From NCBI GenBank assembly GCA_964017185.1, contig OZ024878.1, positions 3,534,151-3,598,150 of the forward strand: a stretch of 64,000 nt of DNA, written 5' to 3'. Below, in pieces: positions 1 through 64,000 of the stretch. Numbering within the stretch: position 1 is the stretch's first letter; every line of letters begins with the position of its first letter. The translations under genes were made by a program, and so were the position numbers. The stretch is from Rugalucina vietnamica (lineage: Eukaryota > Mollusca > Bivalvia > Lucinida > Lucinidae). A model generated the notes under the pieces. The model was not told where the DNA came from. It saw only the letters and a program-made list of their open reading frames with translations, and ran no database searches.

Positions 1-1275
1 AAAATCTTCTTCTCCAGAACCAGAAGGCCTATGATTTTGAAACTTGGCATGTCAGAAGCATCAGGCAATGGAGCTCTACAAAGTTTGTATAAATCATGAC
101 CCTGGGATGACCATGACCTATTTTACGGCAAGGTCAACATAGGTCACCCATGCATTTGAATGAGGAAAATTAATAAAATATGATTTGAAGTGCAAAACTT
201 GCAGGAAAAGGGCGAATGGACACAATACGGTATTTATGTTTATGAAAATATTTTGGGCCCAGGGGGTTGTCTGCCCCTGCCCCGGCTATATACATGTATA
301 TGACCATAATATTCAAACATCTTCTTCTCTGAAACTGCTTGGCTAATCAAAGCCAAACTTTATGTGAGCATCCTTAGGAAGGGGCAATGAAATTTTGCAT
401 AAATGGTCAAGGTCACATGATCAAGATGGCCGCCATGGCTATAAATAGCAAAAATGTTTAAAAATCTTCGTCTCCAGCACCAGAAGGCCTATGATTTTGA
501 AACTTGGCATAAAGCATCAGACAATGAAGCTCTACAAAGTTTGTATCAATTATGACCCTTGGATGACCTTGACCTATTTTACGGCAAGGTCAACATAGGT
601 CACCCATGCATTTGAATGGGGAAAATTGTTAAAATATGATTTGAAGTGCAAAACTTGCAGGAAATGGGCAATTAGACAGAATATTTATGTTTATGAAAAC
701 AATTTGTCCCCAGGGGGTTGTCTGTCCCTACCTCGGGGCTATATACATGTACATAACCATAATATTCAAACATCATCTGCTCTGAAACCGCTTGGCCAAT
801 CAAAGTCAAACTTTATGTGGAGGATCGTTAGGAAGGTGCAATGAAAGTTTGTATAAATGGTCATGGTCACATGATCGAGTTGGCCACCATGGCCATAAAT
901 AACAAAAACCTTTAAAAATCTTCTTCTCCAGCACCAGAAGGCCTATGATTTTGAAACTTGGCATGAAGCATCAGGCAATAGAGCTCTACAAAGTTTATAT
1001 AAATCATGACCCTTGGATGACATATTTTATGATAAGGTCAACTTAGCTCGCCCATGCATTTGAATTGGGAAAATTGTTCCAATGTCATTTGAAGGACAAA
1101 ACTTGCAGTAAATTGGCAAATGGACTGAATTATTATGATTAAAAAAATGATTCCAGAGGTTGCTCTGACCCTGCCCTGGAGTTATATACATGTATAGTAC
1201 CATTCTAGTCAAATAAGTTTATTGGTATATATTTCAGGTCTCAGGTGAGCGTTTACAGGACCATTGGTCCTCTGG
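1..1275 (-). repeat. Tandem-unit element (about 440-bp units), truncated by window start
   Basis: About three units carrying AAGGTCAACATAGGTCA, GGTCACATGATCAAGATGGCC and CTCCAGCACCAGAAGGCCT motifs. The far end holds CAGGTGAGCGTTTACAGGACC. The same family lies at 5447, 13803 and 32092. Confidence 0.85.
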
Positions 1276-1475
1276 TTCTTATTTTTGCTCCAAGACATAG
1301 ATTGTGGGTACTCGTTAGAACTGCCTCTGCGAGGCGGTTCTAATGTGTACCCACAATCTATGTTTTGAGCAAAAATAAGAAAAATATCCAACAATTTCTG
1401 CTGAAAATTTTCAATTGTTACAACTTTAGCAAAATCTATATACATGTATTACATCCAGGCATGTTTTCGTAATGA
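1276..1475. mobile_element. Hairpin element G, truncated copy
   Basis: Has the central palindrome around GTTAGAACTGCCTCTGCGAG, flanked by GATTGTGGGTACTC and its complement, and the 3' end GGCATGTTTTCGTAATG; the CATCAGGAAAACATG end is missing. Confidence 0.75.
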
Positions 1476-1552
1476 GAGCAAAGATGGGCAAAATTACTGA
1501 GTACACACTTTGTTAATGGGTGCCTCAGGCCCTAAAGGTACTGTCCAATGTA

Positions 1553-1788
1553 TGAGCCGCCTCGTGGGAAAACCAACAATGTGGTTTCCGAACAGGCCTG
1601 ACACAAACCGGCCTGTGCAGTCACTGAAAAGAGCTAGAAGCTTGAAATTTCGGATTTAAGTAGAAGAGGAATTGTACTATCCGAGTAGAGAAAACAAAGG
1701 CGCTGATCAGCTTCGCGTTTACCGCGAAGCTGATCTGCTCCTTTGTTTTCGCCTATGCAGATTGTTGGTTTTCCCATGAGACGGCTCA
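1553..1788 (-). mobile_element. P-family palindromic MITE
   Basis: Reference description for the P family: about 235 bp with ends TGAGCCGC and GCGGCTCA, a subterminal GAGAAAACC/GGTTTTCTC pair, an off-centre hairpin with arms of about 27 bp around GCTTCGCGGTAACCGCGAAG, and a conserved flank GGATAGTACAATTCCTCTTC. No coding capacity. Orientation is set by the side on which the hairpin lies. Confidence 0.88.
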
Positions 1789-1999
1789 TATGTAGAAAAG
1801 CTACTTAGGGTGGTTAAAAGCAACCAATTTTTGTGGCGCCAAGCTATGTGCACATGTATAAAGGAAGGATATAAATGAGCCCTACATTAATGAGGAGCTA
1901 CAACCTGTGTTTTAATGGACAGTGATTTAAAATCTTTAAATTGTCACCAGATGTATACCTTTATCATATTTTGAAGCTTTATATAATCTATGTTTCAGA

Positions 2000-2161
2000 A
2001 TGCCGAGGAAAAGGAAGAAGGGTAATCAGCGTAAACCCAGTTTAGTGTTTACAGAAAGTCCAGTGAATATTCAGACTCATGCTCCTACACCAGTTCTCTG
2101 TGCCAGGCATCCACAAACAGCCGAGACTGTGTCTGTGTGTGACCTGGAAGATGTACCCTGG
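2000..2161 (+). CDS. RHNO1: RHNO1-like coding exon 1
   Basis: Start ATG two bases after an acceptor-like TTTCAG; 54 whole codons ending in TGG (Trp54), followed by GTAAGC. It carries the basic N-terminus and the first half of the WV motif. Confidence 0.78.
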
Positions 2162-3627
2162 GTAAGCTTATCTTCATGTTAATGTGTATTTGAATGTGAG
2201 GTTTCAGTCCAGGTCTGACACATTTACTGCACAGCTGATCTGTGTCATTGTTTTGCATATAATATGTAAAAATCATGACGTGGTGCATGAAATTTCAACT
2301 CGTTTTCACTGCAGGTTTTTAATCCTGATTTCCTGCTCAATGAGCTTAAGTTTGTTGGATTCTTAATACATATAGCTGCACAGGCTAGTCTCTGCATGAC
2401 ACAGTCGAAACCCTGAAACAGGTTTTAATATAATGAACAAGGAATCCTTACAGCCAGGGGTCATGAGTAAATCTCTTCAGGTTTTCAAGACAGGTTTTCT
2501 CATAGACAAAGCCAAATGGATCATCTGGATTCCTAAACCATATTTTTCAGGTTTCACCACAATTCCGAGGAGCAGCATTACATTCCGACACAAAAGCTAG
2601 GCGGCGTGTAACAAGGCAAAGACGACACAGTCTAGGCTCTACACTTGCCTCTACAGCAAACATAAACAAAGAAAATACTCATTGTGGAGGTACTGGAATA
2701 GCTGGTCACAGGAAGACCAAATACAAAAGTTTAAAGTTTGTCGGCGATCAGACTACAGTTGCTAGTCTTGTGGAGGATGTCAATATTTCGTGTGATACTG
2801 AAACCACGGAAGATGAAGGAATGCAAGATAAAAATAGAATCAGTGACCTTGACACCTCTGGTGATGATAACCATCACAGAAAAAGGTCAAGGACAAATAT
2901 TAAGATCGGAAAAAGAGGTGATCAACTGGTTTTGAGTGAAGTATCTGAAAGTAATAAGAAACATGAAGGCATTAGGACTGCCCAAAATGTTGAATCATGT
3001 AATGTTGTTGACCTTGACATGCATGGTTTGACAGCACAAGGTCATACAAGTGCTGAAATGAATTCATCAAGTTTGGATTCCAAAAATAAGCCAACAGCTG
3101 ACATAGCAGACACAAAACAATCTAAAACTCAGGGAAGGAAACATTTAAATCACAAAAAGAAAACTAAGATGAAGAATCTACGTAAAAGTATCTTTAGTTT
3201 AAGTGCTTTGTCCTCAGATTCAGATTCTTCAATGTCAGGTCCTGAAATTTTTCACAGTCACAATGAAAATCAAGGAACTCAGAGACGGTATCATGTATCC
3301 ATTAAATCACCTGTTAAACGATTGTTCACAAGTCAGCTTAGAGTGACTTCCCCTGCATCTTTGGACAGAAACTCGGGGTTTCCACCTGCAGAGAATTCAG
3401 AAATGGAAAACTTGTGCAATGATTCAAGTATGGTTGATTCGGATGATAGTAATCAAAAGACCCCTGTTCGTAGGTCCAAGAGAATAGCTGCAAACTTGAA
3501 AAGGTTAGCAAGGGAGGGAACACCTCTAGGGAAACCTTTAAGAATCATGAAAGTGCTGGTTGCTGATACACCAGATTCGGAGAAAGGACTGAGTATCAGA
3601 CAGAAACAGCTGAAAGGCATTTTATGA
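2000..3627 (+). CDS. RHNO1: RHNO1/RHINO-like 9-1-1 clamp-interacting protein (two coding exons)
   Basis: Coding exons 2000..2161 and 2551..3627 join in phase 0 across a GT-AG intron (donor GTAAGC, acceptor TTTTTCAG) to give about 412 residues. The family member RHINO binds RAD1 of the RAD9-HUS1-RAD1 clamp and promotes ATR signalling and repair in the nucleus. Support: a basic start (MPRKRKK) like human RHINO, then PWVSPQF at residues 53-59, matching the RAD1-binding SWVSPDF core; the intron falls between W and V. A KSLKF segment follows. The tail VADTPDSEKG then RQKQL resembles the human VKDTPEDKYG ending. The middle is Ser/Asp-rich and low in complexity. It is longer than human RHINO (238 residues). 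An acceptor-like TTTCAG just before the ATG suggests a non-coding upstream exon. AATAAA lies at 3864. The assignment rests on short motifs recalled from memory; the coding frame itself is firm. Confidence 0.78.
2551..3627 (+). CDS. RHNO1: RHNO1-like coding exon 2 (terminal)
   Basis: Starts in phase 0 after TATTTTTCAG and stays open for 358 codons to TGA. The open frame extends well upstream of the first internal ATG at 2770, so the shorter ATG-initiated frame is not the real start. It includes a basic RRRVTRQRR-like patch near its beginning and the conserved TPDSEKG tail. Confidence 0.78.
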   Translation, partial: VSPQFRGAALHSDTKARRRVTRQRRHSLGSTLASTANINKENTHCGGTGIAGHRKTKYKSLKFVGDQTTVASLVEDVNISCDTETTEDEGMQDKNRISDLDTSGDDNHHRKRSRTNIKIGKRGDQLVLSEVSESNKKHEGIRTAQNVESCNVVDLDMHGLTAQGHTSAEMNSSSLDSKNKPTADIADTKQSKTQGRKHLNHKKKTKMKNLRKSIFSLSALSSDSDSSMSGPEIFHSHNENQGTQRRYHVSIKSPVKRLFTSQLRVTSPASLDRNSGFPPAENSEMENLCNDSSMVDSDDSNQKTPVRRSKRIAANLKRLAREGTPLGKPLRIMKVLVADTPDSEKGLSIRQKQLKGIL

Positions 3628-3863
3628 TAATGTAAGTTCGGAAATTTTCGTGTGACTTTTATTTCGCGAATTTTCTATTTCTATTTGTGAGGTCAATTTC
3701 TCGCAAAATTTCTGAACTTACAGTACTTAAAAAAACTCTATTGACACGAGAGCCATTATGACATAGTAGACATGATACTGTTAGTTGGGAAATGATTGCG
3801 AGAATTTAATTTTCATTTATTTTAAAAACAAAGACAATTCTGTATGAATGCAAAGTTCTCACT

Positions 3864-3869
3864 AATAAA
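3864..3869 (+). promoter_or_regulatory. Candidate polyadenylation signal of RHNO1-like gene
   Basis: AATAAA 237 bases after the stop codon. It sits in sequence resembling a CGCGAAAATAAAG-type MITE fragment, so it may have been supplied by a repeat. Confidence 0.4.
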
Positions 3870-4006
3870 AACTTGAAAACAGAACATCAGTGAAATCAAG
3901 ACCCTGAAAAAAATTTTGGAATATTAGTTGCGCGAAAATTTCCTAATTTATAGTGTAGACGTGTTAGACATGTATGCCTTTAGACACATATCTTTATTTG
4001 ATGCAA

Positions 4007-4362
4007 CAGGGATTTTTATCAGGTGTCTCAGGGGCCGAAATAAGGCCCCATTCCCAATGGAATTTAGGCGAGATTCTTTCCCAATTTGGAGAAAAAATTC
4101 CCAATCACAACTGAAAATATTTTTCAAAAGTTTCATAATTTGTTGAATTATAACTGTTCTGTTTGAAATGATGCTTAAATTTGAAAATAAAGTATTACTT
4201 TCTGATTTTCAATGAAATAACTTGTAAATTTTAAATATATCAGAGGAAAATTTCATTGACTTTGAATGCTATGAAAATTTCCCAAATTTAGGATTTATGT
4301 CGCTGATTTTCCCAATCTGAAAGGCCCAAGGGCCCCTTCCCAAAACTGCCAAAAAATCCCTG
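4007..4362. mobile_element. hAT-like MITE with CAGGGATTTTT ends
   Basis: About 355 bp beginning CAGGGATTTTTATC and ending GCCAAAAAATCCCTG. The flanks share TGCAA, compatible with a damaged 8-bp target duplication. The inside has repeated TTCCCAAT motifs. Confidence 0.6.
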
Positions 4363-5446
4363 TGCAATTATGAAAGGTGTGCCTTTGCTGTTTAACAGAC
4401 AGAGATTATCATGCCTATACAATATATGTTTTTTCATGAGTTGTAAAAATTGAACATTTTCAGTGGAAAAAAATTGATAGATGCTTTTTTATATTTTTGC
4501 TAAAATATTGATTGTGGGTATATTGGAGCACTACAGGGACATGTTATCCTGATGTCTGTATTTTACTGAGCCACTCAAGCCATCAAACAGAATTATGTCA
4601 AAGACTGAAGATGGACATGCAGGATCCTTGACGCATCATTGGTCTAAATACCAATTCGTCTGATGGCCATTTTGCCCAGAAGCCATTTCATAAATTAACA
4701 ACTTTGTGTACATTGTTCAAACACAAAAAAAAACTTTCAGAATGGCTGTCATCTGGGACTTTGATCATGTCCAACACAAATTCTGGCTGTGCAGTCACAG
4801 AACATGGCCTGTTTCTTCTTGATTGGATTTAGAAAGTAAAATGATTTTCCTGGAGAAATATTATATTCTGGAGAAAGTAAAGGCTCTGATCAGCCACAGG
4901 ATAATTAGCAGCTAACTTGCAACTTTCTCAAAGTATACATGCAAAAAAAGCATTTTTTTTCTCACTGTATGGTTGATTATTTACTTTTTGTCATATTTTG
5001 TCCTAGATGCCATTTCTATAATGTGGTACTGAAAATCAATGAAATAAATTATCATGATTCCTAAATTTCCTTACGTTGTTGTACTTTTTTGATAAATGAA
5101 TGACTTGGATTTGCTCTAGCTATTTAGATGAGACTTCAAATCAATGTCCAGTCTTTGGCATTAGCTGTTAGTGGGACATTTACGCCCCCAACTCAACATT
5201 GTAGTCCCTTGCCTGTTGGGGCTCTGTGAAATAGATGGGCTGCTTGTTCCTCTAAGAAAAGCTTTTACCAGCTGGCTGACCATCTGAATCCTGATAAATT
5301 GCTAAGGTCTGAGCCCAGATAAAGTGGTTGTTTATTTGGGTGGTTATATTTTGAAGCACATTTCACGTCATGAAGACATTCCAATCACTTGCTATAGGAC
5401 CATGTTAAGCTACAAATCAAACTACCAAACAGTTATTATTAGCTCA

Positions 5447-6345
5447 CCTGAGCCGTTAAGACTCACAAGGTGAGCTAATAGTATACCCGTGTTCCGTCGT
5501 AGTTGTCATTGTAGTGGTAGTTGTTGTCGTCCAAAATGTTCAAGTCTTCTTCTCTAAAACCCCTTGGCCAATCAAAGCCAAACTTCATGTGGAGCATCCT
5601 AAGGAAGGGGGTACCAAAGTTTGTATAAATGGTCCAGGTCACATGACCAAGGTGGCCACCATGCCCATATATGGTAAAAAGCTTAAAAAATCTTCTGTGG
5701 ACCGATTTCAATGAAACTTGGTATGTAGCATTGGGGACTCTGGCCAACCATAGTTTGTATAAATCATGACCTTGGGTTTTATGGCAAGGTCAATTTTGGT
5801 CACATAGGCTTTTCAATGGAAGGTCAAGGTCATTTCTTTACTTTGGCAATAAGGTCATTTATATATTAAATGTAAAACTCAATTTTCTCAGAAACATCTT
5901 GACCAGTAAAAACCAAATTTTGTATGTAGTATTCTTAGGAAGGGGGAACCAAAGTTTGTAAAAATGACTAAGATGGCCGCCATGCACATGGTAAAAACCT
6001 TAGAACATCTCTGGAACCTGTGGACCGATTTCAATGAAACTTAGTATGTAGTATCGAGGACTCTGGCCCATCATATTTTATATAAATCATGATGTTGGGT
6101 TGACCTTCACCTATTAAACATCAAGGTCAAATATTGTTACAATGACTTTTCAATGGGAAAAAGTGGAAACATTGGATTTTCCATAAAGTTTTGTAACCTG
6201 CAACCTGAAAATTGGTAGATACAGACAGACAGTTTATAGTGTTAATAATTATGTGAGTATTGGAGGACAAGTTTACATTTTACCTTGACCAACATGACCT
6301 TAGCCAAAGGTCATTTATCAAATACGAAATCTCAGGTTAGCAATA
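5447..6345 (-). repeat. Tandem-unit element with GCTCACCTGAGC terminal palindrome
   Basis: Begins AGCTCACCTGAGCC then GGTGAGCTAATAGTATACCC. About two units with TGGACCGATTTCAATGAAAC and GGAAGGGGGAACCAAAGTTT. Confidence 0.8.
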
Positions 6346-6735
6346 TCACGACCATTGGTCCTGTTTTGTTGTTTTTTTTTTGCATGGTTTAGCCACACTG
6401 TAGGAATATGTGTGTTGGATTTTCTAATAAGGTCAGCCACACTCCAGGCTGAATAACCAAACAAACTAAAAGAGACCGACTTGAAGAGCAAGAAGACTAG
6501 CTCCTTTCCGAACTGGATTCGAAGCAAAAAAACGTTTAATAGGTTTCATCCTATAGGCCCTAAGATACAGATCAGCATTTTGCAACCAGTTGATGCCTTA
6601 TTCGCACATCTAGTCATATTGGAACTGTTGGTTATTTAAGCCATACAATTTATGGGCAAGTCTCAACTGACAACTGCTTGAAACATCATAAGTGGCTGGT
6701 TGGTTGTGTTATGGTTTAATGTTCCAATCAACAAT

Positions 6736-6965
6736 TGAGCCGCCACATGAGAAAACCAACAACCTGCAGATGTGAAAACATAGGCGCAGATCAGCTTCGC
6801 AGTAACTGCGAAGCTGATCTGCACCTTTGTTTTCGCTACACGGATAGTACAATTCCTCTACTTTCTAAATTCAAAATCTCTAGCCATCTTCTGTGCTTGT
6901 ACAGCTCGGTTAGTGTCAAACCTGTTTGGAAACCACATTGTTTGTTTTTCTCAAGATGCGGCTCA
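6736..6965 (+). mobile_element. P-family MITE
   Basis: Hairpin variant CTTCGCAGTAACTGCGAAG: both arms carry the same paired change relative to the GCGGT form. Confidence 0.88.
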
Positions 6966-7475
6966 ATTTTTTCAGAGGTGTCAGAATACAGGCATTCCTT
7001 TTTGGGTACAGCTGGTACCAGTGGTGAGGAGAGTACATGCAAATGTGTATTGTTCAAGGAAATAATCTGGCGGAATTAGGGTTTGAACCCAGGACTTTAA
7101 ATTCAGAGTCCTTCAAAAATTGTTACAACATGCATGGAGAACAAGATGACTAGCTCTTCCCAACAAGGTGGCCATCTTGCTAGCATCAACCAAATACAGT
7201 GGTGACAAGTACAACAGAGAGGCAGACAGAATGAACAGAAAGTGGCCATCTGATTATGATTATGTAAATTTATACAGAAATCCAAATAAAAATGGACATA
7301 GGCACATGGAAAAACAGGCAACATATAGATAAATCACATCAGAACCGCCTTGGAACAGTCAGCAAAAACATACTCTTTTAACATAAACATTTAAACATAT
7401 TTTATGTCAGTGTCAGAATCTCCATGCTCAATTGTACAGGGAATACTGTGCACTATCTATAGCAACGTTTAAATA

Positions 7476-7834
7476 TGAGCCGATACACCAGAAAACCAAC
7501 AAATTGCATATGTGCAATAACTGCACAGCTGATCAGCGACTTTGTTTTTTTGCTCCAGAGTAAAGTATGCTGTCTCTTCTTACTAAATCAAAAATTTCAA
7601 GCTTCTAACTACAGCCTGGTTTGTGTCCAGCATAGTCGTAAACCAAGATTGTACAGCCGCGGTGGTGTAATGGATAGCGTATTCGCTTAGCAATCAAGAG
7701 GTTGCGGGTTCGAAACCCGGCTGGTACATATGCATGTCATGTTGGTGACAAATGTTCATCCTGACGTAATAAAGGCAAACCGCCCTTAGGGTGCAACATT
7801 TTTTTTTTTTTAGGTTTTCTCATGTGGCAGCTCA
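7476..7834 (+). mobile_element. P-family MITE interrupted by a tRNA-like SINE
   Basis: The left hairpin arm is mostly lost; the right arm is of the CTGCACAG type. A SINE sits inside at about 7650..7812, so it inserted later than the MITE. Confidence 0.8.
7650..7812 (+). mobile_element. tRNA-derived SINE
   Basis: Pol III box A-like TGGTGTAATGG (7663) and box B GGTTCGAAACC (7707) in a tRNA-like head whose acceptor stem no longer pairs. A body with AATAAAGGCAAACCGCCC follows, then a T-run. Confidence 0.75.
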
Positions 7835-8052
7835 TATTATTACCTTGGCTGTTAGTGAGATGTTCAAACCTGAACATGACAATAAACAGAGCAAAGGAAG
7901 GTGCCGATCAGATTGTGGATGCACAAATACTCACATATGGCATTGCTTTGTACAAACATGGGTATGAAGAAATAGCTATGAAAAACAGTTTTAGTTTGTG
8001 TTTATTTTAATTCTTTTCATGAAGTACAGTTATCTAACAAACAAATAACATA

Positions 8053-8275
8053 TGAGCTGCCGCATGGGAAAACCAACAATCTGCATATGCAAAAACAAAG
8101 ACGCAGATCAGCTTCGCGGTAACCATGCCTTTGTTTTCGCTACACGGATAGTACACTTCCTTTTCTTCTTAAATCCAAAATTTCAAGCCTCTAGCCATAC
8201 TCAGTACTTGTACAGCCCAGTTTGTGTCAAACATGTTCGGAAAACACATTTTTGGTTTTCTCACGAGGCAGCTCA
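8053..8275 (+). mobile_element. P-family MITE, half hairpin deleted
   Basis: Standard ends (TGAGCTGC, GCAGCTCA) but the second hairpin arm is lost at CGCGGTAACC. Confidence 0.85.
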
Positions 8276-8367
8276 AATAACAAATTGTCACAGTCAGAAT
8301 GTAACAAATTTATAATATACAAAGTAACAAAGTTTATCATAAATTTTCCAGGCTAAAATAATTATTG

Positions 8368-8373
8368 TTTATT
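8368..8373 (-). promoter_or_regulatory. Candidate polyadenylation signal of C2CD5
   Basis: AATAAA on the minus strand, about 200 bases past the C2CD5 stop codon. Confidence 0.45.
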
Positions 8374-8570
8374 AAGCAGTATCCGAAAAATTCAAACTCA
8401 TTTTCAATACAATAAAGTATTGTTCAAACAGATGCAAATTAAATTGCAGTGTAGTCCCAGGGGTATAAAATGTAAGGTAAAATAGCTTGTATACAAGTAT
8501 GATCCCCTATCTCCTAACAAAGGCCATCACCTTTGCAGGATTCAAAGTTCAACCCTCAAGTCCTCTACCA

Positions 8571-8753
8571 CTATGCCACAGCGCTTCCCTGCACATTTTG
8601 AGGCTGTGGGGTTTCTTTAAACACGCTAGACACTGATGATGCTGACGGTGAATCGCTGTGTTTCCGTGCCGACTCGGGAACAATTAGAGCTGTAACATCT
8701 CCATCTTTACTTGTACATACTGCATCACCACACACATTGATTAAACACTGGCA
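8571..8753 (-). CDS. C2CD5: C2CD5 coding exon 19 (terminal)
   Basis: Acceptor TATATTTTGCAG, then 60 codons and [15 protein letters not shown] matches the family's AQCLINVSGDAV; the Ser-rich tail is lineage-specific. Confidence 0.94.
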   Translation of the reverse strand, partial: CQCLINVCGDAVCTSKDGDVTALIVPESARKHSDSPSASSVSSVFKETPQPQNVQGSAVA

Positions 8754-11700
8754 CTGCAAAATATAGCAAATATATATGAGCTGCAGCATGAGAAAACCGG
8801 TCTTCGGGGTTTCTAAACAGGTCTGACACATACTGGCTTGTGCAGCTACTGAAGATAGCTTGAAGCTTGAAATTTCGGATTAAGGGACAAGAAGAATTGT
8901 ACTATCCATGTATTGAAATACAAAGGCATTGATCAGCTGCACAGCTGATCTGCTCAGCTGCACAGCTGATCTGCATCCTTGTTTTCCCATAGGCAAATTG
9001 AAGCGGCTCATATAAATTCGCATATATTTGAGGTGGAAAATATCATGAGTGTGTTGTTCAAAGGTTCCTCCTCTTTTCTAGGCCCCATCAAGAATTTCAG
9101 TCATCTGAGATGGGCCAATCAGTAGGTGGGGCGAAAATGGAAGTGAATGACTTGTCTCACATGTGCCATGTAATGAGACTGAACCCATGCTGGTCAAAGG
9201 GATGAGAAATATCAATTTTGTGATTTTACATTATTGATGCAGTACACTGTTTGAAATTTAGATGTGGAAAATTTCTACTGCTCTTTGTATTAAAGTTTAA
9301 TGTCCTAGCATCAGGAAAACATGTCCGTGACATGTATACCCCCTTGAACCCCACTTCTATATAGTAAAACTGGGGTTCACCAGGGTAAACCTATTTTTCT
9401 TATTTTTGCTCCAAAACATAGATTGTGGGTACTCGTTAGAACCGCCTCGGCGAGGCGGTTCTAACGTGTACCTACAATCTATGTTTTGAGCAAAAATAAG
9501 AAAAATATCAAAAAGTTTCTACTGAAAAGTTTCAATTTTTACAACTTAAAAAATCTCTGTATATCGCATGGACATGTTTTCGTAATGTCAGCACTTTTTC
9601 AGTTATTTCGGGTCACATCCACCACTGCCAGTACTCTGGGGAGTCTATAATGTTTTCTTTTGCTCAAGGACACAACACGATTCCCTGTGTGGGGATCAAA
9701 CACAGGACCCCTTGATAAAAAGTCTGATGCTCTATCCCCAGGCCACTGTGGTCCCCCTGGGATGTGGAAAAGTTAAAATATACAGTAGAAAGATGATAAC
9801 AAGTACCAATCACAACATTCAACTTTTTCATTTTATATTTTAAATACAAATGGAAATGATGTTTTATGGCTCTGCTTAAGTGTACCTAAAAACCAAATTT
9901 TTGACCATGTAAGAAATGATTTATCACCAAATTTTTTTTTAAAGACAGGGTTTCTGTGCCGGGGGGTCAAAATACAGGTAAAACACAGGTAATCAATTAT
10001 TGATTTTTTGGTGACAGGAATAAGCCAATCACATTACTGTATTTAGGACTATATATAATCTATTGGCTGATATTTGATGTGAATGGTCTGAAGTCTAGTG
10101 AGAAAATGACAACTGAATGCTAATCCCCTTTATATAGTCCAGCCCTGTCTTTAAAACAGTTATCCCCTACTTCTTTAACATAAGTATTTAAAATAATTAC
10201 TGCTCTAATAACAAACCTGATTTTTATGAGGGTTGCTCATTAACACACACTGTGACATCTTATAACTGACCAGAGCATTGCCACCCAGTGAAGATACGTT
10301 GGCTCGCAGTATTGACAGCACCTCGGCCAGGAAGGTATGCATAAACCCACATACCCCACCCATCTGAAATACAGTACAGTGGATACATTGTGCCTAAAAT
10401 AGTGCCTCAAACAGTTAGGCATTAACATTTTGGGTTACACAATTTTTATTTGAAAGTGACCATACACACACTCAAAAATCTCAATCGTTATGACAATTAG
10501 GAAGTATAATTTCATTTATACTGTATACTGTTCTCTTTGGGGTATTGGTATCGGTCATGGGTCAGGATTACATGGAGTTTATACAGGAGAGACCTGAAAT
10601 TTTTGGATTTAGAAAGTACACCTGGACCTCTTCATAACACATTTCATTACATAACAGTTTGGATATAACACATCACTGTGGACCCCAATATACATTGTAC
10701 TCTCGTTAAAACACAAATTGGATAGCTATTACACAGAAATTGGCTTGGACCCCAACAATAATGTTATAAAACAGTTGTGGTGTATACAGAATGCTCAATC
10801 TTGATACATTCGTGATATGAATCTTAGAAATTCAAAGTGCCACTGCACCTATAAATTTTTTTTTTCTGAGAAAAAACCTAAACTTGATATTCCTAGAGCA
10901 AATTATTTTGTACAAAAAAACCTTCATTCAGCAATTCTTAGAGCATAACTGAGCCTGTGCCTGAGAAAACCAACAATTTGGGTTCCAACCAGGTCCGGCA
11001 CAATCCAGGCTGTTCAGTCACAGCACAAAGCTAGAAGCTTGAAACTTTGGATATAAGTAGAAGAGGAATAGTATTATCCGTGTGGCGAAAATAAAGGCAC
11101 TGATCAGCTTCACAGTTACTGCAAAGCGGATCTGTGCCTTTGTTTTCACCTATGCAGATTGTTGGTTTTCCCATGCGGCGGCTCAATTATTATTTTGTAC
11201 ATCTTGTTACAGAAAAAGCATGCAATCATCATACATGCAAAGTTTACAATCAGTAACATCTAACTTTAGAGTCCTTTTAAAGTTAGCTCAGAAACATCTA
11301 GCTGTATCATCAGGAAAACATGTCCGTGAAACCCCACTTTTATATAAAATACAATTTTTGCTAATGAAAAGAAAAAATATGTATATTCAATGGGCAAGAT
11401 TTTGTAATACATGTACATACCTCTTTACTGGAAGTTGTTTCACGTATGAAGAAGAAGTTATAACTGCCAATATATCTCACAATCCTCGCACCAGGGATGA
11501 ATGCCTGTGGGGTGATGTCAATCCTACCAGGTTGCTTGGTGAAAATCTGAAAGATATTATGTACTCTTGTGATAAAATTAAACATCACTTTTTTTTTCTT
11601 TTTTTTTAATGCATGGTTCAAAGGGTATTGTAAAAACTGGTTCCAATCCTTGCCCCAGGGATAAAAGCCTGAAGGGTATTGTCAATCCTGCATGGCTGTT

Positions 11701-14700
11701 TCATGTAGCACAGCCACCAATCCAGCTCTTTCATAGCAAAATGCAATGATAATAAATTCATTTGCGGTACTTCCCACTATGCAGCTGCGGAGTTTGAAAC
11801 GTGTAAGTGACTTCGTGTTCTCTAGTTGCTCCTTTTTAAAGACATCTCTCAAAAATCGGAGAATGACATGATGTGGGTAATTTATCTAGCTTTTTTCACC
11901 TCCAGCCGATCTGCTGAAAACATAGCATATGGTCTGGAATCACTTTTGAAGTGAGTGCAACACATGCGTTTTTAGGTTGTATGCTAGATTTTCAACACAA
12001 ACACACTGTATAACTTCGTTTTCCAAATTATGCAATGCGTCCATTTTATTTGGAAGATTTTATTTTGACTAATGATGAAGATTTGTTAGCATAAACGTCA
12101 TTTGTATGCCTCTGATTTGAAAATAATCAATATGCTATGAAGCGGCGTGATAAGCGATGAAGAAAGGAGACTAGCTATGAAGAAAACTTGTTATACTATG
12201 AGCTAGAGCAGTCCAGTTGATTGTACTATACTGAAATGCACTGGTCAGCCTTGTATTGTCAAGAGGCATATTTAATAGTCTACTCAGCTATGAAATAAAG
12301 AAGTTACTTACTTACTTAGCTTATTCGGCAACTAAGAAAAGCTGATAAATGTCTTGCTTGTTTTGAAATAGTATGGAAAAAGTAAGTATTCATTGCACAT
12401 AGATAGACCTCTGCACTTTTTCTAGCTCATTATCAATCACTCTTGCGCTTACATCGGGTCATTCAATCAGTTGGATTTTAAATCTGAGACCGCTGCACTC
12501 TTTTTAAACTCTTTTTATAATGTAGTCATGCTGAATACTGTATGAACCCTGATAGTTCCATGTACAAGAAGAAGTAAACTGATCATTTTCTATAATGCAT
12601 ATTGCTATTTTTCGTCCCTCCAATAAGAAGCGAACTACATATATACAGTAAATAAATATAAGTAAGCATACATGTATATCGCAAAAATACCTGTAATACA
12701 TAAATACATACTGTAAGATAAAACATGTTCTTGTAAAGGAAGAATCATGCTTTTTCAAAACAAGAAAAACATTTACCAGATTTGCTTAGTTCCTGTCGAA
12801 GCTGAGGATGCTATTAAATACACGTGCGCCTGCTACTGACAATACAAGGCTGACCAGCGTATTTCGTTATAGTAAAATCAACTGGACTGCTCATCCTCCA
12901 AGCATAACACGTTTTCTTCATAGCTAAACTCCTTTCTTCATCGCTTATCACACCGTTTCATAGCATATCGATTATTTTCAAATCAGAGGCATACGAATGA
13001 CGTTAAAAGTCACAAATCTTCATCATTAGTCAAAATAAAATCTTCCAAATAAAATGGGCGCTTTGCATAAGTTGGAAAAGGAAGTTATGTGGTGTGTTTG
13101 TGTTGAAAATCTAGCACACAACCAAAAAACGCATGTATTGCACTCGCCTCAAAAGTGATTCCAAACCACGTGCTGTGTTTTTAGAAGATCTGCTGGAGAT
13201 GAAAGACGCTAAATAAATTACCCACATCATGTCATTCTCCGATTTTTGAAAGATGTCTTTAAAAAGGAGTAATTGATAATAAAACAAGAGAACACGAAGT
13301 CACTTACACGTTTCGAACCCCGCAGCTGCATAGTGGGAAGTACCGCAACTGAATTTATTATCATTGTATTTTGCTATGAAAGAGCTGGATTGGTGGCGGT
13401 GATGTAGGGTAAAACCATCCAATTCCGGACGAACATGTAAAAACGGACGTTTCTACACACTCCCGTTCGTTATAGTCTGTTTTGGTTGTCCAGTCACTTT
13501 ATGTTGTCCTTTTTCAGATTCATCGTGTAGATTAAATATCAGAGTACCAACAGTGAAAATACATAAAACGTCACACAGGAATCAACCAATCAGATATTTC
13601 TATCGACCTTTACCCCGTCCCGCTCCACCAATGTTTATAGCTGGCGAGAAGTACAGATGGAGCTAAAGAGAAAAACAGACACTTGAATCTTTTCAAAAAT
13701 AAACACTTAAACATTTTATTTCTTCTCAAAATATCAATTCATCATAATTACGAAACTTTATTTATGTCACCTAACAGTACTGATTTCATTTATTAATTGA
13801 AACAAAAACCAGAGGACCAATGGTCCTGTAAACGCTCACCTGAAACCCGAGATATATATCAATAAACTTGTTTGACTAGAATGGTAATGTACATGTATAT
13901 AACCCCAGGGCCGGATCAGAGCAACCCCTGGAGTCAATTTCTTTTTGAAAACATAAAACCTCAGTCCATTTGCCAATTTACTGCAAATTTTGCCCTTCAA
14001 ATGACATTTTAACAATTTTCCCCATTCGAATGCATGGGTGACCTAAGTTGACCTTGCCGTAAAATAGGTCAAGGTCATCCAAGGGACACGATTTATATAA
14101 ACTTTGTAGAGCTTAATTGCCTGATGCTTCACACCAAGTTTCAAAATCATAGGCCTTCTGGTTCTGGAGAAGAAGATTTTTAAAAGTTTTTGCTATTTAT
14201 AGCCATGGCAGCCATCTTGGTCATGTGACCTTGACCATTTATATACACTTTCATTCCCACTTCCTAACAATGCTCCTCATAAATATGGCTTTGATTGGCC
14301 AAGCGGTTTCTGAAAAGAAGATCTTTGAATATCACTGTAATATACATGTATATTGCCCCGGGGTGGGGGCAGACAGACCCCTGGGGTCCAATTTTTTTCA
14401 GAATCATCAATCTTAAGTCCATTTGCCCATTTTCTGCAAGTTTTTCCCTACAAATGACATTTTAACACTTTTTCCCATTCAAATGCATGAGCGGCCTATG
14501 TTGACCTTGCCGTAAAATAGGTCAAGGTCATCCCAGGGTCATGATTTATATACACTTTGTAGAGCTCCATTCCCAAATGCTTCATACCAAGTTTCAAAAT
14601 CATAGGCCTTCTGGTTCTGAAGAAGAAGATTTTTAAACGTTTTTGCTATTTATAGCCATGGCTGCCATCTTGGTCATGTGACCTTGACCATTTATACAAA

Positions 14701-17700
14701 CTTTCATTCCCTCTTCCTAAGGATGCTCCACAAAAAGTTTGGCTTTGATTGGCCTAGTGGTTTCAGAGAAGAAGATGTTTCAATATTATGGAAATATACA
14801 TGTATATAGCCCCGGGGCAGGGGCAGACAACCCCCCAGGGGCTAAAATTTTCCATTAACATTAATCTTCTGTCCATTTGCCTATTCCCAGTAAGTTTTAC
14901 CCATTAAATAGCATTTTACCATTTTTTCCCATTCAAATGCATTGGCGACCTAAGTTGACCTTGCCGTAAAATAGGTCAAGGTCATCCTAGGGTCATGATT
15001 TATATAAACTATAATGGGCCCAAGTCCCCGATGCTACATACCAAGTTTCGTGGAAATCGGCCCACTGGTTCTGGAGAAGAAGATTTTTAAAGGTTTTTGC
15101 TATTTATAGCCATGGCGGCCATCTTGGTCATGTGACCTGGACCATTTATATAAACTTTCATTCCCCCTTCCTAAGGATGCTCCACATGAAGTTTGGCTTT
15201 GATTGGCCAAGCGGTTTCAGAGGAGAAGATCTTTGAAATTGTGAATGACGGACGCCGGACGACGGACGGACGACGGACGGACGCCGGAGCATGGGTATAC
15301 TATAAGCTCACCTGTGAGTCTTTCGCTCAGGTGAGCTAAAAATATGTAGGTAGGTAAATATTCAAGTGTCCGTTTTTCCCTTCTTTCAGCTCTGTCCCTA
15401 CTTCCCGTCACCTGTCTGATTTTTCATGTTTGAGCCTGTGTCACTTTAAGTGCTAATCAAACATGCCTATACGGATTCATCCAATGAAATTGCCTGTTTT
15501 TAACTGAATCGAGTGTACCTTGTAGCTAAGCTGGTCAGATTGGTGTTGGAAGTGTTCAGGACTTACGATAAACGGCGTTTTTCTACGGACATGGCTCAAA
15601 AGCGTCCGAAATTTGATGGTTTTACCCTAAGTGTGTAAGAAGGTTCCAAAATCATTCTCAGATTCTGAATATCAAGATAACTATGCAAAATGATTTTTAG
15701 ATGAGTTTACATTTGCACAATCTGTACTTAAAACTGAACTGGGAAGTCTAAAGCAGTCTGCTAGAGGTTTACACTATATAATAAGGATCATATAGGAGAA
15801 GTGAATGGCCAAGCTTTTAGGGAAGCAATAAGACTAACTTACATTACTGGTTAATCGCTTCATGACTTTTTCAGTTTTCTGTATTCTTGGTACTGAAAAA
15901 TAACAAATGAGCCACCACATCAGAAAACCAACCATCTGCAATTGCTACAGGGATAATACAATTCCTCTTCTTCCTAAATCCGTAATTTCAAGCTTTTAGC
16001 CATCTTATGTAGGCGCATTGGCTAATTTGTGTCAGACCTGGTCAGAAACCCAGATTGCTGGTTTTCTCATGCAAAGGCTCAAACATAACTGTTCTTTAAT
16101 ACTGATACAAGTGCTAAATAATAGTCCCAAAATATGTTACAGGGAAACTGTATTCTCTAATTCCAACAAGTATAATAAGGATTGTAGACATAAGGTGAAA
16201 CATTTAAACACAAAACTATACAATAAAGATCAAATCAATATCATGACATACATTTTATCATATGACATCGCTGTTTTCCAGTGGATAACGTCATGTCATA
16301 AAATCATATGACCACACGTGTATTAACACTTTTGCAGGAATATGTAACGTCATTTACTTGTCCGTATATACAATCCATTTTAAAAGTCATATGATAAAAT
16401 GAATCTTACACGAGTGGTCATTTCATATGAAATAACCACTCATGTAAGATCCTCTATATATGTAAAGAATCGAGATTTGATTCTTAGAAATAAACGTCAT
16501 CTTTTCAGCAAACAATCTAAATTTATTCTGATGCCTCTTTGAATAGAAGTGATGATGAAATGAGCATTTCCTTAATCCACTGAAGGTGCTTAGTTGAAAA
16601 CAATCATTCAAAATGTGCCCAATCTGAAACGAGCCCCCTTGCAAACTACTGACTTAGCTACCATGCACAGATCAACAATATTTTGGTAAGTAAACTTTCC
16701 AAAAAACGATAGTTTTGAACTTGACTTTATGTTGGTGACTGACCTTTGAACCCACCAGAAGTGCCGCTGCCCTCGGAAACTTCCTCCATAGAAAACATCA
16801 TATCGTCAACATCACCGCTTGCTCCTACACCAGCTGGATATAAACAATATATAACAAGGACAATATGTAAGATGTGTGCCCTGTATAATTACTTAAGACT
16901 CCTACTGGAAATATTTTATACTGGCCGTTTCAAGGCAGTAGTTTTTTTTAAGGCTTGTTGTCTCTCAGTTTTGATGAAAGCTTCTGTGGTGTTGATTTAT
17001 GATGTAATGATGTAAATGTATGTTTGTATTATACATATTTGGTTTGGTTAAGGGATCTGAATGGCATTTCAACACAGGTTTTTGAATTTATACCTGAAAG
17101 ATTTCATGCCTCTACAGCCTGGCTTGTGTTGGACCTACTGTAAATCCGGAAATTTTCGCGAGAACTTAATTTTCGCTAATATTCGCGAAGCCATTGCTTC
17201 GCGAAAATAAAGTTCTCGCTAATAAAGAATTACTGTAAGCCTTATAGACTGCATGAGTACTCGCTCGCGAATTCAAGAACTCGCTAATAATTAAGAAATC
17301 GAAAATTCGCGAAATAAAAGTCTCGCAAAAATTTCCGAATTTACAGTATTTGGAAATAAAAGATTTTTAACAATGACAAGGCTAATATGTTATTCCATCA
17401 GGAAAACATGTCCGTGCAAAAAATACCTTATAAACCCCACTTTTATATAGTAAAACTGGGGTATACAGGGTGTATACCTTTTTACTTATTTTTGCTCCAA
17501 AACATAGATTGTGGGTACTTGTTAGAACTGCCTTGACGAGGCAGTTCTAACGTGTACCCACAATCTATGTTTTGAGCAAAAATAAGAATATAAAAAAATT
17601 TCTATTGAAATTTTCATTTTTTGGCAACTTTAAAGATCTCTGTATATTGCATGGGTGTGTTTTCATAATGCTACATTAATTAAATGGGCAACAGGAGCTG

Positions 17701-20700
17701 TAGTGATAGAGTACAGGACTCGGGAGCTAGAGGTCATGGGTTTGATACATATCTCCACCGCATAGTGTCCTTGAGCAAGACACTTTAATACCTAGGATTT
17801 GGTGGCTCCAGTGGACATGACTGAAAAATTGTTGACTGGGACATAAAAGCCTTAACCAAACCAAACAGTAATTAAATGGCCTTACCTGGCTTCAAAATAC
17901 TTCTCACAGATGAAGAGCCATAAACCTCGGGCTGGTTCTGGCTGTCGTCAACGGCAACACAGACACCATTGACAACGATCTGTATCTCATCTTCCTCAGG
18001 AATGTCAATGTTAAAACTGAGGTCACAGAGGCAACAGGGAACCATTCTACGCAACTTGAAGAAAATCTTCCGTAACAAACTGTCAACGATTTTATTGAAT
18101 TCAGATGTCAGTTTCAGGTCCATGTCAATCTCTTGGCGGTACACCTGTGTAAACATTTGTAAACTACACAGCATAGCATGTTGAGAGAAGCCAGGGAATG
18201 TCTGAGTGTTACACAACTCCATGCCCATTGGTGCAGTTATATCGTCCAACATGGCCGACAATGACTCATCTTTCATATCATCCACTTGTAAGATAAAAGT
18301 GTCTTTATTTCCCGCTGACAATTCCAGATCTGAGCCCTCATCATCACTGTCATCGGCAATAACACTGTGAGGACTCGGCTGACTGGCAAAATCAATAGAG
18401 TTCAGCTGGTATTGTTCCCTATATTTCTGGACCTTTTCCGTCAAAGTTTTCTGTAAATTGAGTAGCGATATATTCTCCTCCTCCGAAGTCACCTGACCCA
18501 GGAGTCTTGGCGTGGGTGGGGGCGGCAGGGCGGCCAGATACGCTCCAGTGGCACATGCCGTCCCTATCAACATGTTTTCACCCACTGTGATCTGTAATGC
18601 CAGGCCAAACAACCCATTCATACTGCGGATCTTTAATTTGTTCATGAGCTGGTTATGTAGCTCATACTCCAAGAATGGCAGAATGTCGCCAATTTCTTTA
18701 GCATCAGCTTCTCCTTTGTTATTCTTTCCTTTCGTTCTACAAACCTAGAGGAAAAAATACAAATGAATTTCTATTATGTACCAGTCATCATTTTGGCCAA
18801 CCCTGTGTCTTTGGATTTTTTTCATAATCATCCGTTTTTGTGGTCTTCTTAGTGATCCACCACTCATGACAAATCCAGTAAAACAGTAAAAGAGCAGGAT
18901 CTTTTTTGTATAAAAGCTACTTCTCTGAACAAAAAGTGAATTTAAAATGTTCTTTGAGTAAAGTTTGATAATCCTTGTGAATGAAAGGTTATAATAAATA
19001 AGCATATGTGAAAATTATGTGATAAGACAGCATGTGTGTTGTATAATGCAGTCAGATCAGGACTTAAACATTTGTTTGTGTTCTGGTCATAATGCCTTTT
19101 AATTTCTAAATCTGATCTTGTATGACTGCTCTATGACTGTTATCCTCCATTATTGCTTAAATACCCGTGTCACACGATATTAACAGCCATTTATTAATGA
19201 AGAGAAAGCCATTTATCAATATTGCAATTCATGAGTGCACATGCTGTTAATACACGGCTTTTACATATGCTCGTTACCGGGTGCCACACAAAGCACGTGC
19301 TAATAATGAGAAACTGAAGTCGGCCCAGAATGAGCATAAAAATGAAAGCTTTTATAAATATGAAAACGTGATGATATTATAAATAAGGATCAAAAATGAT
19401 TTTGTCATTCATTAACATTTTCTAGGTCCCTCGGGGAGTGTTGAAAACCTCGGGCTACGCCCTTGGTTTTCAACATCCCCTCCAGACCTAGCGAATGTTA
19501 ATGAATGGAAAATCATGTTTGATCCTTATAATATACATGTACATACCCTGGCCTGTAGAAATGCTCCTTTACCAATGGTCTGTATCTCAGATGGTGGGTC
19601 TATTGTTGAAAACAGGACGTCAGGTACATACTTTCTCCTGCAGATCGCACACTGTGTAAGGTTGATCGGGAATGGAGCATTGTTCACCTTATATGGAATA
19701 TGGCAGGTGGAGCAACTCTGAACGGGATTCCAGTCATCAGTACTGTAACATAAAATAGTCTAGTACAATGGTTAATTAATGAATTAGCCAAAAAGAAGTA
19801 ATTTTACACATTAATGAAATCCAAAATTAATTTATTCCTATAATACATGTTAGGCTGCTATTAAACTTACATTTTGCATTTGTGACAGCAAAGACACAAA
19901 TGAGTAGACCTCGCACCAATACTAGCGACCATATTCAACAAGTCTCTTCAAACTGGCCAAGTACAAACAAACTGGAAGAAAGCGAACGTCTCAGCAATCT
20001 TCAAAAAGGCCAACGCTATGACCCAGCCAACTACCGCCCTGTATCATTGACTTGCCTATGCTGTAAGCTACTGGAACATGTTGTCGTCAGTAACATTATG
20101 AAGCATGTGGATCAACAGAAGATACTCACCAACTGCCAACATGGATTTCGGGCAAGAAGAAGTTGTGAGACGCAATTGGGTCACATTGGTTCATGATCTT
20201 ACTTCAGCGATGGACAAGAGAACACAGATAGACATGGTCATCCTTGATTTTTCCAAGGCGTTTGACCGTGTCCCACACAGATGCCTTCTCCGGAAGCTCC
20301 ACCATCACGGAATAAGAGGACACCTCCACACATGGATAACAGATTTCCTCTCAGGCCGGACATAGAATGTTGTCATTGAAGGTGTGACTTCAGGAAGCGC
20401 GCCAGTCGTCAGCGGGGTACCCAAAGGTTCTGTTTTGGGGCCATTGCTGTTCCTCTTGTTCATTAATGACCTCCCAGACAACCTGACTTCTCAAACCAGA
20501 CTATTTGCTGATGATTGCATTGTCTACTGAACTGTCAAAAGCCAAGAAGACTGCATGATCCTTCAGCAGGACCTTCATACACTAGCTGACTGGGAAAAGA
20601 AAAGGGGAATGGAATTCCATCCACAAAAATGCAGTGTCTTAAGTGTGACAAAATCAAAATCGCCAATGAAGTATCACTACCAACTCAAGGGACATGTCCT

Positions 20701-23700
20701 TGAAAATCAGGAAAGCTCCAAGTATCTAGGCGTAGACCTACAGTCAAAGATGTCTTGGAAAAAACACATTGATCAGGTCACCAAGAAAGCTAACAGCACC
20801 CTTGGCTTCCTGAGACGAAACCTCAAGGCTGGTACGGAGGACACTAAAGCAAGCGCCTATTTTTGTATGGTACGAACGAATCTAGAGTACTGCTGTTCTG
20901 TATGGAGTCCCCAGTATAAAAATGAAATCAAGAAAGTGGAGATGGTACAACGCCGAGCTGTCCGTTTTGAGGCCCTCCCAGGGGTTTTGGGGATTCAGGG
21001 AGAAGGGCTATGCATTTTCAGGGATTTGGGAAGAAGGGTCATATATTTTCAGGGATTTTGGGAGAAAGTAGGATTTTAGGGAGCAGGGAGCAGAGGGCTG
21101 AGGAAAAACATTTTAGGGAGCTGGGGAGAAAGGTCATTTTTCTTTCAGGGAGCAGGGAGCAAAGACCCCCCCTGCGGGGGCCTCCGTTTTGTAACTAGCA
21201 GGTACAGGAACACGAGCAAAGTATCCTCCATGATTGATCATCTGCAATGGGAATCTCTAAAATCCAGACGGTCAAAGATACAACTTAATCTTCTATACAA
21301 AGTCGTCGAGGATTTGGTCGATATACCAGCCGACAAGCATCTGACTCCATCAACAGCAAGAACCAGATCAGCCCACTCCAGGAAGTTCAGACAGTATTCT
21401 ACATCTACAGACCCATTCAAGTTTAGTTTCTTCCCGCATGCAATTCCATTGTGGAACTCTCTTCCAGCTTCTGTAGCTGAGGCTCCTTCACTGGCATCTT
21501 TCAGGAAGGAGCTATCCATCCTCTCATTCTAAGCAAAGTTAGGTAGGGGCCCAGAAGCCTATTAACTTGCCAAGGTGGGGAGCTATGCTGTCGGAGACGT
21601 AAGGGCCCTGGTACCTGCAAGGAAGGCAGTTTGGTCTCTGCCTGGTGAGCCAAAAGCTTCTGGGAACACTTTCTTCCTTCTTCCTTTCTTTATTGTATCT
21701 CTTATTATTTAAGTGGTTTGAATTTGCTTACTTCATTTAAATTTTGTTTTTTGACTATTTATTATTATCATATACATCTCATTATCCTACAACTCTTCAA
21801 ACTGCCTATATTCTCTTTGTTTCGTCTTTTCTTAGCGTTACCACCCGAAGTCAAACCGTTGAGTAATAGTAAATAATGACGGTTCAACGTACAGATGTAG
21901 ATGTAGATACAGCCTCTATTTCGCAAAGTCATCAGCTTTCTCCTATAGCTCTTGAACTTGGTTTTCATTAGACCTACATGCATTTGGAAAACTTACAAAA
22001 AGTTTTCTCATGAATGTTATAGTGTGATGGTCCTTACCTTTCTGCCCTAGAAACGCTACACGAGACCCTTGAAGCCACCTGATTGGCCAGATTTACATCC
22101 ACAAATAGTTTCTTATCCTTCTCCCTATCTTTGTCCCCTTGTAGCCCCTTATCAACAGGGGCCAGCAGAAGTTGTTGGGGGCTGGGTCGTACAGTCTGGT
22201 ATTGTTCTACATTAAGGTTCACCTTCGCGGCTGTTCCAGTAGCTGATAGCACTATTATATCATCACTGTAAGAAAGAAACAATGTCATAATATTTCTCAG
22301 TTTAGATCCCTTAGCAACATTTTATTTTTGTGCAAGAACTTGTACGTCAATGCAGATTTGTCTTTCTCATTTATTTTATTTGAGCCTGTGCATGAGAAAA
22401 CCAACAATTTGCATAGGCGAAAACAAAGATGCAGATCAGCTTCGCGGTGACCGCGAAGCTGATCAGCGCCTTTGTTTTCGCTACAAGGATAGTACACTTC
22501 CTCTTCTTCTTAAATCCGAAATTTCAAGCTTCTAGCCTGTTTCTGTGACTGTACAGCCTTGTTTGTGTCAGACCTGGTCGGAAACCCAAATTGTTGGTTT
22601 TCTCATGCACAGGCTCATTTATTTTGCACGTCAGAGGCACACACCTTTATTTGCACTATCTTCAAGGTCTTTAAGGCAGTGGCTATTTTGCCGGATCCAG
22701 AAAAATGGCTCCTAGTAGCCCGCAGGTATCAAACCCCGTGGGGGTCAAGCTGCCCAGGGGCCAAGATAAACCGGCTCTCATATGTGACCATATCTCAGTC
22801 CAAAGGTGGGGGAGGGGAGCTGTATTCCTTGTTTCTTGAAGATCAAGGCAAGTTCACTCACCATACTGAATTGTGTTGGCAGTACCCTATAACTACCTCA
22901 GCCCATGCCTCTCATATGTGACCATATCACAGTCCTTGGGGGAGGAGTGGGTGGCATTCCTGCCAGTCAATGTCAGTTCCGGCCCTTACCATATTGATGT
23001 GTGTTCGGAGTATCCTATAACAGCATGGCAGCCCATGGCCCTCATATGTGAGCGTATCTCAGTACGAATCTCCATCCACCAGGCATCTCGAGTCTCTGGT
23101 TCCTCTGTCAAATAATGAACATAAAACATGATAAATTTTTATGATACAATATAGGGATAAAGCATGCTGCTTCATGCATTTCATGTGTTTGCTGATGTTC
23201 AAGGAAATTGTTTGAACCCAAGGCTACCATTTTAACAGTTTTTCCCCATTCAAATGCATAGGTGACCTAAGTTGATCTGCCATAAAATAGGTCAAAGTCA
23301 CCACACAGCTATGATTTACTATACATACACCTTGTAGTACCTCTTATACCCCATGCTTCATGCTAAGTTTCATTCAAACTAGTCCTCCAGTTCCGTAGTT
23401 TGAATTTGATTGGCCAAGCAGTTTCAGCAGAGAAATTTGAAAATATGGGTGGATGGAACGACAACCAGATACCTGATCATGCGTATATTATAAGCATAAT
23501 TCAGATGTATCCACCGATAAATGACATACAGTAGCTACAGTACCTGGGTTATGTATTTTATCCAGCAGTTTCACCGACCTAGCAGACACAACACCTCCCA
23601 GATGTGAGATAAACCCAGGAGGAAATGACTTCATTGTGATTAGGGGATACTCCTACAATAATAAAGAGAAAAACCTATAGTACTGCAAGGTGAGAAATTT

Positions 23701-26700
23701 TATGTGATACCTACCTCATGCATTTTTTTCAATTCTGAATAATAGTTTGTGAGGTCTTCACTTTGCAAGCAAGTATTGTGCAGTGTTTGGAGAAACTACT
23801 AGCATGAACTTCCCATGGCAACAAAGTGCAAACTTAGCAAAATTATAGTCCTTGCCAATATTTTCAGTTATTCAATTCATAGCAATTTACATTGAAAAAG
23901 ATCTCTTATTGAAAATGTGTAGATGAAGCAGAGAAACCATGAGTATTAGGGGTTCACTAGCAATAAGCACAAACAGCTACAACAATATTTACCATAAGTT
24001 TTATACTAATCTGTTGTAGACATGATTTAGCGTAGGTTTTTGTTCCACTACCACCAAACAGCTACAACAATATTTACCATAAGTTCTATACTAATCTGTT
24101 GTAGACATGATTTAGCGTAGGGTTTTGTTCCACTACCAGGTCCACTACCACTCCCGCTGCTGCCTGTCAAACTACTGCCTAGAACATAAAATATAACTTT
24201 ATCATTTAATCTGTCAAATTAAGTAATCCAAAATTTCAAGCTTCTTGCAATCTTCTATACCTGTACAGCCTAGCTTGTGTCCACCTGCCTTGAAACCCTA
24301 ATGGTCAACTTTCTCATAATGACCTTGTTTCTAAATGTTGTGGTTTAACACTTTTCAAGTCATGTTGAGAGTCAATGCTTCCTATGTATTTACCAGTATC
24401 ATGGTAAGTCGCTGTGCCTTGCTAAAGGACACAATCAGACACTAGGTCCTGAGGCTATAATTTTATTTTATTTTGATTCACTTTAACATCCCTTTCAAGA
24501 TTATTTCAGCCCACATGAGGCAGGCAAATCAATATGTGGGGCGAAAATGGGAGAACCCCGAGAAAAACCACCTGGCACACCCACCAGCACAACTTGGTTT
24601 GTCTCATATGTGCCCCGTGTGGGGCTCAAACCCACACCAGACACAGTGGTGAGATGATCGAATGGTTAAGCGTGGATATGAAATATCAGCACTCTTAACC
24701 ACTCGGCCATGGCGGCTGCCTGGAGGTTATAAAACATCTTTCATGCTCAGCTCAGCTGACTAAAATCTTTCCTGCCCATAAATGTTAAAATGCCAAAAAT
24801 TATTGGCATTTTAACATTTTTAGCAGGATAAATTACATGCTTTGGTGATCTAAACCTGAAATTTCAATATAGTTGGGCTATTTTGTCATTTATGAGCAGT
24901 TTGAATTTTATGCTCAGCTGAGCATGAAAAAAGTTTTATAACCTCAGGACCAGAGCATATCGATCTCAGGACCTCTGGCTCCAGAGGTTGAACCTCTAGA
25001 TACACTCCCCATTTTCACAACGCAGGCCATATTTTCTGTCAATACCAATAAATCTACCAACCTTTTGGTGGAGTACAGCTGATATCCGAGTCTGACGACC
25101 TCCTATGCTGGGTCGGTAGAGTGACCTTGACCGGAGACGTGGAGCTCCGAGTCGCGCTGGGTGGAGGGGAGGAGTGTACGACAGAGTCCTCGGGGAGGGG
25201 GGAACTGGAAGGAAAATCAAACGCGAAATGGTTGCCGGATGTCACCGGTGCTGTTACGGGGCCAGACACTCCGGTGGCATGTAGGGGACCAGACACAGAT
25301 CCAGATATGGAACTACTGTGCTCTGTGTGGGAGAGGGAGTGCGACACATGGACCCTCTTGTGAGGGGACAGGGGTGGGGAGGGGGCTGACGTGCTGAGGA
25401 TAATAGGTGTGGCTATGCGGTAGGGGGAGGGGGCAGCGAGCGGGGAGAGAGGAACCCTGTATTGCATGCTGAAACACAACAGAAAGAAAGAAAACCGAAC
25501 TAAGTGAGTGGTTAGTAAACACAGAAAACAGTATATTAACATGCCCATGTAATATGATACTGTGAATTTATGGCTTCACTACTTATTTTTTCCACCATAA
25601 AATTTCAGTTTCATTTTATCCATTTTTATTATCTTTTGGGGGGATACATATATGCTGAATTTGCTAAATTGAGGGAAGGTTTTAGAACTGCCTCAATGAG
25701 AGTGTCTACCAAGCTCCAAAAATGTTCATCATAGAGCAAAAAAACAAGGGAAATATGAATAAAATTGCAAGTCCTAATTATACTAAAGTGGGGCTTGAGA
25801 CTAGGTTCTATATTACAAGGGCATGGTTAGTGACAACAGAAAAACTACACCAAGACTCAGATATTCAAAGCACTGTAAAATACATAACCACTATGGTTTA
25901 GTTCATGCCATTTAGCTGATATTTACCGTATATTTTTCTGAAATCTAAAATTCCACGCCTATCTTCAAATGTTTTAAATCACTTTGTGTCAGCTCTTGTT
26001 GGAAACCTCTGAAACAGGTTTTCTGAGTCATGTCACATATTGCATATCCTTTTTATCTTGTATACAGTATAGGTGCTTTGAATATCTGTATTACACTGTT
26101 ACAGAACCATGCTTTTATACCACTGCCATATAAGAAACATTCTATTCATGTTGACACAGGGTTATGTGAAAAGTTAAAACTATTTTTTGTTTCTACAATG
26201 TTTATTTCTTTTTTACATCCATTACTTTCCTAGACTTATTCAATGCCTCAACACATAATCATAAAAAATGTGATTTGTGTAGCATTAAAATATCACAAAA
26301 ATGCATCATGTTTTCTTCTCATGAGCTACCTATTTTTTCTTTTATTTCGTTTTTACTTTACACTTTTTTTATCGTGTAACATATATTACTTTTTTTTTTA
26401 ATTCAGGTTAAAGAAAATTAGCTATCTAATATCTATGTGTACAAACTACACTTTGTGTGTTTTGAGAAAGAAATGACCATTAATATCAAATACAGCAAAA
26501 CAAGACACTATAAGAAGACATTAGGACTGAGCCTGTGCATAAGAAAACCAACAATTTGCATATGCGAAAACAAAGACGCAGATCAGCTGTGCAGTAACTG
26601 CACAGCTGATCAGCGCCTTTGTTTTCCCCACACGGATAGTACAATTCCTCTTCTACTTATATACAAAGTTTCAAGAGTCTAGCTTTATTCTGTGACTGTA

Positions 26701-29700
26701 CAGCCTGGTTTGTGTCGGACCTGGTCGGAAACCCAAATTGTTGGTTTTCTCATGCACAGGCTCAGGTATGATGTCATACAAGATCCGCTGCATTAGAAAA
26801 CCAACAATCTGCACATGCAAAAACAAAATCGCAGATCAGCTGGGCAATAACTGCACAGCTGATCAGGGTCTGTTTTCGCTACACAGATAGTACAATCCCT
26901 CTTTTCTTAAATTCAAAATTACAATCCCTCTTTTCTTAAATTCAAAATTACAAGCTTCTAGTCTGCTTCTGTGATTGTACAGGCTGGATTGTGTCAGACC
27001 AGGATGAACACCCAAATTGTTGGTACTCTCATGCGAAGGCTCACATGCAAAATACCAATGCACAGATTAGCAGCACACTGCTATGTAACAAATGAGCATT
27101 GTTTCAACTGGATATAAAGTATGAGAGTATGAGTTTGTATGAGACCAGGCCCCGAGGTTCTTCCATCTGTTTTTCTAGTGTTATGGCTAATATCTTATGA
27201 GCATATCTATCATAGTGTTTCAGTCCTGGCCCCGAGGTTATAAAACTTTTTTCATGCTTAGCTCAGCTCAGCTGAGACTAAAATTTATCCTGCTCATAAA
27301 TTTATTGTTGGCATTTTAAGCACGATAAATTACTAGTTTTTGGGTTTTGAACCAGAATTTTCCTCTAATTTTGACAATTTTAACATTTAAATGTTTAACA
27401 CTAGAAAAACAGATGGCCGGACGTACAAGGACCATTGAAAAAATCTTGAAATTTGAAGAAGTTGTGAAGCTAAAAAAATTTCAGCATAAGGGTAGCTTGA
27501 TCAGCAGTGAAACCCATTCAAACAGAGGCAGACCTAAGACTGATCCCTATGCACAGTACATTTTCATTACCCATATTTGACGACTGGATTCTCCAATCAT
27601 CATCAATTGGGTGAGTCCACTTTCATTTTTAGGTATGTTAGGAGGGATTTTTATATTTTATCTCATTTTTCGATGAAATTTCTCTGTGCAAACAGAATAG
27701 CTCCAGATGGGACGCCGCGTTATGCGGCGTCTCATCTGGGGCTATTCTGTTTGCTAATGTCCCATAAAAGGGACGCCAGGCTTAAATGAGTTAAGATTAG
27801 GTAACAAAAAAATTCTACAACCATTCTTTTCTATCATTATTTCGAAAAGAGCAAATCTCTGAACTGAGAAAGTTGTTAATTTGGGGCTTCATGTCCCACC
27901 AACAGCTAAGGTCATATATAGATGGGACTTTGATTTACAGTCTCATGTGACAGACTGGAGAAGCCCGGGATTTAACCTGTGACCGGCGGCCCCCGTGGCC
28001 GAGGGGTTAAGAGCGCTGTTTCTTAATCACTCGATCATCTCACCGCTGTGTCTGGTGTGGGTTCGAGCCCCGCTCTGGCCACATGTGAGACAAGCCAAGT
28101 TCCGCTTGCGGGTGTGCCAGGTGGTTTTTCTCGGGGTTCTCCCGTTTTAGCCCCACCTACCGATTGGCCTGTCTCATATGAGCTGAAATAATCTTGAAAG
28201 GGACGTAAAACTGAATTAAAAAAAAAAACAAAAAAAAAAACCTGTGACCCGTAGTTAAGAAGGCCAGTGGTATTACCACTGTGCCATGACGGTTTCTTAC
28301 AGTAAAAGAGTTGTGCATTAAGAAAAGGATATCTGGGAGTTTGCACTAACATTGTGTTAAAAGGACAAATATAAGTGACCATCCTGACAAGACCTAAGTT
28401 GTTGAAAGTGCACTTAAAGCATTTAATCCTAACCCCGCAGGGTATATTCAAACCTTGAATTTCGTGTTGTACTGCAAAAGATAATGAAACCAAGCCAAAA
28501 TGATGCATCAGTTTAGTAGTCAGTATGATAATATAAATATTAACCACACCAAAATGTTATTTTTAGTTGAAAATCAAAACCAAAAGGTAACTGATAAATG
28601 TTTAGTACTACACAGAAATATTTACTTAAGAAAACTACAATAAAAGTAAATATAGTGACTTTGTGCAAAGAAAAATTAAATAAAAACTTGTTTAGTATGT
28701 TGTATATCAAAAATTTGTTTCTATATTAATATGTGTATGTGCTAAGAACATATGGTTGAAAACAGACTGAGCTATCTTTAGTGAATGTTTAATACAAATT
28801 GAGCTACATCATGAGAAAACCAACATTTTGCATATGCAAGAACAAAAGCGCAGATCAGCTTCACAGAACTGCGAAGCTGATCAGCGCCTTCATTTTCCCT
28901 ACACAGATAGTACAATTCCTCTTCTTCTTAAATCTGAAATTTCAAGCTTCTAACCTTTTTCTGTGATTGTACAGCCCGGTTTGTGTCGAACCTGGTCAGT
29001 ACCAAAATTGTTGGTTTTCTCACACACAAAATTTTTGTTTGACAGGTAAGTCTCTCAAGCTAAGCAGACTGGTTAAAGTCCACTCTTAGAATCTCTTACA
29101 AAATCAGCTCTCTACAGCTTAAACCACCACAATGTTATACAATATAGTCAAACACCACCACAATATAAATCATTAGCAGTACATGTATTACAATAGAATC
29201 ATTCGAGCAATCAAAACACACCATTTGAGCCACCTCATGGGAAAACCAACAATCTGCATAGGCGAAAACAAAGACGCAGATCAGCTTCGCGGTAACCGCG
29301 AAGCTGATCAGCGTCTTTGTTTTCGCTACTCAGATAGTACAATTCCTCTTCTACTTAAATCCGAAATTTCAAGCTTCTAGCTCTTTTCTGTGCTTGTACA
29401 GCTCTGTTTGTGTCGGACCTGTTCGGAAACCACATTGTTGGTTTTCCCACGAGGTGGCTCATTTTATGACTATTGTACTGATTGCCATACCAAACCTTTC
29501 TAAGATGCTGCATATCACTGTAAGACTCACAAGCCAACAGTTTTCACAAATGAGCCGCCTCATGGGAAAACCAACAATGTGGTTTCTGAACAGGTCTGAC
29601 ACAAACTGGCCTGTACAGCTACAGAAGCAGACTAGACGCTTGAAATTTTGGAGTTAAGTAGAGGAGGAATTGTACTATCCGAGTTGCGAAAACAAAGGCG

Positions 29701-32700
29701 ATGATCAGCTTCGCGGTTACCGCGAAGCTGATCTGCGCCTTTGTTTTCGCCTATGCAGATTGTTGGTTTTCCCATGGGGCGGCTCAAATATATCACTCAA
29801 AAACATAATTGTGTAAATAGATGATTCAAATATGAGCTGCATCGTGAGAAAACGGGATTTTTTCGCCTAATGTGAAAACAAAGGCGCAGATCAGCTTTGC
29901 AGTAACTGCAAAGCCGATCAGCGCCTTTGTTTTCACTACACGGATAGTATTCTTTCTCTTCCTCTTAAAACCGAAATTTCAAGCTTCTAGACTGCTTCTG
30001 TATTTGTATAGGTCGGTTTGTGTCAGGTCTGGTCGGAAACCCCGGACACCAGTTTTCTCACGCACAGGCTCATATATCAACTTTTACGAAGACTATCAGA
30101 AATAACAGCTGGCAATGCCACTTGTTCTTGCTTGACACAACTATAACCTTTGATGACAAAAAGTGAAAAACAAAAAAACTGTATTTTTACCACCATATTC
30201 ATAACTGGTTAAGAAACTGAATGTAATAGATTAACCATATAAACATTCAACTTTAAAATAATAATAGTAATACATTGTACCCATCAGGAAAACATGTCCA
30301 TGCAATATATACCCCCTTAAACCCCACTTTTACATAGCAAAACTGGGGTATGCAGGGGTATACCTATTTTTGCTCCAAAATATAGATTGTGGGTACTCGT
30401 AAGAACTGCCTTGGCCAGGCGGTTCTAACGTGTACCCACAATCTATGTTTTGAGCAAAAATAAGAAAAATAAAAAAAAATCTACTGATTGTTTTTTTTTT
30501 TCAATTTTTACAACTTAAAAAAACTCTGTGTATTACATGGGCGTGTTTTCTTAATGCTATAAATCATAGCAGCATTACATTCAGGCTGATGTTAACACAT
30601 TCAATTTGAAGTTGCTGAAATTTTCTTGCAGACAAGGAAAACTAAGTTGTTGAAATAATTCCAGTTGCCAATTTTATTGGCTATACCCTGTATATCATCC
30701 AATATTGATTGTCATGCTTTAACCACCCCATGCTTTATTTCATCCACAGCTCTGAGATTATAAAACATTTTTCATGCTCAACTTAAAAGAGCAGCTTTTA
30801 CAGAGTGAACTGATATGATCAAGAGGAGTTTAAATCCAGACATTTATCCTGCTCATTAATGCTGAGCACCAAAAAATATTGACATATTGACCAGCTGCAT
30901 TGGTCAAATGGATAGTGTGTTTGCTTTGCAATCAGGGGGTTCGATCCCTGGCTGGTACATGCCTGTCATGTTTGTAACTAATAAATGCAAAGGTCCATAG
31001 GATGTCCATAGCACTTTGATATCATTGAGAAGGATTAACCTTTGCTCTGTTGAGTTCAGCATGAAAATGTTTTATAACCTTTAAGCCATCTCAATACAAA
31101 CTCATTCATTTATTTGCCATGTAACCCCTCAGTATTCAACATTATACAATTGTTGCCCTTGAGTGAGGGTGACATGACGATTTGTTCACCCGAGGCAGGT
31201 AATATTGCCCGAGGGCGAAGCCCAAGGGCAATATAACCTGTTGAGGGTGAACAAATCGTCATGTCACCCCCACTCATGGGCAACAATTGTTTTATTATAC
31301 CATACCACTTGTGAAACAAATTAGCGACATACTACATGACAAACGCATGTGACTACAAGTGCAACTGCACATGTAGGCAAATATGACGTCAGAGGGTAAT
31401 ATGATCATGCGACATGACAGAATAGCACCCTCCACGTGCACTGTAAACAAACGCATGTGACTACAAGTGCAGCTGCACGTTTTTAGGCAGGTATGACGTC
31501 AGAGGGTAATATGATCATGCGACATGACAAAATAGCACCCTCCGCATGACCTGCTCTAGACCAATCAAAATCCATACTCAGCCAATGAATATTAATGAGG
31601 TATAATAATGCTACATGTATGTTGTTGTTTTGAAGAAAGAAGAAAGATTTACTGGTCTCAGTGGTCTGCCATTAACCCGATATGGTAACAATACAATTGG
31701 ATGAACAATGTTGAATACTGAACACTGTTATTTGAGCCTGTGCGTGAGAAAACCAACAATTTGGGATTCCGACCAGGTCCGACACAAACCGAGCTGTGCC
31801 GCCACAGAATTAAGCTAAAAGCTTGAAATTTTGGATTTAAGTAGAAGAGTAATTGTACTATCCATGTAGCGAAAACAAAGGCGCTTGTTTTCACCTATGC
31901 AGATTGTTGGTTTTCCCATGCGGCGGCTCATTTACTATGACCTATACTGCCCATTTTACCTGATACTTCTCTTCAAAAACTTATGCAACAGTCTGTATAG
32001 ATTTACCAGAAAATTTCATTGACAACATTTTTGTAGATAAATCAACAGAGTATCGCATGGCATTTTGGTTATCGCCTAGACTTCTATACCAGAGGACAAA
32101 TGGTCCTGTAAACGCTCACCTGAGATATATACCAATAAACTTGTTTGATTAGAATGGTAATATACATGTATATAACCCTGCGCAGGGTCAGAATAACCCT
32201 GGAGTCAATTTCTTTTTTAAATCATAAAAATCAGTCCATTTGCAAATTTACTGCAAGTTTTCCCTTTCAAATGACATTTAAACAATTTTCTCCATTTAAA
32301 TGCATGGGCGACCTAAGTTGACCTTGCGGTAAAATAGGTCAAGGTCATCCCAGGGTCATTTATATAAATTTTGTAGAGCTCCATTCCTTGATGCTTCATG
32401 CCAAGTTTCAAAATCATAGGCCTTCTGGTTCTGAAGAAGAAGATTTTTAACATTTTTTTGTTATTTATAGCCATCTTGGTCATGTGACCTTGACTATTTA
32501 TACAAACTTTCATTCCCCTTCCAAATTTTGCTCCACATAATGTTTGGCTTTGATTGGCAAAGCGGTTTCCGAAAAGAAGATGTTTGAATATTTTGGTCAT
32601 ACGCATGTATATAACCCTAGGGGCAGGGGCAGACAACCCTCTGGGCCCAAATATTTTCATAAACATAAATCTGTCCATTTGCTCATTCCTAGCACGTTTT

Positions 32701-35700
32701 TTGCCATTAAATGACATATTCCTATTTTTTTCTATTAAAATACCTGGGCTGTAAAAAAGGTCAAGGTCATCCCAGGGTCATGATTTATATAAATTTTGCA
32801 GAGCTCCATTGCCTGATGCTTCATGCATAGTTTCAAAATCATAGGCCTTCTGGTTCTGGAGAAGAAGATTTTTAAAGGTTTTTGCTATTTATAGCCATGG
32901 CGGCCATCTTGGTCATGTGACCTTGACCATTTATACAAACTTTCATTCACTCTTCCTAGAATGCTCTACATAAAGTTTGGCTTTGATTGGCCAAGCTTTT
33001 TCGGAGAAGAAGATGTTTGAATATTATGGTCATACACATGTATATAGCCCCGGGGCAGGGGCAGACAACCCTCTGGGCCCAATATATTTTCATAAACATG
33101 AATACTCTGTCCATTTGCTCATTCCTAGCAAGTTTCTTGCCATTAATTGACATTTTCCTATTTTTTCCCATTCAAATGCATGGGCGGCCTAAGTTGACCT
33201 TGCCGTAAAAAAATGTCAAGGTCATCCCAGGGTCATGATTTATACAACTTTGTATAGCTCCATTGCCTGATGCTTCATGCCAAGTTTCAAAATCATAGGC
33301 CTTCTGGTTCTGGAGAAGAAGATTTTTAAAGGTTTTTGCTATTTATAGCCATAGCGGCCATCTTGGTCATGTGACATGGACCATTCATATAAACTTTCGT
33401 TCCCCCTTCCTAAGGATGCTCCACATGAAATTTGAATTTGATTGGCCAAGCGGTTTCAGAGAAGAAGATGATTGAAAAGTGTGAACGACAACAACGATGA
33501 CGACGACCACGACGACAGAGCATGGGTATACTATAAGCTCACCTTGTGAACTTAACAGCTCAGGTGAGCTAAAAATAAAATAGTTTTCATGCTCAGCAAG
33601 GATGAGAATTTATCCTGCTCATAAATGTTAAAATGCTAAAAATGCCAACAATTGAGATGAGCAAGAAAAAAGTTTAATAACCTTGGCCCCAGATCAATTT
33701 GGCAACACAGGACACTACAATCAAAATAAAAGGTCCAAAGTGCCATAGAAGCCCCATTGCTGTATCGCTTAGTGTAGGAATTCCTAAAAAGGGGGTTTTA
33801 GGGCATTTTGGACCCTTTAGTTTGCTTGTAGACATTAAACGTCAATGTCCTGTGGTTGCATCAATCTACACAGTAACAAATTTGGTTGATAAATGGTAGG
33901 GGAATTCTAAGCACCAATAATTCTCCTTTCCCCTAGCCATCTTTTGGGGAGGTACAACATGGTTCGTGTCTGACCTAAAAAGAAACTCTATAAACCTTTT
34001 TTCTCTTGAAGAGATGACAAACACATTGATATTACTTACTCCTTTAATGGTGAAACACCCATGGGTGAGGGTGGGGGTTGGCTCAACTTCATAAGTGTGA
34101 CTGCTGTACCAATACCTCGGATCACGATACCAGATTCACCTTCAAGGTCAAAACACTGGTTATATCTGTAAAAGAAATCGCATTAGAGTGGTGAAACACC
34201 CAGGGGTGAGGGTGGGGGTTGGCTCAACTTCATTAGTGTGACGCTGTACCGATACCTTGGATAATGATACCCGACTCCTCTAAGTAAAAACACCTGTTAT
34301 ATCTGAAAACAGTGCATGTTTAAGCTGTGTGTGCTTATTTGTGACTGGACATTCCAGTCAACAATTTTTCAGTCATATCCATTCATTGTCCAGGTGGAGC
34401 CACAACTGCTGGGACTTTACCAATACACCTGAGTGCCAGCAGGGTTCAACCCTTGGATTTCTAGGTTTGGAGTCCAATGTTCTGGACATGACTAGCCATT
34501 GCATCCTCGATAAGCTATGGAATGAGAAAATCAGACATTTTATCTTTTAAGAATGCACAAACAAAATGAGCACATCAGCTGCATGGCAATGGCACAGGTG
34601 ATCAGCATATTTGTTTTGGCCATGTAGATTGTTTATACTTATAGTACCTGGAAAACTGCAAAAAATGTATGTCATCCAGGTCCTGACAGCAACATTATCT
34701 TTAACACTTTTTCCTCAGCGCACAAAGTTGCATTTGCTGTTAATCAGAACTTAATGCCTATCCTTTAACATGTTACTGGAAACTTAGTAGTGACCATGTC
34801 AGACATGAAACAGTAAATGCTTTTTTTCCAACTTCAGTATTATTCCATCCTGAATAACAAACCTCTAAGCCCTTTTACCAGTGTTTTGTGCACTTCCTTA
34901 ACCCAGTAAATGACAACTGCCCTACAAATTAATCTAAAACTACAGTGTACAATTATTACCCTATAACAGCACTTCCGCCCATCTCTAAGACTTTTAATCC
35001 AATTTTCCTCGTCAGCTGACCTGTGAAAAACAGGAAAAAATCAAATTTGGAGCATAAGAGGACTAAAACACATTAACAAAATTGATTGATAGAAAATTTC
35101 TAAAGCAGTTCATAAGTTATTGAGACAGACACTTATTAACTAACATAGATCAGTCTTCATAAGCTAATGATATTTTGTCCACAAATGAAACCTAAGTACG
35201 TAAAAATGAAGGCAATAGCCTGCAGTTTTTGCATAGGTAGTACAATCAGTTTAACTTTTAATATTCAAAATTTCAAAGAAAGAATACAAAGTCCAGGAAC
35301 ATAACTGTTATTTACCAGTACATAAGTCTTTAATTTTGTGCAGAACTAAGGCATTAAAAATACTAGAAAAAGTGCCTTGAGAGGCACATATACCCCCGGC
35401 TGGTAGCCCCCCAGCCACACCCATCACCAAGCCCACCACCCTCATACCCGGATATGCTCATCCCTGACACATTGAACCCCAATTCACGAATCAAAGAGAG
35501 CACTCACAACAAGTACATCTTATTAATTTGCATTTGCAAAAAGCATTGCCTACAACCATGGGGGGGGGGGGGTGTTAGTAGAATGACATATCTATTTTAG
35601 AGCAGTATACAGAGCTGACTTGCATACTCAATCTAGGACTTGATCGCGGACACTGAGGGTCATGTCCTCGGTCCTAGATGGAAAATAGAATGTTGTTCTT

Positions 35701-38700
35701 CAATAGTAGTATTAAATATAAGATGTCCAAGTTCTTGAACTCTAGCCCAACCCTGGGCATGAACCCTACAGTCTAATGTAATTAGGGACAAAGCACACCT
35801 TATAGAGTACCTATGGTCCAAGTATGAATGATTTCTAAACACGGTTGTAAACAAAAGTATAGAAAATACAATTTTTAGAGAAGTTCTAGATTTTGACCTC
35901 TAGCCCCACCCCCTGACTCTGATCCAGTGGTCCGATGTCATTGAACCTAAAGTGTATGAAGTATGAATGCTTTATGATAAGTTATTGTCAAGATATGGAC
36001 ACTTTGTTAAAGTTACACAGCAGTACATCCATTTTTTACAGTGTTCTAGTTTTTAACCTGTAGCCCCACCCCCGGGCATAAACCCTGGGACTTGAACTCA
36101 TTGAAACAAAGCAAACCCTATAGGGTACCTATGGTCCAAACATGAATGGTTTCTGACCATTGGTATATGAGATATACATCACTAGAGAAACTTTAACCAA
36201 AAAACCTTGAAGCAATCTAAAGGTGACCTAGGTTTTGATCTCTAGCCCCACCCCTGGGCATGGACCCTTGGGCTCGAACTCATGGAAACAAAGTAAACCC
36301 TATAGGGTACCTTTGGTCCAAATATGAATGGTTTCTGACCATTGGTGTATGAGATATACACCACAAGAGAAACTTTAACCAAAAAACTTTGAGGTAAAAT
36401 GTAGTGAACTAACGAACTAACGAACATACGAACGGACGAACGGAAAGACGAAAACTATATACCCGTCGGCATAAATGCCGGGGGTATAACAATGAATCCC
36501 ATATTTCTTGATTTAGTAGATAAGATGTTACAGACATTATATAGCCTCAGACTATATACAAAAAGGCTCACCTGACATTTTAGAGAAGAGCCTCTGTCTC
36601 GCCTCATTGGAGGCCCGTGGAGTTCTGATCTTGTCAATCCACTGGTACTCTGGGTCGTCATTGACAACGAGTTCCTCAACAAAGCCGTGTAGAAACTGTA
36701 GGCGGTAACCATATGGTACCTCAGCAGCTGGAATACAGAATCCATATATGGTGGAAAATTGCCTTTCAAAGTTTTTGGTTATAAAGACATTCCATTAGCT
36801 TTATTAACTGAATGAGTACTCTATGTGAATTGAAGAAGTCAATCATAAATAGAAACTTTGTTGAAAATAAAAGTTGCGCGGAAATTTCCAAACTTACAGT
36901 AATCATTAAACATGAACATGTTACATCCTACGGTTGGCTTGCCTTTCTCATTAGTTACCAGACAGAGATGTACCAGCAATCCCTGATTACAAAGTAACAT
37001 GCTTTTTATATAACCATTGCTGCCAGGAAAGAAACAATCATGACTTACTGCAGTAGAACTGTACACCACACGATGACTGACGGAACTTGTTGAAATCACT
37101 GAAGAGATCTATCTTCACAATCACATTCACATCACCTCTGATACCTGCAATGAAAATTGTAACCACTTATTACTCCTTTTTTTGCTTTGGGTATGGCTTA
37201 ATGTCCCAGACAACAATATTACAGTGATGTTGGGACGGAGTCTGCTATGGGAAGCTTAACCTATATATGATGAATGGATTTTCCCATCATATCATTTGGG
37301 TGAGTCCACTTTCATTTTCAAAAGCATCAAGAGTGATTTTGACTTTTTATTCCAATTTTGAATGAAATTTCTCCAAGCAAGCAGAATAGCCCAAGATGGG
37401 ACGCCGCATACTGCGGCGTCACATCTGAGGCTATTTTGTTTGCCTATGTCCCATAAAAAGCATGCCAGCCTTTTAAATATGGGTTAAAGTGTCTTTCAAA
37501 AGGACACTCCACAGCAGAGGTAGGTATTGAACCGTTGACCTCCCGCTAAAGAGTTCTGACTCTACCAATAAGCCACCGTGGTCTCCATTACCACTTATCA
37601 GAGTGTTGAACCCATGCTTGGAAATAAATTCTATATAAACTTTAATCCATTCTATAGACTATTCCATTTTTTCTGACATTTTATGAACTGCAATAATTTG
37701 ACAGTGCATGTATTTGTCCAAGTGAAAGAGAACAGAAACCCTCACCTTGCTTTAATGCACTCACCATGCATGGTGTCATGTATAGGAAACCAGCCAGAGA
37801 TAACAGCCGGACTGTCCTTGTTGATCAGCAGTGGGTTTAGATCTCTAAACACCTTGCCTATAGCATCGTTAGCACAAAAGCACGCTCTTTCACACACAAT
37901 TTGAGCCGCATCGTGAGAAAACCGGATTTTTGCCTATGCGAAAACAAAGGCGCAGATCAGCTTCGCAGTAACTGCGAAGCTGATCAGCGCCTTTGTTTTC
38001 GCTACTCGGATAGTACAATTCCTCTTCTGCTCATAGCCAAAATTTCGAGTATCTAGCCTGCTCCTGTGACTGTACAGACCGATTTGTGTCGCACCTGGTC
38101 GGAAACCCCGAAGACCGGTTTTCTTGCGTCGGGGCTCATTTCATATAGTCTGAATTATCGGTAATTTGCACACATTGAGTGTCAGTAACGTTTCCTTTAG
38201 ATTCAATGGAGGAAACGATAAATTATATTAGATCATACTCACCATGCATGGTGTCATATATAGGAAACCAGCCCGATCTTACAGACGCACTGTCCTTCGT
38301 GCTGATCAGCAGTATGTTCAGATTACTAGTAATATAAACCTTGCCTATAGTGTCATGGACTTAAATTTATGCTTTTCGCAGTGATAAATTACTGTAATTT
38401 GCACACTGTCAGTGTCAAAGATTACTTCATTATGTCCAATGGGAAATATGATAATATTGTTATATTGTACTTACCATGCATGGTGTCATATACAGGAAAC
38501 CAGCCAGAGATAACAGCCAGACTGTCAAAGGTGCTGATCAGTGGTGGGTTCAGATCTATATACACCTTGCCTATAGCATCTTGAGTATAAAAACGTGCTC
38601 TTTTGCACACAATTTCATTTGTTGTAAACTATCCATAATTTGCATAGCACTGCTACATGTAAATGCAAATTTACTGTAAATAGATCTTATTTCCATGTTA

Positions 38701-41700
38701 GATCATACTCACCATGCATGGTGTCATATATAGGAAACCAGCCGGAGATAACAGCCGGACTGTCCTTGGTGCTGATCAGCAGTGGGTTGAGATCTATATA
38801 TACTTTCCCTATAGCATCATGGGCACTGTAGGTATCATGGTCTAAAACTCTGGAAAATAAACAGCATTGTCATGGTCTTCACCATGCTTTTTACACATGT
38901 GAAAAAGATGTAAATCAGCTGTGCAGTAACTGAGCAGCTAGCTGATCAACACCTTTGTATTCCCTTCATGGATAGTTATGGTTTTCAAAACATCAAAGAC
39001 AAGTTTTCTTGCGATATTGCTCCAATATTAGCAGAGCATCAAATTTTGGGACAAAACTAGAAATTGGCTGCAAGGAAGGCTTTCAGTATACCCCCCCGCA
39101 AAATAGCAATGGTCAAAAAATGGCTATGTGAAAAAATGCTGTAAATTTGTCAAAAATTATTTTTTCATCATTATAATTCTTCATGCACATCTTCAATATG
39201 TGTGGAACATGTCTGCAAAGTACTGAAAAGAAATACTGAAAGTCCTAGGAGGAGTTGATTTCACAAACTATGCACTACCAACCATTACTGTATAAGCAAT
39301 GGTCAAAAATGGCTATGTTAAAAATTGCTGTAAATTTGTCAAAAACTAGAAATTGGCTGCAAGCAAGGCTTTCAGTATACCCCCCGCAAAATTATCTGAA
39401 GCTGGCCAATAACTTCCTAAGTCAAACATGCAGAAAATTTGTCAAAGATATCTTTTCAGCATTATAATCCTTCATGTACATACCCAGAATGCCAGTCACA
39501 TCTATAAGATATTAAAAGAATATATTGAAAGCTTGAGGTTGATTTCACTGTATGCACTATGATCATTGCTTATCATGAGAAATGGTAAAAATTGGCTAAG
39601 TTAAATAAAAGCTGTAAATTTGTCAAAAATTAAATTTTCAGCATGAAAATTATTCATGCACATCTAAAATATATCTGGAACAAATCTACAAAGAATTTAA
39701 AAGAAACACTGAAAGCCCTAGGAGGAGTTGATTTCACAAAGTATGCACTACCAACCATTATTGTATATAAGCAATGATCAAGAAATGGCTATGTTGAAAA
39801 ATGATGTAAATTTGTCAAATATCATTTTTTCAGTATTATAATTATTCATGCACATCTTCAATATGTGTGGAACATGTCTGCAAAGTATTGAAAAGAAATA
39901 CTGAAAGCCCTAGGAGGAGTTGATTTCACAAAACATTATTGTATATAAGCAAAAAATGGTCCAAAAAATGGCTATGTTAAAAATGCTGTAAATTTGTCAA
40001 AAATTAATTTTTCAGTATTGGTTATGGCTAAATGTCCCAGTCATGTTAAAAAATGCTGTAAATTTGTCAAAAATTATTTTTTCATCATTAAAATTCTTCA
40101 TGCACATCTTCAATATGTGTGGAACATGTCTGTAAAGTATTGAAAAGAAATACTGAAAGACCTAGGAGGAGTTGATTTCACAAACTATGCACTACCAACC
40201 ATTGTTGAATATGGCAATTATCGAAAATTGGCTAAGTTCAAAATGCTGTAAATTTGTCAAAATTCATTTTTTGAGCATAATACTTCTTCATGCACATCTT
40301 CAATATCTTTGGCACATATCTGCAAAGTATCAAAAGAGAATATTGAAAACTGTAGGAGGAGTTGATTTCACGAACTATGCACTATTAGCACTATGGCAAA
40401 CATTGTATTTATAGAATTAAAAAGTCCCATAACTCTTGCAAAACTGCCCCTTTGGCCCCTAAATTCATATCACACATGTGTTGTCTAATGGTGCAGGTGT
40501 GTTGAAAATTTGAAGAACATCGGGCAAAAACTACTTAAGTTATTCAGCAAAGATGTCAAAATGTTGACGGAATGACGGAATCACGGAATGACGGAATCAC
40601 GGAATTACGGACAGGCTGAAAACAGTATACCCCCCTAAAACTTCGTTTTGCGGGGGGTATAATTATTTTTTTCAGCATTATAATTCTTCATGCACATCTT
40701 CAATATGTGTGGAACATGTCTGCAAAGTATTGAAAAGAAATACTGAAAGCCCTAGGAGAAGTTTTCACAAACTATTAACTACCAACCATTATTGTATATA
40801 AGCAATGGTTGAAAAATGGCAAAGTTAAAAAATGCAGTAAATTTGACAAACATTATATTTTCAGCATTATAATTCTATATGCACATTTTCAATATGTCTG
40901 TAACATGTCTGCAAAGTACTGAAAAGAAATACTGAAAGCCCTAGGAGGAGTTGATTTCACAAAGTATGCACTACCAACCATTATTGAATATAAGCAATTA
41001 TAGAAAATTTGCTAAGTTAAAAATGCTGTAAATTTGTCAAAAACGATTTTTTTCATAATGACAAGTGTTCATGCACATCTGCAATACATCTGAAATATAA
41101 CAGCAAAATATTAAAAGGAAACATTGAAAGCTGTAAGAGGAGTTGATTTCACAAAGTATGTATTTTAAGTACTATGGCAAACATGTTTGATGAAGACTTA
41201 AAAAGTCCCATAACTCTTGCAATACTGACCCTTGAGCCCCTAAATTCATAACACACATGTATTGCCTAATGAGCAAGTGTGGTGAAAATTTGAAACAAAT
41301 CAGGCAAAAGCTACTCAAGTTATTCAGCAAAGATGTCAAAATGCTGCTGCAAAGTCGAAAAATGGCAAGATAAAAAATGCTGTAAATTTGTCAAAAATTA
41401 TTTTTTCAGCATCATAATTCTACATGCACATCTTCAATATGTCTGTAACATGTCTGCAAAGTACTGAAAAGAAATACTGAAAGCCCTAGGAGGAGTTGAT
41501 TTCACAAAGTATGCACTACCAACCATTATTGAATATAAGCAATTATAGAAATTTTGCTAAGTTAAAAATGCTGTAAATTTGTCAAAAATGATTTTTTTCA
41601 TAATGACAAGTGTTCATGCACATCTGTAATTTATCTGAAACATATCAGCAAAATATTAAAAGGAAACAGTGAAAGCTGTAAGAGGAGTTGATTTCACAAA

Positions 41701-44700
41701 GTATGTATTTTCAGTACTATGGCAAACATGTTTGATGAAGACTTAAAAAGTCCCATAACTCTTGCAATACTGACCCTTTGGCCCTTACATTCATATCACA
41801 CATGTATTGTCTGATGGTGCAAGTGTGGTGAAAATTTGAAACAAATCAGGCAAAAGCTACTCAAGTTATTCAGCAAAGATGTAAAAATGTTGACGGAATG
41901 ACGGAATGATGGATTGACGGAATGACGGAATCACGGAATGACGGACAGGCTGAAAACAGTATACCACCCTAAAACTTCGTTTTGCGGGGGGTATAATAAG
42001 CTATGTCGGTTTTCATTTGGCATTAAAATTCCTCAAAGATACTAAATGAGCCACCTCGTGGGAAAACCAACAATGTGGTTTCTGAACAGGTCCGACACAA
42101 ACCGGGCTGTACAAGCACAGATGGATAGAAGCTTGAAATTTTAGATATAAAAAGAAAAGGAAGTGTTCTATCCGTGAAGCAAAAACAAAGGCGCTGATCA
42201 GCTTCGCGGTTACCGCGAAGCTGATCTGTGTCTTTGTTTCTCGCATATGCAGATTGTTGGTTTTCCCACGAGGCGGCTAAAATAGTCCTGTATATCTCAC
42301 TGACTGTCCCGAGGTTATAAAACTTTTTTCATGCTCAACTCAATTAAGCATAAACTTTCAACTGCTCATAAAAAACTGAAATAGCCCAAATTAATAGAAA
42401 TTTTGGGTTAAGACCATCACAGCAAGTAATTTGTCCTGCTCATAAATAAACAATTGTTGGCATTTTAACATTTATGAGCAGGATAAATTTTAGTCTCAGC
42501 TGAGCAGAGCATGAAAAAAGTTTTATAACCTCGAGACCAGGATATAACTGTCTTTGTGCACCAAAAATACAAAGCATGTAAATAAAACTGATTCTGTTGA
42601 AATACCCACTGAGGCTATTCTTTTCATACATTTTCTAAAATGAGCCGCATCGTGAGAAAACCGGATTTTTGCCTATGCGAAAACAAAGGCGCAGATCAGC
42701 TTCGCGGTAACCGCGAAGCTGATCAGCGCCTTTGTTTTCGCTACACAGATAGTACAAATTCTCTTCTTCTTAAATCCGAAATTTCAAGCTTCTAGCCTGC
42801 TTCTGTGACTGTACAGGTTTGTTTGTGTCGGACCTGGTCGTAAACCCCGAAGACCGGTTTTCTCGCGTCGCGGCTCAAATCTGGTTTGACAACTGAGCAG
42901 TCATGTTCAAATAAAGCTGATCCAGGATGTCTTTAGAAAGAAAAAGAAGCTTATCATAATCCTCTTTAAAGAGTTTGATAAAATTAGCTATCTTAGAAAA
43001 AAAAAAACAAACCTAATCCTTGTCCATAAAGGAAAAAAAAAATAATGAGCAACCGTGTGAGAAAACCAACAATTTGGATTTCCGACCTGGTCCGACACAG
43101 ACTGGTCTGTACTGTCAGAGAAGAACACTAGAAGCTTGAAACTTTGGATATAAGAAGCAGAGGAGTGTTATTATGCGTGTAGCGAAAAAACAAAGGTGCC
43201 AATCAGGTGTGCAGTTACTGCACAGCTGATCAGCGCCCTTGTTTTCGCATTTGCAAATTATTGGTTTTCTGATGCGGTGGCTCAATATGATCAACAACAT
43301 TAGCAATGTCATGAAACAATGTATTTTTTTTTTTTTTGTTACCAACAAGTGCACCTGTTTTCAGGCATTTCATCATTTATAAGCAAGATAAATGACTCAC
43401 TTTGGTTACCAATTTATATCTATTTATGGTTAGTTTGATTATCATACTGAATTGAGTTGAGAACAGAGCACCAGGTATTCAATGTGGCTCTAAAGAAGTG
43501 CCCCCAGCCGGCAAGAATTTTATTACCTAGGATTATCTGTTGAGATTTTAGTGGGTGCCATGCCTGGGCCATGCAATTTTAAGCCTATCAGAATACCTGT
43601 AATATTTAATCTGCTGATAAGAGCTGTCAAAATTCTATGTACAGGTAACTTCTCTCCCTGAAGCAATATCCAATCAGAATTAACCATTGCTAGTGTTGTA
43701 TGTTAGAGAGCTCAGAGAGATGTTGACAGTTTGGTGTCTAAGCAAAAACTAAGACACCTAATTCAGCCTTTTAAAGTCCAGGTGCCCCTTTAAGTACCTT
43801 AATTCCAATGGCTCATCTTGAAGTGTCTCATCCTCTACCTTAAAAAGCAATGAAGAAAAAATTTAACATGTTAAATGCTTAAGACACAAGGATCCTTAAA
43901 CAATATGAAATGTGCCATTAGAAAACTTGAATTTTGCCTATGCGAAAACAAAGGCGCAGATCAGTTTCGCAGTCACTGCGAAGCTGATCAGCATTTTTGG
44001 TTTTCCCTACATAGATAGTACAATTCCTCCTCTATCCTTACCCAAAATTTCAAGATTCTAGCTTTCTTCTGACAATGTAAAGGCCAGTTTGTGTCAGACC
44101 AGTCGGAAACCCTGAAGACCGGTTTTCTTGTGTCACAGCTCATATTCACATTTTCTTTGCATTTGCATTAAACGAAATTATTATTTTAGTGGGTTTTTAT
44201 TCCTGAAGAAAACTATTTGAGCCGCATCATGAGAAAACAGAATTTTTGCCTAGGCGAAAAACAAAGGCGCAGACCAGCTTTGTGGTAACCGTGAAGCTGA
44301 TCAGCGCCTTTGATTTCACTACTCTAATAGTACAATTCCTCTTCTTATATCCAAAATTTCAAGCTGTGATTGTATAGCCCGGTTTATGTCAGACCTAATC
44401 AGAAACCCGAAGACCAGTTTTCTGATGATGCGGCTCATTTAACAATGACAATCTAGGCCAGCAACATGAACGTTAGCCACTTATATATGAGCCTGCGCAT
44501 GAGAAAACCAACAATTTGGGTTCCGACCAGGTCAGACACAAACGGGGCTGTACAGTCACAAGAGATGGTTAGAAGCTTGAAATTTTGGATTTAGAAAGTA
44601 GAGGAATTGTACTATCCGTATAGCGAAAACAAAGACGCAGATCAGCTTCGCAGTAACCGCGAAGCTGATCTGCGCCTTTGTTTTCGCCTATGCAGATGTT

Positions 44701-47029
44701 GGTTTTCCCATGCAGTGGCTCATATATATGTTTGTTTACTGGTGTGACTTATAGGTAGCATATTGCCATGATATTAAGTGCAAAATTTGAAGTTTCATTG
44801 GTTCCAAAACCTCGGTTCAGTCAGATTTATAGCCAAATATCCAGAAAACTAACAATTGCTGGTGGATATAAAAATGCTGATTCTTCATTATAAATACAAA
44901 ATGTAAATATAAAAACTGATATCACAATGAATTATGCAAAATCATGGTCGAGTTTCCCAAAGATTCCCCTTTACAAAGACAAATTCTTGTTATTCAATGC
45001 TTGACACAATCATATAACTGTGATTGCAATATGTAAGCGTTTTTGTTCAGTTTTACTTCCCTTTCAAGATAATTTCAACTCAGAGGAGATGGGCCACCCA
45101 ATCAATATGTGAGCCTGTGTGTGAGAAAACCAACAATTTGGATTCCGACCATGTCCAACACAAACCGGGCTGTACAGTCACAGAAGATGGTTAGAGGCTT
45201 GAAATTTTGTATTTAAGTAGAAGAGGGATAATGTACTGTCTGTGTAGTGAAAACAAAGGCGCTGATCAGCTTCGCAATTACTGCGAAGCTGTTCTGCGCC
45301 TTTGTTTTCGCCTATGCACATTGTTGGTTTTCCCATGCGGCAGCTCAATATGCAAGGCAAAACATTAGAGTAATGCAAATAAAACCACCTGCCACACCTA
45401 CAAACAGAACATGTGCCCTGTGCAGGACTTGAACTCACACCTGACGCAACTGAGAGATGATCGAATGATTAAGAGCGTTAATGAAATCAGCAACCTTAAC
45501 TCATTAAAGCCTGGCATTCTTTTATTGGGACACAGGCAAACAGAATAGCCTCAGATGTAAAGCCGCAGAATGCGGTGTCCCATTTGAGGCTATTCTGTTT
45601 GCAAAGAGAATTTCATTGAAAATTGAGATAAAAAATACAAATCACTCCTAATCCCTCTAAAAATGAAAGTGGATTCACCCAAACAATAACAATGGGAGAA
45701 TCCATTTGTCATAGATGGGTTAGTCACTTAGCTACAGGAGACCATTCAATCCGTAAGTGACTTACCTCAAATACAAACCATTCAGAGTTCCATTGTGGGG
45801 AGCGTGACCTCTTGTAAACGTCTGTTTTCTGAATGTCACTGCCAAACCTCACCTGGGACATAAGAACAGCTAGTGAAACATTGAATCAAGGGATAATAAA
45901 GTCATTATACACAGCATTAACAATGTTTTGTCCATACCAGAGCTTTTTCTCTATGCAAAACTGCGTCCAGTAGGCGGTTTCCAGTACCATTTAAATTTTT
46001 CCCAGCTGGCCAAAAAACTCTCAATTGACCTGAAAAGTTCCCAATTAGCATAAAAATCCCAATTTAAAGGTAAACTTTCCCAATTAAGCTAACAATCACA
46101 CTATATTACAGAAAAAATGTGTTTTTTTTCCCCGATTTCATCGGTACCAAAAATTACCAAAAAAGGTGAGAAAAAGTCCTGCATACAGATAGTGATAGTG
46201 GATTCCCAGAGCTCTATATCATTTGAGCCACCACAAGAGAAAACCAACAATTTGCATAGGCAAAAACAAAGACGCAGACCAGCTTTGCGGTTACCGCGAA
46301 GTTAATCAGCGCCTTTGTTTTTGCTTCTCGGAAAGTACAATCCCTCTTCTTCTTAAATCCGAAATTTCAAGCTTCTAGTTGTCTTCTGTGGGATTAGAGC
46401 CCGGTTTGTGTCCGACCTGTTCAAAAACCACACTGTTGGTTTTCTCATGCGGCGGCTTATTTCAGGCAAATGTGAACAACCTGGCTCAAACTGCTCTTGT
46501 ATGCTGATACAGACACAGCAACATCAATTGAGCCTTCAAGTGAGAAAACCAACAATTAAGTTTCTGACCAGGGCCAACACTAACCAGCTTGTTCAGTCAC
46601 AGAAGCAGGCTAGAGGCTTGAAATTTTGAAAATTTAAGAAGACGAGGAATGGTACTATCTGTGTAGGGAAAAACAAAGACGCAGATCGGCTTCACAGTTA
46701 CTGCGAAGCTGATGTGCGTCTTTGTGCTCGCATCTGCAGATTGTTGGTTTTCTGGTGCAATGGCTCAATTAGAATTACATGGAAATATGACCAAGAAAAT
46801 CTCAAACTGCCTTTGCCTTATAAAATTGAAAGGTTGTGAGAGGAAAGGACATTTGAGCCGCATCATGAGAAAACCGGATTTTTGCATTTTGCCTATGTGA
46901 AAACAAATCTTTTGTTTTCGCTACTCATATACATGTAGTACAATCCCTTTTCCACTTATCCAATTTCAAGCTTCTAGCCATCTTCAGTGACTATACAGGC
47001 TGGTTTGTGTCAAACCTGGTCGGAACTCC

Positions 47030-47060
<31 letters not shown>

Positions 47061-47224
47061 ACACACACACCCCTCCGAAGACTAGTTTTCTCGGGTCGCG
47101 GCTCATTTAATAAGAAATATACCTCAACAAAAGCATCAGTTGAGTCGGATGATCTATCCATAACTGGTAGACCCCGACCAGCCACAATCTTCACCTTTAG
47201 TTTGCCTGGCATTCTTCATCTACT
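8571..47224 (-). CDS. C2CD5: C2CD5/CDP138, C2 domain-containing protein 5 (gene span, 19 coding exons)
   Basis: Coding exons in transcript order: 47123..47212, 45766..45852, 43798..43838, 38713..38849, 37049..37144, 36572..36727, 34960..35020, 34040..34165, 25062..25468, 24078..24178, 23544..23652, 22990..23104, 22038..22265, 19547..19742, 17886..18744, 16756..16833, 11421..11546, 10217..10363, 8571..8753. All have AG/GT borders, and phases agree except between the 16th and 17th, where a 3n+2 exon seems missing. About 1,110 residues; human is about 1,000. The family binds Ca2+ and lipid through its N-terminal C2 domain and aids Akt-dependent GLUT4 vesicle delivery. Seen here: the C2 start [36 protein letters not shown] in the Ca2+ loop region, a conserved Akt site RQRLFS near residue 199, a two-CxxC zinc-ribbon-like segment, and the conserved tail block [11 protein letters not shown] and [14 protein letters not shown]. 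Five exons have decayed tandem copies. An acceptor at 47225 implies an upstream 5' UTR exon. Confidence 0.93.
8777..9010 (-). mobile_element. P-family MITE just past the C2CD5 stop side
   Basis: Lies in the last C2CD5 intron, about 24 bp from the acceptor of exon 19. The hairpin arm CAGCTGCACAGCTGATCTGC is duplicated. Confidence 0.85.
9075..9205 (-). mobile_element. Degraded SINE (same body as 24464 copy)
   Basis: Keeps GGGCCAATCAGTAGGTGGGG, GCGAAAATGG and TTGTCTCACATGTGCC blocks of the tRNA-like SINE seen at 24464 and 27968. Confidence 0.6.
9311..9590 (+). mobile_element. Hairpin element G, full copy
   Basis: Ends CATCAGGAAAACATGTCC and GGACATGTTTTCGTAATG. Near-perfect centre AGAACCGCCTCGGCGAGGCG within about 55-bp arms ending in TTATTTTTGCTC. 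Confidence 0.85.
10217..10363 (-). CDS. C2CD5: C2CD5 coding exon 18
   Basis: 147 nt, phase 0 to 0, acceptor GTATTTCAG, donor GTTTGT. Reads [20 protein letters not shown], then [19 protein letters not shown] and NPHKNQ; the family has GGVSGFLHAFIAEVFAMVRA, then LGGNAVVSYIMKQCVFM and NPNKNQ. Confidence 0.95.
10950..11185 (-). mobile_element. P-family MITE between C2CD5 exons 17 and 18
   Basis: Unequal ends (TGAGCCTGTGCCTG versus CATGCGGCGGCTCA), so the terminal pairs have diverged here. Confidence 0.85.
11421..11546 (-). CDS. C2CD5: C2CD5 coding exon 17
   Basis: 126 nt, acceptor ATATCTTTCAG, donor GTATGT, phase 0 at both ends. Reads [20 protein letters not shown] then [12 protein letters not shown], matching VKMTPLSFIPGAKITKYLG and [10 protein letters not shown]. 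The previous exon ends in phase 1, so an exon of 3n+2 nt should lie between 11547 and 16755. Confidence 0.94.
11640..11702 (-). pseudogene. Partial tandem copy of C2CD5 exon 17
   Basis: About 55 bp recurring just 5' of exon 17 (transcript sense), coding [14 protein letters not shown] before homology stops. No acceptor is apparent at its start. Confidence 0.7.
11708..13402. repeat. Large inverted repeat, arms about 550 bp, in a C2CD5 intron
   Basis: Left arm 11708..12263 and right arm 12837..13402 are near-identical reverse complements (for example CCACCAATCCAGCTCTTTCA and its mate at 13379). The spacer of about 570 bp is unique. Scattered substitutions show the arms are no longer identical. 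No transposase frame seen. Confidence 0.9.
13803..15341 (+). repeat. Tandem-unit element, three units of about 454 bp
   Basis: TTGACCTTGCCGTAAAATAG recurs at 14048, 14501 and 14955. The element starts at ACCAGAGGACCAATGGTCCT and ends in a CGGACG-rich stretch and the palindrome AGCTCACCTG...CAGGTGAGCT. GCCATCTTGGTCATGTGACC marks each unit. Confidence 0.88.
15908..16081 (+). mobile_element. P-family MITE lacking its hairpin
   Basis: Ends and right flank present, but the central hairpin is cleanly deleted, leaving about 174 bp. Confidence 0.75.
16756..16833 (-). CDS. C2CD5: C2CD5 coding exon 16
   Basis: 78 nt, phase 1 to 1, acceptor TTTATATCCAG, donor GTGGGT. Reads [20 protein letters not shown]; acidic and poorly conserved, so the call rests on splice sites, phase and position. 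Confidence 0.75.
17138..17347. mobile_element. MITE with TACTGTAAATCCGGAAATTT ends
   Basis: Inverted ends TACTGTAAATCCGG and CCGAATTTACAGTA, and internal CGCGAAAAT repeats. Fragments of the same type occur at 3632 and 36865. Confidence 0.75.
17398..17671 (+). mobile_element. Hairpin element G
   Basis: The central pair reads AGAACTGCCTTGACGAGGCAGTTCT: changed from the CCGCC...GGCGG form in both arms, so pairing is kept. Confidence 0.8.
17886..18744 (-). CDS. C2CD5: C2CD5 coding exon 15 (859 nt)
   Basis: The largest exon, phase 0 to 1, acceptor TTTTTCCTCTAG, donor GTAAGG. The reading continues upstream of the TTG sometimes taken as a start: [20 protein letters not shown] precedes [17 protein letters not shown]. 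Further conserved blocks: [56 protein letters not shown], then [16 protein letters not shown]. Confidence 0.96.
19405..19507. repeat. Foldback hairpin with GGGCTACGCCC loop
   Basis: Arms CATTCATTAACATT...CCTCGG and CCGAGG-like...AATGTTAATGAATG close on CGGGCTACGCCC. It resembles the foldbacks at 31135 and 62479 in loop style. Confidence 0.7.
19547..19742 (-). CDS. C2CD5: C2CD5 coding exon 14 (zinc-ribbon-like)
   Basis: 196 nt, phase 2 to 0, acceptor TATGTTACAG, donor GTATGT. Contains CSTCHIPY, then [18 protein letters not shown]: two CxxC pairs about 20 residues apart, as in the family (CGFCHIPY, CYNCRKQKVPDVLFTTID), plausibly a zinc ribbon. A non-LTR retrotransposon lies antisense in the intron just upstream of it. 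Confidence 0.95.
19882..21910 (+). mobile_element. Broken non-LTR retrotransposon (jockey/CR1-type RT), antisense in a C2CD5 intron
   Basis: Pieces in three frames: [19 protein letters not shown], then [49 protein letters not shown] followed by a stop, and the C-terminal RT region to [11 protein letters not shown], ending near 21532. Endonuclease is absent (5' truncated). Frameshifts, an in-frame stop and a 214-bp DNA insertion (20970..21183) show it is dead. The 3' untranslated part seems to run to about 21910, near a GATGTA-type repeat. Confidence 0.9.
20970..21183. mobile_element. Short hAT-like MITE inserted in the reverse transcriptase
   Basis: Flanked by an 8-bp duplication CCGTTTTG (20962..20969 and 21184..21191). 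Ends are imperfect inverted repeats (AGGCCCTCCCAGGGG versus AGGCCCCCGCAGGGG). Leaving it out makes the RT coding sequence continuous across one copy of the duplication. The interior is rich in CAGGGA motifs. Confidence 0.85.
22038..22265 (-). CDS. C2CD5: C2CD5 coding exon 13
   Basis: 228 nt, phase 2 to 2, acceptor TTTCTTACAG, donor GTAAGG. Starts [17 protein letters not shown] (family EEVCILSASGTAAVLN), then a Gln/Lys/Asp-rich variable stretch ending [10 protein letters not shown]. Confidence 0.92.
22381..22617 (+). mobile_element. P-family MITE upstream of C2CD5 exon 13
   Basis: TGAGCCTGTGCATG and CATGCACAGGCTCA ends: a different end sequence, yet still self-complementary. Good hairpin GCTTCGCGGTGACCGCGAAG. 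Confidence 0.9.
22776..22935 (-). pseudogene. Two decayed tandem copies of the 3' half of C2CD5 exon 12
   Basis: At 22862..22935 the [13 protein letters not shown] stretch and donor (GTGAGT) recur with frame-breaking differences. At 22776..22801 only the TCACATATGAGA part survives. With exon 12 they form a tandem ladder of roughly 130-140 bp steps that includes the downstream intron flank. Confidence 0.75.
22990..23104 (-). CDS. C2CD5: C2CD5 coding exon 12
   Basis: 115 nt, phase 1 to 2, acceptor TATTTGACAG, donor GTAAGG. Reads [20 protein letters not shown] then [15 protein letters not shown], a near match to the family block DAWWAEIRQEIKSHAKALGCHAVVGYSESTSI. Confidence 0.95.
23544..23652 (-). 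CDS. C2CD5: C2CD5 coding exon 11
   Basis: 109 nt, phase 0 to 1, acceptor TTATTGTAG, donor GTACTG. Reads [20 protein letters not shown] then [16 protein letters not shown], matching [36 protein letters not shown] in the family. Confidence 0.95.
23971..24053 (-). pseudogene. Partial tandem copy of C2CD5 exon 10 with its donor
   Basis: 85-bp-period duplication of the 3' part of exon 10 ([15 protein letters not shown]) and its GTAAAT donor, placed just downstream in transcript sense. The two copies differ at only a few bases, so the event looks recent. Reading through the first donor meets TAG before the second copy, so the second donor cannot simply extend the exon in frame. Confidence 0.8.
24078..24178 (-). 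CDS. C2CD5: C2CD5 coding exon 10
   Basis: 101 nt, phase 1 to 0, acceptor TATGTTCTAG, donor ATG|GTAAAT. Gly/Ser-rich start then [16 protein letters not shown]. The donor was chosen because it keeps phase with the next exon; an inner GTATAG donor would not. Confidence 0.85.
24464..24716 (-). mobile_element. tRNA-derived SINE
   Basis: On the minus strand: a tRNA-like head with TGGCCGAGTGGTTAAG and a box B-like GGGTTTGAGCC, then a body with TTTTTCTCGGGGTTCTCCC and a TGAAATAATCTTGAAAGGGA tail leading to an A-rich end. Confidence 0.75.
24725..24955. mobile_element. Foldback element F
   Basis: Ends GGAGGTTATAAAACATCTTT and AAAAAAGTTTTATAACCTCA. Nested palindromes TCAGCTCAGCTGA and TGTTAAAATGCC...GGCATTTTAACA. 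Confidence 0.8.
25062..25468 (-). CDS. C2CD5: C2CD5 coding exon 9 (Ser/Pro-rich linker)
   Basis: 407 nt, phase 2 to 1, acceptor TTGTGTTTCAG, donor GTTGGT. It encodes a low-complexity Ser/Pro/Thr linker ([24 protein letters not shown]) ending [14 protein letters not shown]; the family has SSSSDTDLSLTPK at the same place. The linker is disordered and probably a phosphorylation target (inference). Confidence 0.92.
26528..26764 (+). mobile_element. P-family MITE in the large C2CD5 intron 9
   Basis: Hairpin of the CTGTGCAGTAACTGCACAG type, fully paired. Confidence 0.88.
26783..27043 (+). mobile_element. P-family MITE, adjacent second copy
   Basis: Starts 20 bp after the previous copy. Carries an internal 34-bp duplication of TTACAATCCCTCTTTTCTTA. 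Confidence 0.8.
27232..27375. mobile_element. Foldback element F, half copy
   Basis: Keeps CCGAGGTTATAAAACTTTTT and TCAGCTCAGCTGAG; the right half is missing. Confidence 0.6.
27578..27793 (+). mobile_element. Hairpin MITE with GGGACGCCGCG centre
   Basis: Central hairpin CAGAATAGCTCCAGATGGGA, CGCCGCGTTATGCGGCG, and the complementary arm. Other copies at 37265 and 45500. Confidence 0.75.
27968..28235 (+). mobile_element. tRNA-derived SINE with A-tail
   Basis: Head CCCGTGGCCGAGGGGTTAAG with box B-like GGGTTCGAGCCCC, body CTCGGGGTTCTCCCG, tail ATCTTGAAAGGGACG then an A-rich run. The head is Leu/Ser tRNA-like but has an inserted internal segment. Confidence 0.8.
28800..29030 (+). mobile_element. 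P-family MITE
   Basis: The right end is eroded (CTCACACACAAA instead of the mirrored TGAGC end). Confidence 0.8.
29226..29461 (+). mobile_element. P-family MITE with near-perfect hairpin
   Basis: GCTTCGCGGTAACCGCGAAG with fully paired outer arms, and ends TGAGCCACCTCATGGG/CCCACGAGGTGGCTCA that differ from other copies but pair with each other. Confidence 0.9.
29551..29786 (-). mobile_element. P-family MITE
   Basis: Opposite orientation to the copies on either side, so the cluster at 29.2-30.1 kb alternates +, -, +. Confidence 0.88.
29833..30072 (+). mobile_element. P-family MITE
   Basis: The GAAAACGGGATTTTTTCGCC subterminal variant; hairpin arms GCTTTGCAGTAACTGCAAAG are paired. Confidence 0.88.
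30283..30557 (+). mobile_element. Hairpin element G
   Basis: CATCAGGAAAACATGTCC start; centre AGAACTGCCTTGGCCAGGCG with a few arm mismatches. Confidence 0.8.
30752..31084. mobile_element. Foldback element F with SINE inside
   Basis: Ends GAGATTATAAAACATTTTTC and GAAAATGTTTTATAACCTT. A tRNA-like SINE (about 30888..31055; TGGTCAAATGGATAG, GGGTTCGATCCCT) interrupts the middle. Confidence 0.75.
31135..31296. repeat. Foldback hairpin with GGGCGAAGCCC loop
   Basis: Arms of about 70 bp (ACAATTGTTGCCCTTGAGTG and its mate), both carrying GACGATTTGTTCACC-type sequence. Confidence 0.8.
31325..31555 (+). repeat. Two-copy tandem repeat, about 113-bp unit
   Basis: ACGCATGTGACTACAAGTGC occurs twice, each followed by TATGACGTCAGAGGGTAATA and GATCATGCGACATGAC. 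Confidence 0.85.
31733..31930 (-). mobile_element. P-family MITE, one hairpin arm deleted
   Basis: The deletion runs from GGCGCTGATC to the second TTTGTTTTC, leaving about 198 bp. Confidence 0.8.
32092..33570 (+). repeat. Tandem-unit element, three units
   Basis: Same family as 13803..15341: starts ACCAGAGGACAAATGGTCCT, ends in ACGACGACC repeats and AGCTCACC...CAGGTGAGCT. Similar length and order suggest one parent element. Confidence 0.88.
33592..33690. mobile_element. Foldback element F, internally deleted
   Basis: Short version: TTTTCATGCTCAGC, TTTATCCTGCTCATAAATGT and AAAAAAGTTTAATAACCTTG. Confidence 0.6.
34040..34165 (-). CDS. C2CD5: C2CD5 coding exon 8
   Basis: 126 nt, phase 2 to 2, acceptor CTTTTACAG, donor GTAAGT. 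Reads [20 protein letters not shown] then [16 protein letters not shown], matching [27 protein letters not shown]. Confidence 0.94.
34189..34302 (-). pseudogene. Broken tandem copy of C2CD5 exon 8
   Basis: A second copy lies immediately 5' (transcript sense) of exon 8 and keeps the acceptor (GTTTTCAG) and most of the exon. It lost bases at two places, which shifts the frame to a TAA soon after GIGTAS. It also lacks a donor at the matching point, so it is a dead exon that could still compete as a cryptic acceptor. Confidence 0.8.
34960..35020 (-). CDS. C2CD5: C2CD5 coding exon 7 (61 nt)
   Basis: Phase 1 to 2. Reads [19 protein letters not shown] with G at both junctions; the family has [20 protein letters not shown]. 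Acceptor TTTTTCACAG, donor GTAATA (weaker). Confidence 0.92.
35365..36490. repeat. Tandem-unit element bounded by TATACCCCCGGC/GCCGGGGGTATA
   Basis: Terminal inverted ends CATATACCCCCGGC and GCCGGGGGTATAAC. About four degenerate units with CTAGCCCCACCCCTGGGCAT and GTACCTATGGTCCAAATATG, then a CGAACGAACGGACGA tail. It sits between C2CD5 exons 6 and 7. Confidence 0.8.
36572..36727 (-). CDS. C2CD5: C2CD5 coding exon 6 (Akt-site exon)
   Basis: 156 nt, phase 1 to 1, acceptor TGTATTCCAG, donor GTGAGC. Reads [20 protein letters not shown] then [25 protein letters not shown] fits the RxRxxS Akt consensus at the position of human Ser197 (about residue 199 here). Confidence 0.95.
37049..37144 (-). CDS. 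C2CD5: C2CD5 coding exon 5
   Basis: 96 nt, phase 1 to 1, acceptor TTTCATTGCAG, donor GTAAGT. Reads [14 protein letters not shown] and [13 protein letters not shown], matching the family's IRGEINVVVKVDLF and [12 protein letters not shown]. Confidence 0.95.
37265..37487 (+). mobile_element. Hairpin MITE with GGGACGCCGCA centre
   Basis: Same family as 27578: AGATGGGACGCCGCATACTG, CGGCGTCACATCT. Lies just downstream of exon 5's acceptor side. Confidence 0.75.
37765..37880 (-). pseudogene. Exon-4 tandem copy D of C2CD5
   Basis: Open frame [15 protein letters not shown] to FPIHDTMHG with one codon deleted, and donor GTGAGT. There is no convincing acceptor next to the homology; the nearest in-phase AG lies about 18 bases upstream and lacks a pyrimidine tract. 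A P-family MITE at 37902..38138 separates it from copy C. Copies B and D share their upstream flank (GCACACAATTT type), so they come from the same duplication. Confidence 0.65.
37902..38138 (+). mobile_element. P-family MITE inserted between exon-4 copies C and D
   Basis: Compared with the equivalent flank of copy B, the insertion point is inside CACACAATTTCAT. It therefore postdates the exon tandem duplication. Confidence 0.9.
38243..38359 (-). pseudogene. Exon-4 tandem copy C of C2CD5 (exon-like, 117 nt)
   Basis: Open frame DTIGKVYI to FPIYDTMHG with a two-codon insertion relative to exon 4 and donor GTGAGT. The nearest upstream AG (TTTAAG) would give a 117-nt, phase 1 to 1 unit, again a multiple of three. 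It is more diverged than copy B: for example, PAVIS has become SASVRS. Confidence 0.65.
38475..38579 (-). pseudogene. Exon-4 tandem copy B of C2CD5 (exon-like, 105 nt)
   Basis: Repeats the [12 protein letters not shown] to YDTMHG part of exon 4 with an open frame and a good donor (GTAAGT). The first 11 or so codons are replaced by unrelated sequence ending TTTTTATACTCAAG, which could act as an acceptor. If used after exon 4 it would be phase 1 to 1, a multiple of three, and insert 35 residues in frame. Whether it is spliced is unknown. Confidence 0.7.
38713..38849 (-). CDS. C2CD5: C2CD5 coding exon 4, intact copy of a four-copy tandem exon array
   Basis: 137 nt (phase 2 to 1) after TTATTTTCCAG, ending CATG|GTGAGT. 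It encodes [20 protein letters not shown] through [12 protein letters not shown]2 loop-3 aspartates and the last strands. It is the only copy in the array that retains the VLDHDTYS half. Confidence 0.95.
39060..42000. repeat. Tandem-unit elements with CCCCCCGCAAAA/TTTTGCGGGGGG ends
   Basis: About a dozen degenerate units of roughly 200 bp carrying CTGTAAATTTGTCAAAAATT, TTCATGCACATCTTCAATAT and CCTAGGAGGAGTTGATTTCA. At least two element ends are visible (about 40620..40660 and 41955..41998), each AACTTCGTTTTGCGGGGGGT preceded by a GACGGAATCACGGAAT tail. Nested copies in the long intron between exons 3 and 4. Confidence 0.88.
42047..42280 (-). mobile_element. P-family MITE
   Basis: TGAGCCACCTCGTGGG start, paired end CCCACGAGGCGGCT; the last bases have decayed. 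Confidence 0.85.
42310..42534. mobile_element. Foldback element F, full copy
   Basis: GAGGTTATAAAACTTTTTTC and AAAAAAGTTTTATAACCTCG ends. Short arms with TTTATCCTGCTCATAAAT-type sequence on both sides. Confidence 0.8.
42641..42877 (+). mobile_element. P-family MITE
   Basis: The GCCGCATCGTGAGAAAACCG end class, with perfect hairpin GCTTCGCGGTAACCGCGAAG. Confidence 0.9.
43046..43284 (-). mobile_element. P-family MITE close to C2CD5 exon 3
   Basis: Hairpin of the GTGCAGTTACTGCAC class with one arm mutated. Confidence 0.85.
43798..43838 (-). CDS. C2CD5: C2CD5 coding exon 3 (41 nt)
   Basis: Micro-exon reading [13 protein letters not shown] plus two bases (AG), matching the family's VDDEDLQDEPLQI. 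Acceptor TTTTTAAG, donor GTACTT. The AG pairs with the A of the next exon to make Arg. Confidence 0.9.
43911..44142 (+). mobile_element. P-family MITE ending about 70 bp upstream of C2CD5 exon 3
   Basis: Starts 70 bp from the exon 3 acceptor; the left end is degraded (TGTGCCATTAGAAAACTTG). Confidence 0.8.
44218..44437 (+). mobile_element. P-family MITE
   Basis: Hairpin partly decayed (GCTTTGTGGTAACCGTGAAG). Confidence 0.82.
44488..44722 (-). mobile_element. P-family MITE
   Basis: Third of a close series (43.9-45.3 kb). The two ends belong to different end classes. Confidence 0.85.
45110..45347 (-). mobile_element. P-family MITE inserted in a SINE
   Basis: The SINE body (about 45048..45500) resumes after the MITE. 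ATATG occurs at both borders (45105..45109 and 45348..45352), the clearest candidate target duplication seen for this family. Confidence 0.85.
45500..45722 (-). mobile_element. Hairpin MITE with GGGACACCGCA centre
   Basis: Third copy of the 27578 family. It ends 40 bp from the donor of C2CD5 exon 2. Confidence 0.7.
45766..45852 (-). CDS. C2CD5: C2CD5 coding exon 2
   Basis: 29 codons, phase 0 to 0, flanked by TGTCCCAG and GTAAGT. It reads [13 protein letters not shown] and [12 protein letters not shown], matching the family's [20 protein letters not shown]. Too short to appear as an ATG-to-stop frame. Confidence 0.94.
46224..46459 (+). mobile_element. P-family MITE
   Basis: TGAGCCACCACAAG end; hairpin with several mismatches. 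Confidence 0.82.
46529..46767 (-). mobile_element. P-family MITE
   Basis: TGAGCCTTCAAGTGAG end; the second arm begins a run of changes (CTGATGTGCGTC). Confidence 0.82.
46854..47105 (+). mobile_element. P-family MITE with C-run and CA-run expansion
   Basis: The hairpin is mostly deleted, and a run of C followed by (CA)n expanded at 47028..47071. It ends 18 bp from the donor of C2CD5 exon 1. Confidence 0.85.
47123..47212 (-). CDS. C2CD5: C2CD5 coding exon 1 (C2 domain start)
   Basis: ATG at 47212; 30 codons ending DAFVE, then donor GTATAT. It carries the first C2 strand and the loop-1 aspartates in [13 protein letters not shown] long T-run followed by CCACAG places the acceptor just upstream, at 47225. 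The intron just downstream holds a P-family MITE with C and CA runs. Confidence 0.95.
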
Positions 47225-47334
47225 CTGTGGAAAAAAAAAAGTAAACAGGTGCTCTGTCAGGACAAAGCATACATCACACAGGAGCCAGGTCACAAGAAAA
47301 CCAGATTTTGTGATTGCATAGCATATAGGACAGC

Positions 47335-47571
47335 ATTAAGAAAACAAGTCCATGCAATATCCTGAGATTTTTACACCTGAAAAAATTAGAAAATTTTCAG
47401 TGGGAAATTTTTGATATTTTTCTCATTTTTGCTCAAGGCGGTTCTAAATAGTACCCACAATCTATGTTTTGGAGCAAAAATAAGAAAAATAGGTTTACCC
47501 CTGCATACCCTTGCTACATAAAAGTGGGGTGTAAGGGGGTAGACATTTCATGGACATGTTTTCCTGATGTG
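47335..47571 (-). mobile_element. Hairpin element G, one hairpin arm lost
   Basis: Minus orientation: ends in GGACATGTTTTCCTGATG. One half of the central palindrome is deleted. Confidence 0.75.
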
Positions 47572-47675
47572 GACCTCAGGTTGGAAACTCCGAAAATCGG
47601 TTTTCTCGCTACACAGCATATACAGTGTTACTCTAAGGAGACCAGTGATGACCAGTGATGAATCAGATAATGATT

Positions 47676-47912
47676 TGAGCCTGTGCATGAGAAAACCAAC
47701 AATTTGGGTTTCCGACCAGGTCCAACACAAACCAGCCTGTACAGTCACAGAAGAAACCCAGAATCTTGAAAATTTGGGAATAAGTAGAGGAGGAAATGTA
47801 CTATCCGTGTAGCGAAAACAAAGACGCTGATCAGCTTCGCGGTTACCGCGAAGCTGATCTGCGTCTTTGTTTTCGCCCATGCAAATTGTTGGTTTTCTCA
47901 CGCACAGGCTCA
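47676..47912 (-). mobile_element. P-family MITE
   Basis: Ends TGAGCCTGTGCATGAG and CTCACGCACAGGCTCA; full hairpin with GCTTCGCGGTTACCGCGAAG. Confidence 0.9.
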
Positions 47913-49079
47913 TTTGTAATTCCCTATAAACAGTACATCCCTATCAGTGTTTCGTAATACATATGGGCCACAACGTGAGAAAATGTACCTTCGGACAATT
48001 TTTTTGAGTATAAGAAAAACAAAGTTACTTTGAATGTTTAATGTTTCTATAGTCTATTAGTCTTTATTTGACCAGATTATTTAAATTATTTTGTGAGTTA
48101 TGACCAATTTACTATATGAACCTTATATACGTCATTGTCCTGAAAAATGACGTCAAAATTGCGTAATGCATTTCTGCATGTTAGTAGAGCTAACAAAACT
48201 CGATGCATTTGCTTAAAAACTGTTTACGCACTGGCCAGAACCTATTGTTAAGATAGAAGCATACCATCCTTACAGGCAATCTGTCGTAATTATTTTGTCT
48301 ATTTTTATGATGATGCGGTTGCTATGGTTACCGTTAAACGATAGATAATGGAAAATTATGTGTATTATGGGCCAAAAACAAAGGCAGATAACTCTAAATA
48401 TTGAAAAATAATATGTTTTAAAACTCATTCATTTGGTAGCCCAGTGTTCTAAGATTATAAATACAGTGTTATTTCTAAAAAGTATATTACATCATTTTTC
48501 TGCATTTTGCTGCTTTCTACTAGTAATGTCAGAATGTCCGAAGGTACATTTTGTCGCGTTGAGGTTCATATAGTCATCGAATGAGAACAGCTATCAATGA
48601 ACCCTTCACTGAAAATCAAATAGTGCCAATACGGTTTGGAAAGAAAAGGTCATGATATATAATATCATGTGTTTTTTTTCACTATGTATGGCAAAAGTTT
48701 TATCATCTGGGATTGAGATTTTAGAGGATGTGGCTTGACCGCTAGCCCAGGACCATAGGCAACTTTAAGCCAATTGGAATACCTGTAATGCTTAATCCGA
48801 TGATAAGAGCTGTCAAAAATGTCACAGGTAACTATCCTCCCTAAAGCATTATCCAATCAGAATTTACTGTTGGTAGTGTCTGTTGAAACTATTAAAAAGG
48901 GCAGCTTACTCCACAGTCAGTGATACAATCTGGTAAAATTTGGAACTCATCCAGGATTTTATGGTTGTATTTGTCCTTTCAACCAAGCTGAAAAGAGGTT
49001 GACAGCTTGACCTTGTCAATGTGCTGGACACTGCTGGAGTCACACGGCAAAATGAACCAATTAAATGTGATACTACTTT

Positions 49080-49222
49080 CTGATGACTGATGACTGTGTG
49101 TCCAAGTTTCCATCTCTTGTGAGAGCCAGGGACTAATTTCCCTCCTGGTGCCCTCCCCCCCCCCCCCCCCAGTGAGGTATTGTCAATTTGGCATGTCACC
49201 AGAAAACAATTCAGATTCAGAT
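49080..49222 (+). mobile_element. 3' fragment of the same retrotransposon family
   Basis: Matches the 3' untranslated end of the copy at 53470..55311: GATGACTGTGTGTCCAAGTT, TCTTGTGAGAGC, a C-run, then GAGGTATTGTCA and an ATTCAG-rich tail. Confidence 0.75.
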
Positions 49223-49291
49223 GTATTCAGACTTTCAATGTAAACAAAAAGAGAAAAATGGAATGAGTAAAGTGCACAAGCACTATTAAAC

Positions 49292-49585
49292 ATGCAGAAG
49301 GTTCAACACACTCAAAGTCAAATTTATCGTGTGTGCCGGCCAAGAAAATTAAATTATCAAATATTCATTTTTTTATTACTGATCTCCTACGCGAGTTCTG
49401 TGGGACAGTCTTTTTTATTTCAACACCAGCCTGGAAAGTTGGAAACACGGCATAAAACATGCAAATTTCACAAGAAACGATATCAAGAGAGACAACTCAT
49501 TTCCTACAATTACAACTGCAGCTGTTACCCTGACTTTTACAACGACAACTGCAGCAAAGCAGTCTCTTACGTAGTACATGGATGA
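49292..49585 (+). CDS. Possible small secreted cysteine-containing protein (97 aa)
   Basis: Uninterrupted frame with an internal hydrophobic run (YQIFIFLLLISYASSVG) that could be a signal peptide or anchor if translation starts at the ATG about 21 residues earlier, followed by a basic, Tyr-rich part with a CxC pair and two more cysteines (NCSCYPDFYNDNC). No homologue recognised, no splice sites assigned, and it lies just after a retrotransposon 3' fragment. It may be chance. Confidence 0.25.
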   Translation: MQKVQHTQSQIYRVCRPRKLNYQIFIFLLLISYASSVGQSFLFQHQPGKLETRHKTCKFHKKRYQERQLISYNYNCSCYPDFYNDNCSKAVSYVVHG

Positions 49586-49714
49586 CCAGATTCTATTGAG
49601 TCAGTATAGGTCTTTTCTTTGTCTAAAGAACCATTTCATAAGGGATCTGTCCTAAAGAGACGGTCATGCTAATCTGAATGATGGTACGCCAAATTGACAT
49701 GAGAAAGGTGAAGA

Positions 49715-49828
49715 GAAAATCCGATAGGCGAAGACAAAGGCGCTGATCAGCTGTGCAGTTACTGCACAGCTGATCTGCGCCTTTATTTTCGCAGAGGCAA
49801 AAATCGGGTTTTCTCATGACGCGGCTCA
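49715..49828 (-). mobile_element. P-family MITE, truncated
   Basis: Only the hairpin half and one end (CATGACGCGGCTCA) remain. Confidence 0.8.
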
Positions 49829-50273
49829 TATGGGGTTATTGCGAGGAATGCAAGGACAGAGGGAGTCAGGAGAAAAAGAAAATATAATTCTGAAGTTCTG
49901 TAGATGTGATTTTAATACGCTTTTAGACACTTTTTTTCTCAATCAAAAGTAATGATGATAATCACATGACCAAACAATTTTAGACTATATGGAACCACCT
50001 TTGCAAACCGTAAGCATGATTGTTTTTAAAGATGCCTGCATATCCCATATCATACGATAATTAAGTCAAGGTGCATAAGTGAAACAAACTATGCGCTGTA
50101 TCATGTGGCGTTTTATATGAAAGTATGGTGGCCGATAAAAAAAAAAGCTCTTGAAAATTGAAACTTGCAAAATTAAGACAGTTCGTGGACTTTCTTGATA
50201 ACTTTCAAAACTGACTTCCGATTGTTTTCATATTGTTTCCCACGAACCTTTTGCTCAGTCCGCGTAGTTTGAC

Positions 50274-50511
50274 ATCAGGAAAACATGCCCGTGTAATGTA
50301 TACCCCCTTATACCCCACATATAGCAAACCTGAGGTTACGCAGGGGTATACCTATTTTTCTTATTTTGCTCTAAAACATAGATTGTGGGTAGTCGTTAGA
50401 ACCGCCTCGGCGAGGCGGTTCTAACGTGTACCCAAAATCTGTGTTTGAGCAACTCAATTTTTTTTCAACTTAAGAAAAAAATGTATATTACATGGGCATG
50501 TTTTCGTAATG
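50274..50511 (+). mobile_element. Hairpin element G
   Basis: CATCAGGAAAACATGCCC start, perfect GAACCGCCTCGGCGAGGCGG centre. Confidence 0.85.
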
Positions 50512-50596
50512 AACAGAAGCAATATTCAACAGTTTGTATTGACAAGAAGGACAAAAAAAAAAAAAAAAAAAGAATAATGCAGGAACCTAAACGGTG

Positions 50597-51205
50597 CTAT
50601 TACATTTGCGCACATTTTTCAAAAATTTCGTTTGCGCACAGTTTTCATTTGCGCACAGAAATGTATATCATTTGCGCACAGTTTTACTGTTACATTTGCG
50701 CACATGTTTTTACGCCTCTTCCTGGGCCAGCTGCTTGTATTTTATCAAATCAACTTACGGGTACGACAAATAAAGTATCATCCCCTGTTCACCGGCCTGA
50801 ATGTGAAGAGTTTCAGTAGTCGCAGTCCTGCACTCTTCTTCCGCGTGGTCATGTTCGAATCTCCCTCAAAGAATCATTGTATCATTTAGCTGGGTTTGCA
50901 AGTTTTCTTTATGCATCACCACAAGTGCACCGTCTTAGTTTCTCTTTCTTTTCTGAATCTACAACCTTCATATAAAAATCCTCGTTTTCCAGGATTTTGT
51001 TTTAAAATGTTCCATTTGGCTTGTCTATACAGACCCACGAGCGCAAACATACATGTACCATTTACCATTTTACCGGAGAAATTTGATGTGCGCAAATATA
51101 ACATTTACCTTGGGAAATTGTGTGCGCAAATGAAAACGTTTACCTGTAAAAATTGTGTGCGCAAATGAACCACATTCTTTCAAAAATGTGCGCAAATGTG
51201 CTGCC
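50597..51205. repeat. Foldback element with inverted arrays of CATTTGCGCACA
   Basis: The left array has five TTTGCGCACA units at about 50607..50704. The right array has TGTGCGCAAATG units at about 51087..51198 in the opposite sense. The two arrays are mirror images around a central segment of about 370 bp. Confidence 0.8.
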
Positions 51206-51229
51206 ACCTGCATCACATTTATTTGTGAT

Positions 51230-51492
51230 AATAGTCTAATAGTATTTATATTACTTCACTTTTTCTCGTGCACCGAATAGTATTTATATTACTTCACTTT
51301 TTCTCGTGCACCGAATAGTATTTATATTACTTCACTTTTTCTCATGCACCGAATAGTATTTATATTACTTCACTTTTTCTCGTGCACCGAATAGTATTTA
51401 TATTACTTCACTTTTTCTAGTGTACCGAATAGTATTTATATTGCTTCACTTTTTCTCGTGCACCGAATAGTATATTACTTCACTTTTTCTCG
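51230..51492 (+). repeat. 38-bp minisatellite upstream of the defensin-like gene
   Basis: AGTATTTATATTACTTCACT recurs every 38 bp from 51241 (51241, 51279, 51317, 51355, 51393, 51431), about six and a half copies with few differences, each ending CTCGTGCACCGAAT. Confidence 0.92.
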
Positions 51493-51757
51493 TTTCGGTG
51501 CACTGGACTCATTTTTCCAGGGCTGTACTCGTTTTCCGTTGGGTTAATATTTTCTCCTTATTTCTAAAATTGAATCTTTTGGTAGCCATAAGACCGAAAT
51601 TGTTTTAAAAATCTAATGGCCGATTCGGATCACCATAATATAATATACACATATTTAGTAAAAACAATATTACATGGACCCAACATCAAAGTTGTGATAC
51701 ATTAATATCATTTTACCAAGAAGTGTCTTGTGTCTGGTGCAAAAGAGAATTGATAAA

Positions 51758-51821
51758 ATGGCTTCGAGAACAACACTTTCAATTTTGTTATTTTTGTTTT
51801 TATTTACAGTTACCATATGCG
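51758..51821 (+). CDS. Defensin-like gene exon 1 (signal peptide)
   Basis: 21 codons plus one base, ending TGCG|GTAAGT. AAA before the ATG fits an animal start context. An upstream in-frame ATG at 51728 would add ten residues before the signal sequence and is less likely. Confidence 0.85.
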
Positions 51822-52008
51822 GTAAGTCAGTTACGAAAACTTGCCCATGTAATATATGTAGAGATTTTTTTCCAGCTTCATCGGAAAAACTTGATATTTT
51901 CAATATTTTTGCTCAAAACATAGATTATGGGTACACGTTAGAACCGCCTCGGCGAGGCGGTTCTAACGAGTACCCAGAATCTATGTTTTGGAGAAATCTA
52001 TGTTTTGG

Positions 52009-52063
<55 letters not shown>

Positions 52064-52206
52064 AAAAAAGTATATACCCCGCAAACCCCATTGAATAATT
52101 ATATAAAAGTGGGGTTTAACGGGGTATCCATTGCACGGACAAGTTTACCTGATGGCCAAATCAATATCACCTTGAAAATATTGTCGTGATTTCAATTTTT
52201 AATTTC

Positions 52207-52263
<57 letters not shown>

Positions 52264-53209
52264 TAAATTCGACATGGTTGTGTTATTAATGTTTTGAAGA
52301 TATCGAGACTATAACGCCGCTTTTCTAATTAAATTTTATGGGTGAGCCGCGACGCCAGAAAACCAGTCTTCAGGGTGTCCGACCAGGCCCCGAGGTTATA
52401 AAACATTTTTCATGCTCAGCTCAGCTGAGACTAAAATTTACCCTGCTCATAAATGTTTAAATGTTTAAGCAGGATGAATTCAAGGCTTAAGTGATCTAAA
52501 CCTGAAATTATAATTTATTTGGGCTATTTCAGTATCTATGAGCAGTTTAAATTTTATGCTCAGCTGAGTTGAGCATGATAAAAACTTTATAACCGCGGGC
52601 CAGGTCCCTAGGTTATAAAACATTTTTCATGCTCAACTCAGCTAAGTAAAAAATTTAAACTGCTATTAAATACTAAAACAGTCCAAATATATTGAAATTG
52701 AAGGTTTAGAATGCTAACGCCTGTACTGAATTTATCCTGCTAACAAATGTTAAAATGCCAAAAATTATTGGCATTTTAACATCCATGAGCAGGATAAATT
52801 TTAGTCTCAGTTGAGCTGAGCAGAAAAAAAAGTTTTATAACCTCAGAGCCAGGTCCCACACAAACCGGCCTGTAGGCTATCTAAGTATAAGCTTGAATTT
52901 TTGGATATAAAAAGAAGATGAATTGTACTATCCATGTAGCGAAAACAAAGGCGCTGATCAGCTGTGCAGTTACTGCACAGCTGATCTGCGCCTTTGTTTT
53001 CACACAGGCAAAAAGCCGGTGTTCTCATGATGCGGCTCATGCTTCTTCCTACAGCTCAGAAGATGACCTATGTGAATGCTGGTCATGGCTGCAACAGACT
53101 TCTGTTCAGCGCTAAATGTACCTCGGACTGCATTAAGGCGGGCTATAATGGTGGGATATGCATCAGAATCTTCTGTGTGTGTTTCCCGGACTGGGATAAC
53201 AAAAAGTAG
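51758..53209 (+). CDS. Secreted CS-alpha-beta defensin-like peptide (two exons)
   Basis: Exons 51758..51821 and 53055..53209 join in phase 1 (donor GTAAGT, acceptor CTTCTTCCTACAG) to give a 72-residue precursor. Exon 1 encodes a textbook signal peptide: MASRTT, then a Leu/Phe/Ile-rich core, ending about Cys21. The mature part of about 50 residues has six cysteines (precursor positions 34, 43, 47, 57, 62, 64) spaced C-x8-C-x3-C-x9-C-x4-C-x1-C, the invertebrate defensin signature, with GHG before the first cysteine and GG before the fourth. Such peptides form one helix clamped to a beta hairpin by three disulfides and disrupt microbial membranes or bind lipid II. The intron is packed with nested transposons; the first begins about 12 bp after the donor. 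AATAAA lies at 53319. Family is secure by spacing; target and expression are unknown. Confidence 0.85.
51833..52155 (-). mobile_element. Hairpin element G with long A-run, in the defensin intron
   Basis: Starts ACGAAAACTTGCCCATG about 12 bp after the exon 1 donor and ends GGACAAGTTTACCTGATG. The centre GAACCGCCTCGGCGAGGCGG is intact; an A-run of about 45 expanded inside. Confidence 0.85.
52343..53039 (-). mobile_element. P-family MITE split by two foldback F elements
   Basis: Left piece 52343..52387 and right piece about 52850..53039 join as one P copy (TCCGACCAGG... then AGGTCCCACACAAACCGG). Two F elements (about 52388..52600 and 52612..52846) lie head to tail between them. Confidence 0.82.
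53055..53209 (+). CDS. Defensin-like gene exon 2 (mature cysteine domain)
   Basis: Two bases complete the split codon, then 50 codons and TAG. It holds all six framework cysteines. A P-family MITE ends 15 bp upstream (53039), just before the pyrimidine-rich acceptor. Confidence 0.87.
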
Positions 53210-53216
53210 GTTTTTA

Positions 53217-53313
53217 TTTCCTTTTCTTGTTCTTGTTCTTCTTCTTGTTCTTGTTCTTGTTCTTCTTGTTCTTCTTCTTCTTCTTCTTCTTCTTCTTCTT
53301 CTTCTTCTTCTTC
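53217..53313 (+). repeat. (CTT/CTTGTT)n microsatellite in the defensin 3' UTR
   Basis: Almost 100 bases of CTT with interspersed CTTGTT units, starting 8 bases after the stop codon. Its opposite strand gives a meaningless Arg-rich open frame. Confidence 0.9.
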
Positions 53314-53318
53314 TCATA

Positions 53319-53324
53319 AATAAA
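53319..53324 (+). promoter_or_regulatory. Candidate polyadenylation signal of defensin-like gene
   Basis: AATAAA 110 bases after the stop, directly after a CTT microsatellite. Confidence 0.55.
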
Positions 53325-53469
53325 GTTATGGGCTTTTTTGCTGCTTCCCAAATTTTGGTGTTTTAAAAAATACATATTTGCAGGTTTAAATGTATTGTTG
53401 TTGAATATTGCGTTCTTCTTTAATGTTTAAAAACAAATTATTACTTTGTTATTCACCGAATATAGTCAT

Positions 53470-55311
53470 TGTTGATATTCACTCCCCCGAGAGGCTTAGT
53501 GATCATGACATTGTCTCTGAAACTTTGAAAATAGTTATTCCCCCCCCCCCCCCACCCATTAAGAAACCTATAAGAGAAAGGTTATAAATATCAGAAAGGT
53601 GATTATGACTCTATGAAAGCTGATGCACTTAAATTTGCAAAGGAGAAGTATTTCAGTGGTTACTCTAGTACACGGTCGGTTCAAGAAAACTTCAATTTGA
53701 TCACATCTTTTATCCAAGATTCAGCGGAGATAAACATATCCCATCAAAGACTAGTCGCTCAGTTTTCTCAGTCCCATGGTTAACACCTGAAATAAGAAGA
53801 AAGATTCGCAGAAAAAAACTCATGCTAAAGCAAAGAAAACTGGGAGTGCAAAATTTAGAACAACATTCGAAACGTTGAGAAGAGAAATCAAAACAGATAT
53901 CAGAAAACAGCATGAGTTGTACGTAAAAAGCTTTTGACACTCTTCCACATGAACTCCATAAAAGCAAATTGTTCAGTTATGGAATTGGTGGGAAGACACT
54001 TAAATGGATTGATGATTTCCTTTGCTACAGACAACAAAGAGTTGTTGTTAATGGCGTTAAATCTCTCTGGGCTCCGGTTGTAACTGGTGTACCACAGGGC
54101 ACCGTTCTTGGTCCCTTGTTGTTCTCTTTGCATATAAATGATATCACCTCGGCTATTAAATCGGAAATTAGACTCTTTGCTGACGATTGTGTTTGTTATC
54201 GTGAAATTAAAAATGTGGAGGATACAGTGAAACTTCAGAAGGATATTGATCGTTTAGGTAGTTGGGCCTGGAAATGGGGTATTAGATTCCAACCCATCAA
54301 GTGCAACATGATGCAGCTGACGAACAAACGGACTAGTAAAATTCAGGCTTCTTACAAACTTGAGGGTGCAGTGTTGGAAAATGTTGAAAATATCAAATAT
54401 CTCGGTGTAACAATAACTAAGGATTTAAAACGGAATGCTCACATCAGCAATGTGTTCACTATAGCCAATAGGACCCTTAGTTTTTTTTTTAGACGAAATC
54501 TGTTTTCTTGCCCCCAAGATGTGAGAGAAGCTGCCTATAAAGGTCTGGTGAGACCTATTCTTGAATATGGTAGCTCAGTTTGGAACCCTCATTATGAAGG
54601 TCTGATAGATGATCTGGAGAAAGTGCAAAAGCGTGCAGCTGGGTTTGTAACTAGGAATTATACATATGAAAAAGGTAGTATGACTGACATCCTTAAGAAA
54701 CTAAATTGGGAATCCCTGCAGAAAAGAAGGAAGGATAAAAGAATTATATAATTGCTTTACAAAGGTCTAAAAGGGAGAGCAAAAATACCCACAGATTACC
54801 AGTGAGCCGCATCGTGAGAAAACCGGATTTTTGCCTAGGCGAAAACAAAGGCGCAGAAGCTGATCAGCGCCTTTGTTTTCGCTACTCGGATAGTACAATT
54901 CCTCTTCTACTTAAATCCGAAAATTCAAGCTTCTAGCTCTTTTCTGAGCTTGTACAGGCCGGTTTGTGTCGGACCTGTTCGGAAACCCCGAAGACCGGTT
55001 TTCTCGCGTCACGGCTCAGTCCTTATCCCCCGAAATAGGCGTTGATGGACTCAACACTCCTTGGCATTTCTGATACCTTCAGCAAGTACAAATGCCTATT
55101 TACAAAGTTTTTCCCCAGACTATTAGAGATTCGAATGAACTCCCTGATTCTCTGATCTCCTCTGCTGAAGTCAGATGATTGTGTGTCTAAATTTACTTCT
55201 CTTGTGAGAGCTCGGGACTAATCCCCTCCGGTCAAGCCCCACCCCCACCCCTGGTGTGGTATTGTCAGTTTGTCGTTTCACCAGTAAACTGTTCTGATTC
55301 TGATTCTGATT
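53470..55311 (+). mobile_element. Second broken non-LTR retrotransposon (RT region)
   Basis: A 5' part from the region before the RT joins by internal deletion to AFDTLPHEL. Then one long open frame (53969..54751) carries GVPQGTVLGPLLFSLHINDI, the catalytic LFADDCVCY and the thumb-like LEKVQKRAAGFVTRNYTYEK. A P-family MITE (54803..55018) splits the C-terminus. The 3' end is marked by ATTCTG repeats at about 55290..55311. Same strand as the defensin-like gene. No endonuclease. Confidence 0.9.
54803..55018 (+). mobile_element. P-family MITE inserted in reverse-transcriptase coding sequence
   Basis: Ends TGAGCCGCATCGTGAG and CTCGCGTCACGGCTCA; one hairpin arm is deleted (GCGCAGAAGCTGATCAGCGC). 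The host coding sequence resumes on the other side with at most 1 bp duplicated. Confidence 0.88.
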
Positions 55312-55417
55312 TACGATAGAATCAATTTTTAAGTTTTATAACCTCGAGGCCTGGCTTCAGAAGTGGAATTAATGGGGTATACATTGCACGGATATATTTG
55401 ATGCACAAAATGACGAA

Positions 55418-55560
55418 TGAACCGCGATGCGAAAAAACCGGACTGCAGAATTTCCGACCAGGTCCGACACAAACCGGCCTATACCGTCAACCACAGAAGA
55501 AAGTTTTGGGTGTAAGTAGAGGAGAGATTGTACTATCCGTGTAGTGAAAACAACCAAAAC
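55418..55560 (-). mobile_element. P-family MITE, truncated
   Basis: Only the non-hairpin half (GAACCGCGATGCG, CCGACCAGGTCCGACACAAA) remains. Confidence 0.7.
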
Positions 55561-55809
55561 GTAAGAATTACATCTAAATCTCCACCTTAAAACGGTCAGA
55601 GGCAATTTATTTTGGTCTGTTTCCAGAGAAATGAAGCTATTCCAACGAGAATACGACGAACGACTCGCCTTTCCACACTTTGGGAAAAAAGACTAAAATG
55701 CGGAGTATCATATGTCGTATGCTAAAACACGTGTGAGAAAGTGCACGTGTAATTCGTGTAATTCACACGTGCACAACCACAGCGACAAGATATGGAAACC
55801 TTTCACATT

Positions 55810-56044
55810 TGAGCCGCGTCATGAGAAAACCAGCAATGTGGTTTGCGACCAGGTCCGACACAAAACGGTCTGTAGTCTCAGACGCAGGCTAGACGCTTGA
55901 AATTTCGAATTTAGCAAGAGGAGGGATTAGTACTATTCGTGTAGCGAAAACAAAGGCGCTGATCAGCTTCGAAATTACTGCAAAGCTGATCTGCGCATTT
56001 GTTTTCGCATATGCGAAACGCTGGTTTTCACATGACGCGGCTCA
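55810..56044 (-). mobile_element. P-family MITE
   Basis: Ends TGAGCCGCGTCATGAG and CATGACGCGGCTCA; the hairpin has minor mismatches. Confidence 0.88.
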
Positions 56045-56633
56045 TTTGTTTTGTATGTGATGGTTTCCATTCCATAATTCTACATGTATGCTGTATATAA
56101 ATTTTGACTAAACAATTACCGATGTTCTGCAGAAAACAAGAGATGTTCTTACTTGTTTTGGGCCGAGTGGTGTTAGGATACAGACCTGTAGTGGTGTTAT
56201 TCACGATTAGCGGTTCATGATCTGAAAGTCATCGTTTGTTAGCCTAGTTTCCACAGACGATTTTTTTTTTTTGACAAAGTTGGCTTTTCGCAGAAATATA
56301 TGCCCGTGTAAACTCAATTCTTTGGCGAAGTTTCATTGTCAAATATCTGTAACAAAGGTGAGCGAGCTAAGTAAATATAAGTAATCTTTGCTGTGTGTGA
56401 ACGCGCAAACTCATTGCCAAAGTGTCTGTGACAAATAATCTTCGTCAAAGAAACTTTGTCCGTAGAACCAGGCCTTACATGTAATCTCTGAAACTGAAGA
56501 TGCATTTCGGTTCTTTCCCATTTAATTAAATTCGGTGGTGATCGAAAAATCAAAAGTTGTTGGTTCATAATTGATATCATATCGTGTGGTTTTCTAGTCT
56601 TGTGTTGTCCATTTACATGTAATTGAGCCGCGA

Positions 56634-56847
56634 CGTGACAGGGCTTCCGAAATGGTCTGACACAAACCGGTCTGTGCAGCTACAGAAGATGGCTAGATGC
56701 TTGAAATTTTAGATTAGGAAGGAGAGGAATTATGCTATCCATGTAGCGAAAACAAAGACGCTGATCAGCTTCGCAGTTACTGCGAAGCTGATCTGCGCCT
56801 TTGTTTTTCGCATAGGCAAAAGGTCTGTTTTCTCATGACGCGGCTCA
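56634..56847 (-). mobile_element. P-family MITE
   Basis: The left subterminal block is deleted after TGAGCCGCGACGTGA; perfect GCTTCGCAGTTACTGCGAAG hairpin. Confidence 0.86.
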
Positions 56848-57049
56848 AATTAGAAAAAAAGTTGATGGTTCATAGTTTATATTGTATCAATATAACGAGG
56901 GGCTCATTTTTTATTGTGGTTTGTTTTGCACGTCATCTAAAATATATTAAGTCTAATTGCAATTTGATTTTGAAATATTATAAAGTTTTAAGGCCTAAAT
57001 TAAAAATTGTTTGTTTGTCCTTTACCTACCCAGCATTTTAGAATTGGGT

Positions 57050-58450
57050 TGGTAGGTTGTGAAATTATTATATTATATTTTGCATTCAATAGAAAAAGGA
57101 CAAACATGCCATCGTTTTTAACACTCTTAAAATATTTTTAAACCATGTTAATGTTTTATATGCATATGTATGAAAATCTTAAGTCTCTCATAACTCATTG
57201 AGTGGTTTTGTACACGTTTTGTCTGTATATTGTATATATTGTACACTGTATGTATCTTTGCATGTACAAAAGTGAAAGTGAGACTCTAATAAAATATATC
57301 GTATCGTATCGTATATATCGTATCGTTTTGCCTGATAACTCTGGTAACACAGTGTACCATTGATCTTGACTGTATAATCTCTTAATCTTTTGCATTCATC
57401 GCAGCAACAATGTGGTCAACAATGCTTTTGGTAGACAGGATGCATTTGTAGGAAAAATATTCGATAAAAAGGTACAAGTAAGCAAAGATCAGGAAAAGGC
57501 GCAATCAGAAAAAGATTCCCACTCCAAAAACCGAGGTGGGAAAAAAACAAATTAACAATCAGGTACTTATACCATAAAACATATCGTAAGCCGAATGAGC
57601 AGCTATTTTCCCAACAGGTGGCCACTCAGTTACCTTAACTTAATTAAAAATATGAAAACACACATAAGGCGCCAACAGCACAAAAATGTTAAACACCAAG
57701 ACATAAAACAAAAAGAACCACCACAGAAGTATCGCCTTGGAACGATCAGTAACACAAAGTTACTCGCGGGCTTAAACCGGTTTTACAGGATCCTAACCTC
57801 ACCCTCAGCCTCTGCAGTGGTTCATAACATTTAGTTAGTTCTTCGGTCCTCGTGGTGAATCTCTAACTAGTCAATGAATCATCAAGAACAAACAAATAAC
57901 TCATGATAAACATCCTGATGAATCAAAAACAAGGACTCACAGATTGAGTAAGCTGCCCGACGATGGAGATCCCTGGGCGCCGAATAACCTACTAACTCCG
58001 GAGCAAAAGAAAAACACCAGTTGGACCCCGGTGGGCCAAGCAACAGACAAGAAGCTCCGGCCCCATCCAACTAAAATGAATAGCTTTAAGTCGGGGCCAT
58101 CATAGTACTGGATTCCAGTCCTACCAAAAACTGGATTCCAGTCCTACCAAAGTATCCGAAAATAGAAATATTTTACATCACAAAATTGCTATATAATTTT
58201 TTGGATAGGGGGGGGGGGGGGGGGGGCGGTAAAAGTGGGTAGGTAGGTGGAGGACCAAAAAATATGTATTTTCAGCCTAAACTTCAAGCAGGCTATCTTC
58301 ATTTTTTCCCCCAAATTAGACAGAACAGGCATAATTTTCTAGTGGCGGAGCATTTATATCATATGATATTGTCGGACTTTGAAAAGTCATTAATTTTGGT
58401 AATCATGTATAAATGTAACAAACATAAAATTTGATACATATTAGTTACAT
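57050..58450. other. Unassigned region
   Basis: Short open frames on both strands, none recognisable. It contains a GTATCGTATC-type simple repeat near 57300, a duplicated CTGGATTCCAGTCCTACCAA (58110, 58131) and a G-run at 58208..58226. It could hold a decayed mobile element. Confidence 0.4.
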
Positions 58451-58454
58451 TGTC

Positions 58455-58900
58455 ATTTTGACCCCTATCATGAGAAAACGTGTCTAACATGTGAGAAAAC
58501 AAAAAAAGAACGCAGATCAACTGTGCAATAGCTGATCAACCCTTTTGTTTTTGTTTCACAGATAGTACATTCCCGTTTCTTCTAAAACCCAAAACTTAGA
58601 GCTTCTAGTCCTCTTCTGGTTTTTTTTATATTATTTTATTTACACAATATTTAAAGAGGGTGGCACAATTAGCTAATGAGCTATTCTACCTTGTGGCCCT
58701 CTATAACAAACAATCTTCATATATACATCATAGATTTCATATGTAGATTGTTTGTTATAGAGGGCCACAAGGTAGAATAGCTCATTAGCTAATTGTGCCA
58801 CCCTCTTTAAATATTGTGTGAATAAAATAAAATAAAAAACCCAGAAGAGTCTACTTCTGGGCCTGCACAGGTCGGTTTATGTCGGACCTGGTGAAAGGTT
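58455..58900 (+). mobile_element. Degraded P-family MITE split by a long perfect hairpin
   Basis: P-like pieces (GAGAAAACGTG, GTCGGACCTGGT) surround an inverted repeat at 58617..58839 whose arms of about 95 bp (GAGGGTGGCACAATTAGCTA and mate) are near identical. TCTTCTGG and CCAGAAGA border it. Confidence 0.7.
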
Positions 58901-59081
58901 GCAAGGTCTCCCGATTCACAGTCTAAACATTCTTGTAATACCACATTTATTGCTGTTGATTTCAGTCACTTAATGTTCCTGACAAGCTTATTTCACTCAT
59001 ATTGAGACGAGCCAATCATTGGTACCGTTAGGAGAGTCGAGTACATAATGCGCTTTCCAAATAACAGGAGGACACAACTTA

Positions 59082-59302
59082 CATCGTGGGAAAACCAACA
59101 ATGTGGTTTTTGAACAAGTCTGACACAAACCGGTCTGTGCAGTAACAGAAGCAGGCTAGAGGCTTGAAATTTTGGATTTAAAAAGAGGAGGAAGTGTACT
59201 GTCCATGTAGTGAAAACAAAGGCGCTGATCAGCTTCGCGGTTACTGATCTGCGTCTTTGTTTTCGTATATGCAGATTGTTGGTTTTCTCATGAGGCGGCT
59301 CT
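59082..59302 (-). mobile_element. P-family MITE downstream of the sulfotransferase gene
   Basis: The left end is eroded (TTACATCGTGGGAAAACC); part of one hairpin arm is missing. Confidence 0.82.
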
Positions 59303-59557
59303 TATATAAATAAACTGGTACCAATGTATGCACAAAACATTTATGGAAAAACATGTCTGTAAAATTATAGCCAAAATCCCATTTGAAACGAACGTCAAAA
59401 CGAAAATCATACTCAAAGATTCCAGGTATACATGTATTTGTCTATCTGTATCATACACACTAAGCGCATGAATCCTCAAGAATGTTCGTCTTTGAGCGTC
59501 AGACACAGCTCAAAGTGATGGGGGTTTCCCCATTCCGTGTCATGATCACATGTACTT

Positions 59558-60562
59558 TCACATGTGCTTAAATGTCAGTCCCGACCCAGAGAAGTATTTT
59601 TCCATCTCGCCTTTCATGAGCGCGTGCATCTCGTCCGTCACGTGATCCCGCCACCCACCTCCTTTCCCGCTATTGATCAATCCCCCATGATCTGGAGCCA
59701 TCTCAAAGTCTGCGACGTCCACAAAATAGTCTCCATTAGTCATTTCGTTCTTTTTCATGTTTTCAATACTGCAGTGATCACATATTTTCTTCACGTTTTC
59801 CTCTGATAGTTCACGGCCGAGAAACTCTGCTATTCTTCTAACCGTACCTGCCATATCTTCCACCGTGTCTTCAAACTTAAGAAACAAGACATTTTCGTCG
59901 TTTCTCTGATCCCAGAACTCTCGAACATGCCTCCCCCAGGGTGTCCATGGCTCTCTTCCATCCATAAATCTCTTAAAATACTTGCCAAACGGACTCTTTC
60001 GCATCGTAATGAGTTCGGTAAAGTTATACAGTGACCAGAGTGTGTCCGGAAGGTTCCGGGCCGTGTAAATTATCTTCCCTTTCCCTGATCTGAGTTGCTC
60101 TGGAAGTAAGAAATGTTGGAGATGAGTTTTCACAAACCTTGGCGATGGAAGATTTTCAATCATTTTCAGACCTCCGTAATATGGCACCCCATCTAAGAGG
60201 AGATCTATCATCGGAAACCGAGCGTCTAAAAGCAGTGAGTTGGCCTTCTCGAAATCTAGAGTCTGTATTAGGTACACCAATTCCTGTGTCATGGTGGTCC
60301 CTGACCGCGGAAAGCTACACACCCAGATATCATCATCTCTGATGCCCATCTTCGCAATACCGTCCAGTTCTAATACGGACTCGCGGACATACACGAGACC
60401 TTTGTATCTGAGCACACCGTATTTTGGTGCATCTGCCGGATTGTTCCATTCACGCTTATGGTAGTCGTTCGTAACCTCGTTTTCAGCTGTCTCGTCGCCA
60501 TTTTCCTCCTCATTGGCATTCCTTGCAATTTCGTTTTCTCTTGCGCTTACCAGGTTACCCAT
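59558..60562 (-). CDS. Cytosolic-type sulfotransferase (PAPS-dependent), intronless
   Basis: 334 residues from the ATG at 60562; a longer reading needs a TTG start and is rejected. Sulfotransferases move the sulfonate of PAPS onto hydroxyls or amines of small molecules. Motifs in order: PAPS phosphosulfate loop CSFPRSGTT (residues 82-90; usual YPKSGTTW), catalytic His147 in FVKTH, 3'-phosphate binding TARNLPDTLWS with Arg169 and Ser177, and the C-terminal loop GKGGGWRDH (about 299-307; usual RKGxxGDW). The core matches the family's roughly 290 residues; an acidic N-terminal extension of about 40 residues is extra. MGNLVS fits the myristoylation pattern MGxxxS. No intron is visible, which suggests an old retrocopy or an intron-poor SULT branch. 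Substrate cannot be told. Confidence 0.92.
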   Translation of the reverse strand: MGNLVSARENEIARNANEEENGDETAENEVTNDYHKREWNNPADAPKYGVLRYKGLVYVRESVLELDGIAKMGIRDDDIWVCSFPRSGTTMTQELVYLIQTLDFEKANSLLLDARFPMIDLLLDGVPYYGGLKMIENLPSPRFVKTHLQHFLLPEQLRSGKGKIIYTARNLPDTLWSLYNFTELITMRKSPFGKYFKRFMDGREPWTPWGRHVREFWDQRNDENVLFLKFEDTVEDMAGTVRRIAEFLGRELSEENVKKICDHCSIENMKKNEMTNGDYFVDVADFEMAPDHGGLINSGKGGGWRDHVTDEMHALMKGEMEKYFSGSGLTFKHM

Positions 60563-61212
60563 GCTATTCAACTCGAGTTTCTTCCTAAATGTACAGCAGG
60601 TCTCATAAAATGAGAGTTACTTTCAAGCCCAAATTTGTTTTCAAAACAATTCTTTGTTTTCAAATAACCAGCCTGATTGTTTCTGTAAGTTCCCAAAATG
60701 CGCAGGTCTGAGATGATGGGATTTATTTTAAAGTCCAAATATGTTTTCTAAACTATCCTTTGTTTTAGAATACGTATTTTCAAATAGTCCACCTGACCGT
60801 TTAAGAAAATCTTAACACTGGTTCACAATATTTTAATGATAAATTTTAAGTCCCGAAAAGTTTCTGTTTCTTTAAATATACGTCTCACTGATGTGACATG
60901 ACAGTCCTTAGAGAACAGGCAATCTTACAAGAGTACACTCGCATGTGTCACGGTGACAATACCCATCACCTTACAAAAAATGTAACAAAAGAACCAAATC
61001 CGCTTACAGAATTATATAGCATCATTTGGAGGAGAGGCTTATTTCCGAATATACGCGCAATATTTGGCCACTTTCTCATTGTTATTTCCATTGTGAGGAG
61101 AATAAATTGGCATAATTACAGAAGATTTACATCATCAGTAGACAATTCATTCAGTATATTAACAAGGGATGAAAGCCTTTTAAAGCTCTCTAATGCCGTA
61201 GTAGGGATTAAA

Positions 61213-61445
61213 TGAGCCGCGACGCGAGAAAACCGTCTTCGGGGTTTCCGACCAGGTCCGACACAAACCGGCCTGTACAAGCTCAGAAAAGAGCTAGAAG
61301 CTTGAAATTTCGGATTTAAGTAGAAGAGGAATTGTACTATCCGAGTAGCGAAAACAAAGGCGCTGATCAGCTTCGCGGTTACCGCGAAGCTGATCTGCGC
61401 CTTTGTTTTCGCCTAGGCAAAAATCCGGTTTTCTCATGACGCGGA
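61213..61445 (-). mobile_element. P-family MITE
   Basis: TGAGCCGCGACGCGAG start; near-perfect hairpin. The terminal GGCTCA is lost and GATTAAA follows directly, matching GATTAAA just before the element. Confidence 0.86.
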
Positions 61446-61496
61446 TTAAATTGTGCCTTCGGTAGTTCTTTGTAGGCTTATGGAGAGATCTTTCCA

Positions 61497-61733
61497 TCAG
61501 GAAAACATGTCCGTGATATGTGTATACCCTCATGAACCCTACTTTTATATAGCAAAACTGGGTTTTACAGGGGTATACCTATTTTTCGTCTCGGCGGGGT
61601 GGTTCTAACGTGTACCCACAATCTATGTTGTGAGCAAATATAAGAAAAATATCAAAAAATTTTCTACTGAAGTTTTTCAATTTTTACAACTTAAGAAAAA
61701 TCTGTATATCGCATGGGTTTGTTTTCGTAATGC
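61497..61733 (+). mobile_element. Hairpin element G, one arm reduced
   Basis: CATCAGGAAAACATGTCC and GCATGGGTTTGTTTTCGTAA ends; one hairpin arm is mostly deleted. A CAGA run follows at 61740. Confidence 0.78.
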
Positions 61734-61949
61734 TACTAGACAGACAGACAGACAGACAGACATACGGACGGTCGGACAGACGAAATAATTATACACCAAC
61801 TCTCTTTACATGGTAAATGACATAAAACGTAAAACATGGTGTTTAATCATTTCAATAATTCCAACTTTACTAATTTCCTACATTCTGATTGGTTGTTTAT
61901 AAGACTTTATACTTCGATAAAAGCAATGCGTAAGAATACTTGGTTTTCA

Positions 61950-62126
61950 CCTTAAAAACGGCGCGACGTTACGTGATTACGTGACGTTTCCTCGAGGAAA
62001 CGTTGACGTCACCAAATCTAAACGTCATAAAAACAATGGATGAACACGTTTTGAAGGCGTCGAAATGAATATTTGGAATTTTTAATAAACATGGACGCTT
62101 TTTCTTTTAATACAACATCGTAAGGT
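61950..62126 (+). promoter_or_regulatory. CpG-dense promoter-like segment with CRE and candidate 5' UTR exon
   Basis: CG-rich compared with its surroundings. It contains the perfect palindrome ACGTTTCCTCGAGGAAACGT (61984..62003), next to a full CRE TGACGTCA (62004..62011), with two TTACGTGA-like sites just before. Downstream, a donor-like AAG|GTAAGC near 62126 could end a non-coding first exon spliced to 63925. Inference only. Confidence 0.4.
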
Positions 62127-62478
62127 AAGCGTTTTTATCTTCTTGTTGTGTGTTGAAATTTGACGTTTGAATTTCTAATGTTCCGAGCCCCAGTTCAAAA
62201 TCGACATGTCTTTCTATCGGCCCAGACGGCGACATTTCCTCCCAAAAGAACAATTTTGAATGAAGGGGAGATGTTTTAAACCTCCCGCTTTTACAGCTTG
62301 CCTTTAGGAAGCCAGTTATAGCTTCTATTAATTGCGAGAAGTGAGTTCTGTGCCTTGGAAATTTTCAAGATGGCTGCCTCATGAAGATACGCTTTGCTCT
62401 ATTTTCCTTCCGCTGGCTATAAAAAATGAAATCAATGTAAATAAATGCAGTGTAATGCGACAAAGTTGGAATTATAAG

Positions 62479-62633
62479 GAATGAATTATTATTTTTGTTG
62501 ATTTTATCGATGTGTAAACTCAGGCGAATCACTCACAAACTTTTTCATAAAGCCCTTCGGGCTTTATTTAGTTTGTGAGTGATTCGCCTGAGTTTACACA
62601 TCGATAAAATCAACAAAAATAAAATTCATTCCT
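62479..62633. repeat. Near-perfect 75-bp-arm foldback
   Basis: Arms containing TTTATCGATGTGTAAACTCA and GGCGAATCACTCACAAAC pair almost perfectly around AAAGCCCTTCGGGCTTT. A few A/T differences lie near the outer ends. Confidence 0.88.
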
Positions 62634-62981
62634 ATAATAAATTATCTACACTACGCATTCATGAGGCTCAGCGATTTCCGTTTTTAATTACAATATGCAC
62701 TGGGCACTGTTGTCGTCCTTTCCGTTTTTTAGTTGTTAGATAGTTTTATGTTGACCATATCAGTGCTGCTTTAATATGCAATGCGCATGAAACATTGCTT
62801 ACGTGGGTGAAAATGATCAATTATTAAATCAATGTACTTCCATTTTCTCCTCAGACAAAATCAATTTTGCAGTTTGCATATTGAATCATTTTTTCATGAC
62901 ATTTGAAATTGTGACCTTGCATTGAATGGATGATTGAAAAAACAAAACGAAACCGAATTGCTTATTAAAGGTAAGTAGATA

Positions 62982-63227
62982 TGAGCCTTCGCATGAGAAA
63001 ACCAACAATTTGCATAGGCGAAAACAAAGATGCAGATCAGCTTCGCGGTAACCGCGAAGCTGATCAGCGCCTTTGTTTTCGCTACACACATAGTACAATC
63101 CCTCTTGTACTTAAATCCAAAATTCCAAGCTTCTAGCTTGCTTCTTTGACTGTACATACCGGTTTGTGTTTGACCTGGTCGGAAACCCAGTTTTATTTAT
63201 TGATTTTTTTTCCACGGTACAGGCTCA
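62982..63227 (+). mobile_element. P-family MITE upstream of the edge gene
   Basis: TGAGCCTTCGCATGAG start, full hairpin; the right end is altered by a TTTATTTATTGATTTTTTTT insertion before CAGGCTCA. Confidence 0.85.
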
Positions 63228-63929
63228 TATTTTTCTGTCTACTACGTTCTCATCCTTTTAGACAAGTTCAACAGTGTTGAAGCTTCATTGCAGATGGTCA
63301 TAGAGAGAAAGAGAAAAAATGACTAGATTAAACATATTTTATTGCAATCAACTAACAATGGGATAAGACACAAGTTATATCAACATTATGAAGTCCTCTC
63401 CCTCAGCTCATCTAGCTAGTGCTGATGGTACAGTGATGAAACAGAACTTTCATTTTATATTACATACATATTACATACAGGTTGTGGTCATGAGCGGTGG
63501 CGGCTACTTATAGCAAAGTATAAGTTTGAATTTTCTTGGAAACACAATTCTAAAACCTAATACTTAATATATTTTGGTATCCAATACACGGTCTGTTTAC
63601 TAGTGTTTAGTCAAATCGGTTACTGTCTTTGATAAAAAGCAATACTGAAAAAATGACTATGACTTCATTAAACACGCTCTACTCGAGACCGACTTGGATA
63701 AGCACCTTCACACACCAGAAGAGACAAAATCTTTTATATTGAAACAAACAATCAACCCTTAAAGTATGCAAATTCGCTATAAATATTTTAGTGTTTGAAA
63801 ACAGCGTAATATTTAATAAAATAAATCTTGGGATGGTGACTGTATGATTTTAACCGTGGGTTTTACGCCCGTGCATCAATAGTGCTCATATTAAGTCTTA
63901 AGTAACCTATATTCCCTATTCCAGCCAAA

Positions 63930-64000
63930 ATGGCCTCAAAGGCAAAGAAAGATTCTAACAAGCCGTCGGTCGACAATTCAACAAAACCTATAGGCGACGA
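63930..64000 (+). CDS. First coding exon of an unidentified gene, cut by the window edge
   Basis: After CCCTATTCCAG (acceptor at 63924) comes CCAAAATGG, a good start context, then MASKAKKDSNKPSVDNSTKP and beyond with no stop to the edge. Basic, Ser/Lys-rich start; family not recognisable from 23 codons. A 5' UTR exon ending near 62126 (AAG|GTAAGC) may belong to it. Confidence 0.6.
   Translation, partial: MASKAKKDSNKPSVDNSTKPIGD

Follow-up and report, generated by a model that had tools for sequence, protein, structure and literature searches.

The window, which is the whole stretch of 64,000 nucleotides analysed here (C10:3534151-3598150), very probably harbours a functional three-exon gene encoding the 94-residue precursor of a secreted, defensin-like peptide of the CS-alpha-beta type. 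The assembly comprises 1.09 Gb in 47 contigs; contigs C1, C5, C10, C12, and C17 measure 35-102 Mb, and C20, C25, C30, and C40 less than 70 kb. The gene is organised as follows:

51470..51757, + strand: 5' flank/promoter and 5' UTR, also conserved in the sister copy of contig C9 (BLAST block 51470-51827)
51758..51821, + strand: exon 1, signal peptide MASRTTLSILLFLFLFTVTIC plus 1 nt, donor GTAAGT, conserved as far as the donor in the C9 copy
51822..53054, + strand: intron 1, phase 1, 1,233 nt, 89% repeat
52343..53040, no strand assigned: transposon-derived repeats with matches in the window and the genome, 3' edge 14 nt before exon 2
53041-53054, + strand: end of intron 1, polypyrimidine tract and AG in the last 14 nt
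53055..53205, + strand: exon 2, CS-alpha-beta domain, ...GHGC-x8-C-x3-C-x9-C-x4-C-x1-C...DWDNK plus 2 nt
53206..53211, + strand: second splice donor GTAGGT, containing the in-frame TAG 53207-53209; the C9 homology ends here
53206..55626, + strand: intron 2, phase 2, 2,421 nt, with a microsatellite and a LINE reverse-transcriptase fragment (53927-54751)
55627..55696, + strand: exon 3, C-terminal tail (K)EMKLFQREYDERLAFPHFGKKD, then stop TAA; conserved block with the C9 copy
55697..56178, + strand: probable 3' UTR, with conserved stretches up to 55755 and at 56048-56178

Exon 1 begins with the ATG at 51758 and comprises 64 nt (21 codons plus 1 nt) up to the donor at 51822, where the first-pass annotation had proposed a signal peptide ending at GTAAGT. 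The second exon of that proposal, with six cysteines and more than 1.2 kb away, is present after the 1,233-nt intron, whose acceptor tcctacag ends at 53054. The claim that the phases match also held: the junction is in phase 1. Spliced together, exons 1 and 2 translate as MASRTTLSILLFLFLFTVTICAQKMTYVNAGHGCNRLLFSAKCTSDCIKAGYNGGICIRIFCVCFPDWDNK..., in which the cysteines are spaced 8-3-9-4-1. Self-comparison within the window gave the repeat content of intron 1 and 0% repeat in both exons, as expected from the repeat-filled intron described earlier, and the segment 51560-51830 had no second match within the window.

Exon 1 has a hydrophobic core of 2.95; in 100 simulations, phase-1 ATG..GTRAGT exons with a core above 2.8 had an expected frequency of 0.01 per 64 kb strand. 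The core is a 12-residue Kyte-Doolittle mean, and by this value the window peptide is predicted to be secreted. A loose six-cysteine pattern occurred once in the six frames of the window versus 0.01 times per simulated window, and the strict GxC cysteine pattern once in six frames versus 0/200 (200 first-order Markov windows). The rarity of both simulated features speaks against a chance coincidence of cysteines and a hydrophobic stretch, an explanation that the conservation of the sister gene in any case refutes; with the low Pfam and profile scores given below as the one point in its favour, chance has a negligible probability.

Searching the whole genome with exon 2 DNA gave, besides the window itself, a single hit at C9:32353728-32353896 (84% identical), on another chromosome. 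In this sister gene on C9, the two exons, their two splice sites, and 6/6 cysteines are conserved. Its upstream block is identical to window positions 51470-51827 in 274 of 373 columns (BLAST, gaps counted). The alignment of exon 1 and the 5' flank halts at the GTAAGT donor, and that of exon 2 starts at TCTTCC(T/A)ACAG; in intron 1 of the sister, a single 31-nt repeat piece is the only match to the window locus. Over 71 codons the two copies differ at 16.8 of 45.3 synonymous versus 15.2 of 167.7 nonsynonymous sites (Fisher p=1.7e-5, rounded counts); the first, second, and third codon positions account for 6, 8, and 18 differences, respectively. Adding exon 3 extends the comparison to 91 codons, with a dN/dS of 0.23 (p=1e-5); for exon 3 alone it is 0.54, which is not significant (p=0.30).

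Since synonymous divergence between the two copies far exceeds nonsynonymous divergence, the protein is under selection. The comparison shows that selection acts at the protein level on the exons, on the way they are joined, and on the frame in which they are read, and this constraint is stronger evidence than any pattern count. It also bears on whether the gene is a decaying relic that lost its function as transposons filled its introns. Such decay could be suspected from the 89% repeat content of intron 1 and from the transposon edge 14 nt from the acceptor. Nonetheless, the frame is open, donors and acceptors are conserved, and the protein-level constraint between the copies is strong, although compatible with a very recent loss in the window copy; we regard a relic as very improbable. 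Further tandem copies were detected neither in 30 kb around the sister gene nor within 100 kb on either side of the window gene (protein and exon DNA comparison). A looser match to the cysteine pattern 42.7 kb past the end of the window showed no protein or exon DNA similarity and was taken as chance. The 1 kb upstream of the window gene contained no Kappa-B sites.

The first-pass annotation had described two exons and an end at 53209. Both points call for correction: the sister comparison reveals an additional coding exon roughly 2.4 kb downstream, and the end was probably misread, since its TAG overlaps the second donor and coding resumes at 55627-55696. The exon 2 alignment ends at this donor, which is GTAGGT in the window versus GTATGT, without a stop, in the sister. 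Downstream, the block 55587-55755 is identical to the sister at 143 of 169 positions and its acceptor is conserved (TTTCCAG/TTTTCAG); no other copy of this block was found in window positions 1-51000, in seven repeat loci, or in 200 kb of flanking sequence. In the required phase, exon 3 reads (K)EMKLFQREYDERLAFPHFGKKD and stop in the window versus (E)DSKQFQREYDERLGFPIFGKD and stop in the sister, with an in-frame 3-nt indel, giving precursors of 94 and 93 residues, respectively. As the homology stops at the donor over the TAG and resumes at 55627-55696, the precursor has 94 residues, not 72, and the TAG is very likely part of intron 2 and not the stop of the gene. A splice donor can thus contain an in-frame stop, and the peptide that seemed complete from genomic DNA was truncated.

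Of the seven family exons compared, six have GTA.. at this phase-2 position. Apart from the window and its sister, four close at phase-2 donor-like sites (GTAGGT, GTAAGT, GTAAAC, and GTAAAC), and a fifth (L043) ends in TGA without a donor-like site. A gene with two coding exons only, ending at TAG 53207-53209, would leave the block 55587-55755 to be something else. The in-frame TAG is indeed present, and the frame closes at this codon in 5/6 copies with a donor-like end. However, the sister has TAT there and would run on for 46 codons, its homology ends at the donor, and GT is found at +5/+6 in 4/6 donor-like sites. Together with a downstream block that has a conserved acceptor, the same frame in both loci, and a 3-nt indel, this makes a two-exon gene distinctly unlikely.

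Further downstream, the block 56048-56178 is identical to the sister at 112 of 133 positions, contains AATAAA in the sister and ACTAAA in the window, and is probably 3' UTR. The AATAAA at 53319 was dropped as the terminator because it lies inside intron 2. A candidate for exon 3 near 53381, chosen by eye, was also dropped, as 63/300 shuffles reached its two-copy alignment.

Nested dispersed repeats occupy 52343-53040 of intron 1. Their 3' edge is shared by thirty matches to other parts of the window, all ending within 53029-53041 and twenty-six of them at 53037-53041, and 11 of 144 genome match rows end at 53037-53040. Given the distance of 14 nt between the repeat edge and exon 2, the repeat likely supplied the splice branch point of intron 1, which would then probably lie inside transposon sequence. 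The window also contains three arrays of 454-bp tandem repeats, at 1-1141, 13949-15234, and 32329-33476.

The exon 2 peptide has the CS-alpha-beta cysteine frame C...CX3C...C...CX1C, which is kept in the sister. AlphaFold2 predicted one helix and two strands in both runs (pLDDT 77-84 in core blocks, mean 67.6-68.7), and the PDB neighbours of the predicted structure, among the matches listed, are mainly CS-alpha-beta defensins and scorpion toxins with weak scores. This agrees with the fold expected in the first-pass annotation. The search against defensin profiles, proposed there as well, gave weak defensin-family scores that stay below the Pfam gathering cut-offs. PF24552 (Defensin-like, cut-off 27 bits) scored 25.1 bits with the exon 2 peptide, 24.0 with the 72-residue form, 23.3 with the 94-residue form, and 22.6-24.9 with the sister; PF01097 (arthropod defensin, cut-off 20.4 bits) scored 16.5 bits with the 72-residue form, 15.6 with the 94-residue form, and 13.2 with the exon 2 peptide. 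The name PF24552 was not found in the literature searched.

A canonical defensin profile of 23 rows, mostly bivalve and tick defensins, barely detected the window peptide (6.8 bits), and this score was reached by 63/5000 cysteine-fixed and 32/5000 full shuffles. The score of a five-row profile was reached by 40/2000 and 18/2000, respectively. We did not accept this profile as demonstrating close kinship to canonical defensins, as the score is weak and shuffles reach it. Comparison with five bivalve defensins by hhalign gave 33% probability. The 72-residue form was also compared with 5.77 billion proteins in a search that requires shared 5-residue words; it returned two candidates and no scoring relative, in line with the earlier remark that the loops resemble no known defensin. 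Exon 2 has six cysteines and exon 3 none, versus eight in mussel eight-cysteine defensins, mytilins, and myticins. By eye, against the AiBD sequence, the peptide ends in CxC, without the vicinal CC end or the hydrophobic N-terminal domain of invertebrate big defensins. The window peptide is a divergent new member of the known CS-alpha-beta superfamily, and the proposal of a six-cysteine gene of this type, with a signal peptide and split among transposons, is supported.

Bivalves are not known to have a venom apparatus, which argues against the peptide being an ion-channel ligand or signalling peptide and not antimicrobial. Such a role is suggested by weak Pfam matches of the exon 2 peptide to scorpion short toxins (16.7/25.1 bits) and ergtoxins (15.7/25), and by potassium-channel toxins among the structural neighbours. 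According to PMC5116183, name and activity are uncoupled in the CS-alpha-beta superfamily, and a KCXN motif with a short n-loop is a proposed sign of channel toxicity. By this criterion, the peptide lacks the sign, having GICIR and an 8-residue n-loop instead, and we consider a channel or signalling role unlikely.

As a defensin-like peptide, it was compared with the bivalve CS-alpha-beta defensins (MGD-1 of mussel, PDB 1fjn; oyster Cg-Defh1 and AOD). It shares with them a signal peptide followed by a GxGC start, the CxxxC helix cysteines, GxC, and CxC. The six cysteines are invariant in an alignment with 24 relatives, as are residues G9, G11, and G33 (exon 2 peptide numbering). The start is GHGC-N/S in the window peptide versus GFGC-P in bivalve defensins, the n-loop has 8 residues versus 5-6, and the C4-C5 loop 4 versus 7-8. 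MGD-1 and Cg-Defh1 possess eight cysteines, in contrast to six. The best PDB sequence match is Nasonin-1 of Nasonia, a short defensin-like peptide (PDB 2koz, E=0.0077), with an identical C2-x3-C3-x9-C4-x4-C5-x1-C6 spacing. However, Nasonin-1 is from an insect, not a mollusc, no more than 23 residues align, and its second cysteine is chain residue 7, which leaves an n-loop of at most 5 versus 8 residues.

Similar to the window precursor, mussel mytilins consist of a signal peptide, a cysteine-rich core, and a separate C-terminal extension (PMC7168163). Unlike the window gene, they have eight cysteines in another array and four exons, and their extension is anionic, whereas the tail encoded by exon 3 has a charge of about +0.6 in the window copy and -2.3 in the sister. 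The phase-2 junction of the window gene splits the eighth codon after CxC, similar to the phase-2 intron after the CxC motif in bee and wasp defensin 1 (PMC2853521). The same source treats these as classical insect-type defensins, the wasp form having an extra C-terminal domain; neither is a close sequence match to the window peptide.

A genome search with PF24552 revealed nine places, with the sister first, none above the cut-off (best E 0.08), and matches in 0/14 control genomes. The window's own copy was not among these places, and the number of family members counted is therefore a minimum. Besides the sister, five of the nine places were fetched (two on C1 and one on C15 were left out), including the following:

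L042, C17:29592050-29592550: defensin-like exon after a truncated copy of itself, with a C-rich run between
L043, C9:57610450-57610950, - strand: two tandem CS-alpha-beta-type domains (FRGCPAAK..., LGCPKNNF...) in an open frame
L045 and L046, C17:31344981 and 31337397: defensin-like exons 7.6 kb apart, peptides 88% identical

The partial copy in L042 probably represents a recent internal duplication, and L045 and L046 are likely a tandem pair. L043 passes the PF24552 cut-off with 28.2 bits. The remaining locus, L044, possesses a mature exon after a same-phase acceptor and a phase-1 signal-exon candidate with GTAAGT 1.1 kb upstream; its exon 3 was not recognised in 3 kb. The single-domain members share the GHGC/GRGC start, the short C4-x4-C5 loop, and a phase-1 acceptor with a phase-2 donor. 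Through their GHGCP/GRGCP starts, L042 and L044-L046 form a bridge between the window peptide and the canonical GFGCP type. With the 23-row profile (best domain), the paralogues scored 10.7-21.8 bits and the sister 10.7, and the window peptide was lowest with 6.4. The window peptide is part of a small clam family that has diverged.

In the proposed reading, exon 1 provides the signal peptide, exon 2 the entire disulfide-knotted domain (GHGC...GGICIRIFCVC), and exon 3 the 23-residue tail. Intron 1 has become packed with transposons, one of which stops 14 nt short of the acceptor, and others have inserted into intron 2, while selection has maintained the exons and splice sites. The gene is presumably expressed and the peptide exported. 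Disulfides of the CS-alpha-beta fold are C1-C4, C2-C5, and C3-C6, and the exported peptide would fold with these. The tail could assist folding or be cleaved off, as has been proposed for mussel precursors (PMC7168163). A defence-peptide role is the most likely one, in which the putatively antimicrobial product would act on microbial envelopes.

Short multi-exon peptide genes are easily overlooked in transposon-rich mollusc genomes, and here the sister-gene pair fixes the exon map without RNA. We consider it rather unlikely that the clam has an undescribed defensin-like family (exons with a single domain on three or more chromosomes, one member with two domains, and another with an internal exon duplication) that annotation may miss on account of its short exons and transposon-nest introns, and that could manage resident bacteria rather than kill invaders. 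The family loci are a ready set for testing the divergence of defensin loops under a fixed cysteine frame.

The window gene is located between a C2CD5-like first exon (near 47.2 kb, - strand) and a sulfotransferase. The former, at 46994-47215 (- strand), we take, by eye, to be the probable first exon of C2CD5 from its N-terminus; its frame runs into a CA-repeat and a dispersed repeat. An exon at 17872-18741 matches C2CD5 Pfam domains. The sulfotransferase is encoded in one open frame at 59558-60616 (- strand; 59558-60553 in a narrower delimitation), and its clam matches suggest a bivalve, probably heterodont, host. Its nearest proteins are seven ENA records (P0004-P0010) at 55-71% identity and one partial record (P0066), and its closest named matches, at about 42-51%, are from the clams Mercenaria, Ruditapes, Mactra, and Mya.
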